From assembly GCF_008727815.1 (NCBI RefSeq), contig NZ_CP044230.1:1906001-1970000 (forward strand): 64,000 nucleotides of DNA, in the 5' to 3' direction. Shown here in pieces: positions 1-64,000 of the stretch. Numbering within the stretch: position 1 is the first letter of the stretch; the number at the start of each line of letters is the position of its first letter. The translations under genes were made by a program, and so were the position numbers. The stretch comes from Streptococcus sp. LPB0220 (GTDB lineage: Bacteria > Bacillota > Bacilli > Lactobacillales > Streptococcaceae). The notes under the pieces were generated by a model that had not been told where the DNA came from, did not search any database, and was given only the letters and a program-made list of their open reading frames with translations.

Positions 1-1527
1 CCCTACAACTACTAAACCACCTAACTCAGCGACCCCTGGTCCCAACTTGATATCGGTTCCCCGACCGGCCATTGAGGTCGCAACTGTCACCGCTCCTTTT
101 CGACCTGATTCTTTAATGATCTGGGCCTCTCGGGGAGCATTGTTGGCATTAAGAAGATTGTGTGGAATCCCTTCACGCAAGAGAAGATTCGAATAAAGAA
201 TCGACATTTCAACCGATCCGGCAAAGACCAGAATCGGATTACCTTTTTCGTGGATTTTCTTCACATAGTCCAAAGAAGCCACGATTTTTTCCGGCAAGGT
301 TTGATAGATTTCATCCGGCAAATCTTTGCGGATCTTCTTGCGATTGGTTGGAATCTTGATCACTGACATGGCATAGGTATCAAGAAACTCTGCCTCAGCG
401 ACCTTCCCAGTCCCTGTCATGCCTCCTAACTTCCGAAACATCTTAAAGAGATTTTGGTAGGTAATAGAAGCCATGGCCCGTGTTTCTTGGGTTAGCTTGA
501 GGCCTTCTTTGGCTTCAATCGCCTGGTGGAGTCCTCCTTGCAAGCGGGTCATTTCCATCAAACGTCCTGTTGCCTGGTCTAGCAAGACAATCTCAGGTTG
601 TCCTTCGACATTGGGATGGATGACATAGTCCTTGTCCTTAATAAAGTTTTTATTGGCTTGTAGAGCTAAGCTGATATGGCGGACTAAATCACGGTATTGG
701 GGATCATAGAGATTGGGAATGGCAAGAAAAGCTTCTGCTGCATGAGCTCCCTTTCGAGTCAACCAAACGCGTTTCTTTTCTTCGTCAAACTTGAAGTCTT
801 CCCCCTCTTTGAAGGTTTGGATCAAGGTGTCAATAATCCCATAAAGGTTGGACTGAACCCGAGGAGAACCAGAAATAATCAAGGGGGTCTGCGCACTATC
901 TAGAAGCACCGAATCAATCTCATCGACAATAGCGTAATTGAAGTCTGCCAAAAATTGGCCATCTGCTGAAGCCGTCAAGTTCTCTGTTAGATAGTCAAAG
1001 CCCAGACTGGTATTGGTCGTATAGATGACGTCTGATTGGTAAATTTCGCGTTTGACTTCTGGATCTAATTCTTCGTCCTCTGACTGTTTCAAAGGAACGC
1101 CAACGGTCAAACCTAAAAAGCGATAGACCTGTCCCATCTCTTCTGCATCCCGAGTTGCCAGATAGGTATTGGTCGTAATGACCATAACCCCTTTGCCCTC
1201 TAGGGCATTGAGATAAACCGGCATGGTCGCCGTTAAGGTTTTTCCTTCACCGGTATTCATTTCAGCGACATTCCCCTGGTGTAGGACGATCCCTCCCATG
1301 ACTTGCACGTCATAAGGAAACATACCTAATACCCGTTTATCCGCTTCCCGCGCAACCGCAAATGCTTCTGGCAAGAGATCATCCAAGGTCTCACCCTCTG
1401 CTAGACGTTCCCGAAATTCTGCAGTCTTCTCCTGCAGCTGACGATCCGTCAAACGGGCCATGTCATCCTTCCAGCTATTGACTTCTTTTAAGATTTTTTT
1501 GATGTTTCTTAATTTAACGTAATCCAA
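1..1527 (-). CDS. secA2: Accessory Sec ATPase SecA2 (C-terminus beyond base 1)
   Basis: Motor ATPase of the accessory Sec system that exports SRR glycoproteins together with SecY2 and Asp1-3. Visible are the nucleotide-binding loop MNTGEGKT (about residues 90-97), the DEIDS box (about residue 200) and the motif TSMAGRGTD (about 475-485), all typical of SecA helicase cores. Only the first ~509 codons are inside the window, so the C-terminal region cannot be judged. The proposed start is a TTG at 1527 preceded by AGAGGA at 5-6 nt; no in-frame ATG lies before the first conserved residues ([13 protein letters not shown]). It follows asp3 by 30 bp and is the last visible gene of the secY2 operon. 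The N-terminus is SecA2-like rather than housekeeping SecA because of its position beside asp1-3/secY2. Confidence 0.95.
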
Positions 1528-1557
1528 TGTGATCCTCTTTTTTGCAGTGATGTTCGT

Positions 1558-2028
1558 CTATTCGAGAACTTCTGCTCCCTCAGACGATATTGGTTGAATA
1601 GTGAAATAGTGGATGGTAAACTCTTGCAAACCTGCACTGAGCAAGCGTACTTCGTAGGCGTAAGCTTGATCTGGATAGGTAAACGGCAAGCGACCTTCTG
1701 CGGTTACTCGACGGCCAACAAGCTCTCCAAAGCGATCTCTAAAGATAATTTCTACCATAACGGTATGAGTGGGAGTCGCTTCCATCGTGATAACCAATTC
1801 ATAATCTTGCTCTCGTTTGAGCAGGGGCAGACTAGGAATTTGACGAGTTGCCCCAAAATTTGTCTGCGAATGCCAGGTTTTCAGTACTTGACCAGATGGC
1901 ATGAGGGGGTTCTGAAATTGAACGCTTCCTTGGGCAGTTGCTTGAATCGTTGACCCCCAAAGATAATCTGCAAGAACGGTATCGCCCCAGTAGATTCGTC
2001 TGCTTTCATTTTCTTTTATTTTTATCAT
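1558..2028 (-). CDS. asp3: Accessory Sec system protein Asp3
   Basis: Small (156 aa) partner in the Asp1-Asp2-Asp3 complex that handles glycosylated SRR substrate for SecA2. I recognise it mainly by position between asp2 and secA2 and by its beginning MIKIKENESRRIYWGDT, typical of Asp3/Gap3. The start is the ATG at 2028, whose ATGA overlaps the TGA of asp2, implying translational coupling; a longer reading upstream would overlap asp2 by more than 50 bp and has no ribosome site. No signal peptide or membrane segment is seen. The family is small beta-rich proteins with a carbohydrate-binding-like fold. Confidence 0.9.
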   Translation of the reverse strand: MIKIKENESRRIYWGDTVLADYLWGSTIQATAQGSVQFQNPLMPSGQVLKTWHSQTNFGATRQIPSLPLLKREQDYELVITMEATPTHTVMVEIIFRDRFGELVGRRVTAEGRLPFTYPDQAYAYEVRLLSAGLQEFTIHYFTIQPISSEGAEVLE

Positions 2029-3569
2029 TGGTTTCTTCCAAAGTCTCTTTCCATGATTTCTTTGTACTGGGTCACAAACCACTCAATGATCGGACCACTC
2101 GCATCATTGTGTCGACCAGCGCGGCTGGTACTGATAATACGAACCGGTAATTCATACAAGGCTTCTAAAATATCTGGATAGGCCTGCTGGTCGTAGTCAT
2201 CATCCCGCATATAGGCAAGGGCTAGAATGGTATTCTTAAAGTCCGCTTTTTCAAACCGGTCCCAGAAACGTTGATTGAGCTGGCCGATCCCTTCTTGTGA
2301 CACTTGCCCAATGATCAACTGCATCATGTCTAGAGACGTTCCAAACTCATCTGGACGTTTAAATTTCAGATTGGCAGCGACATCCCCCAGGTTGACAATG
2401 GGTTTTCCAACCAAGATCGCATGAGGAGAATAAAGAGCACCATAGTAAAGGGCACCAAAGGTCCCCATGGACAAGCCTGAGAAATTCATCTCTTTGGGCT
2501 CAAAGCCGAGCAAGTCCAAGTGCTGATCAATAAAGGCTGTGATTTGATTTTCTAATTCTTCTGAGCCCATATAGAAGGATCCACCTTCCAGTCTTGGGTC
2601 AGAAAAGAGAATAAAGGGACTCCCCATCGCACGCATCATCCCAAACCCTTCAAATCCTTCGGCCGGACGATACCCAGAAAAGTAAATGTTTAAAGGTGGT
2701 TTCATATCGCCAGGATGGAAATAAGCAAAAATTTCTTGGCGTTTGTGGTCCCGTAGCGTCTTAGCTCCTACGGTCATTTCTCCTAAAGGACCATGTGACA
2801 AGCGCTTATGCAAGGCTCCGATCGTAAGCGTCCCTTCTCCTTTTGCTTCCAGCGAAAAGGCTAGGTAATAAGGCTCTGCTCCATCCAATTCTAGTGGTTG
2901 CTGCATCTCTTCTTCTGAAAAGACTGCATCTTTGACCCACTCTCCCAGAGCACCAAAGCGGTAAAATTGAATCCGCAATTGCAGCTGACAGCTTGGATCT
3001 TTTTCATATTCCAACCAAAAATTGATGGGACGGCTAGCATCGTACACATAGTTGTAGACCCACTGAGCAATCGGTGTATAGTCCTCGCCGTATGAACCTT
3101 CGAGCTTCAGAAAATGTTGCCCCAACACCGTTTGCTGACCTGTAAAATCAGGTCTCACTCGCAGGTCACGAACCGTAAAGGCATCTCCATATTGATTGTC
3201 GTATAAAAAGCGCTCCAAGACATAGAGAAATTGATGCTTGTTTGAGAAATCCCAGGGTCTTGCTTGCTTGAGTCTTAAGAGGTGGGTCAATTCTTCAGAA
3301 GGCACCTCTAGTTCATGGCTTTTATCATAAAAAACGGTATACGGCTGGAAATAAGCCAGGTCTTCTCCTAAAGCTAATAAATCTTCTGGCTTCTCTAAAA
3401 TCAAGGCTTTAAATTTAGAGATTTCCTCTTCTTCCATATAGTCTTTGAGCGATGGAAGAGCGGTGGCTTGAAAAAAGTGCCAGCCAAGTCCAGCAGGAAG
3501 TTCCATTTGATCCTGCCAGCTACTTGAGCCGATTTGGAGAATATGGGGTATTTGTTGTTTTTTATCCAT
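2025..3569 (-). CDS. asp2: Accessory Sec system protein Asp2 (GlcNAc O-acetyltransferase-like)
   Basis: Asp2/Gap2, 514 aa. In S. gordonii the homologue is both needed for SRR export and an O-acetyltransferase acting on GlcNAc of the adhesin. The serine-hydrolase nucleophile elbow is present as GLSMG with Ser367, followed by FGALYYG, so the enzymatic site looks intact. The N-terminal ~280 residues are beta-rich with no motif I can name. The start (ATG 3569) overlaps the end of asp1 by 8 bp and the end overlaps asp3 by 4 bp, so asp1-asp2-asp3 are likely translated together. Confidence 0.93.
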   Translation of the reverse strand: MDKKQQIPHILQIGSSSWQDQMELPAGLGWHFFQATALPSLKDYMEEEEISKFKALILEKPEDLLALGEDLAYFQPYTVFYDKSHELEVPSEELTHLLRLKQARPWDFSNKHQFLYVLERFLYDNQYGDAFTVRDLRVRPDFTGQQTVLGQHFLKLEGSYGEDYTPIAQWVYNYVYDASRPINFWLEYEKDPSCQLQLRIQFYRFGALGEWVKDAVFSEEEMQQPLELDGAEPYYLAFSLEAKGEGTLTIGALHKRLSHGPLGEMTVGAKTLRDHKRQEIFAYFHPGDMKPPLNIYFSGYRPAEGFEGFGMMRAMGSPFILFSDPRLEGGSFYMGSEELENQITAFIDQHLDLLGFEPKEMNFSGLSMGTFGALYYGALYSPHAILVGKPIVNLGDVAANLKFKRPDEFGTSLDMMQLIIGQVSQEGIGQLNQRFWDRFEKADFKNTILALAYMRDDDYDQQAYPDILEALYELPVRIISTSRAGRHNDASGPIIEWFVTQYKEIMERDFGRNQ

Positions 3570-5151
3570 GACGTTCTTTCATCCATCCTTCCCATTTCTC
3601 GATCAAGCGTTGACCGGTGTATTCTTGAATTTTTTCGATCGAGTAGACCAAGGCTTCGTTCCAAGGCTTCAATTCCAATAAAAAGTGAGTAATCGCCTTC
3701 TCTAATTCCTTGTCTCCCTTTGATAAGACATAGCCATTTTTCAAATGATCAACATATTCTGTCTGGACGCGGTTGACCTGAGGAATCCCAGCAGAGATCC
3801 CTGCAATCTGAGTATAGAGGTTGGGTTCCTCGCTTAAATCTACGATCAAGCGGGTTTTTTCCAACTCTTGAATAATGTCATTTTCATTTGAAAAATTCTT
3901 AACTACAAAGCGATAGTCCGGTGCGTCTTGTACGGACTCTTCATCGATAATCTGGTTTTCCCCAAGCCCTTCCATTTGGGCTGGTGATTGAACCAGATGC
4001 AAGTCCTGCTCGCTAGCAATCAATTCCTCGAGTTGCCCTTCTAATTCCTTAACACGCTCCGGCGAGCCATTGTAAAATGCAAAAACAACTTCAAATAAAG
4101 GATGGTGAGACAACACTTCTAAGACCTTCTTGAGCTGGCTCTTACTTGGGAGCTCGGCTTCATTGACATAAAAGTAAATCTTCGATTCCTTGCGCTCCTG
4201 ACTAGAACCCAAACGGAGTCGGGAGTCAAAAGAGGTGATCCGGTGTGTCTTTTGAGCCAAACTAGGAGAAAAGACTCCAATCGCTTCTTTGGTTTTTTCA
4301 CTATCTGTAATCAAGAGCTGGGCATCAATCATATCAAAATAGAGGGCAAAATTTTCAGCAGACAAGGGCTGACGATCCCCATAGAAAGACAAGACTTTCT
4401 TGACGCTACTTGCTGTATCTTGTAAAAAAGCCAAATTTGCTGGATGAGCTGCCAGAACCAACTGATCTCGTCCTGGAACCAGAGTCAGTAAATGTTCCTT
4501 CATTTTTTCAGCTACAACTTCTCCTATATCAGAGTAGCTTTCTTTTTTGAAGGCATGAAAGAAAGCTTCATTGACCATGACGGAGCGGTTCTCTTCGATC
4601 AACATCTCTCTCAAAACCCATTGTCCATCAAAACTCAGATACTCTTGGAAATAAGGTTTGCCATCTTTATAGTATACCCTACTAGAAATAAACCCACGGT
4701 CATCTAAATATTCGACATATAGGATTTCATCCTCTTTATAACGGGTTAGGGTAAGGATATTTCCATCCACTCCCATATCAATTTTCGCTAGGTGGTGGCC
4801 CTTTCGAAATGCCATTACCAAAAAGGGAGTGTAGAAAAAAGTGGTCTCACTTGGCCATTCGATGTCCTGAAGCTGGACTGGGCGCATAGTCAAATCAGAC
4901 GGAACCTGTTGGATTTTATCAAAAATCGAAAGAACATCTGTCTCTAACAAATCTTGGCGGTGTAAAAAATAGCGCAGTTGTGGACTATATTGAGGCAACA
5001 ATAAGATCCGATCCATTTCTGCTTCTTGAAAAATACGAACTTGATTAATGGTATCGTCAAATTCAATGGACTCTCGCATCCAGTACCAAGGGGTAGCTGT
5101 TTGCTGCCAGATGCGGTCCGTTCCATACCAAGCTGGTACAAAATAATACAT
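3562..5151 (-). CDS. asp1: Accessory Sec system protein Asp1
   Basis: Asp1/Gap1, 529 aa, beginning MYYFVPAWYG, a start typical of Asp1. The family has a GT-B glycosyltransferase fold without known transferase activity and bridges the Asp complex to SecA2 and the substrate. The C-terminal half contains a glycosyltransferase-like stretch (about residues 440-525, ending in IEKWEGWMKERHG). It begins 8 bp after the secY2 stop and overlaps asp2, so it belongs to the secY2 operon. No signal peptide; cytoplasmic. Confidence 0.93.
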   Translation of the reverse strand: MYYFVPAWYGTDRIWQQTATPWYWMRESIEFDDTINQVRIFQEAEMDRILLLPQYSPQLRYFLHRQDLLETDVLSIFDKIQQVPSDLTMRPVQLQDIEWPSETTFFYTPFLVMAFRKGHHLAKIDMGVDGNILTLTRYKEDEILYVEYLDDRGFISSRVYYKDGKPYFQEYLSFDGQWVLREMLIEENRSVMVNEAFFHAFKKESYSDIGEVVAEKMKEHLLTLVPGRDQLVLAAHPANLAFLQDTASSVKKVLSFYGDRQPLSAENFALYFDMIDAQLLITDSEKTKEAIGVFSPSLAQKTHRITSFDSRLRLGSSQERKESKIYFYVNEAELPSKSQLKKVLEVLSHHPLFEVVFAFYNGSPERVKELEGQLEELIASEQDLHLVQSPAQMEGLGENQIIDEESVQDAPDYRFVVKNFSNENDIIQELEKTRLIVDLSEEPNLYTQIAGISAGIPQVNRVQTEYVDHLKNGYVLSKGDKELEKAITHFLLELKPWNEALVYSIEKIQEYTGQRLIEKWEGWMKERHG

Positions 5152-5159
5152 GGTTACTC

Positions 5160-6377
5160 CTAGAATATTCTTGTATAACGTTGATTCACTCGAAGGGCAC
5201 GAATTTCTTCTCGGATATTGTAAATCATCCCGACAAACATGAGAAAGGTTCCTGGAATCATGGTCAAGCGCAAGAGATCCTTATCCCATAACAAGAGAGA
5301 AAAAGGAAGCGCTGTGAAGAGGATCAGATACAAGGTCCCAAAAACAGTCAAGCGTAGCACAATTTTATTGATATAGCGACGTGTATCTGCTCCAGGATAG
5401 ACATGATCGATATACTCAGAAGCCTTCATCATCTTATCTGCAATTTCTTCTCCGTTCACATTGACAAAGGCGAAAGCAAAAGAGAGAAGGGCGATCATCA
5501 GAATGTAAAGAAGGATCCAAATCGGATCTCCCATCACCAAGTGTTTGGCTAAATGAGCAGCCCACTTGGCATTGGAATCCATAGACAAGATCAAGAGCAT
5601 GGCATACTGAGGAATGGACACCAAGGTCATGGCGTACATAAAGGGCATCCCTCCTGCTGGGTTGATCTTGATATCCAAAAAAGTATAACTTTTCAAGTTG
5701 TTGTGGATCCCTAATTTATTGACAGGAATCTGGTACTTGGAATATTCCACTAAGACTGCCACATAGACAAAAATCAAGATGAAAATCACGCCCAGAACAT
5801 AAGCGATTTCTGGTATATTATTGACATTTGAAAGGGTCTGCATCACGTCTTCTGGCAGGTACATAACCATCCCAGCCATCATGATGACCACAGAGCTTCC
5901 AAGCCCCAAAGCGGCATTTAGATCGGAGAGCCAAACTAAAAAGAAGGCTCCAGCTACCATAATCATGGTATTGACCGCAATGACAAGTCCAGAGTTCAAC
6001 CCTGTCTTCAAAGGGAGATACATGGCCACTGCCAAAGACTGGACGATGGCGAGCACCAAGGTTACGTACATCTTTCGCCGTTCCACAATCTCCGTGCTGG
6101 TTTTTTCGAGGTTAAAGCGTTTTGAAACGGTAAACATCCGCCACAAAATCATGGAAGACATCCATGGGGATAGACCGATCGAAAAGATCGACATCCCGCG
6201 GAGGTTTCCCCCCATCACAGCGCTTGAGAGCTGCAAGCCCGTTGTCGTTCCCTCATTGAGTCTCAAGGCCTTTGATAAGTCAACAAAAGGCAGGGAAATT
6301 TTACTTCCCAAAACATAAATAAAGACGAAAAATATCGTCCAACAAAATCTCTTTCCTACTTCAGATCGTTTTAACAT
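5160..6377 (-). CDS. secY2: Accessory Sec translocon channel SecY2
   Basis: Membrane channel of the accessory Sec system, 405 aa, with about ten hydrophobic segments spaced as in SecY. The first follows a basic N-terminus (MLKRSEVGKRFC) and the plug-proximal segment contains GLSPWMSSMILW. It is shorter than housekeeping SecY (about 430 aa), as is normal for SecY2. It is the first gene of the operon secY2-asp1-asp2-asp3-secA2 and has its own promoter (6467-6494), separate from the upstream glycosyltransferase, which ends in a terminator. Confidence 0.95.
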   Translation of the reverse strand: MLKRSEVGKRFCWTIFFVFIYVLGSKISLPFVDLSKALRLNEGTTTGLQLSSAVMGGNLRGMSIFSIGLSPWMSSMILWRMFTVSKRFNLEKTSTEIVERRKMYVTLVLAIVQSLAVAMYLPLKTGLNSGLVIAVNTMIMVAGAFFLVWLSDLNAALGLGSSVVIMMAGMVMYLPEDVMQTLSNVNNIPEIAYVLGVIFILIFVYVAVLVEYSKYQIPVNKLGIHNNLKSYTFLDIKINPAGGMPFMYAMTLVSIPQYAMLLILSMDSNAKWAAHLAKHLVMGDPIWILLYILMIALLSFAFAFVNVNGEEIADKMMKASEYIDHVYPGADTRRYINKIVLRLTVFGTLYLILFTALPFSLLLWDKDLLRLTMIPGTFLMFVGMIYNIREEIRALRVNQRYTRIF

Positions 6378-6466
6378 TTCTTTTAAACTTTCTCTTACTC
6401 ATTTTGACTCTTCCACCAGGGAAACAGCCTTTAAATATGTGCCTTTAGAGCATCTTATCTCAACTT

Positions 6467-6494
6467 ATTTTACCATAATTTGCGACTTTTCCAA
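6467..6494 (-). promoter_or_regulatory. Probable secY2 operon promoter
   Basis: On the minus strand TTGGAA and TAAAAT are separated by 16 bp, about 90 bp before the secY2 ATG. It lies downstream of the gtf3 terminator, so it would drive the transport genes independently of the adhesins and glycosyltransferase. Confidence 0.5.
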
Positions 6495-6561
6495 ACTCAT
6501 TTGTCACTAATATTTGATAATATTTCAAATTCCCCATTTGGTACCGTATTCAACAAAAAAT

Positions 6562-6584
6562 CCTTCAGATCTTTGTCTGAAGAA
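6562..6584 (-). terminator. Terminator after gtf3
   Basis: Stem CTTCAGA/TCTGAAG followed on the minus strand by GGATTTTTTG. It separates the glycosyltransferase transcript from the secY2 operon. Confidence 0.65.
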
Positions 6585-6601
6585 TCTTGTTTGATTGGCT
6601 G

Positions 6602-7606
6602 TTATTCCCCCAAAGCCATGATGGTATCGACAAATAATTTCTTTGTAAAATAGCCATTGCGGATCAAATAAGAAGTATATTGAGCCTTTCGGACCATTTG
6701 GGCGTACTCTTCTTCTGTACAGTTTTGGACCAAACGATTGGCTTCTTCAAGACTGGAAGCTACAAAGCCGAGCCCTTTTTCTCGAATATAGTCTGCATTT
6801 GACAAATAGTCTGGCACTACTACCGGAAGACCTGCAGATAGATAAGTCGATAGTTTGTAGGAAATATTTTCTTTGTAGTAATCCCGCTCATCCTCAGGAT
6901 TCTCAGAATTTCCCCAGACAAGCCCAAAACCACCCTTGGAAAGCTCGAGAAGCAACTCTTGCTTAGTCCGCCAGCCTTCCATATGGATCTTAGAATAATC
7001 GACTCCTTCAACTGGTTCGGTATAGACATGAAGGGGTGTCTCATATTTCCAATCGATGATATGTGGGAAACGTGAAGGATTTCCTGAGAAGATCAGTTTT
7101 TTCTCAAATTGCGGAGTGTAAAGATCCAAACTGTGGGTCAAATCCCACAACTTTTGGACCACATATTTTTTCACTGTGAGCCCTTCTGATACTAGACGAT
7201 GGTACATTTGCTCTGACGGAACAACGACCAGATCACTCTGATTGTACATGTCGATATAGTTAGGCATTAGGTAATAATTGCTCTCAAACATGAGTGGTGG
7301 AACATCATGGATAAACATGACCAGCTTGGTTTGAAGGAGTTTTAACTTATCAACCAAACGGCGGTCCCACTCAATTCCATTCCAAGAAGGAGATTGAACG
7401 AAGACGATATCCCCAAAAGCAACGCCTGCTAAAATCCCATCCATTCGCGAGTTCAATTCGCTAGCTGGTTCATTGCTATGATCATAAAAGTAGATCCCTA
7501 GTTCATTAACCCCAAGTTCACGAACCACATTCATAATATCGTTTTGTGCCATCAGGGCAACACTTTTCGAAGATTGCCCAAATAAATTTGTAAAATGGAT
7601 TTTCAT
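6602..7606 (-). CDS. gtf3: SRR-adhesin glycosyltransferase, Gtf3/Nss-like
   Basis: 334 aa. Matches in layout the Gtf3 (Nss) enzyme of accessory Sec loci, which in S. parasanguinis adds glucose to the GlcNAc first placed on the SRR protein by Gtf1/Gtf2. The N-terminal half contains the segment MFIHDVPPLMF and the C-terminal GT-B half carries GFGLVWG, then KLSTYLSAGLPVVVP (about residues 260-275), the sugar-nucleotide side of such enzymes. The start is ATG 7606 (MKIHFTNLFG), with AGAGGAAAGAG directly before it; the longer reading from 7639 has no ribosome site. It lies between the last adhesin and secY2, with its own promoter and terminator. It is the only glycosyltransferase in the window; the initiating Gtf1/Gtf2 pair must be elsewhere, perhaps beyond secA2. 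Confidence 0.88.
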   Translation of the reverse strand: MKIHFTNLFGQSSKSVALMAQNDIMNVVRELGVNELGIYFYDHSNEPASELNSRMDGILAGVAFGDIVFVQSPSWNGIEWDRRLVDKLKLLQTKLVMFIHDVPPLMFESNYYLMPNYIDMYNQSDLVVVPSEQMYHRLVSEGLTVKKYVVQKLWDLTHSLDLYTPQFEKKLIFSGNPSRFPHIIDWKYETPLHVYTEPVEGVDYSKIHMEGWRTKQELLLELSKGGFGLVWGNSENPEDERDYYKENISYKLSTYLSAGLPVVVPDYLSNADYIREKGLGFVASSLEEANRLVQNCTEEEYAQMVRKAQYTSYLIRNGYFTKKLFVDTIMALGE

Positions 7607-7719
7607 CTCTTTCCTCTGACTCTTCTTTTTTAATCCCATATTTTCTGAAGATATGAGGGCAAACAGAGCTTTTCACAAAGTAACCTTTTTCATATCCCTC
7701 AACGAAAACTTCCTCATTC

Positions 7720-7730
7720 ATTATAACATA
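7720..7730 (-). promoter_or_regulatory. Extended -10 promoter for gtf3
   Basis: TGTTATAAT on the minus strand, an extended -10 with only a weak -35 (TGTCTA at 18 bp). It would give a leader of about 105 nt before the gtf3 ATG. Confidence 0.4.
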
Positions 7731-7761
7731 TTTCCCAACTTCTTAGACATTCTAGATCAAT

Positions 7762-7787
7762 AAAAGACCGGTTCATTCCGGTCTTTT
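7762..7787 (-). terminator. Terminator after the third SRR adhesin
   Basis: Perfect 10-bp stem AAAAGACCGG/CCGGTCTTTT with a 6-nt loop, 7 bp beyond the adhesin stop codon. Its A/T-rich arms could work on either strand. Confidence 0.8.
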
Positions 7788-7793
7788 AAGGTT

Positions 7794-10700
7794 TTATTTG
7801 CCATCTTTTTTCCGAATTCCTAAAAGGGCTAATCCAGACAGAAGAATGGAAGCTCCTGTAGCAAGAATATTAGATGAAGGATGGGCACCTGTCTCTGGAA
7901 GAGCAGGTCCGGAAGAGTGCGTCGCAGTTAGTGAGCTTGCATCTGATGGAGATTCTGAGTAAGAGGTGCCAAACGAAGACACGACAGACTCCGAAGAACT
8001 TGTCACAGCAGAGAAACTTGACGCATAAGACACACTGATCCATTCAGAAATTTCCTGCGATAAGGATTGACTCTCTGTCGATGATGCGCTTATAGAATCT
8101 GAAACACTCGTCAAAGGAAATTCAGATACAGGCATGGACGTTGAAGCCGATTCGCTTGAAGAAAGGAGTGAAGCTGATTGGCTATAGGAGTCAGATTTTG
8201 AAACAGATGTTGACGCTAGAGATTCTGAATAGGATGTCCATTGTGAAGCAGATAGACTCTCAGAAACGGATCGAGAGAACGATCCAAACTCTGAAACCTG
8301 CGATGCAGCTACGACAATAGAAGTTGAAGCTGATTCGCTTGTTAAGGCAGAAGCTTGAACCAGTGAATCGGACTGACTGGCTGATACCGACGTTTGAACC
8401 AAAGATTCGGATCGACTAGTTGAGATCGACTCTTGGACTAGCGAGTCGAATTGGCTTGCTGAGATCGATTCTTGAGACAATAAATTCGATTCACTTGCTG
8501 AAACGGATGCTTGGGCCATGGAATCTGATTGACTGGCAGATACAGATGCCTGAACCAGCGACTCTGATTGACTAGCTGAAACTGATGTTTGAACCTGAGA
8601 TTCTGATTGGCTGACTGAAACTGAGGCTTGTACCAAGGAATCGGACTCACTCGCCGAAACTGATTCTTGAGCCAGCGATTCTGATTGACTCGCTGAGACT
8701 GATTCTTGAACCAAGGATTCAGATTGACTTGCTGAAACGGATGCTTGGGCCAAAGATTCGGATCGACTAGTTGAGATCGACTCTTGGACTAGCGATTCTG
8801 ATTGACTGGTAGATACAGATGCCTGAACCAACAAATCAGACTGGCTGGCCGATACCGACGCTTGAACCAAAGATTCGGATCGACTAGTTGAGATCGACTC
8901 TTGGATTAGCGATTCTGATTCACTTGCTGAAACGGATGCTTGAACTGAAGACTCTGATTGACTGGCAGATACAGATTCCTGAACCAATGACTCGGATTGG
9001 CTAGCCGAAACGGACTCTTGAATCAACGACTCTGATTGACTGGCCGATACAGACTCCTGAACCAATAATTCCGATTCACTCGCAGAAACTGACTCTTGGA
9101 CCAGTGATTCTGACTGACTAGCGGAAACGGATGCCTGGGTCAACGACTCGGACTGACTAGCCGAAACGGACTCTTGAACCAACGACTCGGACTGACTAGC
9201 GGAAACTGATTCTTGTATCAGCGAGTCTGACTGACTGGCCGATACCGATTCTTGAACCAAGGATTCCGATTCACTCGCAGAAACTGACTCTCGCACCAAC
9301 GATTCTGATTGACTCAATGATGTTGATTGCAAATCAGTCGATACTTGCGATTCCGACTGACTCATTGAATCAGAACGAGAAAAGGACATAGATTCTGTAA
9401 TTTGAGACTTAGATTCGATATCAGAAGTAGATTGCGATTGACTTTCGGAAACTGATGCTTGAATCAAGGACTCAGATTGACTGGCGGAAACTGACTCTTG
9501 AACTAGCGAATCGGATTGACTCGCGGAAACTGATGCTTGAATCAGCGAGTCTGACTGACTGACAGATACGGATGCTTGAACCAAGGAGTCTGACTGACTG
9601 GCGGATACAGATTCTTTAACAAGCGAATCGGACTGACTGGCAGATACGGACGCTTGGACTAGAGCCTCCGATTGACTCGCAGAAACGGATTCTTGTACTA
9701 ACGACTCGGACTGGCTAGCAGAGACTGAGGCCTGAACTAACGAATCCGATTGACTCGCAGAAACGGATTCTCGAATCAACGAATCGGACTGGCTAGCAGA
9801 GACCGAGGCTTGAACCAAGGATTCCGACTGACTTGCTGAAATCGATTCTTGAACCAACGAGTTGGATTCACTTGTCGAGACAGATTGTGACAAGGAAATC
9901 GAGGTTGAAACCTGTGAATCTGATTGACTGGCGGAGCTAGATGCTTGTGACAAGGAAACGGACTCACTGACCGAAACAGATTGAGAAGATGAAATGGATT
10001 CTGAAACTAGTGACTCTGAAGTTGAAATCGAGAAGTTTTGAGATTGTGAAGCAGATTCTGACGGTGTCATCTTCCGATAGTAATAATTCACACTCGTTAA
10101 TGGGTATGAATCTACTATTTTTTTGATCGTTTGTTTGAAGTTGGAAAAACCATCTGCTCCTTGAGGTGTTGCATCTTCTCCAACGACCATGGTCGTATTT
10201 TTATAGAGGTATGCTGATTTTGGAAGTTCCGTGAATGGTTTTGGAACAGTATATTCTATTCCTGTTTTCTCATCAGTGTAAGTAACTGTCTCCTTACTAG
10301 AGAACCAACCTGTTATATCCAATTCGAAATGTTGGTAATCTATTCGTCTTGGTGTGACATTTAGGAAATAGTCCTTGTTTTTACTTTCAACTTTACGAGT
10401 TCCACCTAAATCTGAAAGCTTATCCGTACTATCCTGTTTAAATTCTTTTTCATAAACAAGTGTATATACATCGGTTACCTGAGTATTGCCTACGTCACCA
10501 CTACTAACATCATGGATTTTAGAAGGATCTAAAACATAGTAGCGAAGAGAATAATCACCATTTTGATTAAGGGTGACAATTTCACTTTTAATGAAATGCT
10601 CACGCGCATCCCCTAATAGTTCAACTCTTGATTTCCCATTCTTACTATTATCGAACACCCCACTTTTACGATTCGGGAACACGGTGTGCGCTGGGACCTG

Positions 10701-12335
10701 TACATAACCAGGAAATTCGCGTGGATTGGAAGCTGTATAATGCTGACCTTCCAATCCGTAGATTCTATACTCTAGTAAGGATCTTTCTTTCCCCGTTGGT
10801 TCATATTCCCCATTAAACCATCTACCATTCGGGTCCACTTCTCTATAGAAGGTCGATTGTTGTCCCATCATAGATGGAATTTTGATACTAGGATAGGTCC
10901 TAATCACTTGCCCTTGATTCTCAGGCGTCATGACATCATAAATACTCCGGAATAAGAAAGCCTGTTCCGGAATAAAATTCGTCAGCATTCCAAAAGTCCC
11001 ATTACCTGTAGTAGGTTTCGAATTAAAAACCTTGTTCCCAAAGGGAGCCTGACCAATCAGTACTTCTTTTGGTAATTGAATATCTTGGCCATATCCTTCT
11101 GGAGATACAGTTTGTGAAAAAATCTCAACCCCATCTGATTGCCGAACAATGCGGAAATAAACATCCATTGCCTTATGCTTTTCCGGGTCTATCTCACTGA
11201 TATCAATCGACATGGTCGCATAGTAACCAAGTGACTCTCCTTGTTTATTCACAAAGTCCCAAATACCAAATGTATAACGATTGGTGTAGGGTTCACCTAA
11301 AAAATTTTTCAACTCTTCAGGCGAAAATCTTAAGAGATCTTTATCTAGATGAGGATCCTTAGCATATCCTGGTGTGTCCAGTGTAGGATCTTCTACACTC
11401 GCACCATTGGGATCTTCTGGGTTCGGGGTCATATCCAATACATCATCAGCCAAGTATGTTTCCTCAGCTAGAGGAGCCAACTGAGCAGAGATCGCAGGTT
11501 TCCCATCTACATTTGTATTTCCCACAAAACCTGCAGCTGTCAAGGTCGTCATCATCTCATCGACAGCTTTCTCCAAACGATCGCGCTGGTCAGCATAAGC
11601 TTGAGCACTGGCATTGGTCTGGATCAAGTTATTGCTTGCAGTCACTTCAGCCTGCACTTTGTTAATGACCGCTTCGACCACTGCTCGGCGATCGGTGTCT
11701 GTCATTTTAGATGCGTAATTGCCTGCAATTTCCTGTAGCAATTCAGCTTCTGAGGTATTTTGTTCTAAAACAGTGGCTTCTTCTAAACTAGTCGGCTCTT
11801 CAATACCTGCTTCTGACTCTAGAGCTTGAGCAGACTCGCTAAGTGCCGTTGATAATGCAGTTGATCCAACTTCGCTCAAAGACAAAGACGTGGATTCACT
11901 GATCGAAGCAGACGCACTCTCAGATGTAGAAAAACTAGTTGATTCTGAAACAGAGCTGGATTCTGAAGGCTGGCTTGAGGTTTTCGCTAAGACCACACTA
12001 TCTGCTTCTGCCAAGGTTTCCTCTTTTGTCTCAGAAACCGTTGGTGCAAGTGATGTTGCATCCTCCGCCTTAGCAGTCGTAGCAATCACAGCACCACCAA
12101 AAACAGTCCCTACCGTAATCAAACCTTTTAAGAAGGCTTGGTTATGCTTTTGACTTTCTATTTGATCTTGCTGTACGTTGGCAATGATGGTCTCCTCCAC
12201 TTGCCCACGCACCACGCGAAAGAGGCCTAGAGCAGCCGTTGATGCCCGAAGCCAATTTTTTCCTGATTTAATTAATTTGAAGCGTACGACACGATCTGTT
12301 TCACGAAAGTTTCCTTTTGAACGCTTAAATTGCAT
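7794..12335 (-). CDS. Serine-rich-repeat adhesin 3 (LPETG), paralogue of adhesin 1
   Basis: 1513 aa cell-wall SRR glycoprotein exported by the SecA2/SecY2 system. The N-terminus carries the long accessory-Sec signal with [14 protein letters not shown] (KxYKxGKxW type) and a hydrophobic core around residues 70-88 ending AKAE. After a short serine stretch (about 120-165) comes a helical block (about 190-280; NTSEAELLQEIAGNY...), then a beta-rich region to about residue 750 ending in YYYRKMTPSESASQ. The same order and motifs occur in adhesin 1 (20410-25224), and the layout resembles the NR-alpha/NR-beta regions of Fap1. The remaining ~720 residues are an SRR domain built largely from 13-residue units (type SESLVQESVSASQ), then LPETG at ~1479, a TM segment and a basic tail. 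It has its own promoter and terminator. Confidence 0.93.
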   Translation of the reverse strand: MQFKRSKGNFRETDRVVRFKLIKSGKNWLRASTAALGLFRVVRGQVEETIIANVQQDQIESQKHNQAFLKGLITVGTVFGGAVIATTAKAEDATSLAPTVSETKEETLAEADSVVLAKTSSQPSESSSVSESTSFSTSESASASISESTSLSLSEVGSTALSTALSESAQALESEAGIEEPTSLEEATVLEQNTSEAELLQEIAGNYASKMTDTDRRAVVEAVINKVQAEVTASNNLIQTNASAQAYADQRDRLEKAVDEMMTTLTAAGFVGNTNVDGKPAISAQLAPLAEETYLADDVLDMTPNPEDPNGASVEDPTLDTPGYAKDPHLDKDLLRFSPEELKNFLGEPYTNRYTFGIWDFVNKQGESLGYYATMSIDISEIDPEKHKAMDVYFRIVRQSDGVEIFSQTVSPEGYGQDIQLPKEVLIGQAPFGNKVFNSKPTTGNGTFGMLTNFIPEQAFLFRSIYDVMTPENQGQVIRTYPSIKIPSMMGQQSTFYREVDPNGRWFNGEYEPTGKERSLLEYRIYGLEGQHYTASNPREFPGYVQVPAHTVFPNRKSGVFDNSKNGKSRVELLGDAREHFIKSEIVTLNQNGDYSLRYYVLDPSKIHDVSSGDVGNTQVTDVYTLVYEKEFKQDSTDKLSDLGGTRKVESKNKDYFLNVTPRRIDYQHFELDITGWFSSKETVTYTDEKTGIEYTVPKPFTELPKSAYLYKNTTMVVGEDATPQGADGFSNFKQTIKKIVDSYPLTSVNYYYRKMTPSESASQSQNFSISTSESLVSESISSSQSVSVSESVSLSQASSSASQSDSQVSTSISLSQSVSTSESNSLVQESISASQSESLVQASVSASQSDSLIRESVSASQSDSLVQASVSASQSESLVQESVSASQSEALVQASVSASQSDSLVKESVSASQSDSLVQASVSVSQSDSLIQASVSASQSDSLVQESVSASQSESLIQASVSESQSQSTSDIESKSQITESMSFSRSDSMSQSESQVSTDLQSTSLSQSESLVRESVSASESESLVQESVSASQSDSLIQESVSASQSESLVQESVSASQSESLTQASVSASQSESLVQESVSASESELLVQESVSASQSESLIQESVSASQSESLVQESVSASQSESSVQASVSASESESLIQESISTSRSESLVQASVSASQSDLLVQASVSTSQSESLVQESISTSRSESLAQASVSASQSESLVQESVSASQSESLAQESVSASESDSLVQASVSVSQSESQVQTSVSASQSESLVQASVSASQSDSMAQASVSASESNLLSQESISASQFDSLVQESISTSRSESLVQTSVSASQSDSLVQASALTSESASTSIVVAASQVSEFGSFSRSVSESLSASQWTSYSESLASTSVSKSDSYSQSASLLSSSESASTSMPVSEFPLTSVSDSISASSTESQSLSQEISEWISVSYASSFSAVTSSSESVVSSFGTSYSESPSDASSLTATHSSGPALPETGAHPSSNILATGASILLSGLALLGIRKKDGK
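7990..10065 (-). repeat. SRR domain of adhesin 3 with 39-bp units
   Basis: Most of this stretch (about 8340-9860) is a tandem array of degenerate 39-bp units encoding 13-mers such as SDSLVQASVSASQ. Variable positions are A/E/T after Q, D/E after S, and V/I/T/A. A less regular serine-rich patch interrupts the array near 9330-9440. Regular hydrophobic LV/LI pairs every 13 residues differ from the plain Ser-X dipeptide repeats of adhesin 2. Confidence 0.85.
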
Positions 12336-12365
12336 GATATTCCCCTTACATTGTAGTCATTATTA

Positions 12366-12393
12366 ATTATACAGGAATACTACGTAGATTCAA
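12366..12393 (-). promoter_or_regulatory. Promoter of SRR adhesin 3
   Basis: TTGAAT - 16 bp - TATAAT on the minus strand, 30 bp before the ATG at 12335. Confidence 0.7.
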
Positions 12394-12483
12394 GTAATTT
12401 GCTACAAAAAACTTCTATATTATTGTTTAATTTTCAAATTTTTTTGTAACACATTAAAAACACCTCATTCTACTAGAAAAAAA

Positions 12484-12510
12484 GTGAATCTCCTATGAGA
12501 TTCACTCGAA
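12484..12510 (-). terminator. Terminator after SRR adhesin 2
   Basis: Stem GTGAATCTC/GAGATTCAC with a 4-nt loop, followed on the minus strand by TTTTTTT; 22 bp beyond the stop codon. Confidence 0.85.
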
Positions 12511-12531
12511 AAAATGATTTTTCCTACTAGA

Positions 12532-15500
12532 TCAGTTCCCTTTCTTTTTACGTCGGGTAAGTCCAGCAATTCCAGCTAACCCTGTAACTACTCCGAGAAG
12601 AGCTGATGTTACAGATCCTGTTTCGCCAGTATTCGGAAGGGCCACAGACTGGCTGTGTTTTTGTGATCCACTTGCTGTTTCTGATACAGACAATGACTCT
12701 GAACGAGAAATTGATTGGCTCATTGAGTTAGAGTATGAACCGCTACCAGATGTTGATCCTGATTGTAATTGACTCACTGAAACTGAAGTACTTACTGATG
12801 TTGAAGTTAATTCAGGTGCAGAGGTACTCAATGATGCTGACTCTGATGCAGATACTGATGTCGAAACCGAAAGCGAAGTAGAGACTGACTGGCTTTCTGA
12901 TACTGAACTGCTCAACGATGCTGACATTGATTCGGATGTCGAGATTGATTCAGACGTAGACGCTGACAAGGACGCTGAAACTGATTCAGATACAGAAATC
13001 GATTCGGACATTGAGACTGATTCAGAGGTTGAGACTGATTCTGAGGTAGAGGCCGACTCAGAGGCTGATGCTGACTCAGATACAGAAACTGATTCAGACG
13101 TTAATACTGATTCTGATGTAGACACCGATTCAGACGTTGACACAGATTCTGATGTTGAAACTGACTCAGACGCTGAAACTGACTCAGACGCTGACAATGA
13201 CTCGGACACAGATGCCGATTCGGATGTTGACACAGATTCAGACGTTGATACTGATTCTGATGTTGACACTGATTCAGACGCAGAAACTGACTCAGAGGCT
13301 GATGCTGATTCTGACGTAGAAACCGATTCTGATACAGAAACGGACTCTGAGGTCGATACTGATTCAGAGGTAGAAACCGACTCGGATGCTGAAACTGATT
13401 CAGACGCAGAAACTGACTCCGATGTCGAGATTGATTCAGACGCAGAAACTGACTCCGATGTTGATACCGACGCAGAGGCTGAAACTGATTCTGATGTCGA
13501 CACTGATTCAGATGCTGAGACTGATTGGCTTACTGAAGTTGAAGCTGATTCGGACACTGATACTGATTCAGAGGTAGAAACCGATTCGGATGTAGACACT
13601 GACTCAGAGGCTGACAATGATTCAGATGTCGAGATTGATTCAGACGTTGATACTGACTCGGATACCGACTCAGACGCCGAGACTGATTCAGAGGTTGATG
13701 CTGACTCAGATGCAGACAATGATTCTGACGCTGAGACTGACTCCGATGTTGATGCCGATTCAGAAGTAGACACTGATTCGGATGCAGATGCCGATTCAGA
13801 CGCTGACTCGGATGCAGAAACTGATTCTGAGGTGGACACTGATTCAGATACAGAAACCGATTCGGACGTTGACACTGATTCAGATACAGAAACCGATTCG
13901 GACGTTGACACTGACTCAGATACAGAAACCGATTCGGACGTTGACACTGACTCAGATGTCGATACTGATTCGGACGCAGATTCTGACTCAGACGCTGACT
14001 CGGATGCAGAAACTGATTCTGAGGTGGACGCTGATTCAGATACAGAAACCGATTCGGACGTTGACACTGACTCAGATGTCGATACTGATTCGGACGTTAA
14101 TACTGATTCTGATGTAGACACCGATTCAGACGTTGACACAGATTCTGATGTTGAAACTGACTCAGACGCTGAAACTGACTCAGACGCTGACAATGACTCG
14201 GACACAGATGCCGATTCGGATGTTGACACAGATTCAGATGTTGATACTGATTCTGATGTTGACACTGATTCAGACGCAGAAACTGACTCAGAGGCTGATG
14301 CTGATTCTGACGTAGAAACCGATTCTGATACAGAAACGGACTCTGAGGTCGATACTGATTCAGAGGTAGAAACCGACTCGGATGCTGAAACTGATTCAGA
14401 CGCAGAAACTGACTCCGATGTCGAGATTGATTCAGACGCAGAAACTGACTCCGATATTGATACCGACGCAGAGGCTGAAACTGATTCTGATGTCGACACT
14501 GATTCAGATGCTGAGACTGATTGGCTTACTGAAGTTGAAGCTGATTCGGACACTGATACTGATTCAGAGGTAGAAACCGATTCGGATGTAGACACTGACT
14601 CAGAGGCTGACAATGATTCAGATGTCGAGATTGATTCAGACGTTGATACTGACTCGGATACCGACTCAGACGCCGAGACTGATTCAGAGGTTGATGCTGA
14701 CTCAGATGCAGACAATGATTCTGACGCTGAGACTGACTCCGATGTTGATGCCGATTCAGAAGTAGACACTGATTCGGATGCAGATGCCGATTCAGACGCT
14801 GACTCGGATGCAGAAACTGATTCTGAGGTGGACACTGATTCAGATACAGAAACCGATTCGGACGTTGACACTGATTCAGATACAGAAACCGATTCGGACG
14901 TTGACACTGACTCAGATGTCGATACTGATTCGGACGCAGATTCTGACTCAGACGCTGACTCGGATGCAGAAACTGATTCTGAGGTGGACGCTGATTCAGA
15001 TACAGAAACCGATTCGGACGTTGACACTGACTCAGATGTCGATACTGATTCGGACGTTGACACTGACTCAGATGTCGATACTGATTCGGACGCTGATTCT
15101 GAATCAGACGCTGATACTGATTCGGATGTAGACACCGATTCAGACGTAGAAACCGATTTACTTACTGAGGTTGAAGCTGATTCAGATGCTGACACTGATT
15201 GGCTTACTGAGGTTGAAGCTGATTCAGATGCTGACACTGATTGGCTTACTGAGGTTGAAGCTGATTCGGACACTGATACTGATTCTGACGTTGACACTGA
15301 TTCAGATGTTGACGCTGACTCAGACGCCGAAACCGATTCTGATATTGACGCTGATTCTGACGTAGAAACCGATTCGGATACAGATACCGATTCTGACGTA
15401 GAAACCGATTCGGATACAGATGCCGATTCTGAGGTTGACACTGATTCTGATGTTGACACCGATTCAGACGTAGACACTGATTCGGATGTTGACGCTGACT

Positions 15501-18500
15501 CGGACGCAGAGGCTGATTCAGAGACTGAGGTTGACACCGATTCAGAAGTTGAAACTGACTCGGACGCGGACAATGACTCGGATGTCGATACTGATTCAGA
15601 GGTTGAGACCGACTCAGATGTTGAGACTGATTCAGATACAGAAACTGACTCGGATGTCGAGACTGATTCTGATGTTGAAACTGACTCAGAAGTCGATACT
15701 GATTCTGATGTTGAAACTGACTCAGATGCCGAGACTGATTCAGACGTTAAAACTGATTCAGATACAGAAACTGACTCGGATGTCGAGACTGATTCGGACA
15801 CTGAGGCTGATTCAGAAGCAGATGCTGATTCGGATGTTGATTCAGACTCTGATGTCAAAACTGATTCTGATGTTGACAATGATTCGGAAGTCGAAACAGA
15901 TTCAGAAGTAGACACTGATTCTGATACAGAAACCGATTCAGACGCTGAAACTGATTCGGACGTTGATACTGAATCAGACGTTGATACAGATTCTGATGTA
16001 GATGCTGACTCGGATGCCGATACTGATTCCGATACAGAAACAGACTTGGAAGTCGACACCGATTCAGAAGTCGAAACGGACTCGGATGCAGATGCTGAAA
16101 CTGACTCAGACGTTGAGACTGATTCGGATGCAGAGGCTGATTCTGAAGTAGACACTGATTCAGAAGCAGAGGCTGACTCAGAGGTAGAGACTGACTCGGA
16201 TGTTGACACTGACTCTGATATAGATACCGACTCTGACGTCGAGACTGATTCAGACGTAGATACTGATTCGGACGTTGAGACTGACTCTGACGCGGACAAT
16301 GACTCGGATGTCGACACTGATTCAGACGTTGACACTGATTCAGACGCTGACACTGACTCGGACGTTGAAACTGATTCAGACGCTGATACCGACTCAGACG
16401 TTGAAACTGATTCAGAAGCAGAGGCTGACTCAGACGTTGACACTGATTCGGATGTTGATTCAGACTCTGATGTCGAAACTGATTCTGATGTTGACAATGA
16501 TTCGGAAGTCGAAACAGATTCAGAAGTAGACACTGATTCTGATACAGAAACCGATTCTGACGTCGATACCGATTCAGAGACTGAAACTGACTCAGATGTC
16601 GATACTGATTCTGACGCTGAGGCTGATTCTGATGCCGATTCTGACGTAGATACTGACTCAGACGCTGAGACTGACTCTGATGTTGAGGCCGATTCTGATG
16701 TAGATGCTGACTCGGACGCTGAGACCGATTCAGAAGCTGATGCTGACTCCGATGCTGATACAGATTCCGACGTTGATACAGATTCCGACGCTGAAACTGA
16801 CTCGGATGTCGATACAGACTCAGATGTTGATTCAGACTCTGAAGTCGATACTGATTCTGAGGTTGAAACTGACTCAGAGGTTGAAACCGATTCTGATGTA
16901 TATACTGATTCTGACGCTGATACTGACTCGGATGTCGAGAGTGATTCAGAAGCAGATGCTGATTCGGACGTTGAAACTGATTCAGACGCTGACAATGATT
17001 CAGACGTAGAGACTGATTCGGATGTTGATACTGATTCGGATGTTGATACCGACTCAGACGCTGATACCGACTCAGACGCTGACACTGATTCGGACGTTGA
17101 AACTGATTCAGATGTTGACACTGATTCAGATGTTGAGACTGACTCAGATGCAGATACTGACTCGGAAGTCGATACTGACTCAGATGCAGATACTGATTCG
17201 GAAGTCGACACCGACTCAGATGTTGAAACCGACACCGAAGTAGAGGCTGATTGACTCTCTAATACGGAAGTGCTCAACGATGCTGATTTTCTAGCGGACT
17301 CACTCAAAGATACTGATGCAGACTCCGACTGCGATTGACTCACTGATTTTGAAGCCGACTCGCGAGTAGATTGACTTAGTGACTCTGATGCCAACTGTGA
17401 TAGCGATGCTGAAGCTGACTGACTCACTGAAACAGAGGCGCTCGTTGAAGCGGATGTCGAACTTGAGATAGACTGGCTAACCACCTTGGATACACTCGCC
17501 GATACTGAAGCAGACTGCAAGTCACTGACACTTGCAGAAGCTGACTCTGAAACCTTCACAGATTCAGATTTTCTTACCGATACAGATTGACTCGTTGAAG
17601 CGGATTGAGATTGAGAAACCTCCTTGCTCAACGATTGACTGCGAGATAAACTAGCTTGAGCTGAGACACTTGCCGATGCTGATTGACTCAATGAAGCCGA
17701 CAAACTTTGCGAACGGACTGAACTCAGAGACTGGCTTAATGAAATGCTCTGCTGTGTCGATACGCTCTGTGATTGCTTCGCACTTAAAGACTGACTGATC
17801 GATTGCGAAGTCTTCGTAGACGCACTCTGACTGTTTGATACAGACTGACTGTGATCGCTATCTGACAGTTTCACCGCTACGACATTGGTCGTACTATCTT
17901 TATAAGTAATGGTGACTGTACCATCACTATTAACCGTATAGGACTTAATCCGGTTGGCTACCTCTGGATTAACAGCCGACACAGCAGCAATCACCTTGCT
18001 CTTATCTGTATCTGTCAATGCAGTTAGACTCGTCACCTGAATAGTGCTTGTCGGCGCCACACCTGGCGTACGATCAGCGAGACGCCCTTGGGTAATCCGA
18101 ATCTCACCCAAACCGTTTGGACGGTTCATATTGGAGGCATTGTCAATAGCCGCGACGTTGCGTTGCCATGTATTTCGGTAGGTATGGTAAAGGTCATCCT
18201 TCAAATGAATGGTCGTTGTGATGGTTGCAGGGTTCGCACTGGTAGCCGTAATATCGCCCGTGATAGGAGCAATATCACCTGTTCCATACTGGCTGCCACC
18301 AAAGAAATTCCCGTTCAAGGCATTGTCGTTCAGATCCGCTCGTGCAACGACTTTCATTTCTTTCAACTTGCCACTGTCATCAGTAGCTGTAAAGGTCACA
18401 ACCGCATCATCACCAGCGTAAATAGTATAATTCTTCCCACCACCTTCGAGAGGCGTAAACTTAGGTTCCACACCATCGACAGTCAACTTGGCCGTCACTT

Positions 18501-20229
18501 CAGGACGCGTTCCGTCAGTTACAGCCACGGAATTACTGGCATCTGAATACACCGCATAATCACCATACATGATGCGAGCTTTGGCTGTTACACCACCCGT
18601 TTGTAACTTAACAGTCGGCGTCACAATCGCTTGACCCGAAGCATCTGCCACAGCTGTTCCCACTTCGTCGTCATTATTGTATAGAACGACTGTAGAACCT
18701 GGCTCAGCTCCCGTCACCGTTACAGGCGTCTGTGTGTAAGCCTTATCCAATAATCTCGTTTCAACAGTTGGTGCTGCTAGTCGCTTCATTGGAGCCGTCA
18801 CATCATTAGTGGTGTTATCTTTATAAGTAATGGTTACCACACCAGATGATGAAACGGAATAAGATTTAAAATCCTTTGAAGTGGCAATATTTGGGTTAGC
18901 AGTCTTAAAGGCCTCCCAAACCTTCTCTTTTTCAGCCTGAGCTAGACTACTTGTGTCATTAACAAAAGTACTCGTTGTCACCGCCGTAATCGGATTACGA
19001 ATACCATCATTTTGCGGCAAGACCTGAATGCGTAGCGTGCGTGTCACTGACTGCTTAGCCGTATTAGTCACTACAAAAGAAACATTATAAATTTTCCCAG
19101 GCGTTGCGACCTCTGTCTGCCCAACAGTTCCCATGATATTAAAGGCCACTGCACTATTTTTCAAGGCCGATGTTTGCGGAACATTAATGCCATTCACACG
19201 GTCACTACCAGAAGCGTAGCCAATGCTTTTAATACTATTTCGTGTAGGATTGGTTTCCACAACATTATAAGCCTGATTAATGTAATCAGAGTTATACACA
19301 GAAATCAAGGCATTGTTAGCCAGACCTAAATTATACTGAGGCGCACGGAGACTGGTATCAGCATCTATACGATTCCCGTTACGCGGATCCCGTTGACCAG
19401 ATGTCGCACGAAGCACCGCATTGACCAAGCGATTCCGAGCACTCTTGGCTTGACTTTCTACAGCATCCATTTGGATTGCGGGATTGGACAAACCAGTACG
19501 AATTGCTTCTAAAGCCAGATCTCCACTTTCAATAGCAGATTCTGTCCCAGGAATTTCCAAAGCCTGCGCACGATAGGTGTATAAATCCAAAGCCAAAACT
19601 TGCAGACGCTTCACCTGATCTTCTGAGCGAGTGTTTTGTGCCTCTGCTACTTTCTCACTCGTTTCAGAAGTAGCTACATGAATAGCGTTATTCTCTGAGA
19701 GAGTGCTACTAGCAGTTTCTGATGTGGACTGACTCGCTGAATGACTAACAACATGAGATTCACTCAAAGAAACCGACTGAGAAAGTGAACTGCTTTCTGA
19801 AAGCAACTGACTGCCTGACTTCGAGAGTGATTCAGATTCGCTAGCAGACTGACTCGCTGACACAGAGTCTGTGGTAGACGTCGTCCCCAAAACAAGACTA
19901 TCCGAACCCGCTACACCAGTCGATGGGCTGATTTCAGACCCAACAGTCGCATTCATCTCATTTTCCTCAGCAAATACTGGATTGGCAACCGTGGTCGCCC
20001 CAGCCAGAGCTCCTAGCACAACCAGCCCTTTGACCAGATCTGCAGGCATCGAGTGTGATGAGGCTTCGTATTGAACCACGATCTTTTCATCTACACCACC
20101 TCGCATGACACGAAATAGGCCTAACCGAGAAACAGATGCCCGTACCCAATTCTTTCCTGATTTGATTAATTTATAACGTGTGATTCGCTCCGTTTCGCGA
20201 AAATCACCCTTCGAACGTTTAAAAAACAT
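12532..20229 (-). CDS. Serine-rich-repeat adhesin 2, giant (LPNTG)
   Basis: 2565 aa, the largest gene in the window. It has the accessory-Sec signal ([14 protein letters not shown]) with a hydrophobic core ending in NPVFAEE, a short SRR-1 (about 115-165) and a non-repetitive binding region (about 170-785). It then has ~1730 residues of Ser-X dipeptides ([14 protein letters not shown] type), the anchor LPNTG at ~2531, a TM segment and RRKKKGN. The binding region is unrelated in sequence to those of adhesins 1 and 3. It contains two copies of a ~70-residue module (near 410-480 and 705-775), each ending in a VTITYKD(N/S)TTN motif, around a section with Ig-like [11 protein letters not shown] text. 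The SRR domain includes a recent 1-kb duplication (13097-15052). It probably mediates adhesion; the ligand is unknown. Own promoter and terminator. Confidence 0.95.
13097..15052 (-). repeat. Near-identical ~1-kb tandem duplication inside the SRR domain of adhesin 2
   Basis: Bases 13097-14092 recur at 14093-15052 with an offset of 996 bp (332 codons) through most of the unit and then 960 bp, after loss of one 36-bp unit in the second copy. Differences are only scattered single bases. The unit length is a multiple of three, so the reading frame is kept. Confidence 0.88.
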
Positions 20230-20258
20230 GTCCGCTCCTTAAATTTTAGATATCAAGT

Positions 20259-20287
20259 TATTATACATTATTTTTTCCCTAATGTAA
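20259..20287 (-). promoter_or_regulatory. Promoter of SRR adhesin 2
   Basis: TTACAT - 17 bp - TATAAT on the minus strand, 30 bp before the ATG, followed by AAGGAGCGGAC as ribosome site. Confidence 0.65.
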
Positions 20288-20324
20288 CTAATTAAGACCA
20301 TTTTCTGATACGAAAACAATACAC

Positions 20325-20352
20325 AAAAAGAGAACCCGGAGGTTCTCTTTTT
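20325..20352 (-). terminator. Terminator after SRR adhesin 1
   Basis: Perfect 12-bp stem AAAAAGAGAACC/GGTTCTCTTTTT with a 4-base loop, 57 bp beyond the stop codon. The arms end in A and T runs, so it could act in both directions. Confidence 0.85.
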
Positions 20353-20409
20353 GGATCCTTTTTCATTGACCACATACCTGAAATGATCGAATCAAATTAG
20401 GATAGAAGA

Positions 20410-23400
20410 TTATTTTTCATCTTCTTTTTTGCGACGACCAAGAACAGCCGCTCCAGCAAGTCCTGCAACCGCTCCAAGAAGAGCTGATGTTACAGATGTT
20501 GTTTCACCAGTATTTGGAAGTGCTACAGATTCGCTGTGTTTTTGTGATCCATTTGCTGATTCTGATGTAGACAATGACTCTGAACCAGAAGCTGATTGAC
20601 TCATTGAGTTAGAGTATGAACCACTAGCAGAAGTAGATCCTGATTGACTCATTGAGTTAGAGTATGAACCACTAGCAGATGTTGATCCTGATTGGCTCAT
20701 TGAGTTAGAGTATGAACCGCTACCAGATGTTGATCCTGAGTGTGATTGTGATTGGCTAACTGAAACTGAAGTACTTACTGATGTTGAAGTTGATTCAGAC
20801 GCAGATACTGATTGACTTACTGATGTTGAAGTTGATTCAGATGCAGACACTGATTGACTTACTGATGTTGAAGTTGATTCAGATGCAGACACTGATTGAC
20901 TTACTGATGTTGAAGTTGATTCAGATGCTGATACTGATTGACTTACTGATGTTGAAGTTGATTCAGATGCTGATACTGATTGACTTACTGATGTTGAAGT
21001 TGATTCAGACGCAGATACTGATTGACTTACTGATGTTGAAGCTGATTCAGATGCTGATACTGATTGACTTACTGATGTTGAAGTTGATTCAGACGCAGAT
21101 ACTGATTGACTTACTGATGTTGAAGCTGATTCAGATGCTGATGTACTCAATGATGCTGATTGGCTTGCTGATGTTGAAGCTGATTCAGATGCTGATGTAC
21201 TCAATGATGCTGATTGGCTTGCTGACGTTGAAGCTGATTCAGATGCTGATGTACTCAATGATGCTGATTGGCTTGCTGATGTTGAAGCTGATTCAGATGC
21301 TGATGTACTCAATGATGCTGATTGGCTTGCTGATGTTGAAGCTGATTCAGATGCTGATGTACTCAATGATGCTGATTGGCTTGCTGATGTTGAAGCTGAT
21401 TCAGATGCTGATGTACTCAATGATGCTGATTGGCTTGCTGATGTTGAAGCTGATTCAGACGCTGATGTACTCAATGATGCTGATTGGCTTGCTGACGTTG
21501 ATGCACTTGTTGAAGCCGATGTGCTCAATGATGCTGATTGGCTTGCTGACGTTGATGCTGATTCAGACGCTGACGTTGATGCTGATTCAGACAATGATTC
21601 AGATACTGATACTGATTCGCTCAATGATACTGATGCTGACTCAGATTGTGATTCTGAAATAGATTGTGATGCTGACTCAGATGCAGACGCTGATTCGCTC
21701 AATGATGCTGATTGGCTTAGTGATGTTGAAGCTGATTCAGACGCTGACGTTGAAGCTGATTCAGACAATGATTCAGATACTGATACTGATTCGCTCAATG
21801 ATACTGATGCTGACTCAGATTGTGATTCTGAAATAGATTGTGAAGCTGACTCAGATGCTGATGCTGAAGTGCTCAATGATGCTGATTGACTTGCTGATGT
21901 TGAAGCACTTACTGAAGCCGATGTGCTCAATGATGCTGATTGGCTTGCTGACGTTGATGCACTTACTGAAGCCGATGTGCTCAATGATGCTGATTGGCTT
22001 GCTGATGTTGATGCACTTACTGAAGCCGATGTGCTCAATGATGCTGATTGGCTTGCTGATGTTGATGCACTTACTGAAGCCGATGTGCTCAATGATGCTG
22101 ATTGGCTTGCTGATGTTGATGCACTTACTGAAGCCGATGTGCTCAATGACGCTGATTGGCTTGCTGATGTTGATGCACTTGTTGAAGCCGATGCACTCAA
22201 TGATGCTGATTGGCTTGCTGATGTTGATGCTGATTCAGATGCTGATGTTGATGCTGATTCAGACAATGATTCAGACAATGATGCTGATTCAGATGCTGAG
22301 ATTGAAGCTGATTCAGACAATGATTCAGACAATGACACTGATTCAGATAATGAAATTGATGCTGACTCAGAACGTGATTCTGAAATAGATTGTGACGCTG
22401 ATTCAGTATTTGATTCAGAGTTGCTTTGAGTTGTTGATGCACTTACTGAAGCTGACGTGCTCAATGATGCTGATTGGCTTGCTGATGTTGATGCACTTGT
22501 TGAAGCCGATGTGCTCAATGATGCTGATTGACTTGCTGACGTTGATGCACTTGTTGAAGCCGATGTGCTCAATGATGCTGATTGGCTTGCTGAGGTTGAT
22601 GCACTTGTTGAAGCCGATGTGCTCAATGATACTGATTGGCTTGCTGATGTTGATGCACTTGTTGAAGCCGATGTACTCAATGATGCTGATTGACTTGCTG
22701 AGGTTGATGCACTTGTTGAAGCCGATGTGCTCAATGATACTGATTGACTTGTTGATGTTGATGCTGATTCACGTGTCGATTCGCTCAACGATGCTGATGC
22801 AGATTCAGAAATTGATTTAGAAGTCTTTTCAGATGTTGATTGTGATTGTGAAACAGATTGTGACTTAGAAACAACTTCTGATTCAGATAATGATTGTGAG
22901 TTAGATTGCGATTGTGATTGTGATGCTGACTCAGAATCATTCATCTTACGGTAGTAGTGTACGGTATCACCAGATGGTTTTTCACTTGCATCTGGAATTG
23001 AGTATTGGTTACCAAATCCACCAGTAGTCTTCTTTGGATTACCGAAAGAATCAGTGACAATCTTACCTGTTGCTTTATCGATAGCATATTTCGTACGTCC
23101 ACCGATAACATTTTGCGTATTACCACCAGGCACAGCACTTGCAGTTCCCTTAGGTTCATCAACGAACATATAATTTGCATCGTTGTAATGACCAGCTGTA
23201 AACCAACCTGTAATATATACTAAACCTTCATTTGGTTTATCTGGATTGTGCCATGGAGAAACAGACAATTGGTAGTCACCGTTCTTGCTTGAAACGAGAC
23301 GTTTATCAGCTTCCATGTTTGTTGCTGCAGGAATATACTTGTCACCTGGTTTAATCACTGGAGTAGTGTAAACAAGTGTATATCCAGTTGTATCAGTGTT

Positions 23401-25224
23401 ATCTGCCATTACTGATTCATTATAAGTAGAAACAGCAGATGGATCCAATACATAAATCTTAGTAACTGTTGAACCATCGTTGTCAACAATTTCACGAATA
23501 CGTTTTACGTAGTAATGTTGACGGCTACCCTTGAGTTCGGCATATTTAGTACCTACAGTGTTACCTAATTCACCAGACATAGTTGAAGAATCAGCCTGTT
23601 GATACAAAACATAACCATCAAATGTACGAGGATTTGATGCAGTGTAGTCTTGACCTTGGATACCTGTTTGAGTATATGAAGCAAGTTCTGTTTCATTACC
23701 AGTCGGTTTGTAACTTTGAGTTGTTGTATCTGCTTTAGAACGTGATGCATCAAAAGTTGATGAAGCTGTATCAACCACTTTATAGTGAGTTGTTTGATTC
23801 ATCTTGGTTGATGGTACAGCAATTTCAACGTTCGGTTTCTTTTCACCTTGGTTAGCAGGTGTAAGGTAGTCATAGACTTGCTCTGTCTTGTAATCAAAAC
23901 CACTAGGGTTCAAATCTTCATTGTGCTTGATAATGATATCGACACTAGACGGATTTCCATCAGTAGAAGCATTATAAACAAGGTATGGATAGTACTTCTG
24001 ACTTGAAAGGTCACCAAGATTGATTTCTTTGGCAGCAACAGCATTACTTAATGTTGTATTCGCAACTTCACTACCAGTTGTTTTATCAACCAAACGAACA
24101 AATACATTTGGATTTGATGCACTATTTGTCTTGTCTACAGACAATGTGATGTAATAGTTTTTGTTGTAAAGTTGGTTGTATGAAGAAAGATTCCAAATAC
24201 CAAATGTCAAACGACCTGAAGTTGGGTCAGCTGCGTATCCTGATGGGATAGTTTGGGGACGATCTGTAAGGGTCGCACCGTTTGGATCTGACATTCCTGG
24301 CGTTACACTAACACCAGATGGATTTGTGCTTGAAGTAGCAATAGCATCCAATTGTGCGTAAACTGCTGGAGCACCATTTACTGTTGTGTTACCAGTAAAT
24401 CCTGCTGCAGTCAAGGTTACCATCATGTCATCTACTGACTTGCTCAAACGTTCGCGTTGCTCAGCGTATGATTGAGCTGAAGCATTAGCGTTGATCAAGC
24501 TGTTGCTTGCTGTCAATTCTGTTTGAACTTTAGCGATTGCTGCATCAAGTGCTGCTTTCTTTTCTGGAGCTGAAACAGTAGCTGAGTAGTCTCCTGCGAT
24601 CTTGTTCAACAAGGCTGCTTCTGAAGTGTTTTGTTCTAGGACAACTTTATCTTCAGATTTAGTAGCTGTTGTAGATGCTTCTGAAGCTGCTTCAGATTCT
24701 GTTGCTACAGCTGATTCACTAAGAGCAGCTGAAAGTTCTGCAGATCCTTGTTCGCTCAATGAAGCTGACTCAGATACAGAGACACTTACAGATGTTGAAG
24801 TGCTTGCTGATGTTGATGCACTTGCTGATTCTGTTGTAGATTCAGTAGTTGATTGAGTAGTTGAAGTTGTACCAAGTACAGTACTTCCTCGTTCTACAAG
24901 AGCTTGGCTTGAAAGCTCAGATGCTGTTGCAACGTCTGAACCATTTTCATCAGCTTTAGCAGTATTCGCTACTGTAGCTGCACCAAGAACAGCCCCTGCT
25001 GCCACGATCCCTTTGAGCAAGCCTCGGCTTGTCATTTCTGTTGCTGATACTTCATCTTCACGAACTTCAGCTACTACAGTTTCTTCGACCTGACCGCGGA
25101 TGACTTTCAAAAGACCAAAGTTAGAAGTTGCTGCACGCAACCAGTTCTTACCCGACTTGATCAATTTAAAACGAGTCACACGATCCGTTTCACGGAATTC
25201 ACCGTTCGAACGCTTAAAAAACAT
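20410..25224 (-). CDS. Serine-rich-repeat adhesin 1 (LPNTG), Fap1-like layout
   Basis: 1604 aa, first adhesin in transcription order. Accessory-Sec signal [14 protein letters not shown] with a hydrophobic core ending NTAKADE (about residue 92). Short SRR-1 (about 118-165), helical block (about 185-280; [15 protein letters not shown]), beta-rich region to ~760 ending [14 protein letters not shown], then an SRR-2 domain of about 800 residues, LPNTG at ~1569, TM segment and RRKKEDEK. The N-terminal ~760 residues are homologous segment by segment to adhesin 3, but adhesin 1 has more regular repeats (18- and 14-residue units). Own promoter and terminator. By family it should be O-glycosylated on Ser before export; the host or bacterial ligand is not predictable here. 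Confidence 0.94.
20780..22790 (-). repeat. SRR-2 of adhesin 1: arrays of 42-bp and 54-bp units
   Basis: At 20780-21130 nine near-identical 42-bp units encode 14-mers ([14 protein letters not shown] type). At 21130-21490 about seven 54-bp units encode 18-mers ([18 protein letters not shown] type). Further 54-bp units with [10 protein letters not shown] run through 21890-22200 and 22440-22740. Two related non-identical spacer blocks lie at 21560-21700 and 21740-21880. High identity between units makes copy-number change likely. Confidence 0.85.
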
Positions 25225-25259
25225 TTCTGTCTCCTTAATACATTTTTTATTTCCTTTAT

Positions 25260-25287
25260 ATTATAGACTACTTTTCAAATATTTCAA
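25260..25287 (-). promoter_or_regulatory. Promoter of SRR adhesin 1
   Basis: TTGAAA - 16 bp - TATAAT on the minus strand, 35 bp before the ATG, followed by AAGGAGACAG. Confidence 0.7.
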
Positions 25288-25427
25288 GCAATTATTCTCA
25301 ATTATTACTATTTTTTTAAAAATTTTTTTCTTTATATAAAGAAATCCGTTTTCATATGTTTTTTTGTTGAACTGGGGCATTTTTTTAAAAATCTTTTTCT
25401 AAAATAAAACTTTGATATCAAAAACAA

Positions 25428-25452
25428 AAACCCCATTTAAATGAGGCTTTTA
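25428..25452 (-). terminator. Hairpin in the adhesin 1 / gltX spacer
   Basis: Minus-strand CCTCATTTAAATGGGG followed by TTTTTG. It resembles the gltX terminator at 25873-25898 (CCTCATTTACATGAGG). The two similar hairpins lie either side of the repeat element at 25551-25846, as if a terminator had been duplicated or split by its arrival. Confidence 0.5.
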
Positions 25453-25550
25453 GAATGTAGACAAACTATTTTAAAGTAAAATAAGTTAAGTGATTCTGCA
25501 AAAAACAAAATTGAGTTCCAATAGTTAAATCGATTAAATAAAATACTGAA

Positions 25551-25846
25551 ACTTTCCGCTGTGAGAAAAGTGCCTGAAACAATAACGTTTCAGGCACTTG
25601 GAATTATTGAGAGTAAAACAGTTTGGGAAACTGTTTTAGCCTGAGCCCAGAAATTAAAGAGCGAAGGGGCTCAATATGAATTGAACACGGGCTGCGGATT
25701 GTGTCAAAAAGATAAGTTCTCCTAGAATCGAAAGATTCTGCGTCAAACTTCCTATTTTGACTTTATCCGCAGACGCCCTTAGTATCTTGATTTAGTCATG
25801 GAACTTCAAAGAAGTTCGCTGACGTCCGTACTCACCTAAGGAAAGT
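25551..25846. repeat. Intergenic repeat, family 2, copy 1 (296 bp)
   Basis: Begins ACTTTCCGCTGTGA and ends CACCTAAGGAAAGT, so the outer seven bases ACTTTCC/GGAAAGT are inverted repeats. Inside are hairpins (GTGCCTGAAAC/GTTTCAGGCAC; AAACAGTTT/AAACTGTTT) and the end block GGAACTTC..GAAGTTCGCTGACGTCCGTAC. A shorter inverted copy is at 54370-54501. No reading frame is evident. It fills most of the 680-bp gap between adhesin 1 and gltX. Confidence 0.7.
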
Positions 25847-25872
25847 TTTTAAGATGATTTTATCTTCAATCT

Positions 25873-25898
25873 GAAAACCTCATGTAAATGAGGTTTTC
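25873..25898 (-). terminator. gltX terminator
   Basis: Stem GAAAACCTCAT/ATGAGGTTTTC with a 4-nt loop, 5 bp beyond the gltX stop. Confidence 0.75.
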
Positions 25899-25902
25899 AC
25901 GG

Positions 25903-27360
25903 TTATCTGATTTTTTCCAACATGCTTTCAATGTGTTGGATGGATTTTTCGCGTCCAAGCAAGTAGATGGTATCTGGCAATTCAGGACCATGCATTTCAC
26001 CTGAAACGGCAATACGGATTGGCATAAAGAGATTCTTTCCTTTGATACCAGTTTCCTTTTGGACCGCTTTGATTTGTGGGAAGATATTTTCTACCACAAA
26101 CTCATCGTCTGACATGGCTTCGAGTTTGGCCTTAAAGGCTTCAAGTACAGTCGGAACCGTTTCACCAGCCATGACTTCTCGCTCAGCGTCTGTCAATTCT
26201 GGGAAGTCTGAGAAGAAAAGGTCTGTCAATGGAACGATTTCGTCCACTGACTTCATTTGTGGCTTGTAGAGTTCTACAAACTTCTCAGCCTTGTCTGTCA
26301 AACGACCTGCTTCTTCGAGGAATGGCTTGGCCATTTCAAAGATAGTCGCAAGATCCGCATTCTTGATATACTCATTGCTCATCCAGTCCATTTTCTTCTG
26401 GTCGAAAGCAGCTGGAGACTTGCTGAGACGATGTTCATCAAAGAGCTTGATGAGTTCTTCGCGAGAGAAGATTTCGTCTTCCCCACCAGGGTTCCAACCA
26501 AGAAGAGCGATGAAGTTAAAGACTGCTTCTGGAAGGTAGCCCTTCTTACGGTAATCTTCGATAAATTGAAGGGTGTTGGTGTCCCGTTTAGACAACTTCT
26601 TACCTGTTTCAGAGTTGATGATCAAAGTCATGTGTCCAAACTCAGGTGCTTCCCATCCAAGAGCTTCATAGACCATGAGCTGTTTTGGGGTGTTGGCAAT
26701 GTGGTCGTCTCCACGGATGACGTGAGAGATTTGCATGTCGTGGTCATCGATCACAACGGCAAAGTTGTAAGTTGGGTAGCCATCTTTCTTCTGGATGACC
26801 CAATCCCCACCGATATTACCACCTTCAAACTCGATATCGCCTTTGACCATATCATGCCACTTGTAGATACCAGACTCATTCACTGCCAAACGAACCGTTG
26901 GAATCACACCCGCTGCTTCACGTTCTGCAACGTAAGCAGCTTTTTCTTCCTCGCTCATGCCAAGGTATTCGTTGATGTAGCGAGGTGTTTCACCTGCTGC
27001 TTCTTGGCGTTCACGTTCAGCTGCCAACTCTTCTTCAGTGACGTAAGATTTGTAAGCTTTTCCTTCCGCCAAGAGTTGGTCGATGTATGTTTGATAGAGT
27101 TCCAAACGTTCAGACTGGCGGTAGTTTTCATGCGTCTCAGGACTTTCATCCCAGTCCATGCCCAACCAACGCAGGTTTTCAAGCTGTGAACGTTCTCCGT
27201 CTTCGACGTGACGTTTGCGGTCTGTATCCTCGATACGGATGATAAAGGTTCCACCATGGTGACGCGCATACAAGTAGTTAAACAATGCTGTACGAGCATT
27301 TCCGATGTGTAGTAGCCCTGTTGGACTTGGTGCATAACGCACACGAATATCTTTTGCCAT
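25903..27360 (-). CDS. gltX: Glutamyl-tRNA synthetase
   Basis: 485 aa class I aminoacyl-tRNA synthetase that charges tRNA-Glu (and in this phylum usually tRNA-Gln, later amidated). The HIGH motif is in [16 protein letters not shown] (residues ~11-26) and the KMSKS-type loop is GKKLSKRD (about 253-260). Length is normal for the family. Ribosome site GAGGAGAGAAAT stands before the ATG. Single gene, with its own promoter (27414-27441) and terminator. Confidence 0.98.
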
Positions 27361-27413
27361 ATTTCTCTCCTCTTATCTTGTTCGCTATTTCTAGCTCATT
27401 TTCAATCGTTCCT

Positions 27414-27441
27414 ATTATACCACAAAGAAAGCAGGACTGAA
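27414..27441 (-). promoter_or_regulatory. gltX promoter (extended -10)
   Basis: TTCAGT - 16 bp - TATAAT with TGTGG directly before the -10 box, giving an extended -10. About 50 bp before the gltX ATG. Confidence 0.6.
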
Positions 27442-27486
27442 ATGAATAAGTGACCTTTCTAGTCTTTCTTCCTATATGTATGAAAA

Positions 27487-27661
27487 GAGAGTGGGACTGA
27501 AATCGGTAATTCGTTAGAATTCGATTTCGTCGTCCCACCTCCGCACAGTTGAGTAGGGCTGTAAAAGCTGATGAAATCAGCGTAGTAGAGCCCACTCAAC
27601 CACTGCGTCTTGCTCGACAATCCAAAAACAATTGAGAGGCTAGGACTTTTGTCCCAGCCTC
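27487..27661. repeat. Intergenic repeat, family 1, copy A (175 bp)
   Basis: Runs from GAGAGTGGGAC to GTCCCAGCCTC. It contains GGTAATTCGTTAGAATTCG, CGTCCCACCTCCGCACAG and a long imperfect palindrome (GTTGAGTAGGGCT ... AGCCCACTCAAC). Nearly identical copies lie at 31483-31657 (inverted) and 51679-51853; a diverged copy is at 38563-38730. It ends 21 bp from the estA stop codon. Confidence 0.88.
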
Positions 27662-27681
27662 ATATCCAATCTATTGGTATC

Positions 27682-28464
27682 TTATTTTAACCGTTCTTCC
27701 AATTCAAAGTCGATTGGTAGGGTTTGTAAAAAGTGCTCCAACTCACGTTCCCAGTAGAACCATTCGTGCTTGCCTGGACTGTGGGTATAAGTGACATCCA
27801 AACCTAACTTTTCTAGTTCCTTGACTTCAAAATTATTGGCCTCATAAAGGAAATCCTGCTCCCCACACCAGATCCAGAGTTTTGTCTTCTTATCTGAAAA
27901 CTTCTTGGCAGCAGTCTCTAGCGAATAGGGACTGGTCGTCCAATCCTCAATCTCTCCAAAAATTCCCTTCCAAAAAGCTGGTTGTTCCAAGTCATTGTTT
28001 TCAAAATCCCGATCGTGAAAACTAAGTGCTCCAGAGAAACTCGCAGCTCGAGAGAAACGATTTGTCTTGAGGGCCAAGAGCATTGATCCATAGCCGCCCA
28101 TGGATAGACCCGCAATAAAGGTTTTCTCCCGTTTCTTAGTCATATTCGGGAAGAAGCGAGAAAGAGTCTCTGGCAATTCTTTCGCAATGGCCGTGTAGTA
28201 GTTGTAGCCATACTGGGTATCGGTGTAAAAGCCATTATTGGTGTTAGGTAGGACCACGATCAGATTGGTATTGCGCAGGATGCGCTCCACATTGGTCCGC
28301 TTCAACCAAGAGTGGTGATTGCCATTCATCCCGTGTAAGAGATAGAGAACCGGAATATCCGTATCTGCCGGATCTTCCACGCGCGATGCATCGGGATAAA
28401 GAACGGACACCCCCCACTCCATCTTCAAGGCTTCTGAATAATACTCAATCTGCATAACTGCCAT
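27682..28464 (-). CDS. estA: Esterase EstA (tributyrin esterase family)
   Basis: 260-aa alpha/beta hydrolase. Nucleophile elbow GLSMGG with Ser121, probable Asp204 (GEQDFLY) and His233 (GKHEW) complete the triad; LLHGMNG (about 43-49) is the oxyanion region. Family members in streptococci hydrolyse short-chain acyl esters and can de-acetylate sialic acid. The start is ATG 28464 ([10 protein letters not shown]), with AGAGGG before it; ten extra codons upstream lack a ribosome site. It lies 70 bp downstream of rnjB, with a terminator between. No signal peptide. Confidence 0.92.
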
Positions 28465-28486
28465 TTGCTTCCCTCTTTCTACTGTT

Positions 28487-28517
28487 AAAAACACTCGGCA
28501 AGCCTTCGGCTGCCAAG
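28487..28517 (-). terminator. rnjB terminator
   Basis: Minus-strand CTTGGCAGCC GAA GGCTTGCCGAG (10 bp, one bulge), then TGTTTTTA; 17 bp beyond the rnjB stop. Confidence 0.75.
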
Positions 28518-28534
28518 CGTTTCCATTTCTTCCA

Positions 28535-30196
28535 TTATTTTACTTCCATCACGACTGGTAGGATGGCTGGACGACGTTTGGTTTGTTCAAATAAGAACTT
28601 AGACAAGTTGTCGCGCACCAAACCTTTTAACTCACCCCAGTCAAAGCTATCTTGATTCAAATAATCTTCGACGCTTTGGTTGACCAATTCGCAACTTTCA
28701 CGAAGAATATCCCGACTTTTCTTGACATAGACAAAACCACGAGTGTGCACGCGCGCTTTGGAAATAATTTTCTTCTCTTTGCGATTCACTGTGATCGCCA
28801 CGATAAAGATCCCGTCTTCTGACAAGACCTTGCGGTCACGAAGGACAATATTGCCCACATCACCAATGGCATTCCCATCGATCATGACATCTCCCGCTGA
28901 GACGCTACCGGCAGGAACGAAGTCACCCTTTTCATACTCCATTACCGTTCCGCGTTTTGGAATAAAGATGTTTTCAGGCAAGATACCGACTTCCATCGCC
29001 ACCCGCGCATGAGCATCCAATTCACGGTATTCCCCTTGGATCGGGAAGAGATATTTAGGACGAAGAAGGTTGATCATCAACTGCAAGTCCCGTGCGTTTC
29101 CGTGACCAGATACGCGTAAGCTGGACGTGATCAATTTGACAACTCCACCTGCTTGGTAGATCATGTTTTCTACACGAGCTACCACTGCTTCTTTGGCAAT
29201 CGATGGCGTTGTAACGATGTAGACCAAGTCTCCATCTTTGATTTCCACATAGCGGTGACGACCAATCGACATCTTGCGCAAACCATTGATCGGCTCACCC
29301 ATTCGGCCTGTTTCCAAAATGATCAATTCATGATCCTCGAAACGGCTCATTTCTTTTGGCTTGATCAAGAGTTTTTCATTAGCAAGAGACAATTTGTTCA
29401 AGCGAATGGCTGTGCGGACGATGTTTTCCACATCGAACCCTGTCAAGACCACCCGACGGCCAGTCTCAGCTGCAGCGTCAAAGACCTGCTGGATCCGAGA
29501 AAGGTTGCTGGCTACCGCCGCCACGATCACACGACCATCCCAGTCTGCAATCGTATCTAAGATAGCATCGCCCACTTCTTGCTCACTGGCAACTTGAATC
29601 TTGCTATCCGCATTGGCTGAATCACTCAAGAGGGCAAGCACACCTTCGCGTCCAATCTCAGCTAGGCGAGCAAAGTCCGTCGCATAAGACTCGCTGGCAG
29701 TTTGGTCAAATTTAAAGTCTCCTGTGTAGACGATATTGCCCTCAGGAGTGCCAATCACAATCCCGATACTTTCAGGGATGGAGTGGGTTGTTTGAAAGAA
29801 AGAGACGACGGCATCACCAAAATCAATCTCAGAATTCTGATCGATGACATGGAAGTCGTTAAATTTCTTCACACTGTCATTGCTTTTGACAAAGAGTTTA
29901 GCCAACTCAATGGTCAACTCTGTCCCGAATACAGGAACTTTGGCTTCGGCCAAAAGATAAGGCAAGGCCCCAATGGCATCCGCGTGACCATGGGTCAAGA
30001 AAACACCCGCAATGCGGTCCTTGTTTTCAAATAGATAATCCATGTTTGGGATAACGACATCCACCCCAAGTTGCTCATTTTCTGGATACTTCAAACCTGC
30101 ATCCAAGACAAAAATTGAATCGTTCACTTCGGCAACGTAGAGATTTTTCCCATTTTCTCGAACACCGCCAAGAGTGACTAATTTAATACTACTCAC
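28535..30196 (-). CDS. rnjB: Ribonuclease J2
   Basis: 553-aa metallo-beta-lactamase/beta-CASP RNase involved in mRNA decay and 5' processing, normally in complex with RNase J1. The motif-II region reads H69-G-H71-A-D73-A74, so the last His of the canonical HxHxDH is Ala. This degenerate metal site is typical of RNase J2 rather than J1 and suggests a mainly structural or partner role. Start is GTG 30196 with AGGAGACAACA before it. Promoter TTGAAA-17-TATAAT at 30289-30317. A terminator separates it from estA. Confidence 0.92.
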
Positions 30197-30288
30197 TGTT
30201 GTCTCCTTTAGTGTGATTATTTTAATACTTACGGTCCTTGGTCGCCCAAGTCGAATTACAGCTTTGCAAATACTTGCATATCTACTCT

Positions 30289-30317
30289 ATTATACAATTT
30301 TTTTCTCTTTTTTTCAA
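30289..30317 (-). promoter_or_regulatory. rnjB promoter
   Basis: TTGAAA - 17 bp - TATAAT on the minus strand, leaving a 5' leader of about 85 nt before the GTG start. Confidence 0.75.
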
Positions 30318-30340
30318 AAAGCTTTCCACAGCAAAAAAGT

Positions 30341-30365
30341 CCTCTCATCTGAAGTAGATGAGAGG
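30341..30365 (-). terminator. Terminator after the 180-aa gene
   Basis: Stem CCTCTCATCT/AGATGAGAGG with a 5-nt loop, followed on the minus strand by ACTTTTTTG; isolates the upstream gene from rnjB. Confidence 0.85.
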
Positions 30366-30399
30366 GCTTCTAGGCGCCTATTTTTAGGGGGAAAAGACC

Positions 30400-30942
30400 C
30401 TAAAGATGGTAATCTCCCCGTTTATTTTCAATGATCCGCATAGCTGCCTTGATCACATGAAACTTGCCTAACAATTCCTCTAGGCGCTTACTATTTCGCT
30501 CGCTCAATTGGCCGTTCTTGACCGCTTGGGACAGGCGATAAAAATCATCCAAGTCCTCCCCAATGTTTTCAAACAGCTCTTTGGCTTCCTTGAGTCGGTA
30601 GCGATTGACTAGGTGGTTCACATCTTTTTTGAAGGAAGCGACATTGTTTTCGTGAATGTCCGTATAGGCTTCCTCTTCTTCCTTAGATTCTTGGTAATTA
30701 ACCGCCTTAAAGCAAGTGATGAACTCCCGACTTTTGATATTGCAAACAAAGATAACGCCATCACTGGCTACATAGGCTTCTGTGTTGGCGGGTTGAACCA
30801 CATTACTATCATAAGGAGAGAGGGAGGAGAGGTGTTGGTTGATCCACTTATTCAAGTGCTGATCATCTACGCCAAAGCGCTCAAAAGCTCTTTGCCGAAA
30901 ATGGTCCCGACAACTATATTCTTGCGCATACGACAATCCCAT
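30400..30942 (-). CDS. Unrecognised 180-aa soluble protein
   Basis: I do not recognise the family. The start is ATG 30942 (MGLSYAQEYSCRDHF), preceded by AGGAGGAGGTGAGAGT, a strong ribosome site; readings that start further upstream run through a terminator hairpin. The N-terminal half (1-80) contains RAFERFGVDD and GVIFVCNIKSREFITCF. The C-terminal half (90-180) is charged and predicted helical (HLVNRYRLKEAKELFENIGEDLDD; split across two helices). No signal or TM segment. It is the first gene after a long untranslated transcript (30965-31383) and is followed by its own terminator, so its expression could depend on read-through. Confidence 0.75.
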   Translation of the reverse strand: MGLSYAQEYSCRDHFRQRAFERFGVDDQHLNKWINQHLSSLSPYDSNVVQPANTEAYVASDGVIFVCNIKSREFITCFKAVNYQESKEEEEAYTDIHENNVASFKKDVNHLVNRYRLKEAKELFENIGEDLDDFYRLSQAVKNGQLSERNSKRLEELLGKFHVIKAAMRIIENKRGDYHL

Positions 30943-30964
30943 ACTCTCACCTCCTCCTGAGTAT

Positions 30965-31383
30965 TTTATAAAAATGGCCTCCAGTCTTACGGGACTAGAG
31001 GCCTGGTCTGCTTCACTGACTTGGTGCAATTAACCTTTTGGCTAACAAAACAATGTTTATGATGTTGATTTCATTTAATAGTATTTGTGTAAAATACCAG
31101 AGGTTTTCTTTGCTATCCTAAATCCAAATGATTAGTTTTCGACTGGACGCATCGAAGTTTGAAAACCTTTACAAAAAGCTTCTACCTACTATTTCCACGT
31201 TTTCTTATGTCTCCGGACAAACTAAGCAGGTTTGCCCGACCGTCCAACCGATCCGACACACACGACATGACTGCTCTTTTACGATAAGAGCATGAACAGA
31301 TATCAGCAAAACAGGCCTAAAACGAAGTAACCTAAATTTTAACTCGATAAGGCATTGGTATCAATCCCTTCTTCATCTTTCTA
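30965..31383 (-). ncRNA. Putative structured RNA or long leader, ~410 nt, family not recognised
   Basis: A strong promoter (31389-31417) would start transcription near 31382. No good ORF follows. The RNA can form several stems: GCTCTT/AAGAGC, GGGCAAAC/GTTTGTCC, and a longer closing pairing TTGGACG/CGTCCAG around the second. It ends in a GGCCTCTAGTC/GACTGGAGGCC hairpin with a U run (30965-31003), which lies 23 bp before the ribosome site of the 180-aa gene. It does not show the hallmarks I would expect for tmRNA, RNase P RNA, SRP RNA or a T-box. It is either an independent RNA or an attenuated leader for the downstream gene. Confidence 0.55.
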
Positions 31384-31388
31384 ACTAT

Positions 31389-31417
31389 ATTATACTCAGC
31401 CGCCTAAGCAATTGCAA
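31389..31417 (-). promoter_or_regulatory. Strong promoter of the structured RNA
   Basis: TTGCAA - exactly 17 bp - TATAAT on the minus strand. Confidence 0.75.
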
Positions 31418-31482
31418 GCGATTCCAGCTGAAACTAGTTCCAATTTTTATGCGGTTTTATAGATGATTTAAGGAAAAGAAAA

Positions 31483-31657
31483 GAGGCTGGGACAAAAGTC
31501 CTAGCCTCTCAATTATTTTTAGATTGTCGAGCAAGACGCAGTGGTTGAGTGGGCTCTACTACGCTGATTTCATCAGCTTTTACAGCCCTACTCAACTGTG
31601 CGGAGGTGGGACGACGAAATCGAATTCTAACGAATTACCGATTTCTGTCCCACTCTC
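31483..31657. repeat. Intergenic repeat, family 1, copy B (inverted)
   Basis: Reverse-complement copy of the element at 27487-27661, almost identical. It starts GAGGCTGGGAC and ends GTCCCACTCTC. The end of the copy is 83 bp from the stop codon of the ABC ATPase gene. Confidence 0.88.
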
Positions 31658-31740
31658 TAGCATGCAGACAAACTATTTCTACATCAAATAGCCTAAGTGA
31701 TGTCGCTTCTGTCCTACTCCCATTTTACGGGCTTTGTATC

Positions 31741-32505
31741 TTATTCTTTCTCAAACAATTCATAGTAGTCTGCGATGGTCATTTGGGCTTTTTCTTCTTG
31801 ACTGAGGTCTTGGACGATGTGCCCGTCTTTCATCACAATCAAGCGATTTCCATATTTCAAAGCATCTTCCATATGGTGGGTGATCATAAGGGCAGTGAGG
31901 GCATCTTGTTTCACAAACTCATCGGTCAAGGTCATCAGAGCCTGGCTGGTTTTCGGATCCAAGGCTGCAGTGTGTTCATCTAATAGCAAAAGTTCTGGAC
32001 GTTTTAGTGTCGCCATCAACAAGCTCAAAGCTTGACGTTGCCCACCTGATAGAAACTCAACTGCTGTATCGATATGATTTTCCAAGCCATTGCCGATCTT
32101 AGCAAGAACTGTTTGAAACTCTTCTTTATAGCTTGCCAAGTGACGCGGAATCAAGCCACGTTTTTCTCCGCGAAACTTCGCTACCAAGAGGTTTTCCGCT
32201 ACTGTCATGCGAGGTGCCGTTCCCATTTTAGGATCTTGAAAGACCCGTGATAGGTATTTGGCTCTCTTTTCAGGAGAATAGTTGGTTACATCTTCCCCTA
32301 GAATATAAATCTTCCCACTGCTCACCGGAAGCGTCCCAGCAATGGTATTAAAGAGGGTTGATTTTCCAGCTCCATTGCCCCCCAAAATCGTGATAAAATC
32401 ATGCTCTCGAATTTCCAAGGAAACATCATCCAGAATGACTTTTTCTTCGTTCATCCCATTGCTCACGGCTTTGGTTACATTTTTTAATTCTACAATTGCT
32501 GTCAT
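31741..32505 (-). CDS. ABC transporter ATP-binding protein
   Basis: 254-aa ATPase: Walker A GGNGAGKST (about 39-47), signature LSGGQRQ, Walker B LLLLDEHTAALD, switch His in MITHHMEDAL. Together with the adjoining permease it resembles the streptococcal TrpXYZ/SP_1069-1071-type importer, thought to carry an aromatic amino acid; the substrate is inference. It overlaps the permease gene by 4 bp. The usual substrate-binding lipoprotein gene is not next to it. Confidence 0.9.
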   Translation of the reverse strand: MTAIVELKNVTKAVSNGMNEEKVILDDVSLEIREHDFITILGGNGAGKSTLFNTIAGTLPVSSGKIYILGEDVTNYSPEKRAKYLSRVFQDPKMGTAPRMTVAENLLVAKFRGEKRGLIPRHLASYKEEFQTVLAKIGNGLENHIDTAVEFLSGGQRQALSLLMATLKRPELLLLDEHTAALDPKTSQALMTLTDEFVKQDALTALMITHHMEDALKYGNRLIVMKDGHIVQDLSQEEKAQMTIADYYELFEKE

Positions 32506-33368
32506 TTACTGAGTTTCGCTCCTTTCATGATTTTTCCCTTAAAGGTTGGAATCATCAGGCAGATAGCCAAGATCAAGGCACTGAAGATTCGAATATAGCT
32601 GGTATTGATGCCAAGCGCAATCACGGCCCAAATCAAAAATTGGTAGGCGATCGATCCGATCGCAATACTGAGCAAGCGCTCTGTCAAAGTGACATTTGAA
32701 AAGAGCACCTCTCCAATAATAAGGCTGGCAAGCCCAATAACGATGACACCAATCCCACGTGAAGCATCCGCATAGCCTTCTTGCTGGGCCATCAGTGCAC
32801 CAGAAAGAGCAATAATCCCATTTGAAATGACCAAGCCCATCAATTCCATCCGGTCGGTGTTGATCCCAAAGCTCTTGGCCATATCTGGATTGTCCCCTGT
32901 CGCAATATAGGCTTGACCCAAGCGTGTATCCAAGAAGAAGATCAAACCAAGGATCACAAGCGTTACGAAAATCAAACCAATCAGAATCTCATTGAACCCA
33001 CTGGCAAAAGGAAGAAATTCCTGTAATTTTTTATAGCCCAAAAGTCCCAAATTAGCCCGCTGCATGACAAATAGAATGACCGAGTTACAAGATGTCATCA
33101 CGAGGATCCCTGACAAGAGTGTCGGGATTCTTCCTTTTGTGTAGAGAAGACCCGTCGCAAGTCCCGCCAAACACCCTGCACCAATAGCAGCCAGCGTCGC
33201 AAGGAGCGGGTTGACCCCTTTAGTAATCAAGGTCACCGCCACCGCTCCTCCAAGCGGGAAGGAGCCTTCTGTCGTCATATCTGGAAAATCTAGAATTCGG
33301 AACGTCATAAAGATTCCTAACCCTAAAATGGCCCAAATCAAACCTTGTGAAACAATTGAATTAATCAT
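32502..33368 (-). CDS. ABC transporter permease
   Basis: 288 aa with eight to nine hydrophobic segments, beginning MINSIVSQGLIWAILGLGIF. Contains the branched-chain/ribose-type permease sequence pattern (LFFLDTRLGQAYIATGDNPD; the EAA-like cytoplasmic loop near residues 145-165). First gene of a two-gene operon with the ATPase. Upstream (33369-33716) is noncoding, and the divergent dextranase gene stands where the binding protein gene would be expected. Confidence 0.88.
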   Translation of the reverse strand: MINSIVSQGLIWAILGLGIFMTFRILDFPDMTTEGSFPLGGAVAVTLITKGVNPLLATLAAIGAGCLAGLATGLLYTKGRIPTLLSGILVMTSCNSVILFVMQRANLGLLGYKKLQEFLPFASGFNEILIGLIFVTLVILGLIFFLDTRLGQAYIATGDNPDMAKSFGINTDRMELMGLVISNGIIALSGALMAQQEGYADASRGIGVIVIGLASLIIGEVLFSNVTLTERLLSIAIGSIAYQFLIWAVIALGINTSYIRIFSALILAICLMIPTFKGKIMKGAKLSK

Positions 33369-33629
33369 AGTTTCTCCCTTCGATAATAGTAGTTTAATTG
33401 TAACATAAATAGGAAGGAGAACCTATAGGAAATTGATGCTTCTTCTTGCATTTATTTTTTACCTTTGTGTTTTGTTTAATTTTATGTCAAAAAAACGAAC
33501 TAAACTATTTTTGCGGTTCATTTTTTTGTAAATATTTTTTTGGATATAAATATCAATATTTAAAAACTCACATTTAAAGCTATTTTCTGGCACTTTCATG
33601 AAAACATCAAATTCACTTTCTTTCCAAAA

Positions 33630-33659
33630 TTGACACTATCTAGTGAAAAATCGTATACT
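33630..33659 (+). promoter_or_regulatory. Dextranase gene promoter
   Basis: TTGACA - 18 bp - TATACT, about 70 bp before the proposed ATG at 33732. The rest of the 33369-33716 spacer is AT-rich with a weak hairpin (33490-33527) and no other feature I can support. Confidence 0.65.
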
Positions 33660-33731
33660 TATTTGGTATAAAATGAACAAATAACACAGAAACGTTGATT
33701 TACTTATTTAGACTGTATGTGGGAGAAAAAA

Positions 33732-35834
33732 ATGAAACAAGAAAAAAATAGTGTCTCTGAAAAAGGGCACGGCTATTTCCGCAAACGCAACAAGACATTG
33801 GTCTCTATGATTACCCTTTTTGGAGCCTTGATGGTAAGCTCTGTTGCCCTGGCTGACGAGGTCAACACCAATCCGACTTCTGAGATCCCAGCAACCGCTC
33901 AACCAGCAGCAACCAACACCAGTACTCCTACCACTACTAGTGAGGAAGGTGCTACGACGGAAGCAACGTCTTCGCCATCGGAATCAACACCAACTGTTAC
34001 TGCCACTCAACCGGTCAGTGCAGCTCCAGCAACTACTTATAATACTCCAAAAATCACCAACGACGTCACCTTTGATAAAGCGACTTATAAAAGTGGGGAA
34101 GACATCCGCATTTCCATCAACAACTCTGAAGTAGTTTCTTCTGATGTCACTGTCTCTCATTTAAATCAGGTCATTTATGAAAAGAAAAACGTTGAAGGTA
34201 GCGAGCTGACAATTCCAAGTACGGTCTTTTCACCTAATGCTGGATTTATCGTTGATGTCCTTGGTAAGAAAGCAGATGGCTCCCAAGCCTTTCATAAGGC
34301 AGCGGGGCTTGCTGTTGAAGATGACTGGACGATCTACCCACGTTATGGGGTGGTTGCCGGCTCAAAAGACAATCACAACTCCATTACCAATGATCAGGTA
34401 GAAGGCTACAAGAATAGTATTGACCAATTGGCCAATATGCACATCAACAACTACTTCTTCTACGACGTTTACAATACACCTGCCAACCCATTCCCAGCAA
34501 ATGTTGAACGTTTCACTCAAGACTGGGCAACTTTCTTGATTCCAAATAGCGAAACAGATCCTGACAAGCGCAAGTCCTACTTACCTGTCATCGATACAGA
34601 AGCAGTCAAAGAGCTAGTGGCTCATGTCCATTCAACTGGTGCCAAAGCCATGCTGTATAACATGATTTACGCGGTTTCCCTCGAAGAAGGGGTCCCAAAT
34701 GAAGTGAAAAGTGCCATTGTTCGCAATCTACAAGACCATTTCAACTTTGGTAAAAAGGGTGATGTCACAGCGACTGATATCCAACAATTTCTCGATCCGG
34801 GTGATCCAAATTGGCAAAAATTTATCATTGAAGTCATGACCAAAGCCATGAAAGAAGGGAATTTTGATGGATGGCAAGGGGATACCATGGGCTCTAACTG
34901 GGTGGAAAAAGTCAGTGAACCTGGAAAAGGCTTCTCTTTGAGCGAACACTATCCAGAACTAGCCACAGCTGCAACAGAGGCCCTCAAAAAAGAAGGCTAT
35001 GACTTCATGATCAACGATATCTCTACTGGAGATGCTAATCGACTAGGTAAGACCAATGTCTCTGCACCTTATGCGGAAGTTTGGGGAGATAGCATTGCCT
35101 ATGACTCTACCTACCAAGCCTTGACGCGCCTTACCGAACGGATGCGTGATTTATACAAGGGGAAATCTCCTATCATCGCAGCTTATACCCATCGTGGTAA
35201 AAATGCATCAGCCCTCAGCAAAGACAACGAATTGCTGACAGATGCTATTATCGCAGCGAGCGGTGGTTACCATATGACAACTGCTGCCCTCAATACTTCT
35301 CAAGATGCTAAAGGTTTTGGGGTGATCCAAGCAGAATGGTATCTCAATCAAAACCTACCAGTCAATGCTGACTTTGCCAATACAGAATTCAACTACCAAG
35401 AATTCATCGTTGCTTACCAAGAGCTTCTCCGCGGGCGCGAAACCTTGGCGCATGATACTCGTCGGATTGTAGACAATACCAATGTACTGGTGAACGGCAA
35501 CTTCATCGGATCCAACCTGGATAATGCTGATGGAGTTCAACCTGGAACCGTTTATACCATTACAAAAGAAACCAAGACGGGTGATCGGATTGCTCACTTG
35601 ATCAATTTGGTCGGCATCACTGAAAACAAATGGAACAGCGCTGTGAATACAACCGAAAAATTGACCAATATTCAAGCTTTTGTTCCACTCGGAAAAATCA
35701 CAAAAGACCAGGCTGAACACGCCAGCATTTACTGGGCAACACCCGATGCTGTTGAAGGAAAATACAACATCAACCTCCGAGAAACAAGCGCAAATGTTTA
35801 TTATGACGGAGGGGCTTGCTATCGATGTTCCTAG
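33732..35834 (+). CDS. dexA: Dextranase (GH66), catalytic part up to the frameshift
   Basis: Secreted endo-alpha-1,6-glucanase. The start is ATG 33732 (MKQEKNSVSEKG), with GGGAG six bases before; the ATG at 33717 has no ribosome site. Signal peptide to about residue 42 (LMVSSVALADE), Thr/Pro/Ala-rich linker (43-105), then a GH66 domain. The GH66 nucleophile motif is DGWQGDTMG with Asp384, and the acid/base is probably Glu449 in APYAEVWG; these correspond closely to the S. mutans DexA residues. A one-base excess in GGGG (35811-35814) after residue 693 throws the frame to a stop at 35834, giving a ~700-aa product. All catalytic motifs precede the shift, so this product might be active but unanchored. 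Confidence 0.88.
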   Translation: MKQEKNSVSEKGHGYFRKRNKTLVSMITLFGALMVSSVALADEVNTNPTSEIPATAQPAATNTSTPTTTSEEGATTEATSSPSESTPTVTATQPVSAAPATTYNTPKITNDVTFDKATYKSGEDIRISINNSEVVSSDVTVSHLNQVIYEKKNVEGSELTIPSTVFSPNAGFIVDVLGKKADGSQAFHKAAGLAVEDDWTIYPRYGVVAGSKDNHNSITNDQVEGYKNSIDQLANMHINNYFFYDVYNTPANPFPANVERFTQDWATFLIPNSETDPDKRKSYLPVIDTEAVKELVAHVHSTGAKAMLYNMIYAVSLEEGVPNEVKSAIVRNLQDHFNFGKKGDVTATDIQQFLDPGDPNWQKFIIEVMTKAMKEGNFDGWQGDTMGSNWVEKVSEPGKGFSLSEHYPELATAATEALKKEGYDFMINDISTGDANRLGKTNVSAPYAEVWGDSIAYDSTYQALTRLTERMRDLYKGKSPIIAAYTHRGKNASALSKDNELLTDAIIAASGGYHMTTAALNTSQDAKGFGVIQAEWYLNQNLPVNADFANTEFNYQEFIVAYQELLRGRETLAHDTRRIVDNTNVLVNGNFIGSNLDNADGVQPGTVYTITKETKTGDRIAHLINLVGITENKWNSAVNTTEKLTNIQAFVPLGKITKDQAEHASIYWATPDAVEGKYNINLRETSANVYYDGGACYRCS

Positions 35835-37590
35835 TCTAGATGTATGGGATATGCTCTACGTCAAACTCAATGAAGCCGCTCATGTTCTTTATCAAGACGA
35901 AAACGGAGTTGAGCTCGAGCGTTCCAGTGACTTGGTTGGTCATACAGGTGAAAAGATCAACTACTCTACAAAAGAAACCATTGCCAACTATTTGAAGAAA
36001 GGCTATGAACTAATAGAGAATGGCTTCGATGCAGACGGACAACCAAACTTTGACCGCGACGCTACCAACACCAATGAAGATGGCGTTCAAGAGTTTATTG
36101 TCCGCTTGGCACCAAAAATTGTAGAATTTTCTGCAACACAGCCCATCCAAGCAGGTAAAGTTGTTCCAGGAGATAGCGAGGGGCGTGTCTATCCAACTCC
36201 TCTAGCTCCAGCTGGTCAAACAACGGCTGATCTGAATCATTTATCTGAAACAGTGATCCGTACAGTGACCTATGTAACAGAGGATCAGGATGGATCTAAC
36301 CGCCAGCCTGCAGGAATGGCCGATCAAACTGACAGCCTTCATTTCACTCGCAAGGGAACCATCAATTTGGTGACAGGCGAGACAAGTCTTGAAGACTGGA
36401 CAGCTCAAGATGGCACAAGCTTTGCAGCTCTTGAAAATCCCGTCAAAAAAGGCTATGTTGTCGTAGCAGAAGAATCGACTGATGCCGTCTCTTCTGATCT
36501 TACAAAAGCAGGAGAACATACTGGCATTCATGCTGATGCAGCAGACATCACAGATACGGTCATCTATCGCCCAGTCGGTGCCTATAGGATCAGCTATGCT
36601 ACTGGTAAAGAACCAGCCAATGCTCAAAAAGAGATCCCTTATCTAAATGATCTCACAAATCCAACCGCCATCGCGACTCCTACTACCATTCTTTCGTACG
36701 TGGAGGGATTAGAGCCAAAAGATGCTCGTGGACAAGTCTTAAACCTTGTGGATCCTCTTGACGAGACCAAAGGCTATCTTCTTCCAAGCCCTGATTCTCC
36801 AACAGCTGATACTGCTATTTCCTATGTCATCAGCAAAGGATCTGTCAGAGTACGATTCCTCACTGAGGGAGGCGACACTGATCTGCAAGAGGCGCAAGAC
36901 CTCGCTACAGAGGTAGATTTCGGTACCAAGTACACCAGTGAGGCCCCAACAGAAATCACAAAAGATGGTCGTATCTACCATCTAGTTGGACACCGTGCTG
37001 ATTCTGCTGATCCAAGTGGCACAGTCACTAAGGGGATGAAAACCGTCATCTATGATTACAAGTTAGCTACGGGAACGGTCATCGCGCGATTTGTCATCCA
37101 AGATACGAGCACTGAATTGCAACCAGAACTTGCTGTTGCAACGAATGTGGACAATGGAACTCATTACATCGCTAGCGCACCAGATGAGATCTCCTACGAC
37201 GGCCACATCTACGAACGGATCGGTGCAGCTGAACAAACTGGGAACGTAGAAGTGGGAACAACCATCTTGATCTTTGCCTACAAGGTCAAAGAAATCCCTA
37301 CTCCACAAACCTTCCCAGAAACAGGAATGAAAGAAATCGTTCATCCTAGTACTTCTCATACACAACCAGCAGTAATAAAAGAAATCCCATCTACTTCTAT
37401 AACAGAAGAGGATAAACCTCTTGAAACTACAAGCCAAACAGCGGAGCTCCCCGAAGCTGTTCCTAACACCCCTCAAGAAGGAACTCACCTACCTGTAACA
37501 GGTGAAGAGACCTCACACCTATCCTTACTTGGACTTGGTATCTTAGCAGGCCTTACCAGTCTTGTCGCTTTCAAAAAGAAACATGATTAG
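35815..37590 (+). pseudogene. dexA: Dextranase C-terminal part (out of frame): mucin-binding-type repeats and LPVTG anchor
   Basis: Continues the dextranase in the next frame from GLAIDVPSLDVWDML; removing one G from the run at 35811-35814 joins the two parts into a ~1285-aa protein. After the end of the GH66 region (about to residue 830 of the joined protein), repeats of Mub/MucBP type follow, e.g. ETVIRTVTYVTEDQDG and two VRVRFLTEGGDT/VIARFVIQDTST modules near 36840 and 37075. LPVTG at 37489-37503, a TM segment and KKKHD complete a sortase substrate. There is no decay elsewhere in this half, so the frameshift is recent, a sequencing error, or used for phase switching. Confidence 0.8.
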
Positions 37591-37608
37591 TTAGTTCCCA
37601 AACAAAAA

Positions 37609-37646
37609 GAAACTTCCTATGGAATTCTGTTCCAAGGAAGTTTTTT
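37609..37646 (+). terminator. Dextranase gene terminator
   Basis: AAACTTCCT ... AGGAAGTTT stem with inner pairing GGAA/TTCC, followed by TTTTTTATAT. Confidence 0.75.
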
Positions 37647-37962
37647 ATATTTATACAACTTATTCAGAGTCTATACTCCTTTTATGAAGGTAACCGACGA
37701 CAATAAGGGTGTGAAGTTCTTCCACTCCAAACCCTACTGTAATTCCAATTCAAAGTGGATTCATTCCCCTTGTTGCCGGCAGTTTGAAAGATCAAATTAC
37801 TTTACTAGTATACTGTTTTCTCCACTTCAAGTCAATGGAAATTCTATGAAACTAGTAACAGAATGAAACGACTAATCGAATAATTTCTGAAACATTTCAT
37901 AATATATATGCATGTTTTTACAAGCTAACGAAGAACTTTTTAATATGTCTACCTTACTGAAT
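37647..37962. other. Spacer with no gene that I can support
   Basis: On the minus strand TTGACT - 17 bp - TATACT (37810-37840 region) looks like a promoter, but what follows runs into stops in every frame within about 40 codons and matches nothing I recognise. It may be the remains of a lost gene between carbonic anhydrase and the dextranase gene. Confidence 0.3.
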
Positions 37963-38457
37963 TCATTTCACTTCTGAGATCAACCCGGTGTCCACATCAT
38001 ACACTGCTCCTGAAATCACCACATCCTCTGGAATCAAAGGAGAAGCTTTTAAAAGCTCCATATCCTCGCGGACACTCTCCTCAATATCTTGAAACGGAAG
38101 GAAATCGCGATCTCCTACATCCACACCCAGTTCTTTCTTGAGATGCTGACGGAAACCTTCGTTTTCAAAGGTCTGTGCGCCACAGTCTGTATGGTGTAAG
38201 ACCACAATTTCACGGGTTCCCATTTGCTGCTGCGAAATGACCAAGGAGCGGATCATGTCATCGGTCACGCGCCCTCCAGCATTCCGCAAAATATGGGCAT
38301 CTCCAAGAGCCAGACCTAGTGCAGGCGCCACGTGAAGACGGGAATCCATACAGGTCACGATGGCGACTTGTGTTTTTGGCTTAATCGGAAGACGGAGGTC
38401 TCCATGTAGCGCCACATAAGCTTGGTTGGCTGTTAAAAAATTATCAAAATAAGACAT
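37963..38457 (-). CDS. Beta-class carbonic anhydrase
   Basis: 164 aa. Interconverts CO2 and bicarbonate; needed by streptococci for growth at low CO2. Zinc-binding and catalytic signature is complete: Cys36-x-Asp38-x-Arg40 (CMDSR), then His89-x2-Cys92 (HTDC). Length fits the short type II-like streptococcal enzymes. Cytoplasmic, no signal. It lies downstream of radA as in other streptococci, but separated from it by a family 1 repeat (38563-38730). Confidence 0.93.
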   Translation of the reverse strand: MSYFDNFLTANQAYVALHGDLRLPIKPKTQVAIVTCMDSRLHVAPALGLALGDAHILRNAGGRVTDDMIRSLVISQQQMGTREIVVLHHTDCGAQTFENEGFRQHLKKELGVDVGDRDFLPFQDIEESVREDMELLKASPLIPEDVVISGAVYDVDTGLISEVK

Positions 38458-38562
38458 GGTCTCTCCTTTATTCCTTTGAAATTCAAATCATCTATTATTT
38501 TACCACATCCGATCCTTTCTGTCAGGGGATACCTCCTGTCATCTGTCACATCTGAAAAAAGG

Positions 38563-38730
38563 GAGTGGGAAAGAACTCCAACTAATTAAAAAGAGTTCGT
38601 CTTCCCACCCCCGCACAGTTGATTAGGTCATCTTTGGAGATTGAAAAGCGAACAAAGATGCCAATCAACCACTGCGTCATGATGTTATTACTATCAAACA
38701 TCAAAGACTGGACAGTTTTTTCCCAGCCTC
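38563..38730. repeat. Intergenic repeat, family 1, copy D (diverged)
   Basis: Same outline as copies A-C: GAGTGGGAAAGAA start, CCCACCCCCGCACAGTTGA, CAACCACTGCGTC, and a TTTTTCCCAGCCTC end. The inner region has diverged (ATTAGGTCATCTTTGG in place of the usual sequence). It ends 10 bp from the radA stop codon. Confidence 0.75.
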
Positions 38731-38740
38731 TTTTCAACTA

Positions 38741-40102
38741 TTAAAATACTTTCTTCAAGACTTCAGACAGTGTACTCACACCGACCACTTCGATCCCTGA
38801 TGGTGTCGAAATCCCCGTCAGAGAGTTTTTCGGAACATAAATCTTGGTAAAACCGAGCTTGGCAGCTTCATTGATCCGTTGTTCGATCCGGTTGACCCGG
38901 CGAACTTCTCCTGTCAAGCCCAACTCTCCAACGAAACATTCCTGCGGGTTGGTTGGCTTGTCCTTGTAGCTCGAGGCAATGGCTACGGCTACGGCTAGGT
39001 CGATAGCTGGCTCATCCAACTTGACACCACCTGCAGACTTGAGGTAGGCATCCTGATTTTGAAGGAGCAAACCCACTCGTTTTTCTAGCACTGCCATGAT
39101 GAGACTGGCCCGATTGAAATCAAGCCCCGTTGTCGTCCGCTTGGCATTTCCAAACATAGTTGGCGTCACCAAGGCCTGCACTTCAGCTAGAATTGGACGC
39201 GTCCCTTCCATGGTGACCACGATGGACGAGCCAGTCGCGCCATCCAGGCGCTCTTCCAGAAAGACCTGACTAGGATTGAGAACCTCGACCAAGCCACCTG
39301 ATTGCATTTCGAAGATACCGATCTCATTGGTCGAGCCAAAGCGGTTCTTGACCGCTCTCAGAATCCGGAAGGTATGGTGGCGTTCGCCCTCAAAGTAGAG
39401 GACCGTATCCACCATATGTTCCAGCATCCGAGGACCTGCCAAGGTTCCTTCCTTTGTTACGTGCCCGACGATGAAGATGGCGATGTTATTGGTTTTGGCC
39501 AACTGCATGAGCTCTGCCGTCACTTCCCGCACCTGAGAAACCGATCCCTGGACCCCTGAAATCTCAGGAGACATAATGGTCTGAATGGAGTCGATGATAA
39601 GAAAGTCAGGTTGGATCCGCTCTACCTCTGCTCGCACGCTCTGCATATTGGTCTCGGCATAGAGGTAAAACTCGCTATCGATATCTCCCAATCGCTCTGC
39701 ACGGAGTTTGATCTGCTGGGCCGACTCCTCTCCACTGATATAGAGAACCGTTCCCACTTGAGACAGTTGGGTCGATACTTGAAGGAGCAGGGTTGATTTC
39801 CCAATCCCAGGATCACCACCGATGAGAACGAGACTCCCTGGGACCACTCCTCCACCAAGGACGCGGTTGAATTCTTCCATCTCGGTCTTGGTACGATGGA
39901 CATTGATGGAGGTCACATCCGCCAATTTCATGGGTTTGGTCTTTTCACCTGTCAAGGATACCCGGGCATTCTTGACCTCTGCAACTTCGACTTCCTCCAC
40001 AAAGGAAGACCAAGATCCACAGTTAGGACAGCGCCCTAGGTATTTGGGTGAATTATAGGCACAATTTTGACAAATAAATGTCGTTTTTTTCTTTGCGATG
40101 AT
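38741..40102 (-). CDS. radA: DNA repair/recombination protein RadA, ATC start
   Basis: 453 aa if begun at the ATC of 40102 (452 aa from the second ATC at 40099). RadA is a RecA-like branch-migration helicase, in streptococci also used in transformation. The N-terminal zinc finger (Cys11-x2-Cys14 ... Cys25-x2-Cys28) is only encoded if translation begins at ATC; the first ATG (40000) would remove it. AAAGAGG stands six bases before the second ATC. Walker [11 protein letters not shown], RadA motif KNRFGST and a Lon-like C-terminal domain ([16 protein letters not shown]) are intact. It begins 10 bp after the upstream phosphatase stop, in the operon dut-phosphatase(s)-radA. Confidence 0.92.
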
Positions 40103-40112
40103 AAACCTCTTT

Positions 40113-40628
40113 CTAAATCTCTATCTCACACTCAATCACTTGGCAAAAATCAATGGTTTCATTCGGTACAAATTGACGCATGAGCATGCGATGGGCTACA
40201 ACTACCACAGTTTGATGTTCCCGATACTTAGCCATGCATTCTAGAAAACGAGACTTCATCTCTATAGCTGTCTCATATTGAACAGGAGAATTTGGGAGCA
40301 ACTCCCCCTTGTTTTCTAAAAACAGACATCTAGCTGTTTCAAAGTTCTCTATACCTGTTTCATAAACCTGCCATTCGTGCAATAAAGGCTCTACCCTCAA
40401 AGGAAGGCCCGTAGCACAAGCCAGATAAGAAGCTGTTTCTAAAGCTCGCGTCACTGCTGAAGCTACTAGCAGATCAGCTGATTGGAACAAGGGGTTTTGG
40501 CAAAGGTCCTGAGCCTGTTTCCTTCCCTTCTCAGATAAGGGCGCCAAATCTATCCCAAATCCCGTATAAGAACGCTCCTCTAACTCACGGTAATCTGGCT
40601 CTCCATGACGGATAAAAATAATTTTCAT
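40113..40628 (-). CDS. Histidine phosphatase family protein, copy 1
   Basis: 171 aa, phosphoglycerate-mutase-like fold. Catalytic RHGEPDY with the phospho-accepting His at residue 8, and a second His in [12 protein letters not shown] (the usual HG is HR here). It ends [10 protein letters not shown], the same C-terminal text as copy 2 (41020-41559), while the middles are clearly diverged. Substrate unknown. Lies directly upstream of radA. The start ATG 40628 follows a weak GGGGAGCTTAAT. Confidence 0.88.
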
Positions 40629-40649
40629 ATTAAGCTCCCCATAAAACTA

Positions 40650-40846
40650 TTAATTCTCCTTGGTAGCTGACAAAACGGAAGCCTTAACACAGCCTTTGCC
40701 ATCTACCCCTATAAACTCTATGCTTTTAGCACCGTTTTCCTCTAAAAAATCTTTTAAATCTGGATTAGTAAAGCAAGAAGCCCGACGCTTCTCAAAGATA
40801 CGAGAAGATACAAGCAGCAAGCCGGTCGCAAATTTCTTCTTTCTGT
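40650..40846 (-). pseudogene. Cysteine hydrolase (isochorismatase-like) 3' remnant
   Basis: An open stretch of ~60 codons without a start, ending ...FTNPDLKDFLEENGAKS, then IGVDGKGCVKASVLSATKEN and a stop. The GxxxxxCVKA(S/T) pattern matches the active-site Cys region of isochorismatase/nicotinamidase-type cysteine hydrolases. The N-terminal two thirds are missing. It is joined directly to a radA 5' fragment at about 40847. Confidence 0.6.
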
Positions 40847-41009
40847 CTTTTCTCCCCCGTCAAGGACACACGCGCATTCTTGACCTCTGCAACCTCAACC
40901 TCCTCAACAAAAGAAGACCAAGACCCACAGTTTGGACAGCGCCCTATATACTTGGGGAATTATATTCACAATTTTGACACACAAATGTCGCCTTTTTCTT
41001 TGCGATAAT
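40847..41009 (-). pseudogene. radA 5' fragment (duplicate)
   Basis: Copy of the first ~50 codons of radA: non-ATG start [42 protein letters not shown] one-base deletion after NSP puts a stop in frame; the similarity ends at TGEK, where the hydrolase remnant begins. It follows phosphatase copy 2 at the same spacing as radA follows copy 1, marking a tandem duplication of phosphatase + radA start. Confidence 0.85.
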
Positions 41010-41019
41010 AAAGCTCTTT

Positions 41020-41559
41020 CTACATCTCTATCTCACATTCAATCACTTGGCAAAAATCAATCTTCTCGTCTGGTACAAATTGGCGCATGAGCATTCCGTG
41101 AGTTACAATGATAATAGTTTTATAATCTTTATATTTTTCCAAAGCTCTTAAAAAACGATGACGCATCTCTAGATCAGTTTCATAGCGATAAGGAGAATCT
41201 TCAGATAAAACTCCTTGATGTTTTAGATAATATTCATGAGCTACCAATACACTAGTTAAATCAGAGTTAGTACCATCTAAGTCTGGACGCCACTCATGAA
41301 AAAACGGCTCCACAAATAAGTCCAATCCTGTTTCAACTGCTATATAATGTGCTGTTTCTAAAGCCCTCGTCACAGACGATGAAATAATAATCTCTGCCTT
41401 TCCAAAACATGCAGTTTTAGCAACTTCTTTTGCCAGACTACGACCTTTTTCTGTCAATGGTGCTAAATCACGACCAAAACCACTATAGAGTCGCGGATTT
41501 TCAAGTTTATCAAGCATACTATAATCTGGCTCCCCATGACGGACAAAGATAATCTTCAT
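41020..41559 (-). CDS. Histidine phosphatase family protein, copy 2
   Basis: 179 aa. RHGEPDY (His8) and VTHGMLMRQF, the full histidine phosphatase pair. Same family as copy 1, roughly half the positions differing, with an almost identical C-terminus. The start is ATG 41559, one base after the dut stop, so it is translationally linked to dut; the 21-residue longer reading overlaps dut and is unlikely. This copy stands in the usual place after dut. Confidence 0.88.
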   Translation of the reverse strand: MKIIFVRHGEPDYSMLDKLENPRLYSGFGRDLAPLTEKGRSLAKEVAKTACFGKAEIIISSSVTRALETAHYIAVETGLDLFVEPFFHEWRPDLDGTNSDLTSVLVAHEYYLKHQGVLSEDSPYRYETDLEMRHRFLRALEKYKDYKTIIIVTHGMLMRQFVPDEKIDFCQVIECEIEM

Positions 41560-41560
41560 C

Positions 41561-42007
41561 TTAGTGCCCTGTTGACCCAAATCCACCGGTCCGTACTCCA
41601 TCCGCCTCATCTCCATCTGCAATTAAGAAAGGAGCAAAGACAGCCTGAACCACACGTTCCCCAACTTCAAGAACAACTTCTTGATCTGTGATATTCTTCA
41701 TCTGTGCAAAGATATGGCCTTCATTTCCTGGGTTGCCATAATAGTCGCCATCAATAACACCCACAGAGTTGATCAAGACCAGGCCTTTTTTGCGAGGGTT
41801 AGAGGAACGGTCATAGAGATAGAGCACCTCACCCGCTTGCATATAAGCCTTGACCCCAGTTGGGACGAGGACGATTGCTCCTGGTGCAATCACTGTGCGC
41901 TCGGCTACCTTCAAATCATAGCCAGCCGCATGAGCCGTCTCCCGTTTTGGCAGCAAGTCCTGATTGGTATAGCTTGATACAAGTTCAAATCCACGAATTT
42001 TTGTCAT
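41561..42007 (-). CDS. dut: Deoxyuridine 5'-triphosphate nucleotidohydrolase
   Basis: 148 aa trimeric-type dUTPase: hydrolyses dUTP to dUMP and keeps uracil out of DNA. Motifs in order: AAGYDLKVA, YDRSSNPRKKG, NSVGVIDGDYYGNPGN, ERVVQAVFAPF and the C-terminal arm TGGFGSTG. Three ATGs stand in a row (42013, 42010, 42007); the third is best spaced from AAAGAGGA. First gene of the dut-phosphatase-radA group. Confidence 0.96.
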   Translation of the reverse strand: MTKIRGFELVSSYTNQDLLPKRETAHAAGYDLKVAERTVIAPGAIVLVPTGVKAYMQAGEVLYLYDRSSNPRKKGLVLINSVGVIDGDYYGNPGNEGHIFAQMKNITDQEVVLEVGERVVQAVFAPFLIADGDEADGVRTGGFGSTGH

Positions 42008-42236
42008 CATCATTCCTCTTTCGTTCTAAAATGTTTCTATCTCTTCTATTATACCATCACTTTGCCCTAGCGTCTTCTCAATTCTACTATTCGTATTCTT
42101 TCAATAAAAACTTACTTTTCCGTCCTTCTTTTTTGTAAATCGGTTGGTATTTTCATGGTTATTTTCGAAAAGAGAACAAAAGTTGATGAAATCTCTTAAA
42201 AGTTCGTAATTCCTGTCTCATTTCATCAATTTTAGC

Positions 42237-42265
42237 TTGAAGCTACTCATTATTTTTGCTATAAT
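42237..42265 (+). promoter_or_regulatory. Promoter of the LPSTG adhesin, long leader
   Basis: TTGAAG - 17 bp - TATAAT on the plus strand. The start of transcription would be near 42272, giving a leader of about 170 nt before the ATG at 42445. The leader contains the small inverted repeat CCCTGTGTAGGG and AT-rich stems. Confidence 0.65.
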
Positions 42266-42321
42266 TCCCTGTGTAGGGAATAATTTTAAAAGTAAAATAT
42301 TTTACCCTATAAAATTATTTT

Positions 42322-42420
42322 ATGGAGGTCGTGTCTCAGCACTCAATTCTTATTACCAACAGATTGGATTGGAACATTCCTATCTTTAAGAGTAATCAGG
42401 CATTGATAACTAGGCACTAA
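42322..42420 (+). CDS. Possible 32-aa leader peptide or gene remnant
   Basis: Open frame ATG..TAA inside the leader of the adhesin gene, beginning MEVVSQHSILITNRLDWNI and ending ALITRH. There is no ribosome site before its ATG; a GGAGG lies inside its first codons. It may be a leader peptide, the tail of a lost gene, or chance. Listed because it fills the leader and stops 24 bp before the adhesin start. Confidence 0.25.
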   Translation: MEVVSQHSILITNRLDWNIPIFKSNQALITRH

Positions 42421-42444
42421 TTTTTTATGAAAAGGGAAGATAAG

Positions 42445-45400
42445 ATGAAGAATAGAAATATTAAAATTTTCTCATTTATCCTTTGTTTAGTAGCGACGCT
42501 TTTCGCTTTAGGATGGAATCGGATTTCAGCAGAAACTCCTGAGGTTTCAGTATCAGGGAAATTTGTGGATACAATCCAAAATGTTAAAGTATCAAATAAT
42601 GAAGGTGGAGTTCTCGACTGGGACTTGAAACAGTGGGCAACTTTCCGAATCAATGCAGATTTTGATTTAGCTGGAAAAAATGTCAAAGCGGGGGATACTA
42701 CTGTTATATCTGTACCGGACGCTTTGATGATTACTTCACAATCATTCGATGTTAAAGATATCAATACAAATGAGATTATCGCACATGCCAAAGTGAATGT
42801 AGATAACAAGTCCATTTCTTTAACTTATACAGATTATGTCGAAAAACACTCTGATACAAGTGGATCATTCTTCTTTTACGCTCGTATAGATTTCAAAAAA
42901 CACCCAGAAAAAGGTGAAATACCAGTAGAAATCACCATTAACAAAGAAACAAAATTTGGCGGTAAAGTTACATTTACTGGTGTCGGTGATGGTAATCCTT
43001 ATCTTTTAACAAAGACTAGTTGGGTTAATGAAGGTGATAAAAGAGAGGTCCAATACACTATTTCAGTCAATCGTACAAAACAAAACATCAAAGGTGTAAC
43101 GATTGAGGACCACTTGCAATTTACAAATGCTTCCTACGTAAAAGATAGCATTAAGATTATTAAAGGTAAATTCTCATATGATACTGGTGAATGGGTATTC
43201 TCTGATAGAGTTGATGTAACAGACCAGCATAAGATTACAATTAGCGAAGATGGTCAATCATTTGTTATTGATTTAGGTGACATTACAGATCAAGATCAGT
43301 ATCGTATTAATTATAAAGTTCGTTTAAATTATGATCCTGCCGACGGAGAAGTCTTGAAAAATGAAGCAACTCTTAAAGGTCTAGGTATTGAAAGCAAAAA
43401 TGTAACTAATGCTGCTGCTGTTCAAATTGCTGGTGGTGCTGGTCTTGGTTATGTTTACTCAATCAATATCCATAAAGTAGATGATGCGAATCAACCACTT
43501 AAAGGTGCTAAGTTTAGAGTTGTTCGTCAAGCGAATAATCAAGTTATCGGTGAGTTTGAATCAGACGAAAATGGTAATATTGCTGTTGGAAAACTCTTAA
43601 AAGATAAATATATCTTAACTGAAATTGAAGCCCCATCAGGTCATATCATTAAAGAAGCTGATACTGTAGTTAATGTTGAAGATTTTGGTGCTGATCATTC
43701 AGTAACGAAAACAATTGTAAATCCGAAAGATAAGCCAAAAGAAACAAAAGCTACCATCGAACTTGATAAAACTCTTACCGGTCGTGATCTAACAGATGGC
43801 GAATTCAGCTTTGAATTGTACGAGGGTGCAACTAAGCTTCAAACTGTTACAAACAAAAACGGAAAAGTAACATTTGCACCAATTGAGTACACCGAAGAAG
43901 GTGAACATACTTACACTGTTAAGGAAGTAGCTGGAAATACCCCAGGTATTACCTATGACAAGACTGATAAACAAGTAACTGTTAAGGTGAAAAAAGATGG
44001 CGACAACCTTAAAGCAGATGTTGCTTATCCAGAAAATAAAACCTTCTCAAATACTTATACGGCTCCTCAACCAGCAAAAGCTAAAATTTCAGCGAGCAAG
44101 ATTTTAGAAGGTGCTGAATTGAAGAATGGCGAATTCAATTTCCAATTGTTAGATGAAACTGGAAAAGTTCTTCAAACAAAACAAAATGCTGCAGATGGTA
44201 CGGTAGCCTTTGATGACATTTCATATTCATTAGAGGACGCAGGAAAAACATTCCACTACACGATTAAAGAAGTCATTCCTGAAAGCAAAGCAAAAGGAAT
44301 GACCTACGATGAAGGAAATATTGATGTGACTGTAACTGTCACAAAAGATGATGCAAGCAATACACTCAAAGCTTCTGTGACATATGGTGATAAGACATCC
44401 TTCACTAACAAATTGGTAACCACTTCAATTCCACCAACTCCTCCGACTGTTGACAAACCTGAATTGAAACTCTACAACATTCAATTGCACAAAGCTAACG
44501 CAGATGGAAATGCTCTTGCAGGTGCTGTATTTGGTCTCTTTGAAGCCGATGGTACTACTCCTGTAGCGAATCCTTATGGAGAAGGGCAAGCAACTGCTAC
44601 TTCATCAGATGAAGAAGGTAAGAAGGGGCTTGTAACCTTTACGGGATTGGAAGCAAAAGATTATGTAGTGAGAGAGCTTACAGCTCCAGACGGTTACCAA
44701 CTATCAACAGATGTGATTAAAGTTTCTGCTAGCGAGTTGAAAGCTGCGACTAACCTCGTCGTAGACAAAGGAACAGTGGTCAACAAACCATTCACTTCAA
44801 TTCCTCCAACTCCTCCAACTGTTGACAAACCTGAATTGAAGCTTTATAGCATTCAGTTACATAAAGTCAACAATGAAGGTAAACCACTTGTTGGTGCCGT
44901 ATTCGGTCTCTTCGAAGCCGACGGTACGACTCCTGTAGCAAATCCTTATGGAGAAGGTCAAGCAACTGCAACTTCTGATGCGAATGGTCTTGTAACCTTT
45001 ACAGGATTAGAAGCAAAAGATTATGTAGTGAGAGAGCTTACAGCTCCAGACGGTTACCAATTATCAGATGAAGTCATCAAGATCGCAGCTAGTGATTTGG
45101 TTGCTTCAAACAGTGTAGTAGATAAAGGAAATGTCGTTAACAAACCATTTACTTCTATCCCACCAACTCCTCCGACTGTTGATAAGCCTGAGTTGAAGCT
45201 TTACAACATTCAATTGCATAAGGTGAGTGAAGAAGGTCAAGGGCTTCTAGGTGCGGTATTTGGACTCTATGAAGCAGATGGTACGACCCCAGTCGCTAAC
45301 CCATATGGCGAAGGTCAAGCGACTGCTACCTCTGATGAGAAAGGTCTTGTAACCTTCATTGGATTTGAAGCGAAAGATTATGTCATCAAGGAATTGACAG

Positions 45401-45750
45401 CTCCAACTGGATACCAATTGTTAACGAATCCTATCATAGTTTCAGCTAATGATTTTACCCAAGCTAAAGATTTGGTCGTGGATAAAGGGAATGTGGTGAA
45501 TAATAAAATTCCGCCATATACTCCACCAACTCCTCCAACTCCTCCAACTCCACCAACTACTCCTTCAACACCTCCAACGCCTTCAACTGATAAACCTAAA
45601 GGAAATCAGCCTTCTGGTAAACAATCAAAAGAAGGTAAGAAACAAGGTCTTCCTTCTACTGGCGAAACAGTAAGTACTGGACTTGTTGCAGCAGGGCTTG
45701 CCCTTGCAGGTGCTGGAAGCATGCTCGTTGCTAAAAAACGCCACGAATAA
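42445..45750 (+). CDS. LPSTG surface adhesin with pilin-type isopeptide and Cna-B domains
   Basis: 1101 aa sortase substrate. The start is ATG 42445 with GGGAAGATAAG before it; the ATG at 42427 lacks a site. Signal peptide 1-30 (LGWNRISAE). Residues ~35-330 resemble the two-domain adhesive head of MSCRAMM/Cna-A proteins. A Cna-B/SpaA domain follows (~337-425, INIHKVDDANQPLKGAKF), then two Spy0128/FctA-like pilin domains (~433-540 and ~545-650, each with a GEF(S/N)F motif and a YTVKE/YTIKE glutamate). Three ~120-residue Cna-B repeats (~655-1015, LHK...GAVFGLFEADGTTPV, ELTAPxGYQL) are typical of self-forming Lys-Asn isopeptide bonds. A PPTPP stalk, LPSTG (~1069), TM and KKRHE end it. No sortase gene is adjacent, so a stand-alone adhesin is more likely than a pilus operon. 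Confidence 0.9.
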   Translation: MKNRNIKIFSFILCLVATLFALGWNRISAETPEVSVSGKFVDTIQNVKVSNNEGGVLDWDLKQWATFRINADFDLAGKNVKAGDTTVISVPDALMITSQSFDVKDINTNEIIAHAKVNVDNKSISLTYTDYVEKHSDTSGSFFFYARIDFKKHPEKGEIPVEITINKETKFGGKVTFTGVGDGNPYLLTKTSWVNEGDKREVQYTISVNRTKQNIKGVTIEDHLQFTNASYVKDSIKIIKGKFSYDTGEWVFSDRVDVTDQHKITISEDGQSFVIDLGDITDQDQYRINYKVRLNYDPADGEVLKNEATLKGLGIESKNVTNAAAVQIAGGAGLGYVYSINIHKVDDANQPLKGAKFRVVRQANNQVIGEFESDENGNIAVGKLLKDKYILTEIEAPSGHIIKEADTVVNVEDFGADHSVTKTIVNPKDKPKETKATIELDKTLTGRDLTDGEFSFELYEGATKLQTVTNKNGKVTFAPIEYTEEGEHTYTVKEVAGNTPGITYDKTDKQVTVKVKKDGDNLKADVAYPENKTFSNTYTAPQPAKAKISASKILEGAELKNGEFNFQLLDETGKVLQTKQNAADGTVAFDDISYSLEDAGKTFHYTIKEVIPESKAKGMTYDEGNIDVTVTVTKDDASNTLKASVTYGDKTSFTNKLVTTSIPPTPPTVDKPELKLYNIQLHKANADGNALAGAVFGLFEADGTTPVANPYGEGQATATSSDEEGKKGLVTFTGLEAKDYVVRELTAPDGYQLSTDVIKVSASELKAATNLVVDKGTVVNKPFTSIPPTPPTVDKPELKLYSIQLHKVNNEGKPLVGAVFGLFEADGTTPVANPYGEGQATATSDANGLVTFTGLEAKDYVVRELTAPDGYQLSDEVIKIAASDLVASNSVVDKGNVVNKPFTSIPPTPPTVDKPELKLYNIQLHKVSEEGQGLLGAVFGLYEADGTTPVANPYGEGQATATSDEKGLVTFIGFEAKDYVIKELTAPTGYQLLTNPIIVSANDFTQAKDLVVDKGNVVNNKIPPYTPPTPPTPPTPPTTPSTPPTPSTDKPKGNQPSGKQSKEGKKQGLPSTGETVSTGLVAAGLALAGAGSMLVAKKRHE

Positions 45751-45754
45751 TTCT

Positions 45755-45797
45755 AAAACAGGTTTCCATCTAGCATTGCTAGATGGACCTGTTTTTT
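45755..45797 (+). terminator. Adhesin gene terminator
   Basis: AAAACAGG..CCATCTAGC/GCTAGATGG..CCTGTTTTTT, a long stem with a 4-nt loop and a small bulge, 5 bp beyond the stop. Confidence 0.85.
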
Positions 45798-45861
45798 ATT
45801 GATGACAGTCCTGTTTTCTGATCTTATTTCCGGTGTTTTTGCGCCCTTTCTAAGACACAAA

Positions 45862-45888
45862 AAAGAGATCGGCTCAAGTCCAATCTCT
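45862..45888 (-). terminator. Terminator of the glutamine amidotransferase gene
   Basis: AGAGAT-GG/CC-ATCTCT stem with one mismatch, followed on the minus strand by TTTTTTG; just past the stop at 45896. Confidence 0.55.
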
Positions 45889-45895
45889 AACTTCA

Positions 45896-46585
45896 TTATA
45901 ATTCCTGTAATAAATAACGGAAGAGTTCTAAATTCCCTTTTTCTTCATTGACCAAGTATTCTGGATGCCATTGCAAGCCCATAATGCGATGACCGTCTAC
46001 TGCTTCAATCGCTTCGATGGTGTGATCGCGCGGATCAAAGGCGGTCGCACGGAAATTTGGTGCAAGATCCTTGATACTTTGACGGTGCACGGAATTGATT
46101 CGACTGGCCTGACCAAAGAGTTGCTCTACCACACTACCTTTTTTAGTCTCGATAGAATGGGAAGTCCCAAATGGAAGACCTTGCCAATGCCCTTCAATCT
46201 CTTGGTTGAGTGTTCCTCCAAAAGCCACATTGATCAACTGAACCCCACGGCAGATTCCTAGAACCGGTTTGTTTTGGCGAACCGCTTCCTTCAGCAGGGC
46301 AAGCTCAAATTGATCCCGTTCGATATTGTAATCATCGCTTTCGATGGTTTTTTCTTCGCCATAGAGACTAGGATCGACATTTTGACCTCCACTTAAGATC
46401 AACTTGTCAATCGTTTCAACATAGTCCTTAACCAAGGAAGGGTCTCCCATCGGGATGACCATTGGAAGTCCACCTGCTTGACGGATCCCTTCCGCAAACT
46501 GACTAGACACGGAGGAATGAAGGTTTTTCCCTTCCGGGTCCACCGGACAGAGATTAGCGGATACTCCAACAATTGTTCTGCACAT
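45896..46585 (-). CDS. Class I glutamine amidotransferase, gamma-Glu-GABA hydrolase (PuuD) type
   Basis: 229 aa. Nucleophile Cys112 in LGICRGVQLIN and the catalytic His/Glu in LQWHPEYL near the C-terminus; SGGQNVDP (65-72) is characteristic of the gamma-glutamyl hydrolase group. It hydrolyses a gamma-glutamyl amide; the true substrate is unknown. The start is ATG 46585 (MCRTIVGV), seven bases after GGAGGA; the ATG two codons before is too close to that site. Transcribed divergently from gpsA. Confidence 0.88.
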   Translation of the reverse strand: MCRTIVGVSANLCPVDPEGKNLHSSVSSQFAEGIRQAGGLPMVIPMGDPSLVKDYVETIDKLILSGGQNVDPSLYGEEKTIESDDYNIERDQFELALLKEAVRQNKPVLGICRGVQLINVAFGGTLNQEIEGHWQGLPFGTSHSIETKKGSVVEQLFGQASRINSVHRQSIKDLAPNFRATAFDPRDHTIEAIEAVDGHRIMGLQWHPEYLVNEEKGNLELFRYLLQEL

Positions 46586-46858
46586 ATTCATTCCTCCTTC
46601 ATTTTAACTACTACTTATCTTACCACCCATTAGTGATAGTGTCTAATATGTATTTTTTAAAACCGTGATAGATTTTATTTATCACCCTCATCTTCCTCAC
46701 AAAACAATTGATGATCATACAAGTTTTTTTACCTATATTATGTTAAAATAGAGAGGAAAATAGAATCGTCCTTCAAGGCACACATTAGGCCGTTTCGAAG
46801 GTGCAAGCGCTAGATTCCTAGCCTTGTTGAAAAAATAGACATAGAAATGGAAGATACA

Positions 46859-47875
46859 ATGGAAAAACAAACCGTTGCAGTATTGGGTCCTGGTTCATGG
46901 GGAACAGCCCTTTCACAAGTCCTCAATGATAACGGCCATGAAGTCCGTCTCTGGGGAAATATCCAAGAACAAATCGATGAAATCAATACCGCTCATACCA
47001 ATCAACGCTATTTCAAAGACATCGTTATTAGCGATCAAATTACCGCTACGACCGATCTGAAAGCAGCTTTGGACGGCGTGGATGCTATCCTTTTTGTCGT
47101 TCCTACAAAGGTGACCCGCTTGGTCGCTAAACAAGTTGCTGAAACACTGGATCACCCTGTCACAGTCATGCACGCTTCTAAAGGATTAGAACCTGGTACA
47201 CACGATCGGATTTCTCAAATCCTCGAAGAAGAAATCCCTGCCTCTCTTCGCAGTGAGGTAGTGGTCGTTTCTGGACCGAGTCACGCGGAAGAAACCATCG
47301 TACGGGACATCACCCTCATTACAGCAGCCTCAAAAGATTTAGAAGCTGCACGCTATGTTCAAGAACTCTTTAGCAATCACTACTTCCGCCTCTATACCAA
47401 TACAGATGTTATCGGAGTGGAAACTGCTGGAGCCTTGAAAAATATCATCGCGGTCGGAGCTGGAGCCCTGCACGGTCTTGGTTATGGGGACAATGCCAAA
47501 GCAGCCATCATCACGCGCGGTCTCGCTGAAATCACGCGCCTTGGCGTTAAGCTAGGAGCTAGCCCCTTGACCTATAGCGGTTTGTCTGGGGTTGGTGACT
47601 TGATCGTTACCGGTACTTCTGTTCATTCCCGCAACTGGCGAGCTGGGGATGCTCTTGGACGTGGCGAAAAATTGGAAGATATCGAAGCCAACATGGGCAT
47701 GATCATTGAAGGGATCTCTACGACCAAAGTCGCCCATGAGCTGGCGCAAGAATTGGATGTCTACATGCCGATTACACAGGCCATTTACCAAGTCATCTAC
47801 GAAGGAAAAGATATCCGCGAAGCTATCCACCACATGATGAGCAATGAATTTAAAGAAGAAAACGAGTGGAAATAA
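46859..47875 (+). CDS. gpsA: Glycerol-3-phosphate dehydrogenase [NAD(P)+]
   Basis: 338 aa. Makes sn-glycerol-3-phosphate from dihydroxyacetone phosphate for phospholipid and teichoic acid synthesis. N-terminal Rossmann motif GPGSWGTAL, conserved VSGPSHAEE and the catalytic Lys region in [12 protein letters not shown]. The start is ATG 46859 ([10 protein letters not shown]) with GGAAG five bases before. Followed 45 bp later by galU, the normal streptococcal pair. The 267-bp spacer upstream holds its leader; I could not settle on one promoter. Confidence 0.97.
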
Positions 47876-47920
47876 GTCAACCACCCTAACATCAATCCTA
47901 CCTTTTAGAAAGGAAACTAT

Positions 47921-48829
47921 ATGACTAAAGTTAGAAAAGCCGTCATTCCTGCGGCTGGTTTGGGGACGCGCTTCCTCCCAGCTACCAAAGCTTTGGCAAA
48001 GGAAATGTTGCCAATCGTTGACAAACCTACGATCCAATTCATCGTAGAAGAGGCTCTGAAATCTGGAATTGAGGAAATTCTTGTCGTAACAGGGAAGGCC
48101 AAACGTTCGATCGAAGACCATTTCGATTCTAACTTTGAATTGGAATACAACCTCGAGCAAAAAGGTAAGACTGACTTACTCAAGTTGGTCAATGATACAA
48201 CAGCGATCAATCTTCATTTCATCCGTCAAAGTCACCCTCGAGGTTTAGGAGACGCTGTCCTGCAGGCGAAAGCTTTTGTTGGGAATGAGCCTTTTGTTGT
48301 CATGTTGGGAGATGACCTGATGGACATCACCAATGATGATGCCTTGCCATTGACCAAACAATTGATGAACGACTACGATGAAACCCATGCATCCACTATC
48401 GCTGTGATGGAAGTCCCTCACGAAGAGGTTTCTTCTTACGGTGTGATTGCACCTCAAGGCGAAGGTATTAACGGTCTTTATAGCGTTGAAACGTTTGTCG
48501 AAAAACCAAACCCAGAGGACGCTCCAAGTGATCTCGCTATTATCGGACGCTACCTCTTGACTCCTGAAATCTTTGATATTCTTGCAAATCAAGAACCAGG
48601 TGCCGGCAATGAAATTCAATTGACGGATGCGATCGACACCCTCAATAAGACCCAACGAGTCTTTGCCCGTGAATTTAAAGGCCAGCGCTACGATGTGGGT
48701 GATAAATTCGGCTTCATGAAAACTTCGATTGACTATGCCTTGAAACACCCTCAAGTCAAAGATGATCTCAAACAATATATTATCGACCTTGGAAAAAAAT
48801 TAGAAGCATCTGAACAAACTGCAGACTAA
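47921..48829 (+). CDS. galU: UTP-glucose-1-phosphate uridylyltransferase
   Basis: 302 aa. Makes UDP-glucose from UTP and glucose-1-phosphate, precursor of capsule, glycolipids, teichoic acid sugars and, through the accessory Sec Gtf3 family, the glucose on SRR adhesins. Nucleotide-binding start [17 protein letters not shown], and [19 protein letters not shown] near residue 190. Ribosome site AGAAAGGAAAC. Cotranscribed with gpsA; ends in a bidirectional terminator. Confidence 0.97.
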
Positions 48830-48868
48830 AAAAGAAGGAAGAGAGATTTCATTCTCACTTCCTTTTTT
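48828..48868. terminator. Bidirectional terminator between galU and the C69 gene
   Basis: AAAAAAGAAGGAAG.GAGA / TCTC.CTTCCTTTTTT with a 6-nt loop. A run on one side and T run on the other, between two converging genes. Confidence 0.8.
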
Positions 48869-48892
48869 GTTGTATCTTATAAACTGTATCGT

Positions 48893-51439
48893 TTAATGGG
48901 TTCTACGTTTTTCGATGTAGTAGCCAAATCCAAAAACTGTCAAAAGAACTCCGCCTACCATCGTCGCGATTGAGATACTTTGTCCGGTTGATGGTAATTT
49001 TTTCTCACCTTTCTTCTCTTCAATTTTTGCTGCAGATTTATAAACTACACCATAAGTTGAGAAATGAGAGGTTGTAAATGTTACGGCTGACTTTTCTTCA
49101 TTTAGTTGGAATTGGAAGGATTCCAATTGACCATTTTCACCGATACCATAAACTGCTTCTACTTCTTTTTGCCCATTGACTGGAATGGTCACAACCGTTG
49201 GACTAATTTGATGTATAGGATTATTTTGGTTCGATAATTGAATATTATATGCCTTGTAATCTTTACCAGCTAGTTCTTTGACATCTTTCAAAACTTCAAC
49301 AAGAAGACTATAGCCACCTTGAGCAAAATCAGGGTTTTGCAAGACGATACCTGTTGCCTGGTCTACTAAAATATATGAATTTGTTGGTAAAACTGGGCGA
49401 CCAACGGTACTAACACTGTTACTATTTGTAGGAACAATAGTAGTTGTATTACTTGGTGTTGTTTCTTCCTTGCTTGGTTCTGTACTTGCTTCAGTGCTTG
49501 GCTTCGTTTCTTCCTTGCTCGGTTCTGTACTTGCTTCGGTGCTTGGCTTCGTTTCTTCCTTGCTTGGTTCTGTACTTGACTCAGTGCTTGGCTTCGTTTC
49601 TTCCTTGCTTGGTTCTGTACTTGACTCAGTGCTTGGCTTCGTTTCTTCCTTGCTTGGTTCTGTACTTGACTCTTTGCTTGGCTTCGTTTCTTCCTTGCTT
49701 GGTTCTGTACTTGACTCTGTGCTTGGCTTCGTTTCTTCCTTGCTTGGTTCTGTACTTGACTCTGTGCTTGGCTTCGTTTCTTCCTTGCTTGGTTCTGTAC
49801 TTGACTCTGTGCTTGGCTTTGTTTCTTCCTTGCTTGGCTCGGTACTTGATTCTGTTGGATCCTTGTAGTCATCTGGTAAAGATGCACGGTATGGATCATC
49901 TGTACGACCTGCTTCTTTAAGAGTTGCAGATAATTCAGACTCATATTGCTTGAATTGTTTGAAGAGACGTTCAGACCGAGCTAAAGCATCCTCAGTCACT
50001 TTATCTTCAACTGCTTTTGCTGCAGCTTCATCAGCTTTCAAGGCTGCATATTTGCTATCACTAACCTTCTGTTCAATGATCAATTGTTCTTCGAGAGCTT
50101 TCCAGTGATTTTGAATCGATTTTCCAAAGAGGTCTTGATTATTGATTGCCATCTGGTCAATATGCCATACTGTCCAATACCATGAATTCGGATCATAGGT
50201 AGCAGTTTGAGGTTTGAAAGCTTTATAGGTATCTTTTACATTTCCATAGAATGGAACATAAGGAGTATTCCGTGAAGGTCCCATTCCGAGCCATACAGTT
50301 CCACCAAATGATTTTGGAAGGTTTGGATTGATTTGGTAGACATGGGCATCGATGACGTTTTCGTTCCCTAAAGCATACTTGTATTGGTCTTTCCGAACAG
50401 TATCGTTGCTACCATTATCCCCTTGTTTCTTGACACCAATTTGATCATCTGGAACAAAACGACCATTTAAGTGTTCAAAACGGTTGCGTTGCAATGCAAA
50501 AGCATCTTCCAAAGTAAATTTCTTGTTTGGATCTGTTGGTGAGCGGAAGAGTTCATATTCATCATCTTCATAAGTCACTTTTGAGTTTGGATCCAAAAGA
50601 GTGATTCCTGCGTAAGTACGTGAACGGTCTCCTTCAGCATATTTTTCTGGTCCATAAGATTTAGCAATATGGAAGTTCCCATCTTTGTCTGTCTTGTAGT
50701 TACCAGATTCTTTAGCTACCTTTTCGACATCTTTCGAAGCGATCACGTTTTCCTTATCATTCAAATCCACATGACCAAGGTAGTAGGTATTTGCAAAGAC
50801 TGCATATTTGTCCTCTGGGACTTTTACCGCTACATATTGGTGTCCAGAAAGAATTTCCATATACCAAGTTTCATTTTGGTCTGCAAAAACGACAACATTC
50901 CCTTCTGCCGATCCTTTTTCTTCAATGACTTTAGCTAGGAATTCAACCCCTTCACGAGCAGACTTAACGCGTGGTAACACTACGTCCAACATAGCAGCTT
51001 CTGGAATTCCGTTTTCTGTCAACGGGTCAGTCTTCAAGACTTTTTTGTTTGGAATTGCTGTAACAGTTGAGGTCATAGAAACACCGGCTTCGTTAAATCC
51101 GTGTTCACCAAAAGCACCGTTACTACCATCTCCACGAGCAGAGTCATAAGTCGCTGTGTATTTCATTTCACTAGCAGCATGTGGATAGGTAAAACCATTG
51201 GATTCGTCTTCCAGTTGATCCCCTTCCTTATAATTCTTCGCATCAACAACCACATAATTCTTGTTGTGCTTGCCACCATTTGGATAGTAAGGGTAATCTT
51301 CTGTCCGACCAAAGAGAGTAGTCCCATCCTTGGTCAATTGCCGACCAATGATAAAGCCACAACAGGCTTGAACGGCTTGAACTGGTAGGAGCAAAAATGT
51401 CATTGCTACCAATGAAAGTTTAAACAACCATTTCTTCAT
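48893..51439 (-). CDS. C69-family dipeptidase, wall-anchored (LPSTG)
   Basis: 848 aa. N-terminal signal peptide, then ACCGFIIGR: peptidase family C69 uses an N-terminal Cys exposed by cleavage, and one of these two Cys should be it. The peptidase domain spans to about residue 560 (GRTEDYPYYPNGG; NETWYMEI..SGHQYVA). Then nine 15-residue repeats (TEPSKEETKPSTESS) make a stalk to the wall, followed by an extracellular beta domain (~700-815) and LPSTG, TM and KRRTH. Family members cleave dipeptides; the anchored, stalked form would feed amino acids at the cell surface or act on host peptides. Single gene between galU and the rhomboid operon. Confidence 0.88.
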   Translation of the reverse strand: MKKWLFKLSLVAMTFLLLPVQAVQACCGFIIGRQLTKDGTTLFGRTEDYPYYPNGGKHNKNYVVVDAKNYKEGDQLEDESNGFTYPHAASEMKYTATYDSARGDGSNGAFGEHGFNEAGVSMTSTVTAIPNKKVLKTDPLTENGIPEAAMLDVVLPRVKSAREGVEFLAKVIEEKGSAEGNVVVFADQNETWYMEILSGHQYVAVKVPEDKYAVFANTYYLGHVDLNDKENVIASKDVEKVAKESGNYKTDKDGNFHIAKSYGPEKYAEGDRSRTYAGITLLDPNSKVTYEDDEYELFRSPTDPNKKFTLEDAFALQRNRFEHLNGRFVPDDQIGVKKQGDNGSNDTVRKDQYKYALGNENVIDAHVYQINPNLPKSFGGTVWLGMGPSRNTPYVPFYGNVKDTYKAFKPQTATYDPNSWYWTVWHIDQMAINNQDLFGKSIQNHWKALEEQLIIEQKVSDSKYAALKADEAAAKAVEDKVTEDALARSERLFKQFKQYESELSATLKEAGRTDDPYRASLPDDYKDPTESSTEPSKEETKPSTESSTEPSKEETKPSTESSTEPSKEETKPSTESSTEPSKEETKPSKESSTEPSKEETKPSTESSTEPSKEETKPSTESSTEPSKEETKPSTEASTEPSKEETKPSTEASTEPSKEETTPSNTTTIVPTNSNSVSTVGRPVLPTNSYILVDQATGIVLQNPDFAQGGYSLLVEVLKDVKELAGKDYKAYNIQLSNQNNPIHQISPTVVTIPVNGQKEVEAVYGIGENGQLESFQFQLNEEKSAVTFTTSHFSTYGVVYKSAAKIEEKKGEKKLPSTGQSISIATMVGGVLLTVFGFGYYIEKRRTH
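49450..49858 (-). repeat. Nine 45-bp tandem repeats in the C69 gene
   Basis: Units encode TEPSKEETKPSTESS with few changes (one KESS, two TEAS, a last TTPS). Near-identical at DNA level, so prone to length change without frameshift. Confidence 0.92.
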
Positions 51440-51678
51440 GGCAAATCTCCTTTTCGAATACTCCTTTTAGTAAAAAAGGATAGCATTACCGATTTTTTAT
51501 ACCTCCAGTTTACATCTTTTCATTCATTTTTGCAAACGCATACCAGGCTTGTTTTTATTCTATTTTTTCCTAAATTATCTTTCTATCAACTCATTTCTAT
51601 GTAAATTATATATATTTATTGAGATTTCAAACAATTTTCTGTTAGTTTACGATTGCGCTACATTTTTTAGGAAAAAAA

Positions 51679-51853
51679 GAGAGTGGGACAGAAATCGGTA
51701 ATTCGTTAGAATTCGATTTCGTCGTCCCACCTCCGCACAGTTGAGTAGGGCTGTAAAAGCTGATGAAATCAGCGTAGTAGAACCCACTCAACCACTGCGT
51801 CTTGCTCGACAATCCAAAAACAATTAAGAGGCTAGGACTTTTGTCCTAGCCTC
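51679..51853. repeat. Intergenic repeat, family 1, copy C
   Basis: Same orientation and nearly same sequence as copy A. Ends three bases before the stop codon of the rhomboid gene, which has no other terminator. The rest of the 51440-51856 spacer is AT-rich upstream sequence of the C69 gene. Confidence 0.88.
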
Positions 51854-51856
51854 TTC

Positions 51857-52534
51857 TTAAAATAGATTCAAGATTTTACCTAAGAAATAAAGCAAAAGCA
51901 AGAGATAAGATAGGGCCGCACTCATCTGATAGGTTCGGTTCATAAAGCGAGCTTCCCCTCTTACCGGAAAGACATAAGCCAACATGACCCCAGCTACTAA
52001 GCCACCGATGTGCCCCGCCATACTGATCCCTGGCATGAAGCTAAAGATCAAATTGACCACAATCAAGCTGGTATAGGACTGACTCAAGTGGCGAATATAG
52101 GGACTTTGGACAATAAAGCGCAGAGCACCAATGGTCCCAAACAGTCCAAAGAGGGCTGTAGAAGCTCCTGCTGCAATCACATCTGGCGTAAAAATAGCAA
52201 CAAAGACATTGCCCATCATGCCTGATAAGAGATAGAGAGCTAAGAAAGCCTTGGAACCAAAGAGATCTTCTGCCAAACGTCCCAAGTAATAGAGGGTGAT
52301 CATATTGAGCACAAAATGTTCTAGGCCGATATGAACAAATGTCGCTGTCACGATTCGCCATAACTGGCTAGGATCGACTTTCACAACCTCTCCAATAATA
52401 CCACCGCTATAGTAAACAGCAGCACCTGTTTGGTAGTCGCCTCCAAATCGGATAAACATGGAAAGAAAGACTGCCGTTGTGACGAGCAACAAGAGGCTGG
52501 TTACAGGATAACGACGATCAAAGAGTAACTTCAT
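51857..52534 (-). CDS. Rhomboid-family intramembrane serine protease
   Basis: 225 aa, six hydrophobic segments. The catalytic dyad is visible: Ser125 in AAGASTALFG and His175 in AGHIGGLVAG; HIGLEHFVLNM (about 68-78) is the conserved L1/TM2 region. Cleaves membrane proteins near or in the bilayer; substrate unknown. Overlaps the upstream cyclo-ligase by 17 bp, as in related streptococci, forming a two-gene operon. Confidence 0.93.
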   Translation of the reverse strand: MKLLFDRRYPVTSLLLLVTTAVFLSMFIRFGGDYQTGAAVYYSGGIIGEVVKVDPSQLWRIVTATFVHIGLEHFVLNMITLYYLGRLAEDLFGSKAFLALYLLSGMMGNVFVAIFTPDVIAAGASTALFGLFGTIGALRFIVQSPYIRHLSQSYTSLIVVNLIFSFMPGISMAGHIGGLVAGVMLAYVFPVRGEARFMNRTYQMSAALSYLLLLLYFLGKILNLF

Positions 52535-53057
52535 AGACTAGCACCTCCTGAACTGCCTGATCAAACGTATCTGGCTGGAACTCCTTCTGCTGGATGGAAT
52601 AAATCGTACTAACCGTTTTTCCAGTAAAATCTTCCAAATAACGATCATAATAGCCACCACCATAGCCAATTCGGTAGCCTTTTGACTGGAAGACCACGCC
52701 TGGTACATGGATCAGGTCAATCTCTGACTGATCCACAAGATTTCCTTTTTCATTGGGCTCCAACAAACCAAAGCGTGTCTTTTCCAAAATATCAGGATCG
52801 TATTCCACAAATTCCATTCGCCCTTGTGGGTAGGTACGGGGAACACAGACGCGTTTCCCAAATTGAAGAGCTGCTTGGATCAAGCCAGCTGTGGAAACTT
52901 CATGGTCAAAAGACAGATAGGTCGCAAGGGTCTTTGCCTCCTGAAAAGCTGGTAGCTCCAAGAGGCGCTGAGTCAGCTCTTCATCTGCTTGAGTTTTTAT
53001 AGTTTGCGGCAGTGCTTTCATAGCTGCAATGGTTTCTTTTCGTAGTGTTTTCTTCAT
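52518..53057 (-). CDS. 5-formyltetrahydrofolate cyclo-ligase
   Basis: 179 aa. Converts 5-formyl-THF to 5,10-methenyl-THF with ATP. Motifs: basic N-terminus KKTLRKETIAAMKAL, VPGVVFQSKGYRIGYGGG and YYDRYL at the C-terminal side (about 130-150), as in YgfA/MTHFS. Start ATG 53057. First gene of the operon with the rhomboid protease; the functional link is unclear. Confidence 0.93.
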   Translation of the reverse strand: MKKTLRKETIAAMKALPQTIKTQADEELTQRLLELPAFQEAKTLATYLSFDHEVSTAGLIQAALQFGKRVCVPRTYPQGRMEFVEYDPDILEKTRFGLLEPNEKGNLVDQSEIDLIHVPGVVFQSKGYRIGYGGGYYDRYLEDFTGKTVSTIYSIQQKEFQPDTFDQAVQEVLVYEVTL

Positions 53058-53130
53058 TCCCTACTCCTTTTGTCTAGCTTTTATTGTATCATTTTTTAGG
53101 AAAGATCCGAACAGTTTTTTTACAACAAAG

Positions 53131-53156
53131 AAAAAATCCAACTCCAGACGGAGTTG
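53131..53156 (-). terminator. Terminator of the deacetylase gene
   Basis: CAACTCC/GGAGTTG with a 4-nt loop, followed on the minus strand by GATTTTTTC; 10 bp beyond the stop. Confidence 0.75.
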
Positions 53157-53166
53157 AATCATTCCT

Positions 53167-54300
53167 TTATTGGTTGGCCTTCATTTTCAAAAATTTACCA
53201 ATGTTTTCCACAGCAAAGGGAAGGGCTGCTTCATTTGGGCTCATCTTCGGATGGTGCAAGGCATAAGGGGTATCAATCCCCAGCCAGAACATGACACCCG
53301 GGACTTTGCTCAAGAGAAAGCCGAAGTCTTCTCCTGTCATCGCAGGCAGAATATCAATCAGGTTCACGTCTTTCTCAGCTGTGAAAAAGTCCATGAGTTC
53401 TTTGGCCAATTCTGGTTGGTTTTCCACAGGCAGGTAGCCCCCTTGCTTGAGTTCCAGGTTCAATTTCACATCAAAGGCTGCTGCAACTCCTTCTGCAATG
53501 GCTTTGACCCGTTTTTGAGTCAAAAGATTCATCTCCATGGTCAAGGTCCGAATGGTCCCATGAAGGAAGGCTGTCTCAGCAATCACATTATTGGTTGTTC
53601 CTGCATGCATGGAACCAAAGGTCACCACAGCCCCTTCAATCGGATCGACATTTCGACTCACGACCGATTGGACTTGGGTAATAAAGTAAGAGGCTGCTAC
53701 AAGAGCGTCATTGGCCTCATGTGGAAAGGCGGCATGCCCTCCCTTTCCTGTAAAGGTGATCTTGACTTCACAGGTCCCTGCAAAAAGAGTACCCGTATTG
53801 GTCGCAATGTCCCCCACCTTCAAATCAGGGCGTACATGCAGACCATAAAATTCATCAGGGAGCCAGTCGCCAAAAGCATTGTCCTTATACATGAGCATTC
53901 CACCAGCCTCATTTTCTTCAGCTGGTTGGAATAAAAAGAGAAGGTTATTTTTGGGTTGTACTTGAACCAGTTGGTCCAAAAGCCCAAGAGCTGTCGTCAT
54001 GTGCATATCATGACCACAAGCATGCATCCGTCCTTCGTGCTTGGAGGCAAAATCAAGGCCCGTTTGTTCCACAATCGGTAAGCCATCGATATCTGTCCGC
54101 CAGCCGATCGTTTTTTCAGGCGCAGATCCATGGAGATAAACCAGGATCCCGGTCCGCCAAGTCCGTTGCTCAACAAAGTCCTTGCCCGCTGTGATCTCTG
54201 CGATTCGCTCTAAGAGGTAGGCTTGGGTTTCAAATTCTTCCAACCCAATTTCAGGGATTTGGTGCAAATCCCGTCTGATTTTGATTAAATCCAATGTCAT
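53167..54300 (-). CDS. N-acetyldiaminopimelate deacetylase (M20 family)
   Basis: 377-aa metallo-amidohydrolase. Metal-binding [10 protein letters not shown] (about 92-101), EEN in [20 protein letters not shown] for the dimer/substrate side and GEDFG near the C-terminus. The M20 family alone would fit an aminoacylase, but the upstream dapH and conserved streptococcal order point to the deacetylase step of the acetyl branch of diaminopimelate/lysine synthesis, needed for peptidoglycan. dapH lies 336 bp upstream with a repeat element between. Confidence 0.88.
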
Positions 54301-54324
54301 AGTTGTCTTCTTTCTATTAGAATA

Positions 54325-54345
54325 GAGGCCTTGCGGCCTCTTAGA
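54325..54345 (-). terminator. Small hairpin before the deacetylase gene
   Basis: AGAGGCC/GGCCTCT, loop GCA/TGC-type, followed on the minus strand by ATTCTAAT; weak U run. It could stop part of the dapH transcript. Confidence 0.4.
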
Positions 54346-54369
54346 TTAAATACCAAATTTTCTTTCGAG

Positions 54370-54501
54370 ACTTTCCTTAGGTGAGTACGGACGTCAGCGA
54401 ACTTCTAAGAAGTTCCATGACTAATTTTTGAGCCTACAGTCTCAAAAATTCCGAACGCCTGAAGCTACTCAGCTGCAGGCGTTTTTATCACAGCGGAAAG
54501 T
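54370..54501. repeat. Intergenic repeat, family 2, copy 2 (132 bp, inverted)
   Basis: Reverse orientation to 25551-25846: begins ACTTTCCTTAGGTGAGTAC, contains GTCAGCGAACTTCTAAGAAG, and ends CACAGCGGAAAGT. A hairpin CGCCTG.AGC/GCT.CAGGCG lies inside. The middle section differs from copy 1. It fills most of the dapH-deacetylase gap; the remaining bases (54502-54636) show nothing I can name. Confidence 0.75.
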
Positions 54502-54636
54502 CTCCTTTTTACGCTCAATTGGCTCGTAAAACATGCAATTATTTCAATGTTGTTTCTAAGATTATTCGGTTATCACGCAGTAAAAAATAGTTCACTTAAA
54601 TGATTAGAAGTCCGGTTTTTATCTATTTATTCCTTA

Positions 54637-55335
54637 TTACAAATTACGCAAGGCGTCTTCTAGTGCTGTTTTTTGTTGTGTTTTTTCATCGATTTCCTTG
54701 ATGATGCGAGCTGGGACACCAGCTACAACCACATTTTCAGGGACATCTTGAGTAACGATAGCTCCAGCGGCAACGACGGATCCGTTCCCTACTTGAACCC
54801 CTTCAATCACAACTGCATTGGCACCGACCAAGACATTGTCACCGATCCGAACAGGCTCAGCAGAAGCTGGCTCAATGACACCCGCAAGAACGGCACCTGC
54901 ACCGATGTGGCTGTTTTTACCAACTGTTGCACGACCACCAAGGATAGCCCCCATATCAATCATAGTTCCTGCACCGATTTCAGCACCGATATTGATGACA
55001 GCCCCCATCATCACGACAGCATTGTCTTCGATGGTCACTTGGTCACGGATGATAGCGCCTGGTTCGATACGCGCATTTAGATAGCGCTTATCAAGCAAGG
55101 GAACAGCTGAATTACGGCCATCTTGTTCGACCACATAATCCTTGTTCTCTGTCAAGTTGGCAAGAAGGGGCTCGATATCTTTCCAGTCACCGAACAACAC
55201 ATTACCTAGTTTTGTGACAGAAGCTGGAACAGCTGTTGCCAATTCCCCTTCAAAGGTAACTTTCACATTTGTTTTCTTTTCTGCATTTCCGATAAAAGCG
55301 ATAATTTCTTGAGCAGACATTTTTTGTGCTGTCAT
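54637..55335 (-). CDS. dapH: Tetrahydrodipicolinate N-acetyltransferase
   Basis: 232 aa. Acetylates tetrahydrodipicolinate in the acetyl branch of lysine/DAP synthesis. N-terminal domain ~1-80, then a left-handed beta-helix of hexapeptide repeats ([39 protein letters not shown]). The start is ATG 55335 ([10 protein letters not shown]), the usual length; MENL upstream adds four codons. Extended -10 promoter at 55371-55397. Confidence 0.95.
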
Positions 55336-55370
55336 AAGATTCTCCATTCATTTCAATTAAAGGTATCCAT

Positions 55371-55397
55371 ATTATACCACAATCCAAGTAAGATGAA
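55371..55397 (-). promoter_or_regulatory. dapH promoter (extended -10)
   Basis: TGTGGTATAAT on the minus strand with a poor -35 (TTCATC at 15 bp). It has the same TGTGG-TATAAT core as the gltX promoter. Confidence 0.5.
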
Positions 55398-55400
55398 CAC

Positions 55401-56642
55401 CTAAGGCGACGTGGTTGTAGCCGAATCCTCCAGGCCTGTTATTTCACTGATGGTGCGATTGCTTCCAAAGTGAATCGTAACTAAACGCGCATCAGAAAGT
55501 TTATAGTGAAAGGTTAAAAAAGACTCTGAACTCATCATACTCGACCAAGAAACACGGCTAGGAATTCCTACGGTATTCACAAGCTCTGCATAGCTGGTTC
55601 CTATTTTAATATTGGCAAAATCCTCTCTGTTCAAACTGCCATTTTTATTGGCTAATCGCTCACTGTTTAAGTTCTCAAAATTAAGAGAAGATAGACGGCT
55701 ACTAATCATATTTGAAAGCAAAACAGATACAGAAGAAGGGGATCCTTCAGCCTCATAATCCAAGCTTGTCATGAAAGGACTGACACCACCTTCTTGGTAG
55801 GTTTCTTCCCCACTACTAGCCTTGCCCAGTACAGCTACCACATCCTGCGGAGACAGATAAGATGAAGAGGTACGGCCTTGATCCCCCTCACTTAAACCAG
55901 GAATCAGGGAAATCGCCTTCTCATAGGTCACTTGAAACTGAAATTCCCCCTCCGGAGCAATCAAGGTACTCGTACCACTCTTCAAGGTTTCCTTTCTGGT
56001 TCCATAAGACCGGCCAGTGCTTCCGTATTCACTAGTAGTAGAAGAAGGATGTTCCTCACTATGGATACCTCCTGAAGCTAGATAGGCAAATAATCCCAGC
56101 ATGGCCAATAATCCAAAAAAGGCTGCCAGCGAAGACCCTCCACTATTAGAGGAAGGAGAGTAGGTTTTCGCCCAATCCGATTGGGAGTCTAGTACCGTTT
56201 GTCTTGGTTCTGAATGCCTGCCTCCCCCTATTGAAGCCAGTTCAGCTTCTGAAATCAAGCGGCTCCCACCCTGGTGCTCTACTTTTTTCTCAGCTGAAGG
56301 AGACTGCCCTATTGTATCTTGTGCTGGTGTTTCTGACCTTGCTTCTTCTGTTAGTGGTGTAGCAAGAACGACCTGAGCTGATTCGTCTTCAGGTGTAGCA
56401 AATGAGCCTTCCTTTGGATCATACGATTCCTTCTTCACACCAATCGCTGGTTCGTCTTTTCGTTCCTCTTCTTGTTTCACCTCTTCCTGAAAAGCAGGGA
56501 CTTCTACCACTTCTGGCTCTTTTGTGAGCGTATCTTCTAGCTTCTCAGGACTTCCTTTTTCTAAGGGTGCTTCTTTCGGCTGGCCTTTCGAAAACCGACT
56601 CTGGTGCTCATTTCGTAGATGCGACCAGTCTTTATTTCCCAT
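55401..56642 (-). CDS. Paralogue 1 of a two-module membrane protein family, 413 aa
   Basis: Not a family I can name. A long acidic cytoplasmic-type N-terminus (1-120) ends in the motif HQGGSRLISEAELASIG (123-139), also found in paralogue 2. One TM segment (~171-190), then two extracellular modules. The first (about 220-315) contains EFQFQVTYEKAISLIPG and PQDVVAVLGKASSGE. The second (about 330-410) contains NKNGSLNREDFANIKIG and SYAELVNTVGIPSRVSW. The second resembles the SmpA/OmlA-BLIP pattern (small domain, K-x-G-x-x-Y ... G-x-P). The tail is IHFGSNRTISEIT. Same orientation as paralogues 2-4. Confidence 0.7.
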   Translation of the reverse strand: MGNKDWSHLRNEHQSRFSKGQPKEAPLEKGSPEKLEDTLTKEPEVVEVPAFQEEVKQEEERKDEPAIGVKKESYDPKEGSFATPEDESAQVVLATPLTEEARSETPAQDTIGQSPSAEKKVEHQGGSRLISEAELASIGGGRHSEPRQTVLDSQSDWAKTYSPSSNSGGSSLAAFFGLLAMLGLFAYLASGGIHSEEHPSSTTSEYGSTGRSYGTRKETLKSGTSTLIAPEGEFQFQVTYEKAISLIPGLSEGDQGRTSSSYLSPQDVVAVLGKASSGEETYQEGGVSPFMTSLDYEAEGSPSSVSVLLSNMISSRLSSLNFENLNSERLANKNGSLNREDFANIKIGTSYAELVNTVGIPSRVSWSSMMSSESFLTFHYKLSDARLVTIHFGSNRTISEITGLEDSATTTSP

Positions 56643-56681
56643 TGTCCTCTCCTTTTATTTAAAATGCTTCGGCTGATTTTT

Positions 56682-57587
56682 TTACTGTGCTGTAGATGTA
56701 GAGGAAGCTGGTGTGGTCGCTACCTCTTTCGATTTGATATCCTTGATGGTTTGCCGGCTATCAAAATGGATTTGAACCGTTTGAGAATCCGATAATCGAT
56801 AGGTAAAGGAAGGCGCTTCCCCGTAACCTAAAAGCCCAGATACATATATTTCATCCGGAATCCCTACCGTATTGAGTAGGTCCAAATAAGGCATTCCGAC
56901 CTTGATAGTGGCAAAATCGTCCTTCGTCAAGCTCCCATTCTTATTCGCAAATCGGTCACTTTTTAAGTGTTTCAAACTTAAAAGAGAGATCCTGTAAAAG
57001 GCACCTGTTTTTTCAAGAAGAACCTTCCCATCTGCATCCTTTGATTGGTAATCTAATGTCAGCAAAAAGGGACTGGAACTGCTATCACTATACGTTGCTT
57101 CCCCACTCCTCGCTTTACCTAATGCTGCAACGACATCTTGTGGGTCTACCGTCCCAAAAGAGGTCTTTTTTTCTTCCACTGCAAAATTAGGAATGAGAGA
57201 CATGGCCTTTTCATAGGTTGGCTGAAATTGAAATTCATTAGCTGAGGCGATATAAGAACTATTTTCACTGGTCAGATATTCCGTTCTGATACCATCACGT
57301 GATAAACCATTGATCCCCTCACTCGAAGAAGATGAAGAAGAGCTTTTATTAACTTCGTTTTGAAGCACAAACACAAAAGCCATTAACAAGGCGAACCACC
57401 CAAAAAATCGCAAAAGCGAACCAATCCCCTCTTTTGAGGAAGAAGGGGAAGACGCCATCGTATCTGAATGGCTTCTAGTATCCTGATGATTGTCCATCCC
57501 TATTGAAGCAAGGTCAGCCTCTGAAATCAAGCGGCTCCCACCCTGGTGAGAGGAAGCTGCCTTGATGTCTGTCCGTTGATCGTCCAA
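56682..57587 (-). CDS. Paralogue 2 of the two-module membrane protein family, 301 aa
   Basis: Short N-terminus with HQGGSRLISEADLASIG (14-30), TM ~57-76, a serine-rich spacer, then two modules: EFQFQPTYEKAMSLIP / DPQDVVAALGKARSGE, and NKNGSLTKDDFATIKVGMP / LDLLNTVGIPDEI. These match paralogue 1 almost word for word, so the two are recent duplicates, with paralogue 1 carrying an extra N-terminal domain. 40 bp upstream of paralogue 1 in the same direction; likely one operon with paralogues 3 and 4. Confidence 0.7.
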   Translation of the reverse strand: MDDQRTDIKAASSHQGGSRLISEADLASIGMDNHQDTRSHSDTMASSPSSSKEGIGSLLRFFGWFALLMAFVFVLQNEVNKSSSSSSSSEGINGLSRDGIRTEYLTSENSSYIASANEFQFQPTYEKAMSLIPNFAVEEKKTSFGTVDPQDVVAALGKARSGEATYSDSSSSPFLLTLDYQSKDADGKVLLEKTGAFYRISLLSLKHLKSDRFANKNGSLTKDDFATIKVGMPYLDLLNTVGIPDEIYVSGLLGYGEAPSFTYRLSDSQTVQIHFDSRQTIKDIKSKEVATTPASSTSTAQ

Positions 57588-57601
57588 TGATGTCTCCTTT
57601 C

Positions 57602-58300
57602 TTATACCAACACCAATTTCTTGGCTTTTTTCTTGAATTCCATCACCACTTCTGGCTGTCCTGGTAGCTGGTAAGTCGCGCGATAGCCCATTCCGCCATC
57701 TGGCATTTCCCCCCAGACCAATCGTTGGGGATTTCCTAGTTTCTTAATGAGCTGGGCGAATTCTGTACCTTTTTTCTCTTTTTCAGTAGTGATTTCTTTC
57801 TCACTGTTTGTCTTCTCTTTTACATCCAACAAATTCGTCGCATCCACCATTGTCAAGCGATACCCCTGGTCTTTTTCCTGTTCAAACCACAAGGTTACAC
57901 TTTTCTTGCCCTGATCGGTTTGCTTAGCCGCATAGGTTAAGACGAGAACCGTTTTATCCCCTTGGGCTGTCTTAGTGTAGCGAACTTTTTGAGCTTTTCC
58001 CCATTCCGTCACAACTGTTTCCAAGCGGGTTCCTGGTTGCTGACTCTGCTTAAGACGAACTTTCAAATTTGCCACAGCTTCGATGGTCCATTTAAACTGT
58101 TTGATTTCTTGTTCCTTGCTGACCAAATTCTTGTAATCCTTTGGCTGGAAATGAGTCAGGGTTTGGTCCTCCTTGGTATCGGTTCCTTGCTCTTGCACCT
58201 GGATGCTTGCAATCGCAAGTAACACTCCTAAAACAAAACACAAAAACGGCAGCAAGAGTTCTTTTCGATTCTTTTTCATCCACTCGATCATCTGCTTCAC
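57602..58300 (-). CDS. Paralogue 3 of the two-module membrane protein family, 232 aa
   Basis: Basic N-terminus, TM ~12-33 (LLLPFLCFVLGVLLAIASI), and two diverged modules. The first is IKQFKWTIEAVANL..GTRLETVVTEWGKAQKV with VTLWFEQEKDQGYRLT. The second is GTEFAQLIKKLGNPQRLVW ending in VVMEFKKKAKKLVLV. Recognised as a family member by the order 'F-W ... G-K-A' then 'G-N-P' and by TM topology. It lies 15 bp upstream of paralogue 2 (in the same direction) and overlaps paralogue 4 by 4 bp. Confidence 0.65.
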   Translation of the reverse strand: MKQMIEWMKKNRKELLLPFLCFVLGVLLAIASIQVQEQGTDTKEDQTLTHFQPKDYKNLVSKEQEIKQFKWTIEAVANLKVRLKQSQQPGTRLETVVTEWGKAQKVRYTKTAQGDKTVLVLTYAAKQTDQGKKSVTLWFEQEKDQGYRLTMVDATNLLDVKEKTNSEKEITTEKEKKGTEFAQLIKKLGNPQRLVWGEMPDGGMGYRATYQLPGQPEVVMEFKKKAKKLVLV

Positions 58301-59004
58301 CCCTTCTTCGCCAAACGATATTGACCACTCTGGTCACGTTCAAAGGTTAAAGAGACCAGTCCATCTGTCACCTGATAAGACAGGGCTAGGACTTGCTTGT
58401 CCTTTGCAGAGGTCAAACTAAGAGAATTGGGAAGACCTGATTTTTTCAAGACATCTTCTACTGCTGTCCCCTTTTCCTTTTTTCCATCTAGCGTCTGATA
58501 GCCTGTAAAATCTGCCAGTTTTAAGTTCTTTTTGCTCTGATAGTGAGCCGATTGGGGCGCAAAGCCTTGAATCGAGCTCAAATAAAAAGTATCATCCTGC
58601 TTTTGAAATTCTATGGTATAAGGATGAATCCCCTGCACAGGAGTCCCATAGCCTAGCTGGACTTGCGCTCCAAAACTCGTATCTTCTTGTGTAAAACTCG
58701 CTGCTTTTCCAATTTTTTTGACGAATGCAGATAAAGTCACCCAATTTTTTTGTGTCTTTCCTTCTCCCCTTGCAAGGTCCAATGACAACAAGTCTTCTAA
58801 AGCCGGCTCTTTGGAAGAAGACGCAACAAATTGCTGGCTGTCTTCTTGCATGCGAGACAAACTCAACAAGCGATCTTTGGGCAAGGTTTTCACTGGATGA
58901 ATCATAAACACCAAGCAAACACCAACCATAAAAGCCAGCAAAGCACTTGCAGCTTTTTGGAGGATCCGCTTATGATGTTCTATCCACTGTTTCAATTCTT
59001 CCAT
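58297..59004 (-). CDS. Paralogue 4 of the two-module membrane protein family, 235 aa
   Basis: TM ~15-37 (ALLAFMVGVCLVFMI). First module with NWVTLSAFVKKIGKAASF and YTIEFQKQDDTFYLSSI; second with GTAVEDVLKKSGLPNSLSL and LVSLTFERDQSGQYRLA. Module endings (F-x-x-x-x-x-G-x-Y-x-L) match those of paralogues 5-7. Stop overlaps the start of paralogue 3 (ATGA), so the two are coupled. Its 5' side is separated from paralogue 5 by a terminator. Confidence 0.65.
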   Translation of the reverse strand: MEELKQWIEHHKRILQKAASALLAFMVGVCLVFMIHPVKTLPKDRLLSLSRMQEDSQQFVASSSKEPALEDLLSLDLARGEGKTQKNWVTLSAFVKKIGKAASFTQEDTSFGAQVQLGYGTPVQGIHPYTIEFQKQDDTFYLSSIQGFAPQSAHYQSKKNLKLADFTGYQTLDGKKEKGTAVEDVLKKSGLPNSLSLTSAKDKQVLALSYQVTDGLVSLTFERDQSGQYRLAKKG

Positions 59005-59076
59005 CCTTCATGCTCTTTCTATTCAAACTCTTTCTATTGTATAGAAAATTAGCGTATTTGTCTCGTCTTATCCCAA

Positions 59077-59098
59077 AAAAGAGGCGCTTGCCTCTTTC
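59077..59098 (-). terminator. Terminator after paralogue 5
   Basis: Stem AAAGAGGC/GCCTCTTT, loop GCTT, followed on the minus strand by TTTTTTG; 13 bp beyond the stop at 59112. Confidence 0.8.
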
Positions 59099-59111
59099 TT
59101 GTCTGATCCTT

Positions 59112-60200
59112 TTAGTAGCTGTCTTTACTGCTCAAGAGAAAATCTCCATTTTCTTGGCGAATAAAGGTCAAATCCACGTAGTCCCCATTTTTCTTTTGGA
59201 AGTCCATGACCAATTCTATCTCGTCTGAATCATCAGATGAACTCACCGTCAGATTGACTGCATCACCGTATTTTTCTAAAAGCTCTTTGTAAGAGGTTCC
59301 TCCAGCACCGGTCTCACTATTTCCAACTTTGAATCCATCTGCAAAGTTGTCCTCAACCGTAAGATTTTTCCCAAATTGATTAAATTCAAATTTGACAAGC
59401 TGGAATTCTTTCCCTTTCTTAGAGTAAGTCGCTTTGACCTCTTTATTATAAGAGTTATCATCCCAAAATAATTTCAATTCTCCACTTTCAAATTGAACGG
59501 AGCTAGCTTTCCCATAAGCTTCAATCATTTCCTCAGGAGTCTCCCCAGCATCACTTCCTGTTAAAAACTGAAGTTGCTCGATATCAGACTGTTTCCAGCT
59601 AAAATCAACTTCCGCGTCTTCTGCGGTCAATTGATCCAAATCGATATTGGAAGACGAACCAGACTGGTTACCTGACCAAGAAGTCTGCTTTCTAGATGAT
59701 GACGTGCTAGGGCTAGCATGACCAATCAAATAGCCACTGACTCCACCGATAAGAAGCCCAACTAAAATCCCAAGGGCAAAACGAATCGCCTTCTTGTCCG
59801 CAGTATCCATCGGTCTTCCAACAGGAGAAAGAGGAGCTTGTGGAATAGGTGTCTCAGGAACAGGCACTGTTTGCGGACCAATTGGTTCAGCTGCCATATT
59901 TTGAGGAGCTTGAGGTGCAGGTTGGAATGGAGGAGTCGGTTGGGGAGCAGCAACTACATCCGGATGTTCTCCAACAGTTGCTTCATCCACCTTTGGAAGC
60001 TCCACCGTTTCTGAAATAACTGGCTCGTTTTCCTCTTCTTTCATTGCTTCCGTCTCCGTCACTGAAAGGCCACTAGCTTCTGGAACGACCAAGTCTTCGG
60101 CTTCTTCTTTTGGGACAAAGGCTGGCGCAGCCACATCAAATTGAGGCGCACCCTCTACGGGAGTATGTTTCATAAATTGTTCTTGATCTTTCTCGGACAT
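59112..60200 (-). CDS. Paralogue 5 of the two-module membrane protein family, 362 aa
   Basis: Acidic/proline-rich N-terminus (1-135), TM ~139-161 (ALGILVGLLIGGVSGYLIG), serine linker, then two modules. Module one: DFSWKQSDIEQLQFLTG, TPEEMIEAYGKASSVQF, LKLFWDDNSY. Module two: KVGNSETGAGGTSYKELLEKYG and YVDLTFIRQENGDFLLSS. The TM ending GGVSGY-IG is shared with paralogue 7. Single gene: terminator after it, and the polyserine LPKTG gene before it. Function unknown; extracellular sensing or ligand binding is a guess. Confidence 0.7.
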   Translation of the reverse strand: MSEKDQEQFMKHTPVEGAPQFDVAAPAFVPKEEAEDLVVPEASGLSVTETEAMKEEENEPVISETVELPKVDEATVGEHPDVVAAPQPTPPFQPAPQAPQNMAAEPIGPQTVPVPETPIPQAPLSPVGRPMDTADKKAIRFALGILVGLLIGGVSGYLIGHASPSTSSSRKQTSWSGNQSGSSSNIDLDQLTAEDAEVDFSWKQSDIEQLQFLTGSDAGETPEEMIEAYGKASSVQFESGELKLFWDDNSYNKEVKATYSKKGKEFQLVKFEFNQFGKNLTVEDNFADGFKVGNSETGAGGTSYKELLEKYGDAVNLTVSSSDDSDEIELVMDFQKKNGDYVDLTFIRQENGDFLLSSKDSY

Positions 60201-60276
60201 TTCGAATTCTCCTTTTTATTCTTCTCTTCTACTATAACATAAAACCAAGCAAGGACCAACTCCTGTCTGGATGGAC

Positions 60277-60307
60277 TAAAAAAGATCGGAGAGATATCCG
60301 ACCTTTT
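60277..60307 (-). terminator. Terminator of the polyserine LPKTG gene
   Basis: AAAAGGTCGGAT / TCCGATCTTTT stem with a 5-nt loop, then TTTAG on the minus strand; 12 bp beyond the stop. Confidence 0.75.
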
Positions 60308-60318
60308 AGATGCTTATC

Positions 60319-61206
60319 TTAAAATTTCTTGCGAAGGGAGACAATAGCAATCCCTGCAAGTGAGAGCAAGCCCAATGTTGCCAAAACGACACCTGTTTCT
60401 TGACCTGTTTTTGGCAATAAACGGCCAACTACAGATTTGCTTGAGTCGCTTGAATGTGAGGAAGAACTAGAAGAAGAGCTTGAGCTCGATGAAGAAGTTG
60501 AACTTGAGGAGCTTGAAGATGAGCTGCTTGAAGATGAGCTCGATGAGCTACTTGAGCTTGAAGACGAACTACTTGAGCTACTTGAACTAGAAGATGAGCT
60601 ACTTGAGCTTGAGGATGGGCTTGTTGTACTTGGTGAAGTCGACCCATCTGTACCAGGGCTTTTATAGCCTGCAATGAAATTACGATAAATTGGGTTGGAA
60701 CTTTCAAGTGAATCCACCATCAAGCGTCCTGATCCATCGTAAGCAAGGGACACTGTTACTTCCCCTTCTCCATTATCCAACTGTTTAAAGCGACCATCAT
60801 CTTTTGTAGTCTGACGAATGTAGAGTTTAACAGTTCCAGAATTCAGTCCAGAGAGATCCACATCATCAAATTCGATCGTCCCATCTGCTGTATTTTGCCC
60901 TTTAGCAACTGTCTCTTCTTCGCCACCTTCAGATTTGTAGATCAATGCAAATTGGTAGGCTCCCGCATCATGCGCACTTTCTTTCTTGCCTTCACGCGCT
61001 CCCACTACATCGACACGACCTGTTTTCAATTTCAAAGAAAGCTGATTCGATTCGAAACCTTCATATGTTGGTTTTTGAACAAGGTCTAGCTGACCATTTT
61101 TGTACTCATAAACCGCAGCTTTTGTATTCGCAGATACTGGTTGGGCAATTGCCATTCCACCAAGCATAGATGAAAGTAACAAGAATTTAGCCAAGTTCTT
61201 TTTCAT
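60319..61206 (-). CDS. Small LPKTG surface protein with polyserine stalk, 295 aa
   Basis: Signal peptide 1-27 (QPVSANTKAA), one compact beta domain (~30-185), then a stretch of about 65 serines (about 190-255) broken only by a few T and H, LPKTG (~264), TM and SLRKKF. The compact domain contains LVQKPTYEGF, DGTIEFDDVDLSGL and VKLYIRQTTKDDGRF, recalling the FctA/Spy0128 pilin type, though the E of the pilin isopeptide motif is not evident. Not an SRR adhesin: ordinary signal peptide, no KxYKxGKxW. Sits inside the paralogue array with its own promoter and terminator. Confidence 0.82.
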   Translation of the reverse strand: MKKNLAKFLLLSSMLGGMAIAQPVSANTKAAVYEYKNGQLDLVQKPTYEGFESNQLSLKLKTGRVDVVGAREGKKESAHDAGAYQFALIYKSEGGEEETVAKGQNTADGTIEFDDVDLSGLNSGTVKLYIRQTTKDDGRFKQLDNGEGEVTVSLAYDGSGRLMVDSLESSNPIYRNFIAGYKSPGTDGSTSPSTTSPSSSSSSSSSSSSSSSSSSSSSSSSSSSSSSSSSSSSSSSTSSSSSSSSSSSSSHSSDSSKSVVGRLLPKTGQETGVVLATLGLLSLAGIAIVSLRKKF

Positions 61207-61244
61207 ATTTTCATTCCTTTTTCAATTATTTTCATTCACCTTTC

Positions 61245-61273
61245 ATTTTATAATATGAAACAACAAATGACAA
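61245..61273 (-). promoter_or_regulatory. Promoter of the polyserine LPKTG gene
   Basis: TTGTCA - 17 bp - TAAAAT on the minus strand, about 40 bp before the ATG. The rest of the 61207-61546 spacer is AT-rich, with a terminator at its far end. Confidence 0.6.
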
Positions 61274-61463
61274 CTTTTATGTTCAAATAACTTTTTATAT
61301 TAAAGGATTTGAGTATAAAATACGTGTCTATAGCTATTGTCTAGCTAGAAACCCTGTATCATCAGTATTTTAGAAATGAGATTAGCAAATGATCGAAAAT
61401 AATAACTAGTTAGTGTTTTTATAATTGAATCTAAGGGGAAAGTTTATGAAATTACTTTACAAG

Positions 61464-61494
61464 TAAAAAAAAAACGACCTCTTGCGAAGTCGTT
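61464..61494 (-). terminator. Terminator after paralogue 6
   Basis: AACGAC/GTCGTT stem and a T run of ten on the minus strand. Shares the text AAAAACGACCTCTTGCGA with the terminator at 63467-63496. Confidence 0.75.
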
Positions 61495-61546
61495 CGGGTA
61501 CAAACGAGAATATATGGACCTTCCTTTTTAAAGACCGATTTCCTTT

Positions 61547-62362
61547 CTAATCTTCATCTCCTTTTAAAGCCAAACGATAATCCCCATCTGCTTGCTGGAT
61601 AAATTTTAATTTATATTCATCTTCATCTGATCCAGATGACTTAAAACGGATTTCCATTTCATTCGTAATGGCCTTAGTTTTATAGTCCTGGTCTGCTCTT
61701 ATCGAAATAGAGGATGGGGTATTGCTACTAAGCACTTCTTTATAAGATATTCCATCCTTCCCTGTTTTGGGATCTCCTACTTTCAATTTATCATAATCAT
61801 CGGTCGCCATTGGATTGGCATCCGCTGTGTCATAATCTTCTGAGAAATATAGATTGCGTAGATAATAATGACCATCTATTTTCATAAAGGTCAGATTCAT
61901 CTCGTTAGCGGTCTTATAATCGGTGCTTTCTTCATCTGTATCGTCCCTCTCGAGTTTGCCCCATTCTAACTCAACAGTTGTCCCATTAAATGAACCTTTT
62001 AAAGCTTTCCCATACTTCTTTACGACCTCTTCGATAGACATCGCATCCTCTTTGTCATCGTAGGTAGCGAATTTCAAGTCTCCGAGATTTGAAATATCCC
62101 AATCAAATGCTGTCTCTTTTGGGTCTATATAGCGAGAAGATATATCGCGTTTTGAGACTGTACTATCTGCAGTGGTATGTAAACGGGGATAAGCTTTCTT
62201 GGTTACGGCATTCACACCAAAAGAATGGCCAATAATAAGACCAATCACTAATCCTAAAACAATTGACCCAATCACACATCCAATGAACAAGCCCTTTCCG
62301 CTTTTTTGAGGGCCAGGATTTACTGGTACACCAAAGGGTACCTGTGTTTGATTTATACTCAT
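61547..62362 (-). CDS. Paralogue 6 of the two-module membrane protein family, 271 aa
   Basis: Short N-terminus, TM ~24-49 (FIGCVIGSIVLGLVIGLIIG), then modules. Module one: AFDWDISNLGDLKFATY, SIEEVVKKYGKALKGSF, TVELEWGKL, MKIDGHYYLRNL. Module two: KVGDPKTGKDGISYKEVL and YKLKFIQQADGDYRLALKG. Begins 18 bp after paralogue 7 and is probably cotranscribed with it. The start MSINQTQVPFG has AGGAGGATAGAAGAGAG before it. Confidence 0.7.
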   Translation of the reverse strand: MSINQTQVPFGVPVNPGPQKSGKGLFIGCVIGSIVLGLVIGLIIGHSFGVNAVTKKAYPRLHTTADSTVSKRDISSRYIDPKETAFDWDISNLGDLKFATYDDKEDAMSIEEVVKKYGKALKGSFNGTTVELEWGKLERDDTDEESTDYKTANEMNLTFMKIDGHYYLRNLYFSEDYDTADANPMATDDYDKLKVGDPKTGKDGISYKEVLSSNTPSSISIRADQDYKTKAITNEMEIRFKSSGSDEDEYKLKFIQQADGDYRLALKGDED

Positions 62363-62380
62363 CTCTCTTCTATCCTCCTC

Positions 62381-63322
62381 TTAATTTAGTTCCGCACCAA
62401 TATAGCGAAATTCTCCATCAGGCTGTGCTAAAAATTTCAAAACTTTAAAATCCCCATCAACCTCACAGAGTACTGTAGCCACTACACGTGTAGACTTAAA
62501 TGTTTCCCCATTGGCAGTTAGTTTGCGCTCTGTCCCAATTTCGACGGTTTTTCGATGTTTTTTCAAAAACTCAGATAATCTTGTCCCACCTTGCCCTGTC
62601 TGCTTGTTTCCTTTTTTCAGACTTCGAAATTCCTTTTCAGTCAAGGCGCGATTGCTCGAGGCATCATCGCTATCATCATCATCCTCTGGATTTTTATGCT
62701 CATACAATTCATCTAATTCCGTCACGGACACACTTTTTAAATAATAATTGCCATCGACTTCGTCAAATCTCATTCTCAAATTCTGATGTTCAGTAGCCTT
62801 TGAGTCATTCCAAGTAAACTCCATTGCATTCTTTTTATATTCAACACTGGATGCTAACCCATAGACTTCTACAATCTGATCTGCTGTCAAACCATAACCT
62901 TCCCGATTGGTGTAACTCAACAAGCCAAGATCCTTGAAAGTCCATGTGAAAATGACCTTTTCTTTATCCGTTACAAAACCTGCTTTTGTTTCATTTGCTT
63001 CGGTCTTTGCACGTTCTAAACGTTTAAATCGTTGCGACTCCTTACTTGTTTGAGAGGATTGTCCCCAAATATATCCGCTCACACCACCGAAAAGCCCACC
63101 AATCACAAGCGCTAAAAGTGAAAATAGTACTAATTTTTTCCACTTGTGCTTTGGCTTAGTTGGATAGGACCACTGAGGCGGAAGCATTTGTGGATTTGTT
63201 TCTTCAAATGGATAAGCAGGGCCCTGCATTTGAACTCCTCTCACCTGTCCTTCTCCTTGTGGTGTCTCTTGCATCTGTGGCTCTTCCGGCACTGAAAAAG
63301 GCTGTTTATCTTCTGTAGTCAT
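62381..63322 (-). CDS. Paralogue 7 of the two-module membrane protein family, 313 aa
   Basis: The start is ATG 63322 (MTTEDKQPFSV), with AAGGAGAGAG before it; a reading from 63502 would run through a terminator. Pro/Gln-rich N-terminus, TM ~63-88 (LLALVIGGLFGGVSGYIWG). Modules: FTWTFKDLGLLSYT / DQIVEVYGLASSVEYK / FDEVDGNYYLKSV, and KKGNKQTGQGGTRLSEFLKKH / GDFKVLKFLAQPDGEFRY. First gene of a pair with paralogue 6. Confidence 0.7.
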   Translation of the reverse strand: MTTEDKQPFSVPEEPQMQETPQGEGQVRGVQMQGPAYPFEETNPQMLPPQWSYPTKPKHKWKKLVLFSLLALVIGGLFGGVSGYIWGQSSQTSKESQRFKRLERAKTEANETKAGFVTDKEKVIFTWTFKDLGLLSYTNREGYGLTADQIVEVYGLASSVEYKKNAMEFTWNDSKATEHQNLRMRFDEVDGNYYLKSVSVTELDELYEHKNPEDDDDSDDASSNRALTEKEFRSLKKGNKQTGQGGTRLSEFLKKHRKTVEIGTERKLTANGETFKSTRVVATVLCEVDGDFKVLKFLAQPDGEFRYIGAELN

Positions 63323-63466
63323 ACTCTCTCCTTTTGATTCTCTTTGTCTCATTTGATGATCACAGTGAGTGAAAATCATTTGATGAACAAAGTATAAAAA
63401 TGCTCCTTCTACTATATCATAAATCTCCTGATGGCGCCAATTCATCACTAAATGGGGAAATAGGCA

Positions 63467-63496
63467 CAAAAAAACGACCTCTTGCGAGATCGTTTT
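63467..63496 (-). terminator. Terminator at the end of paralogue 8
   Basis: AAACGA.CTC/GAG.TCGTTT stem with a T run; overlaps the restored stop codon of paralogue 8 (63495-63497). Near-duplicate of the terminator at 61464-61494. Confidence 0.75.
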
Positions 63497-64000
63497 ATCC
63501 AAATGCTGTTACATTCTCAAGTCGGTATTCCCCTTGCTGATTCTTTTTAAATGATAAGGTTATTTTTCTTTGATCAGTTGTAAAGTATAGGATATATATA
63601 ACTATTTTCCCCTTCATACAGGTTGTTACTGTAACTGTTCTTAGGGATTCCAAACTGGCTTATAGCCTCCATTAACCCAATCCCTTCCTGACCACTTTTA
63701 GGCAAATAAGAACGATATTCTTCTAAAGTTTTATTCGCCTTGCCCGCTTGAGCTTTAGTAACTTCAAGATAGACACGCTCGACACGACTTTTTCCTTCAA
63801 ACTCATTAATAATAATTTTGAAAAAACCCTGTTGGTCAGAAAGCTTATAATAAAAGGTTACCCGTTCTTTCCCCGAGGAATCATAATCAAGTAAACCTGC
63901 AAACGCCTTTCCATATTTCTCAATTATTTCTGAAGGCGTTAGCGTTTGCTTCTTTGTAGCATCCATTAGCTCAAAGACTTCATCAACTGAAAAAACTCTT
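63495..64000 (-). pseudogene. Paralogue 8 of the two-module family, partial at window edge and frameshifted near its 3' end
   Basis: Runs in from beyond base 64000. Visible: DEVFELMDATKKQ, SEIIEKYGKAFAGLLDY (module one) and PKSGQEGIGLMEAISQFGIPK (module two). The open frame stops at 63574 after YIYPILYN, but family C-termini end in 'F-x-x-x-x-x-G-(E/D)-Y/F-R/L-L', and exactly that (FKKNQQGEYRLENVTAFG, stop 63495) follows in another frame. Adding one TA to the TATATATAT run at about 63593-63602 joins them. Either a recent lesion, a sequencing slip, or a switchable repeat. Confidence 0.7.

Follow-up and report, generated by a model that had tools for sequence, protein, structure and literature searches.

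Tandem proteins with predicted BLIP-type heads between pgi and dapD of an oral Streptococcus: possible membrane-tethered exclusion proteins

What is the function of a long run of related one-helix proteins encoded between two genes that we take, from their sequences, to be pgi and dapD? In Streptococcus sp. LPB0220, an oral Streptococcus, this interval is filled by ten related genes and one gene for an LPKTG polyserine protein. The window, which is the whole 64-kb stretch of DNA analysed, contains seven complete array genes and a cut eighth (Table 1), all on the minus strand, and the array continues beyond the window end to pgi. The first-pass annotation had described eight genes sharing a plan of one TM segment and two modules; hydropathy and profiles bear out the plan, but the number is ten. 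Two of these are broken: in g8 the end of the second module lies in a different reading frame, and g10 is split by a single in-frame TAA. The LPKTG protein noted earlier is indeed present within the array (gS). It lies outside the module family, and serine makes up 57 of the 62 residues of its polyserine stretch.

Table 1 Features of the array within the window. N and C are the profile matches of the two modules; TM segments and module types are predicted.
Feature	Position	Strand	Product	N	C	Description
dapD	54637..55347	-				downstream flank of array, non-member; putative gene name
g1	55401..56642	-	413 aa	55659-55946	55464-55625	170-residue cytoplasmic part, TM, two BLIP-type modules
g2	56682..57587	-	301 aa	56949-57236	56757-56930	43% identity to g1
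g3	57602..58300	-	232 aa	57827-58102	57626-57793	14-residue cytoplasmic part, TM; GTG start; 4-nt overlap with g4
g4	58297..59004	-	235 aa	58534-58800	58303-58497	17-residue cytoplasmic part, TM
g5|g4 terminator-like hairpin	59079..59096	-				hairpin and T-run
g5	59112..60200	-	362 aa	59373-59612	59115-59339	140-residue acidic Pro-rich cytoplasmic part, TM
gS|g5 terminator-like hairpin	60282..60305	-				hairpin and T-run
gS	60319..61206	-	295 aa			signal-peptide-like start, small domain, polyserine stretch, LPKTG anchor
g6|gS terminator-like hairpin	61472..61495	-				hairpin and T-run
g6	61547..62362	-	271 aa	61838-62119	61559-61804	TM
g7	62381..63322	-	313 aa from ATG	62705-62959	62555-62644	TM
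g7-g6 promoter/leader	63323..63480	-				resembles g10-g9 operon leader
g8|g7 terminator-like hairpin	63464..63497	-				hairpin and T-run
g8	63574..64000	-	270 aa (whole ORF)			cut by window end; whole ORF L001:1574-2386

The array is divided into the units 7-6, 5 and 4-3-2-1, as had been proposed: hairpins with T-runs lie at the positions given in Table 1, and an intergenic scan found none within g4-g3-g2-g1. Window-wide promoter and terminator scans gave no excess over shuffles, and the terminators are called from an intergenic hairpin plus T-run. The leader of the g7-g6 operon has one other copy genome-wide, before g10-g9. A recent local duplication of g7-g6 to give g10-g9 is rejected: identity drops from 96% in the leaders to 61% and 56% in the coding sequences, and the module tree places g9 apart from the g6 group.

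Every array protein tested has one hydrophobic segment, called as TM from hydropathy only, and two copies of the module. The segment is preceded in g1 to g9 by 170, 56, 14, 17, 140, 25, 63, 49 and 26 residues, respectively. The cytoplasmic part had been described as variable and acidic or Pro-rich. Its length is indeed variable and that of g5 is acidic and Pro-rich, but g3, g4, g6 and g9 have short tails without acidic character. An alignment was made of 45 of 55 non-redundant members, of which nine belong to this genome and 36 come from elsewhere; the ten omitted sequences are both parts of g10 and eight near-duplicates or fragments. In this alignment, a loose cytoplasmic pattern around L-R-x2-H-x2-K-F recurs in eight members and a second pattern in four. 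The distance from the membrane segment to the module start has a median of 39.5 residues (range 22-103, n=40). Such short linkers would hold the modules close to the membrane, which makes a surface receptor unlikely, and ordinary surface receptors are rejected on this ground. Of the earlier suggestion of 'surface receptors or inhibitors', the second half fits the fold class.

Leave-one-out profiles detect both modules in all nine genes, g1 to g9 (E 3e-18 to 4e-6 for N, 1.5e-19 to 9e-4 for C). When the N and C profiles are compared with each other, they match with a probability of 98.9%; a reversed control gives 0.7%, and none of 20 column-permuted controls exceeds 0.4%. Judged from these profiles, the half-modules are homologous to each other, in agreement with the first-pass annotation.

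The predicted models of g6 and g1 both consist of helices followed by four strands, repeated twice. This is the layout of the BLIP-like superfamily (two modules, each of two helices and four antiparallel strands); the other members are assigned to it by sequence. Both models match BLIP-type structures clearly above the matches that follow (VIA), and the best match of both is 3d4e from S. mutans, which is also the sole match below E 0.05 (E 4e-5) when the family profile is compared with PDB sequences. Foldseek gave a weaker result for g6 than VIA (best BLIP E 4.7e-3, none below 1e-3), and 3d4e is absent among the 50 Foldseek matches listed for this model. TipC structures are not among the VIA matches listed for g6 and g1, an absence that is uninformative by itself. 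The array heads are thus predicted to be of BLIP fold in the two modelled proteins. Of the earlier guess of a SmpA/OmlA and BLIP-like fold, the BLIP part is supported by the VIA matches and by 3d4e; SmpA/OmlA (BamE) has a single module, unlike the array proteins.

No window member lies above a Pfam or NCBIfam cut-off among the nine window ORFs scanned. The cut-off of 25 bits for DUF3862 (PF12978) is not reached (g1, 14 bits; best in the genome, 14.7), and g1 is the only window ORF to touch this family, although seven of the 45 aligned members match it at E <=0.1 (best 6e-5). For PF07467, a precomputed assignment is borne by seven of 120 listed relatives of g1 (501 found); a scan of the genome with this family gave no match, yet the control likewise matched nothing.

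The family occurs in 92 of 147 Streptococcus genomes sampled, and 55 have no match at E 1e-5; genome copy numbers derive from at most 15 scored candidates per genome. Family genes adjoin dapD in at least 14 of 80 dapD-anchored loci (the best 80 of 435 relatives found), several of which extend little upstream. A four-gene core is common to 13 S. parasanguinis-type loci, with g5, g3 and g1-type genes in 13 of 13 and an intact g4 in 12. These loci are Streptococcus sp. LPB0220 and 12 others with an array and a dapD 99-100% identical (L002-L011, L013, L038). L012, labelled S. vestibularis (dapD 99% identical), was excluded, having different upstream genes and no array. The array is accessory: members besides the core have been gained and lost between loci, partly via recombination of neighbours, and recombination between tandem copies is seen for g2/g1.

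In a C-module tree (about 90 residues, FastTree only, read without inner supports), g4, g6 and g7 each group with genes of other species, g9 lies outside the g6 group, and g1 and g2 pair. Most paralogues therefore look older than the species, and the local expansion envisaged earlier is mostly not borne out. L096:3936-4709 and g8 are excluded from the module tree, and seven near-identical phage sequences were removed by hand. Whole-gene dN/dS for g1-g5 is 0.16-0.42, compared to 0.01-0.19 for seven neighbours (dapD and six with 5-13 sequences each), and that of the modules is 0.12-0.35. The modules are under purifying selection on average, and neither whole-gene nor module averages show diversifying selection; across their four strains, g6 and g7 are too similar for a verdict.

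One-module relatives are found in temperate Streptococcus and Lactococcus phages, and adjoin the integrase in 16 of 17 records (about nine distinct groups by our own grouping). This position is the slot of the lysogeny module, from repressor to integrase, that holds known superinfection-exclusion genes; the array itself is not in such a slot, lying between pgi and dapD. The E-values of the phage-protein profile refer to a 16-sequence set, and this profile includes close chromosomal one-module relatives.

On the basis of the phage relatives in this slot, and the pattern of gain and loss, we tentatively hypothesise that the array encodes tethered tandem BLIP-fold binders that block incoming foreign proteins, with phage injection as the first candidate; this is possible rather than probable. 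In each protein, according to the predicted fold and topology, a single membrane helix would follow a cytoplasmic tail that differs in length between members, and a short linker would lead from the helix to a head of two modules. The sheet of the head, to judge from its fold, may clasp a partner protein between membrane and wall. The heads would stand in the path of foreign proteins arriving at the membrane and would block them, with phage DNA injection as the leading candidate, and the array would be kept as an accessory, lineage-shuffled set. A more specific version, which we regard as slightly less likely, is a chromosomal bank of BLIP-fold exclusion proteins, each blocking a membrane-side step of a different phage class, with phages carrying the one-module cousins for superinfection exclusion.

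Several observations count against exclusion. The phage proteins have one module and, with chromosomal one-module proteins, form their own clade in the module tree, and tblastn with g6 finds no direct phage or plasmid copy, so the phage link to the array runs via cousins and not via array members. In PMC7693887, orf3 of phage Dub35A gave no resistance when cloned; the product of Dub35A_003, taken as this orf3, has the family module and no predicted membrane helix. PADLOC gave just six one-member matches, mostly to TM effectors, none convincing (best E 5e-4). Finally, the core in 13 loci and the low module dN/dS equally suit a stable partner within the cell.

Such a partner is what a second explanation supposes, namely that each protein uses its head or its membrane helix to bind a PBP or hydrolase of the cell itself, as CopD and TseB do, and so tunes envelope growth. 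We consider this nearly as likely as exclusion, and likewise short of probable. CopD (Spr1400) has the same plan, with a 16-residue tail, one TM and two BLIP-superfamily domains; PBP1a and PBP2b are among its interaction partners, and cells that lose it become wider (PMC10653890). The common core genes under purifying selection agree with such a role, and the L-R-x2-H-x2-K-F tail pattern could dock a partner. However, a TseB-type protein is encoded separately in the genome (L162:1495-1992; PF17881 38.2 bits, cut-off 26.5; NCBIfam TseB model 34.7 against 200), and hhalign detects no relation between its sequence and the array (0.3%, with a single sequence on one side). In addition, the 55 Streptococcus genomes with no match would be odd for a wall regulator. 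If it is correct, the array is a multi-copy parallel to CopD.

Immunity of the TipC kind, against antibacterial toxins that competitors secrete, is an improbable role for the array. TipC has one TM, a crescent-shaped head in the inner wall zone, and multiple copies including tandem paralogues (PMC6193138), and recombination between tandem copies, as in g2/g1 here, is described for T7SS immunity genes (PMC9484751). Inspection by eye found no toxin-like gene beside the array, however, and the modules lack a diversifying average. The genome's own TipC (L131:2919-3515; NF033863 153.5 bits, cut-off 30) lies elsewhere, and hhalign does not connect its sequence with the array (0.2%); its locus is an LXG-like operon, where an LXG search of the genome gave a sub-threshold match (17.3 bits, cut-off 26.5), and the LXG-like protein is matched by neither Pfam nor NCBIfam at E 0.01. 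Least likely of all are sensors whose heads bind a ligand and whose tails signal, for although two cytoplasmic patterns recur and G045 has a two-component system and a PepSY protein within its pgi-dapD array, the tails of g3 and g4 are 14 and 17 residues, the linkers hold the head beneath the wall, and no signalling domain is found in the nine window ORFs scanned or among 25 of 60 families listed for the 45 members.

Exclusion, if it were the function, would be a form of defence to which the PADLOC library used offers no convincing match, and would account for an unassigned gene in several temperate streptococcal and lactococcal phages. Should the bank version be true, the BLIP fold would be a phage-injection blocker, a role that we did not find recognised in the literature searched. 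Among the papers listed there, none was found on the array family, DUF3862, or the BLIP fold in phage exclusion; most subscription journals lie outside that library.

The array proteins can be compared with several known systems. The S. mutans protein 3d4e, a 'putative beta-lactamase inhibitor protein' that we take to be assigned to DUF3862 (PF12978), likewise has a tandem BLIP-type head; it was solved as a soluble head, to which the array proteins add a membrane helix and variable tail. Streptomyces BLIP (PF07467) is secreted; it has the same two-domain arrangement as the modelled array heads, which differ in their predicted membrane tethering. BLIP is an inhibitor of class A beta-lactamases (PMC2954215). 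CopD and TseB share with the array proteins one TM and two domains of the BLIP-like superfamily (PMC10653890), but these domains are PepSY: none of the nine window ORFs scanned matches a TseB or PepSY model at E 1, and no such match is among the families listed for the 45 members (25 of 60 and 25 of 31). TipC shares one TM, a head in the inner wall zone and multiple copies, but is a distinct sequence family, since NF033863 matches none of the nine window ORFs at E 1 and is absent among 25 of 31 families listed for the 45 members; for TipC2, no strong match to another fold was reported (PMC6193138). In the lipoprotein Ltp, the repeat domain acts through an interaction with the tape measure protein (PMC3952083). 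Ltp and the lactococcal Sie proteins act at the membrane face, as the array proteins would, and the phage relatives of the array family share their lysogeny-module slot, although the array, unlike Ltp and Sie, is chromosomal. The family, as predicted, combines the fold of a known inhibitor with tethering to the membrane, and occurs both in tandem arrays and, as one-module relatives, in the lysogeny module of phages.

The array runs on the minus strand of a 2.13 Mb, single-contig genome, of which the window covers bases 1906001-1970000. From the presumed pgi to the presumed dapD, the order is g10, g9, g8, g7, g6, gS, g5, g4, g3, g2, g1, where g1 to g10 are the related genes (hydrophobic segment, N-module and C-module of BLIP type) and gS encodes an LPKTG polyserine protein. 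The host is taken to be S. parasanguinis or a close relative, since several named S. parasanguinis contigs carry a dapD 100% identical to the one here. One in-frame TAA splits g10, and g8 is frame-shifted close to its end. Searched against the whole genome, the family profile picks up the ten array places, a fragment that is the displaced g8 end and, outside the array, a single weak match (E 0.005). Within this profile's reach, the genome's whole set therefore lies in the array.

Coordinates of the array flanks, leaders, comparators and other features (window positions; L001, L131 and L162 are loci of the same genome)
Feature	Coordinates	Remarks
pgi	L001:4405-5754	flank of array
dapD	54637-55347	flank of array
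Near-identical leaders	63323-63480 and L001:4221-4379	
TseB-type protein	L162:1495-1992	PF17881 above cut-off; NCBIfam TseB model below its own cut-off
TipC protein	L131:2919-3515	outside array
Serine-rich-repeat LPXTG genes, presumably adhesins	7794-25224	three in tandem, 1513, 2565 and 1604 aa; KxYKxGKxW-type start; presumed glycosyltransferase- and SecY2-like genes adjoin
Presumed dextranase-like gene	33717-37590	ORFs of 705 and 636 aa overlap in different frames; looks frame-shifted
Presumed C69-type peptidase	48893-51439	LPXTG-type anchor; long ETKPSTESSTEPSKE repeat
Radical SAM protein and ABC transporter	L001:7111-10145	near pgi; possibly a small peptide-modification cluster; L005 and L008 have a radical SAM ORF of just 92 aa

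By blastp, g5, g6, g7, g9 and g10 are strongly linked (best E about 1e-61), g1 and g2 are linked at 43%, and g3, g4 and g8 show weak links only. An iterated profile search of the 2947 ORFs of the fetched loci collects all array genes, with 55 non-redundant members. Under a stricter test, using profiles built without the tested gene and without rows more than 35% identical to it, both modules were found in all nine of g1-g9, and the N and C profiles give an end-to-end match of 98.9% (controls at most 0.7%). Predictions support the fold and topology well. The cytoplasmic tails range from 14 to 170 residues; among the 45 members of alignment A1 (nine from this genome), eight carry a loose pattern around L-R-x2-H-x2-K-F and four share GRKxQREW. 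Across the 40 A1 members having an N-module, the linker after the hydrophobic segment measures 22-103 residues (median 39.5), and because a linker this short holds the two-module head under the wall, the heads are predicted to lie there.

T-run hairpins sit at the g8/g7, g6/gS, gS/g5 and g5/g4 junctions. Genes g4 and g3 overlap, the gaps g3-g2, g2-g1 and g1-dapD are 14, 39 and 53 nt, and the last contains a TATAAT spotted by eye. The 158-nt leader 5' of g7 has one other genomic copy, 5' of g10, at 96% identity; despite alike leaders, coding identity is 61% for g7/g10 and 56% for g6/g9. Upstream segments appear to have been swapped, or conserved, between operons whose proteins differ; different heads would then be under the same control. 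An 11-bp direct repeat, TCATCAAATGA, lies 3' of a promoter-like site in both leaders and may be an operator.

Family genes lie upstream of dapD in 14 of 80 fetched dapD loci, namely 12 of S. parasanguinis type (dapD 99-100% identical) and two S. australis-like loci; L012 has a 99% identical dapD, yet no array, and was left out of the 13-locus set formed by the 12 and this genome. In that set g5, g3 and a g1-type gene are always present, g4 is intact in 12, g6 and g7 occur in four, and g2 is whole in six and split in one. The smallest array is pgi-g5-g4-g3-g1-dapD (three loci). Five of six short g1-type genes join a g2 start to the g1 remainder, switching at a shared HQGGSRLISEADLASIG segment, and the sixth ORF (L009) starts further inside. 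In Streptococcus sp. HSISM1 (L013:6412-8217) g4 is interrupted by another, antisense, partly masked ORF. Selection on g1-g5 is looser than on most neighbours and purifying on average (dN/dS 0.16-0.42 for whole genes and 0.12-0.35 for modules, against 0.01-0.19 for seven neighbour genes).

Profile A1 at E 1e-5 matches 92 of 147 Streptococcus genomes (ten matches in this one). Across the order it matches 23 of 198 genomes, which belong to 6 of 53 genera; besides Streptococcus there are five, at E 9e-15 to 7e-6. Single-gene queries at E 1e-3 match 60 (g5) and 17 (g1) of the 147. Other arrays lie near what we take to be pyrimidine genes, together with a LysR gene (L098) or a presumed LysR gene (L106, L108), or near a presumed purA-like gene (L111), and single genes with two TMs and one module occur at other places. 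A pgi-dapD array of another species encloses a two-component system and a secreted PepSY protein (L095:7612-10353).

Phage relatives bear on the role. Of the 45 members, 31 match phrog_11491 and 18 match phrog_6148, labelled 'beta-lactamase-inhibitor protein BLIP' and moron. A tblastn search with g6 gave no phage match; a one-module member (L112:5337-5996) matched 21 phage records, of which 17 were examined; duplicate records of PLgT-1 and BK5-T make up the other four. Among these 17, several of them siblings (about nine distinct groups), 16 have the gene immediately next to the integrase, towards the repressor and with the same orientation; in Javan252, one of the 16, the adjoining gene is annotated 'mobile element protein'. 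In the exception, Javan318, the record ends at the gene. A C-module match at E 2e-10 or better (small database) is present in 16 of 16 translated phage proteins, Javan233 being left out. One-module proteins of phages and chromosomes intermix in the module tree, forming a group (support 0.946) to which the array genes do not belong.

Tentatively, we favour a role in which the array proteins would exclude incoming foreign proteins. Superinfection exclusion has been demonstrated for some genes of the integrase-repressor interval, according to PMC7693887, and Ltp works via the tape measure protein, according to PMC3952083. Against this, PMC7693887 reports that Dub35A orf3, which bears the module and has no predicted membrane helix, conferred no resistance. 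That the proteins act on the cell's own wall enzymes is nearly as likely; toxin immunity is unlikely, and sensing or reception is the most doubtful. Protection as a whole has somewhat better odds than housekeeping, because exclusion and toxin immunity share the same features: accessory, shuffled and tolerant of loss.

The same genome offers two known systems for comparison. An LXG-like toxin operon (L131:379-3515) contains its TipC immunity gene and two small helper-like genes, the LXG-like protein being below the Pfam cut-off. The TseB-type and TipC proteins lie elsewhere, and a modest test with single sequences detects no relation between their sequences and the array. The array therefore seems to form a third class of inner-wall-zone binders with one TM.
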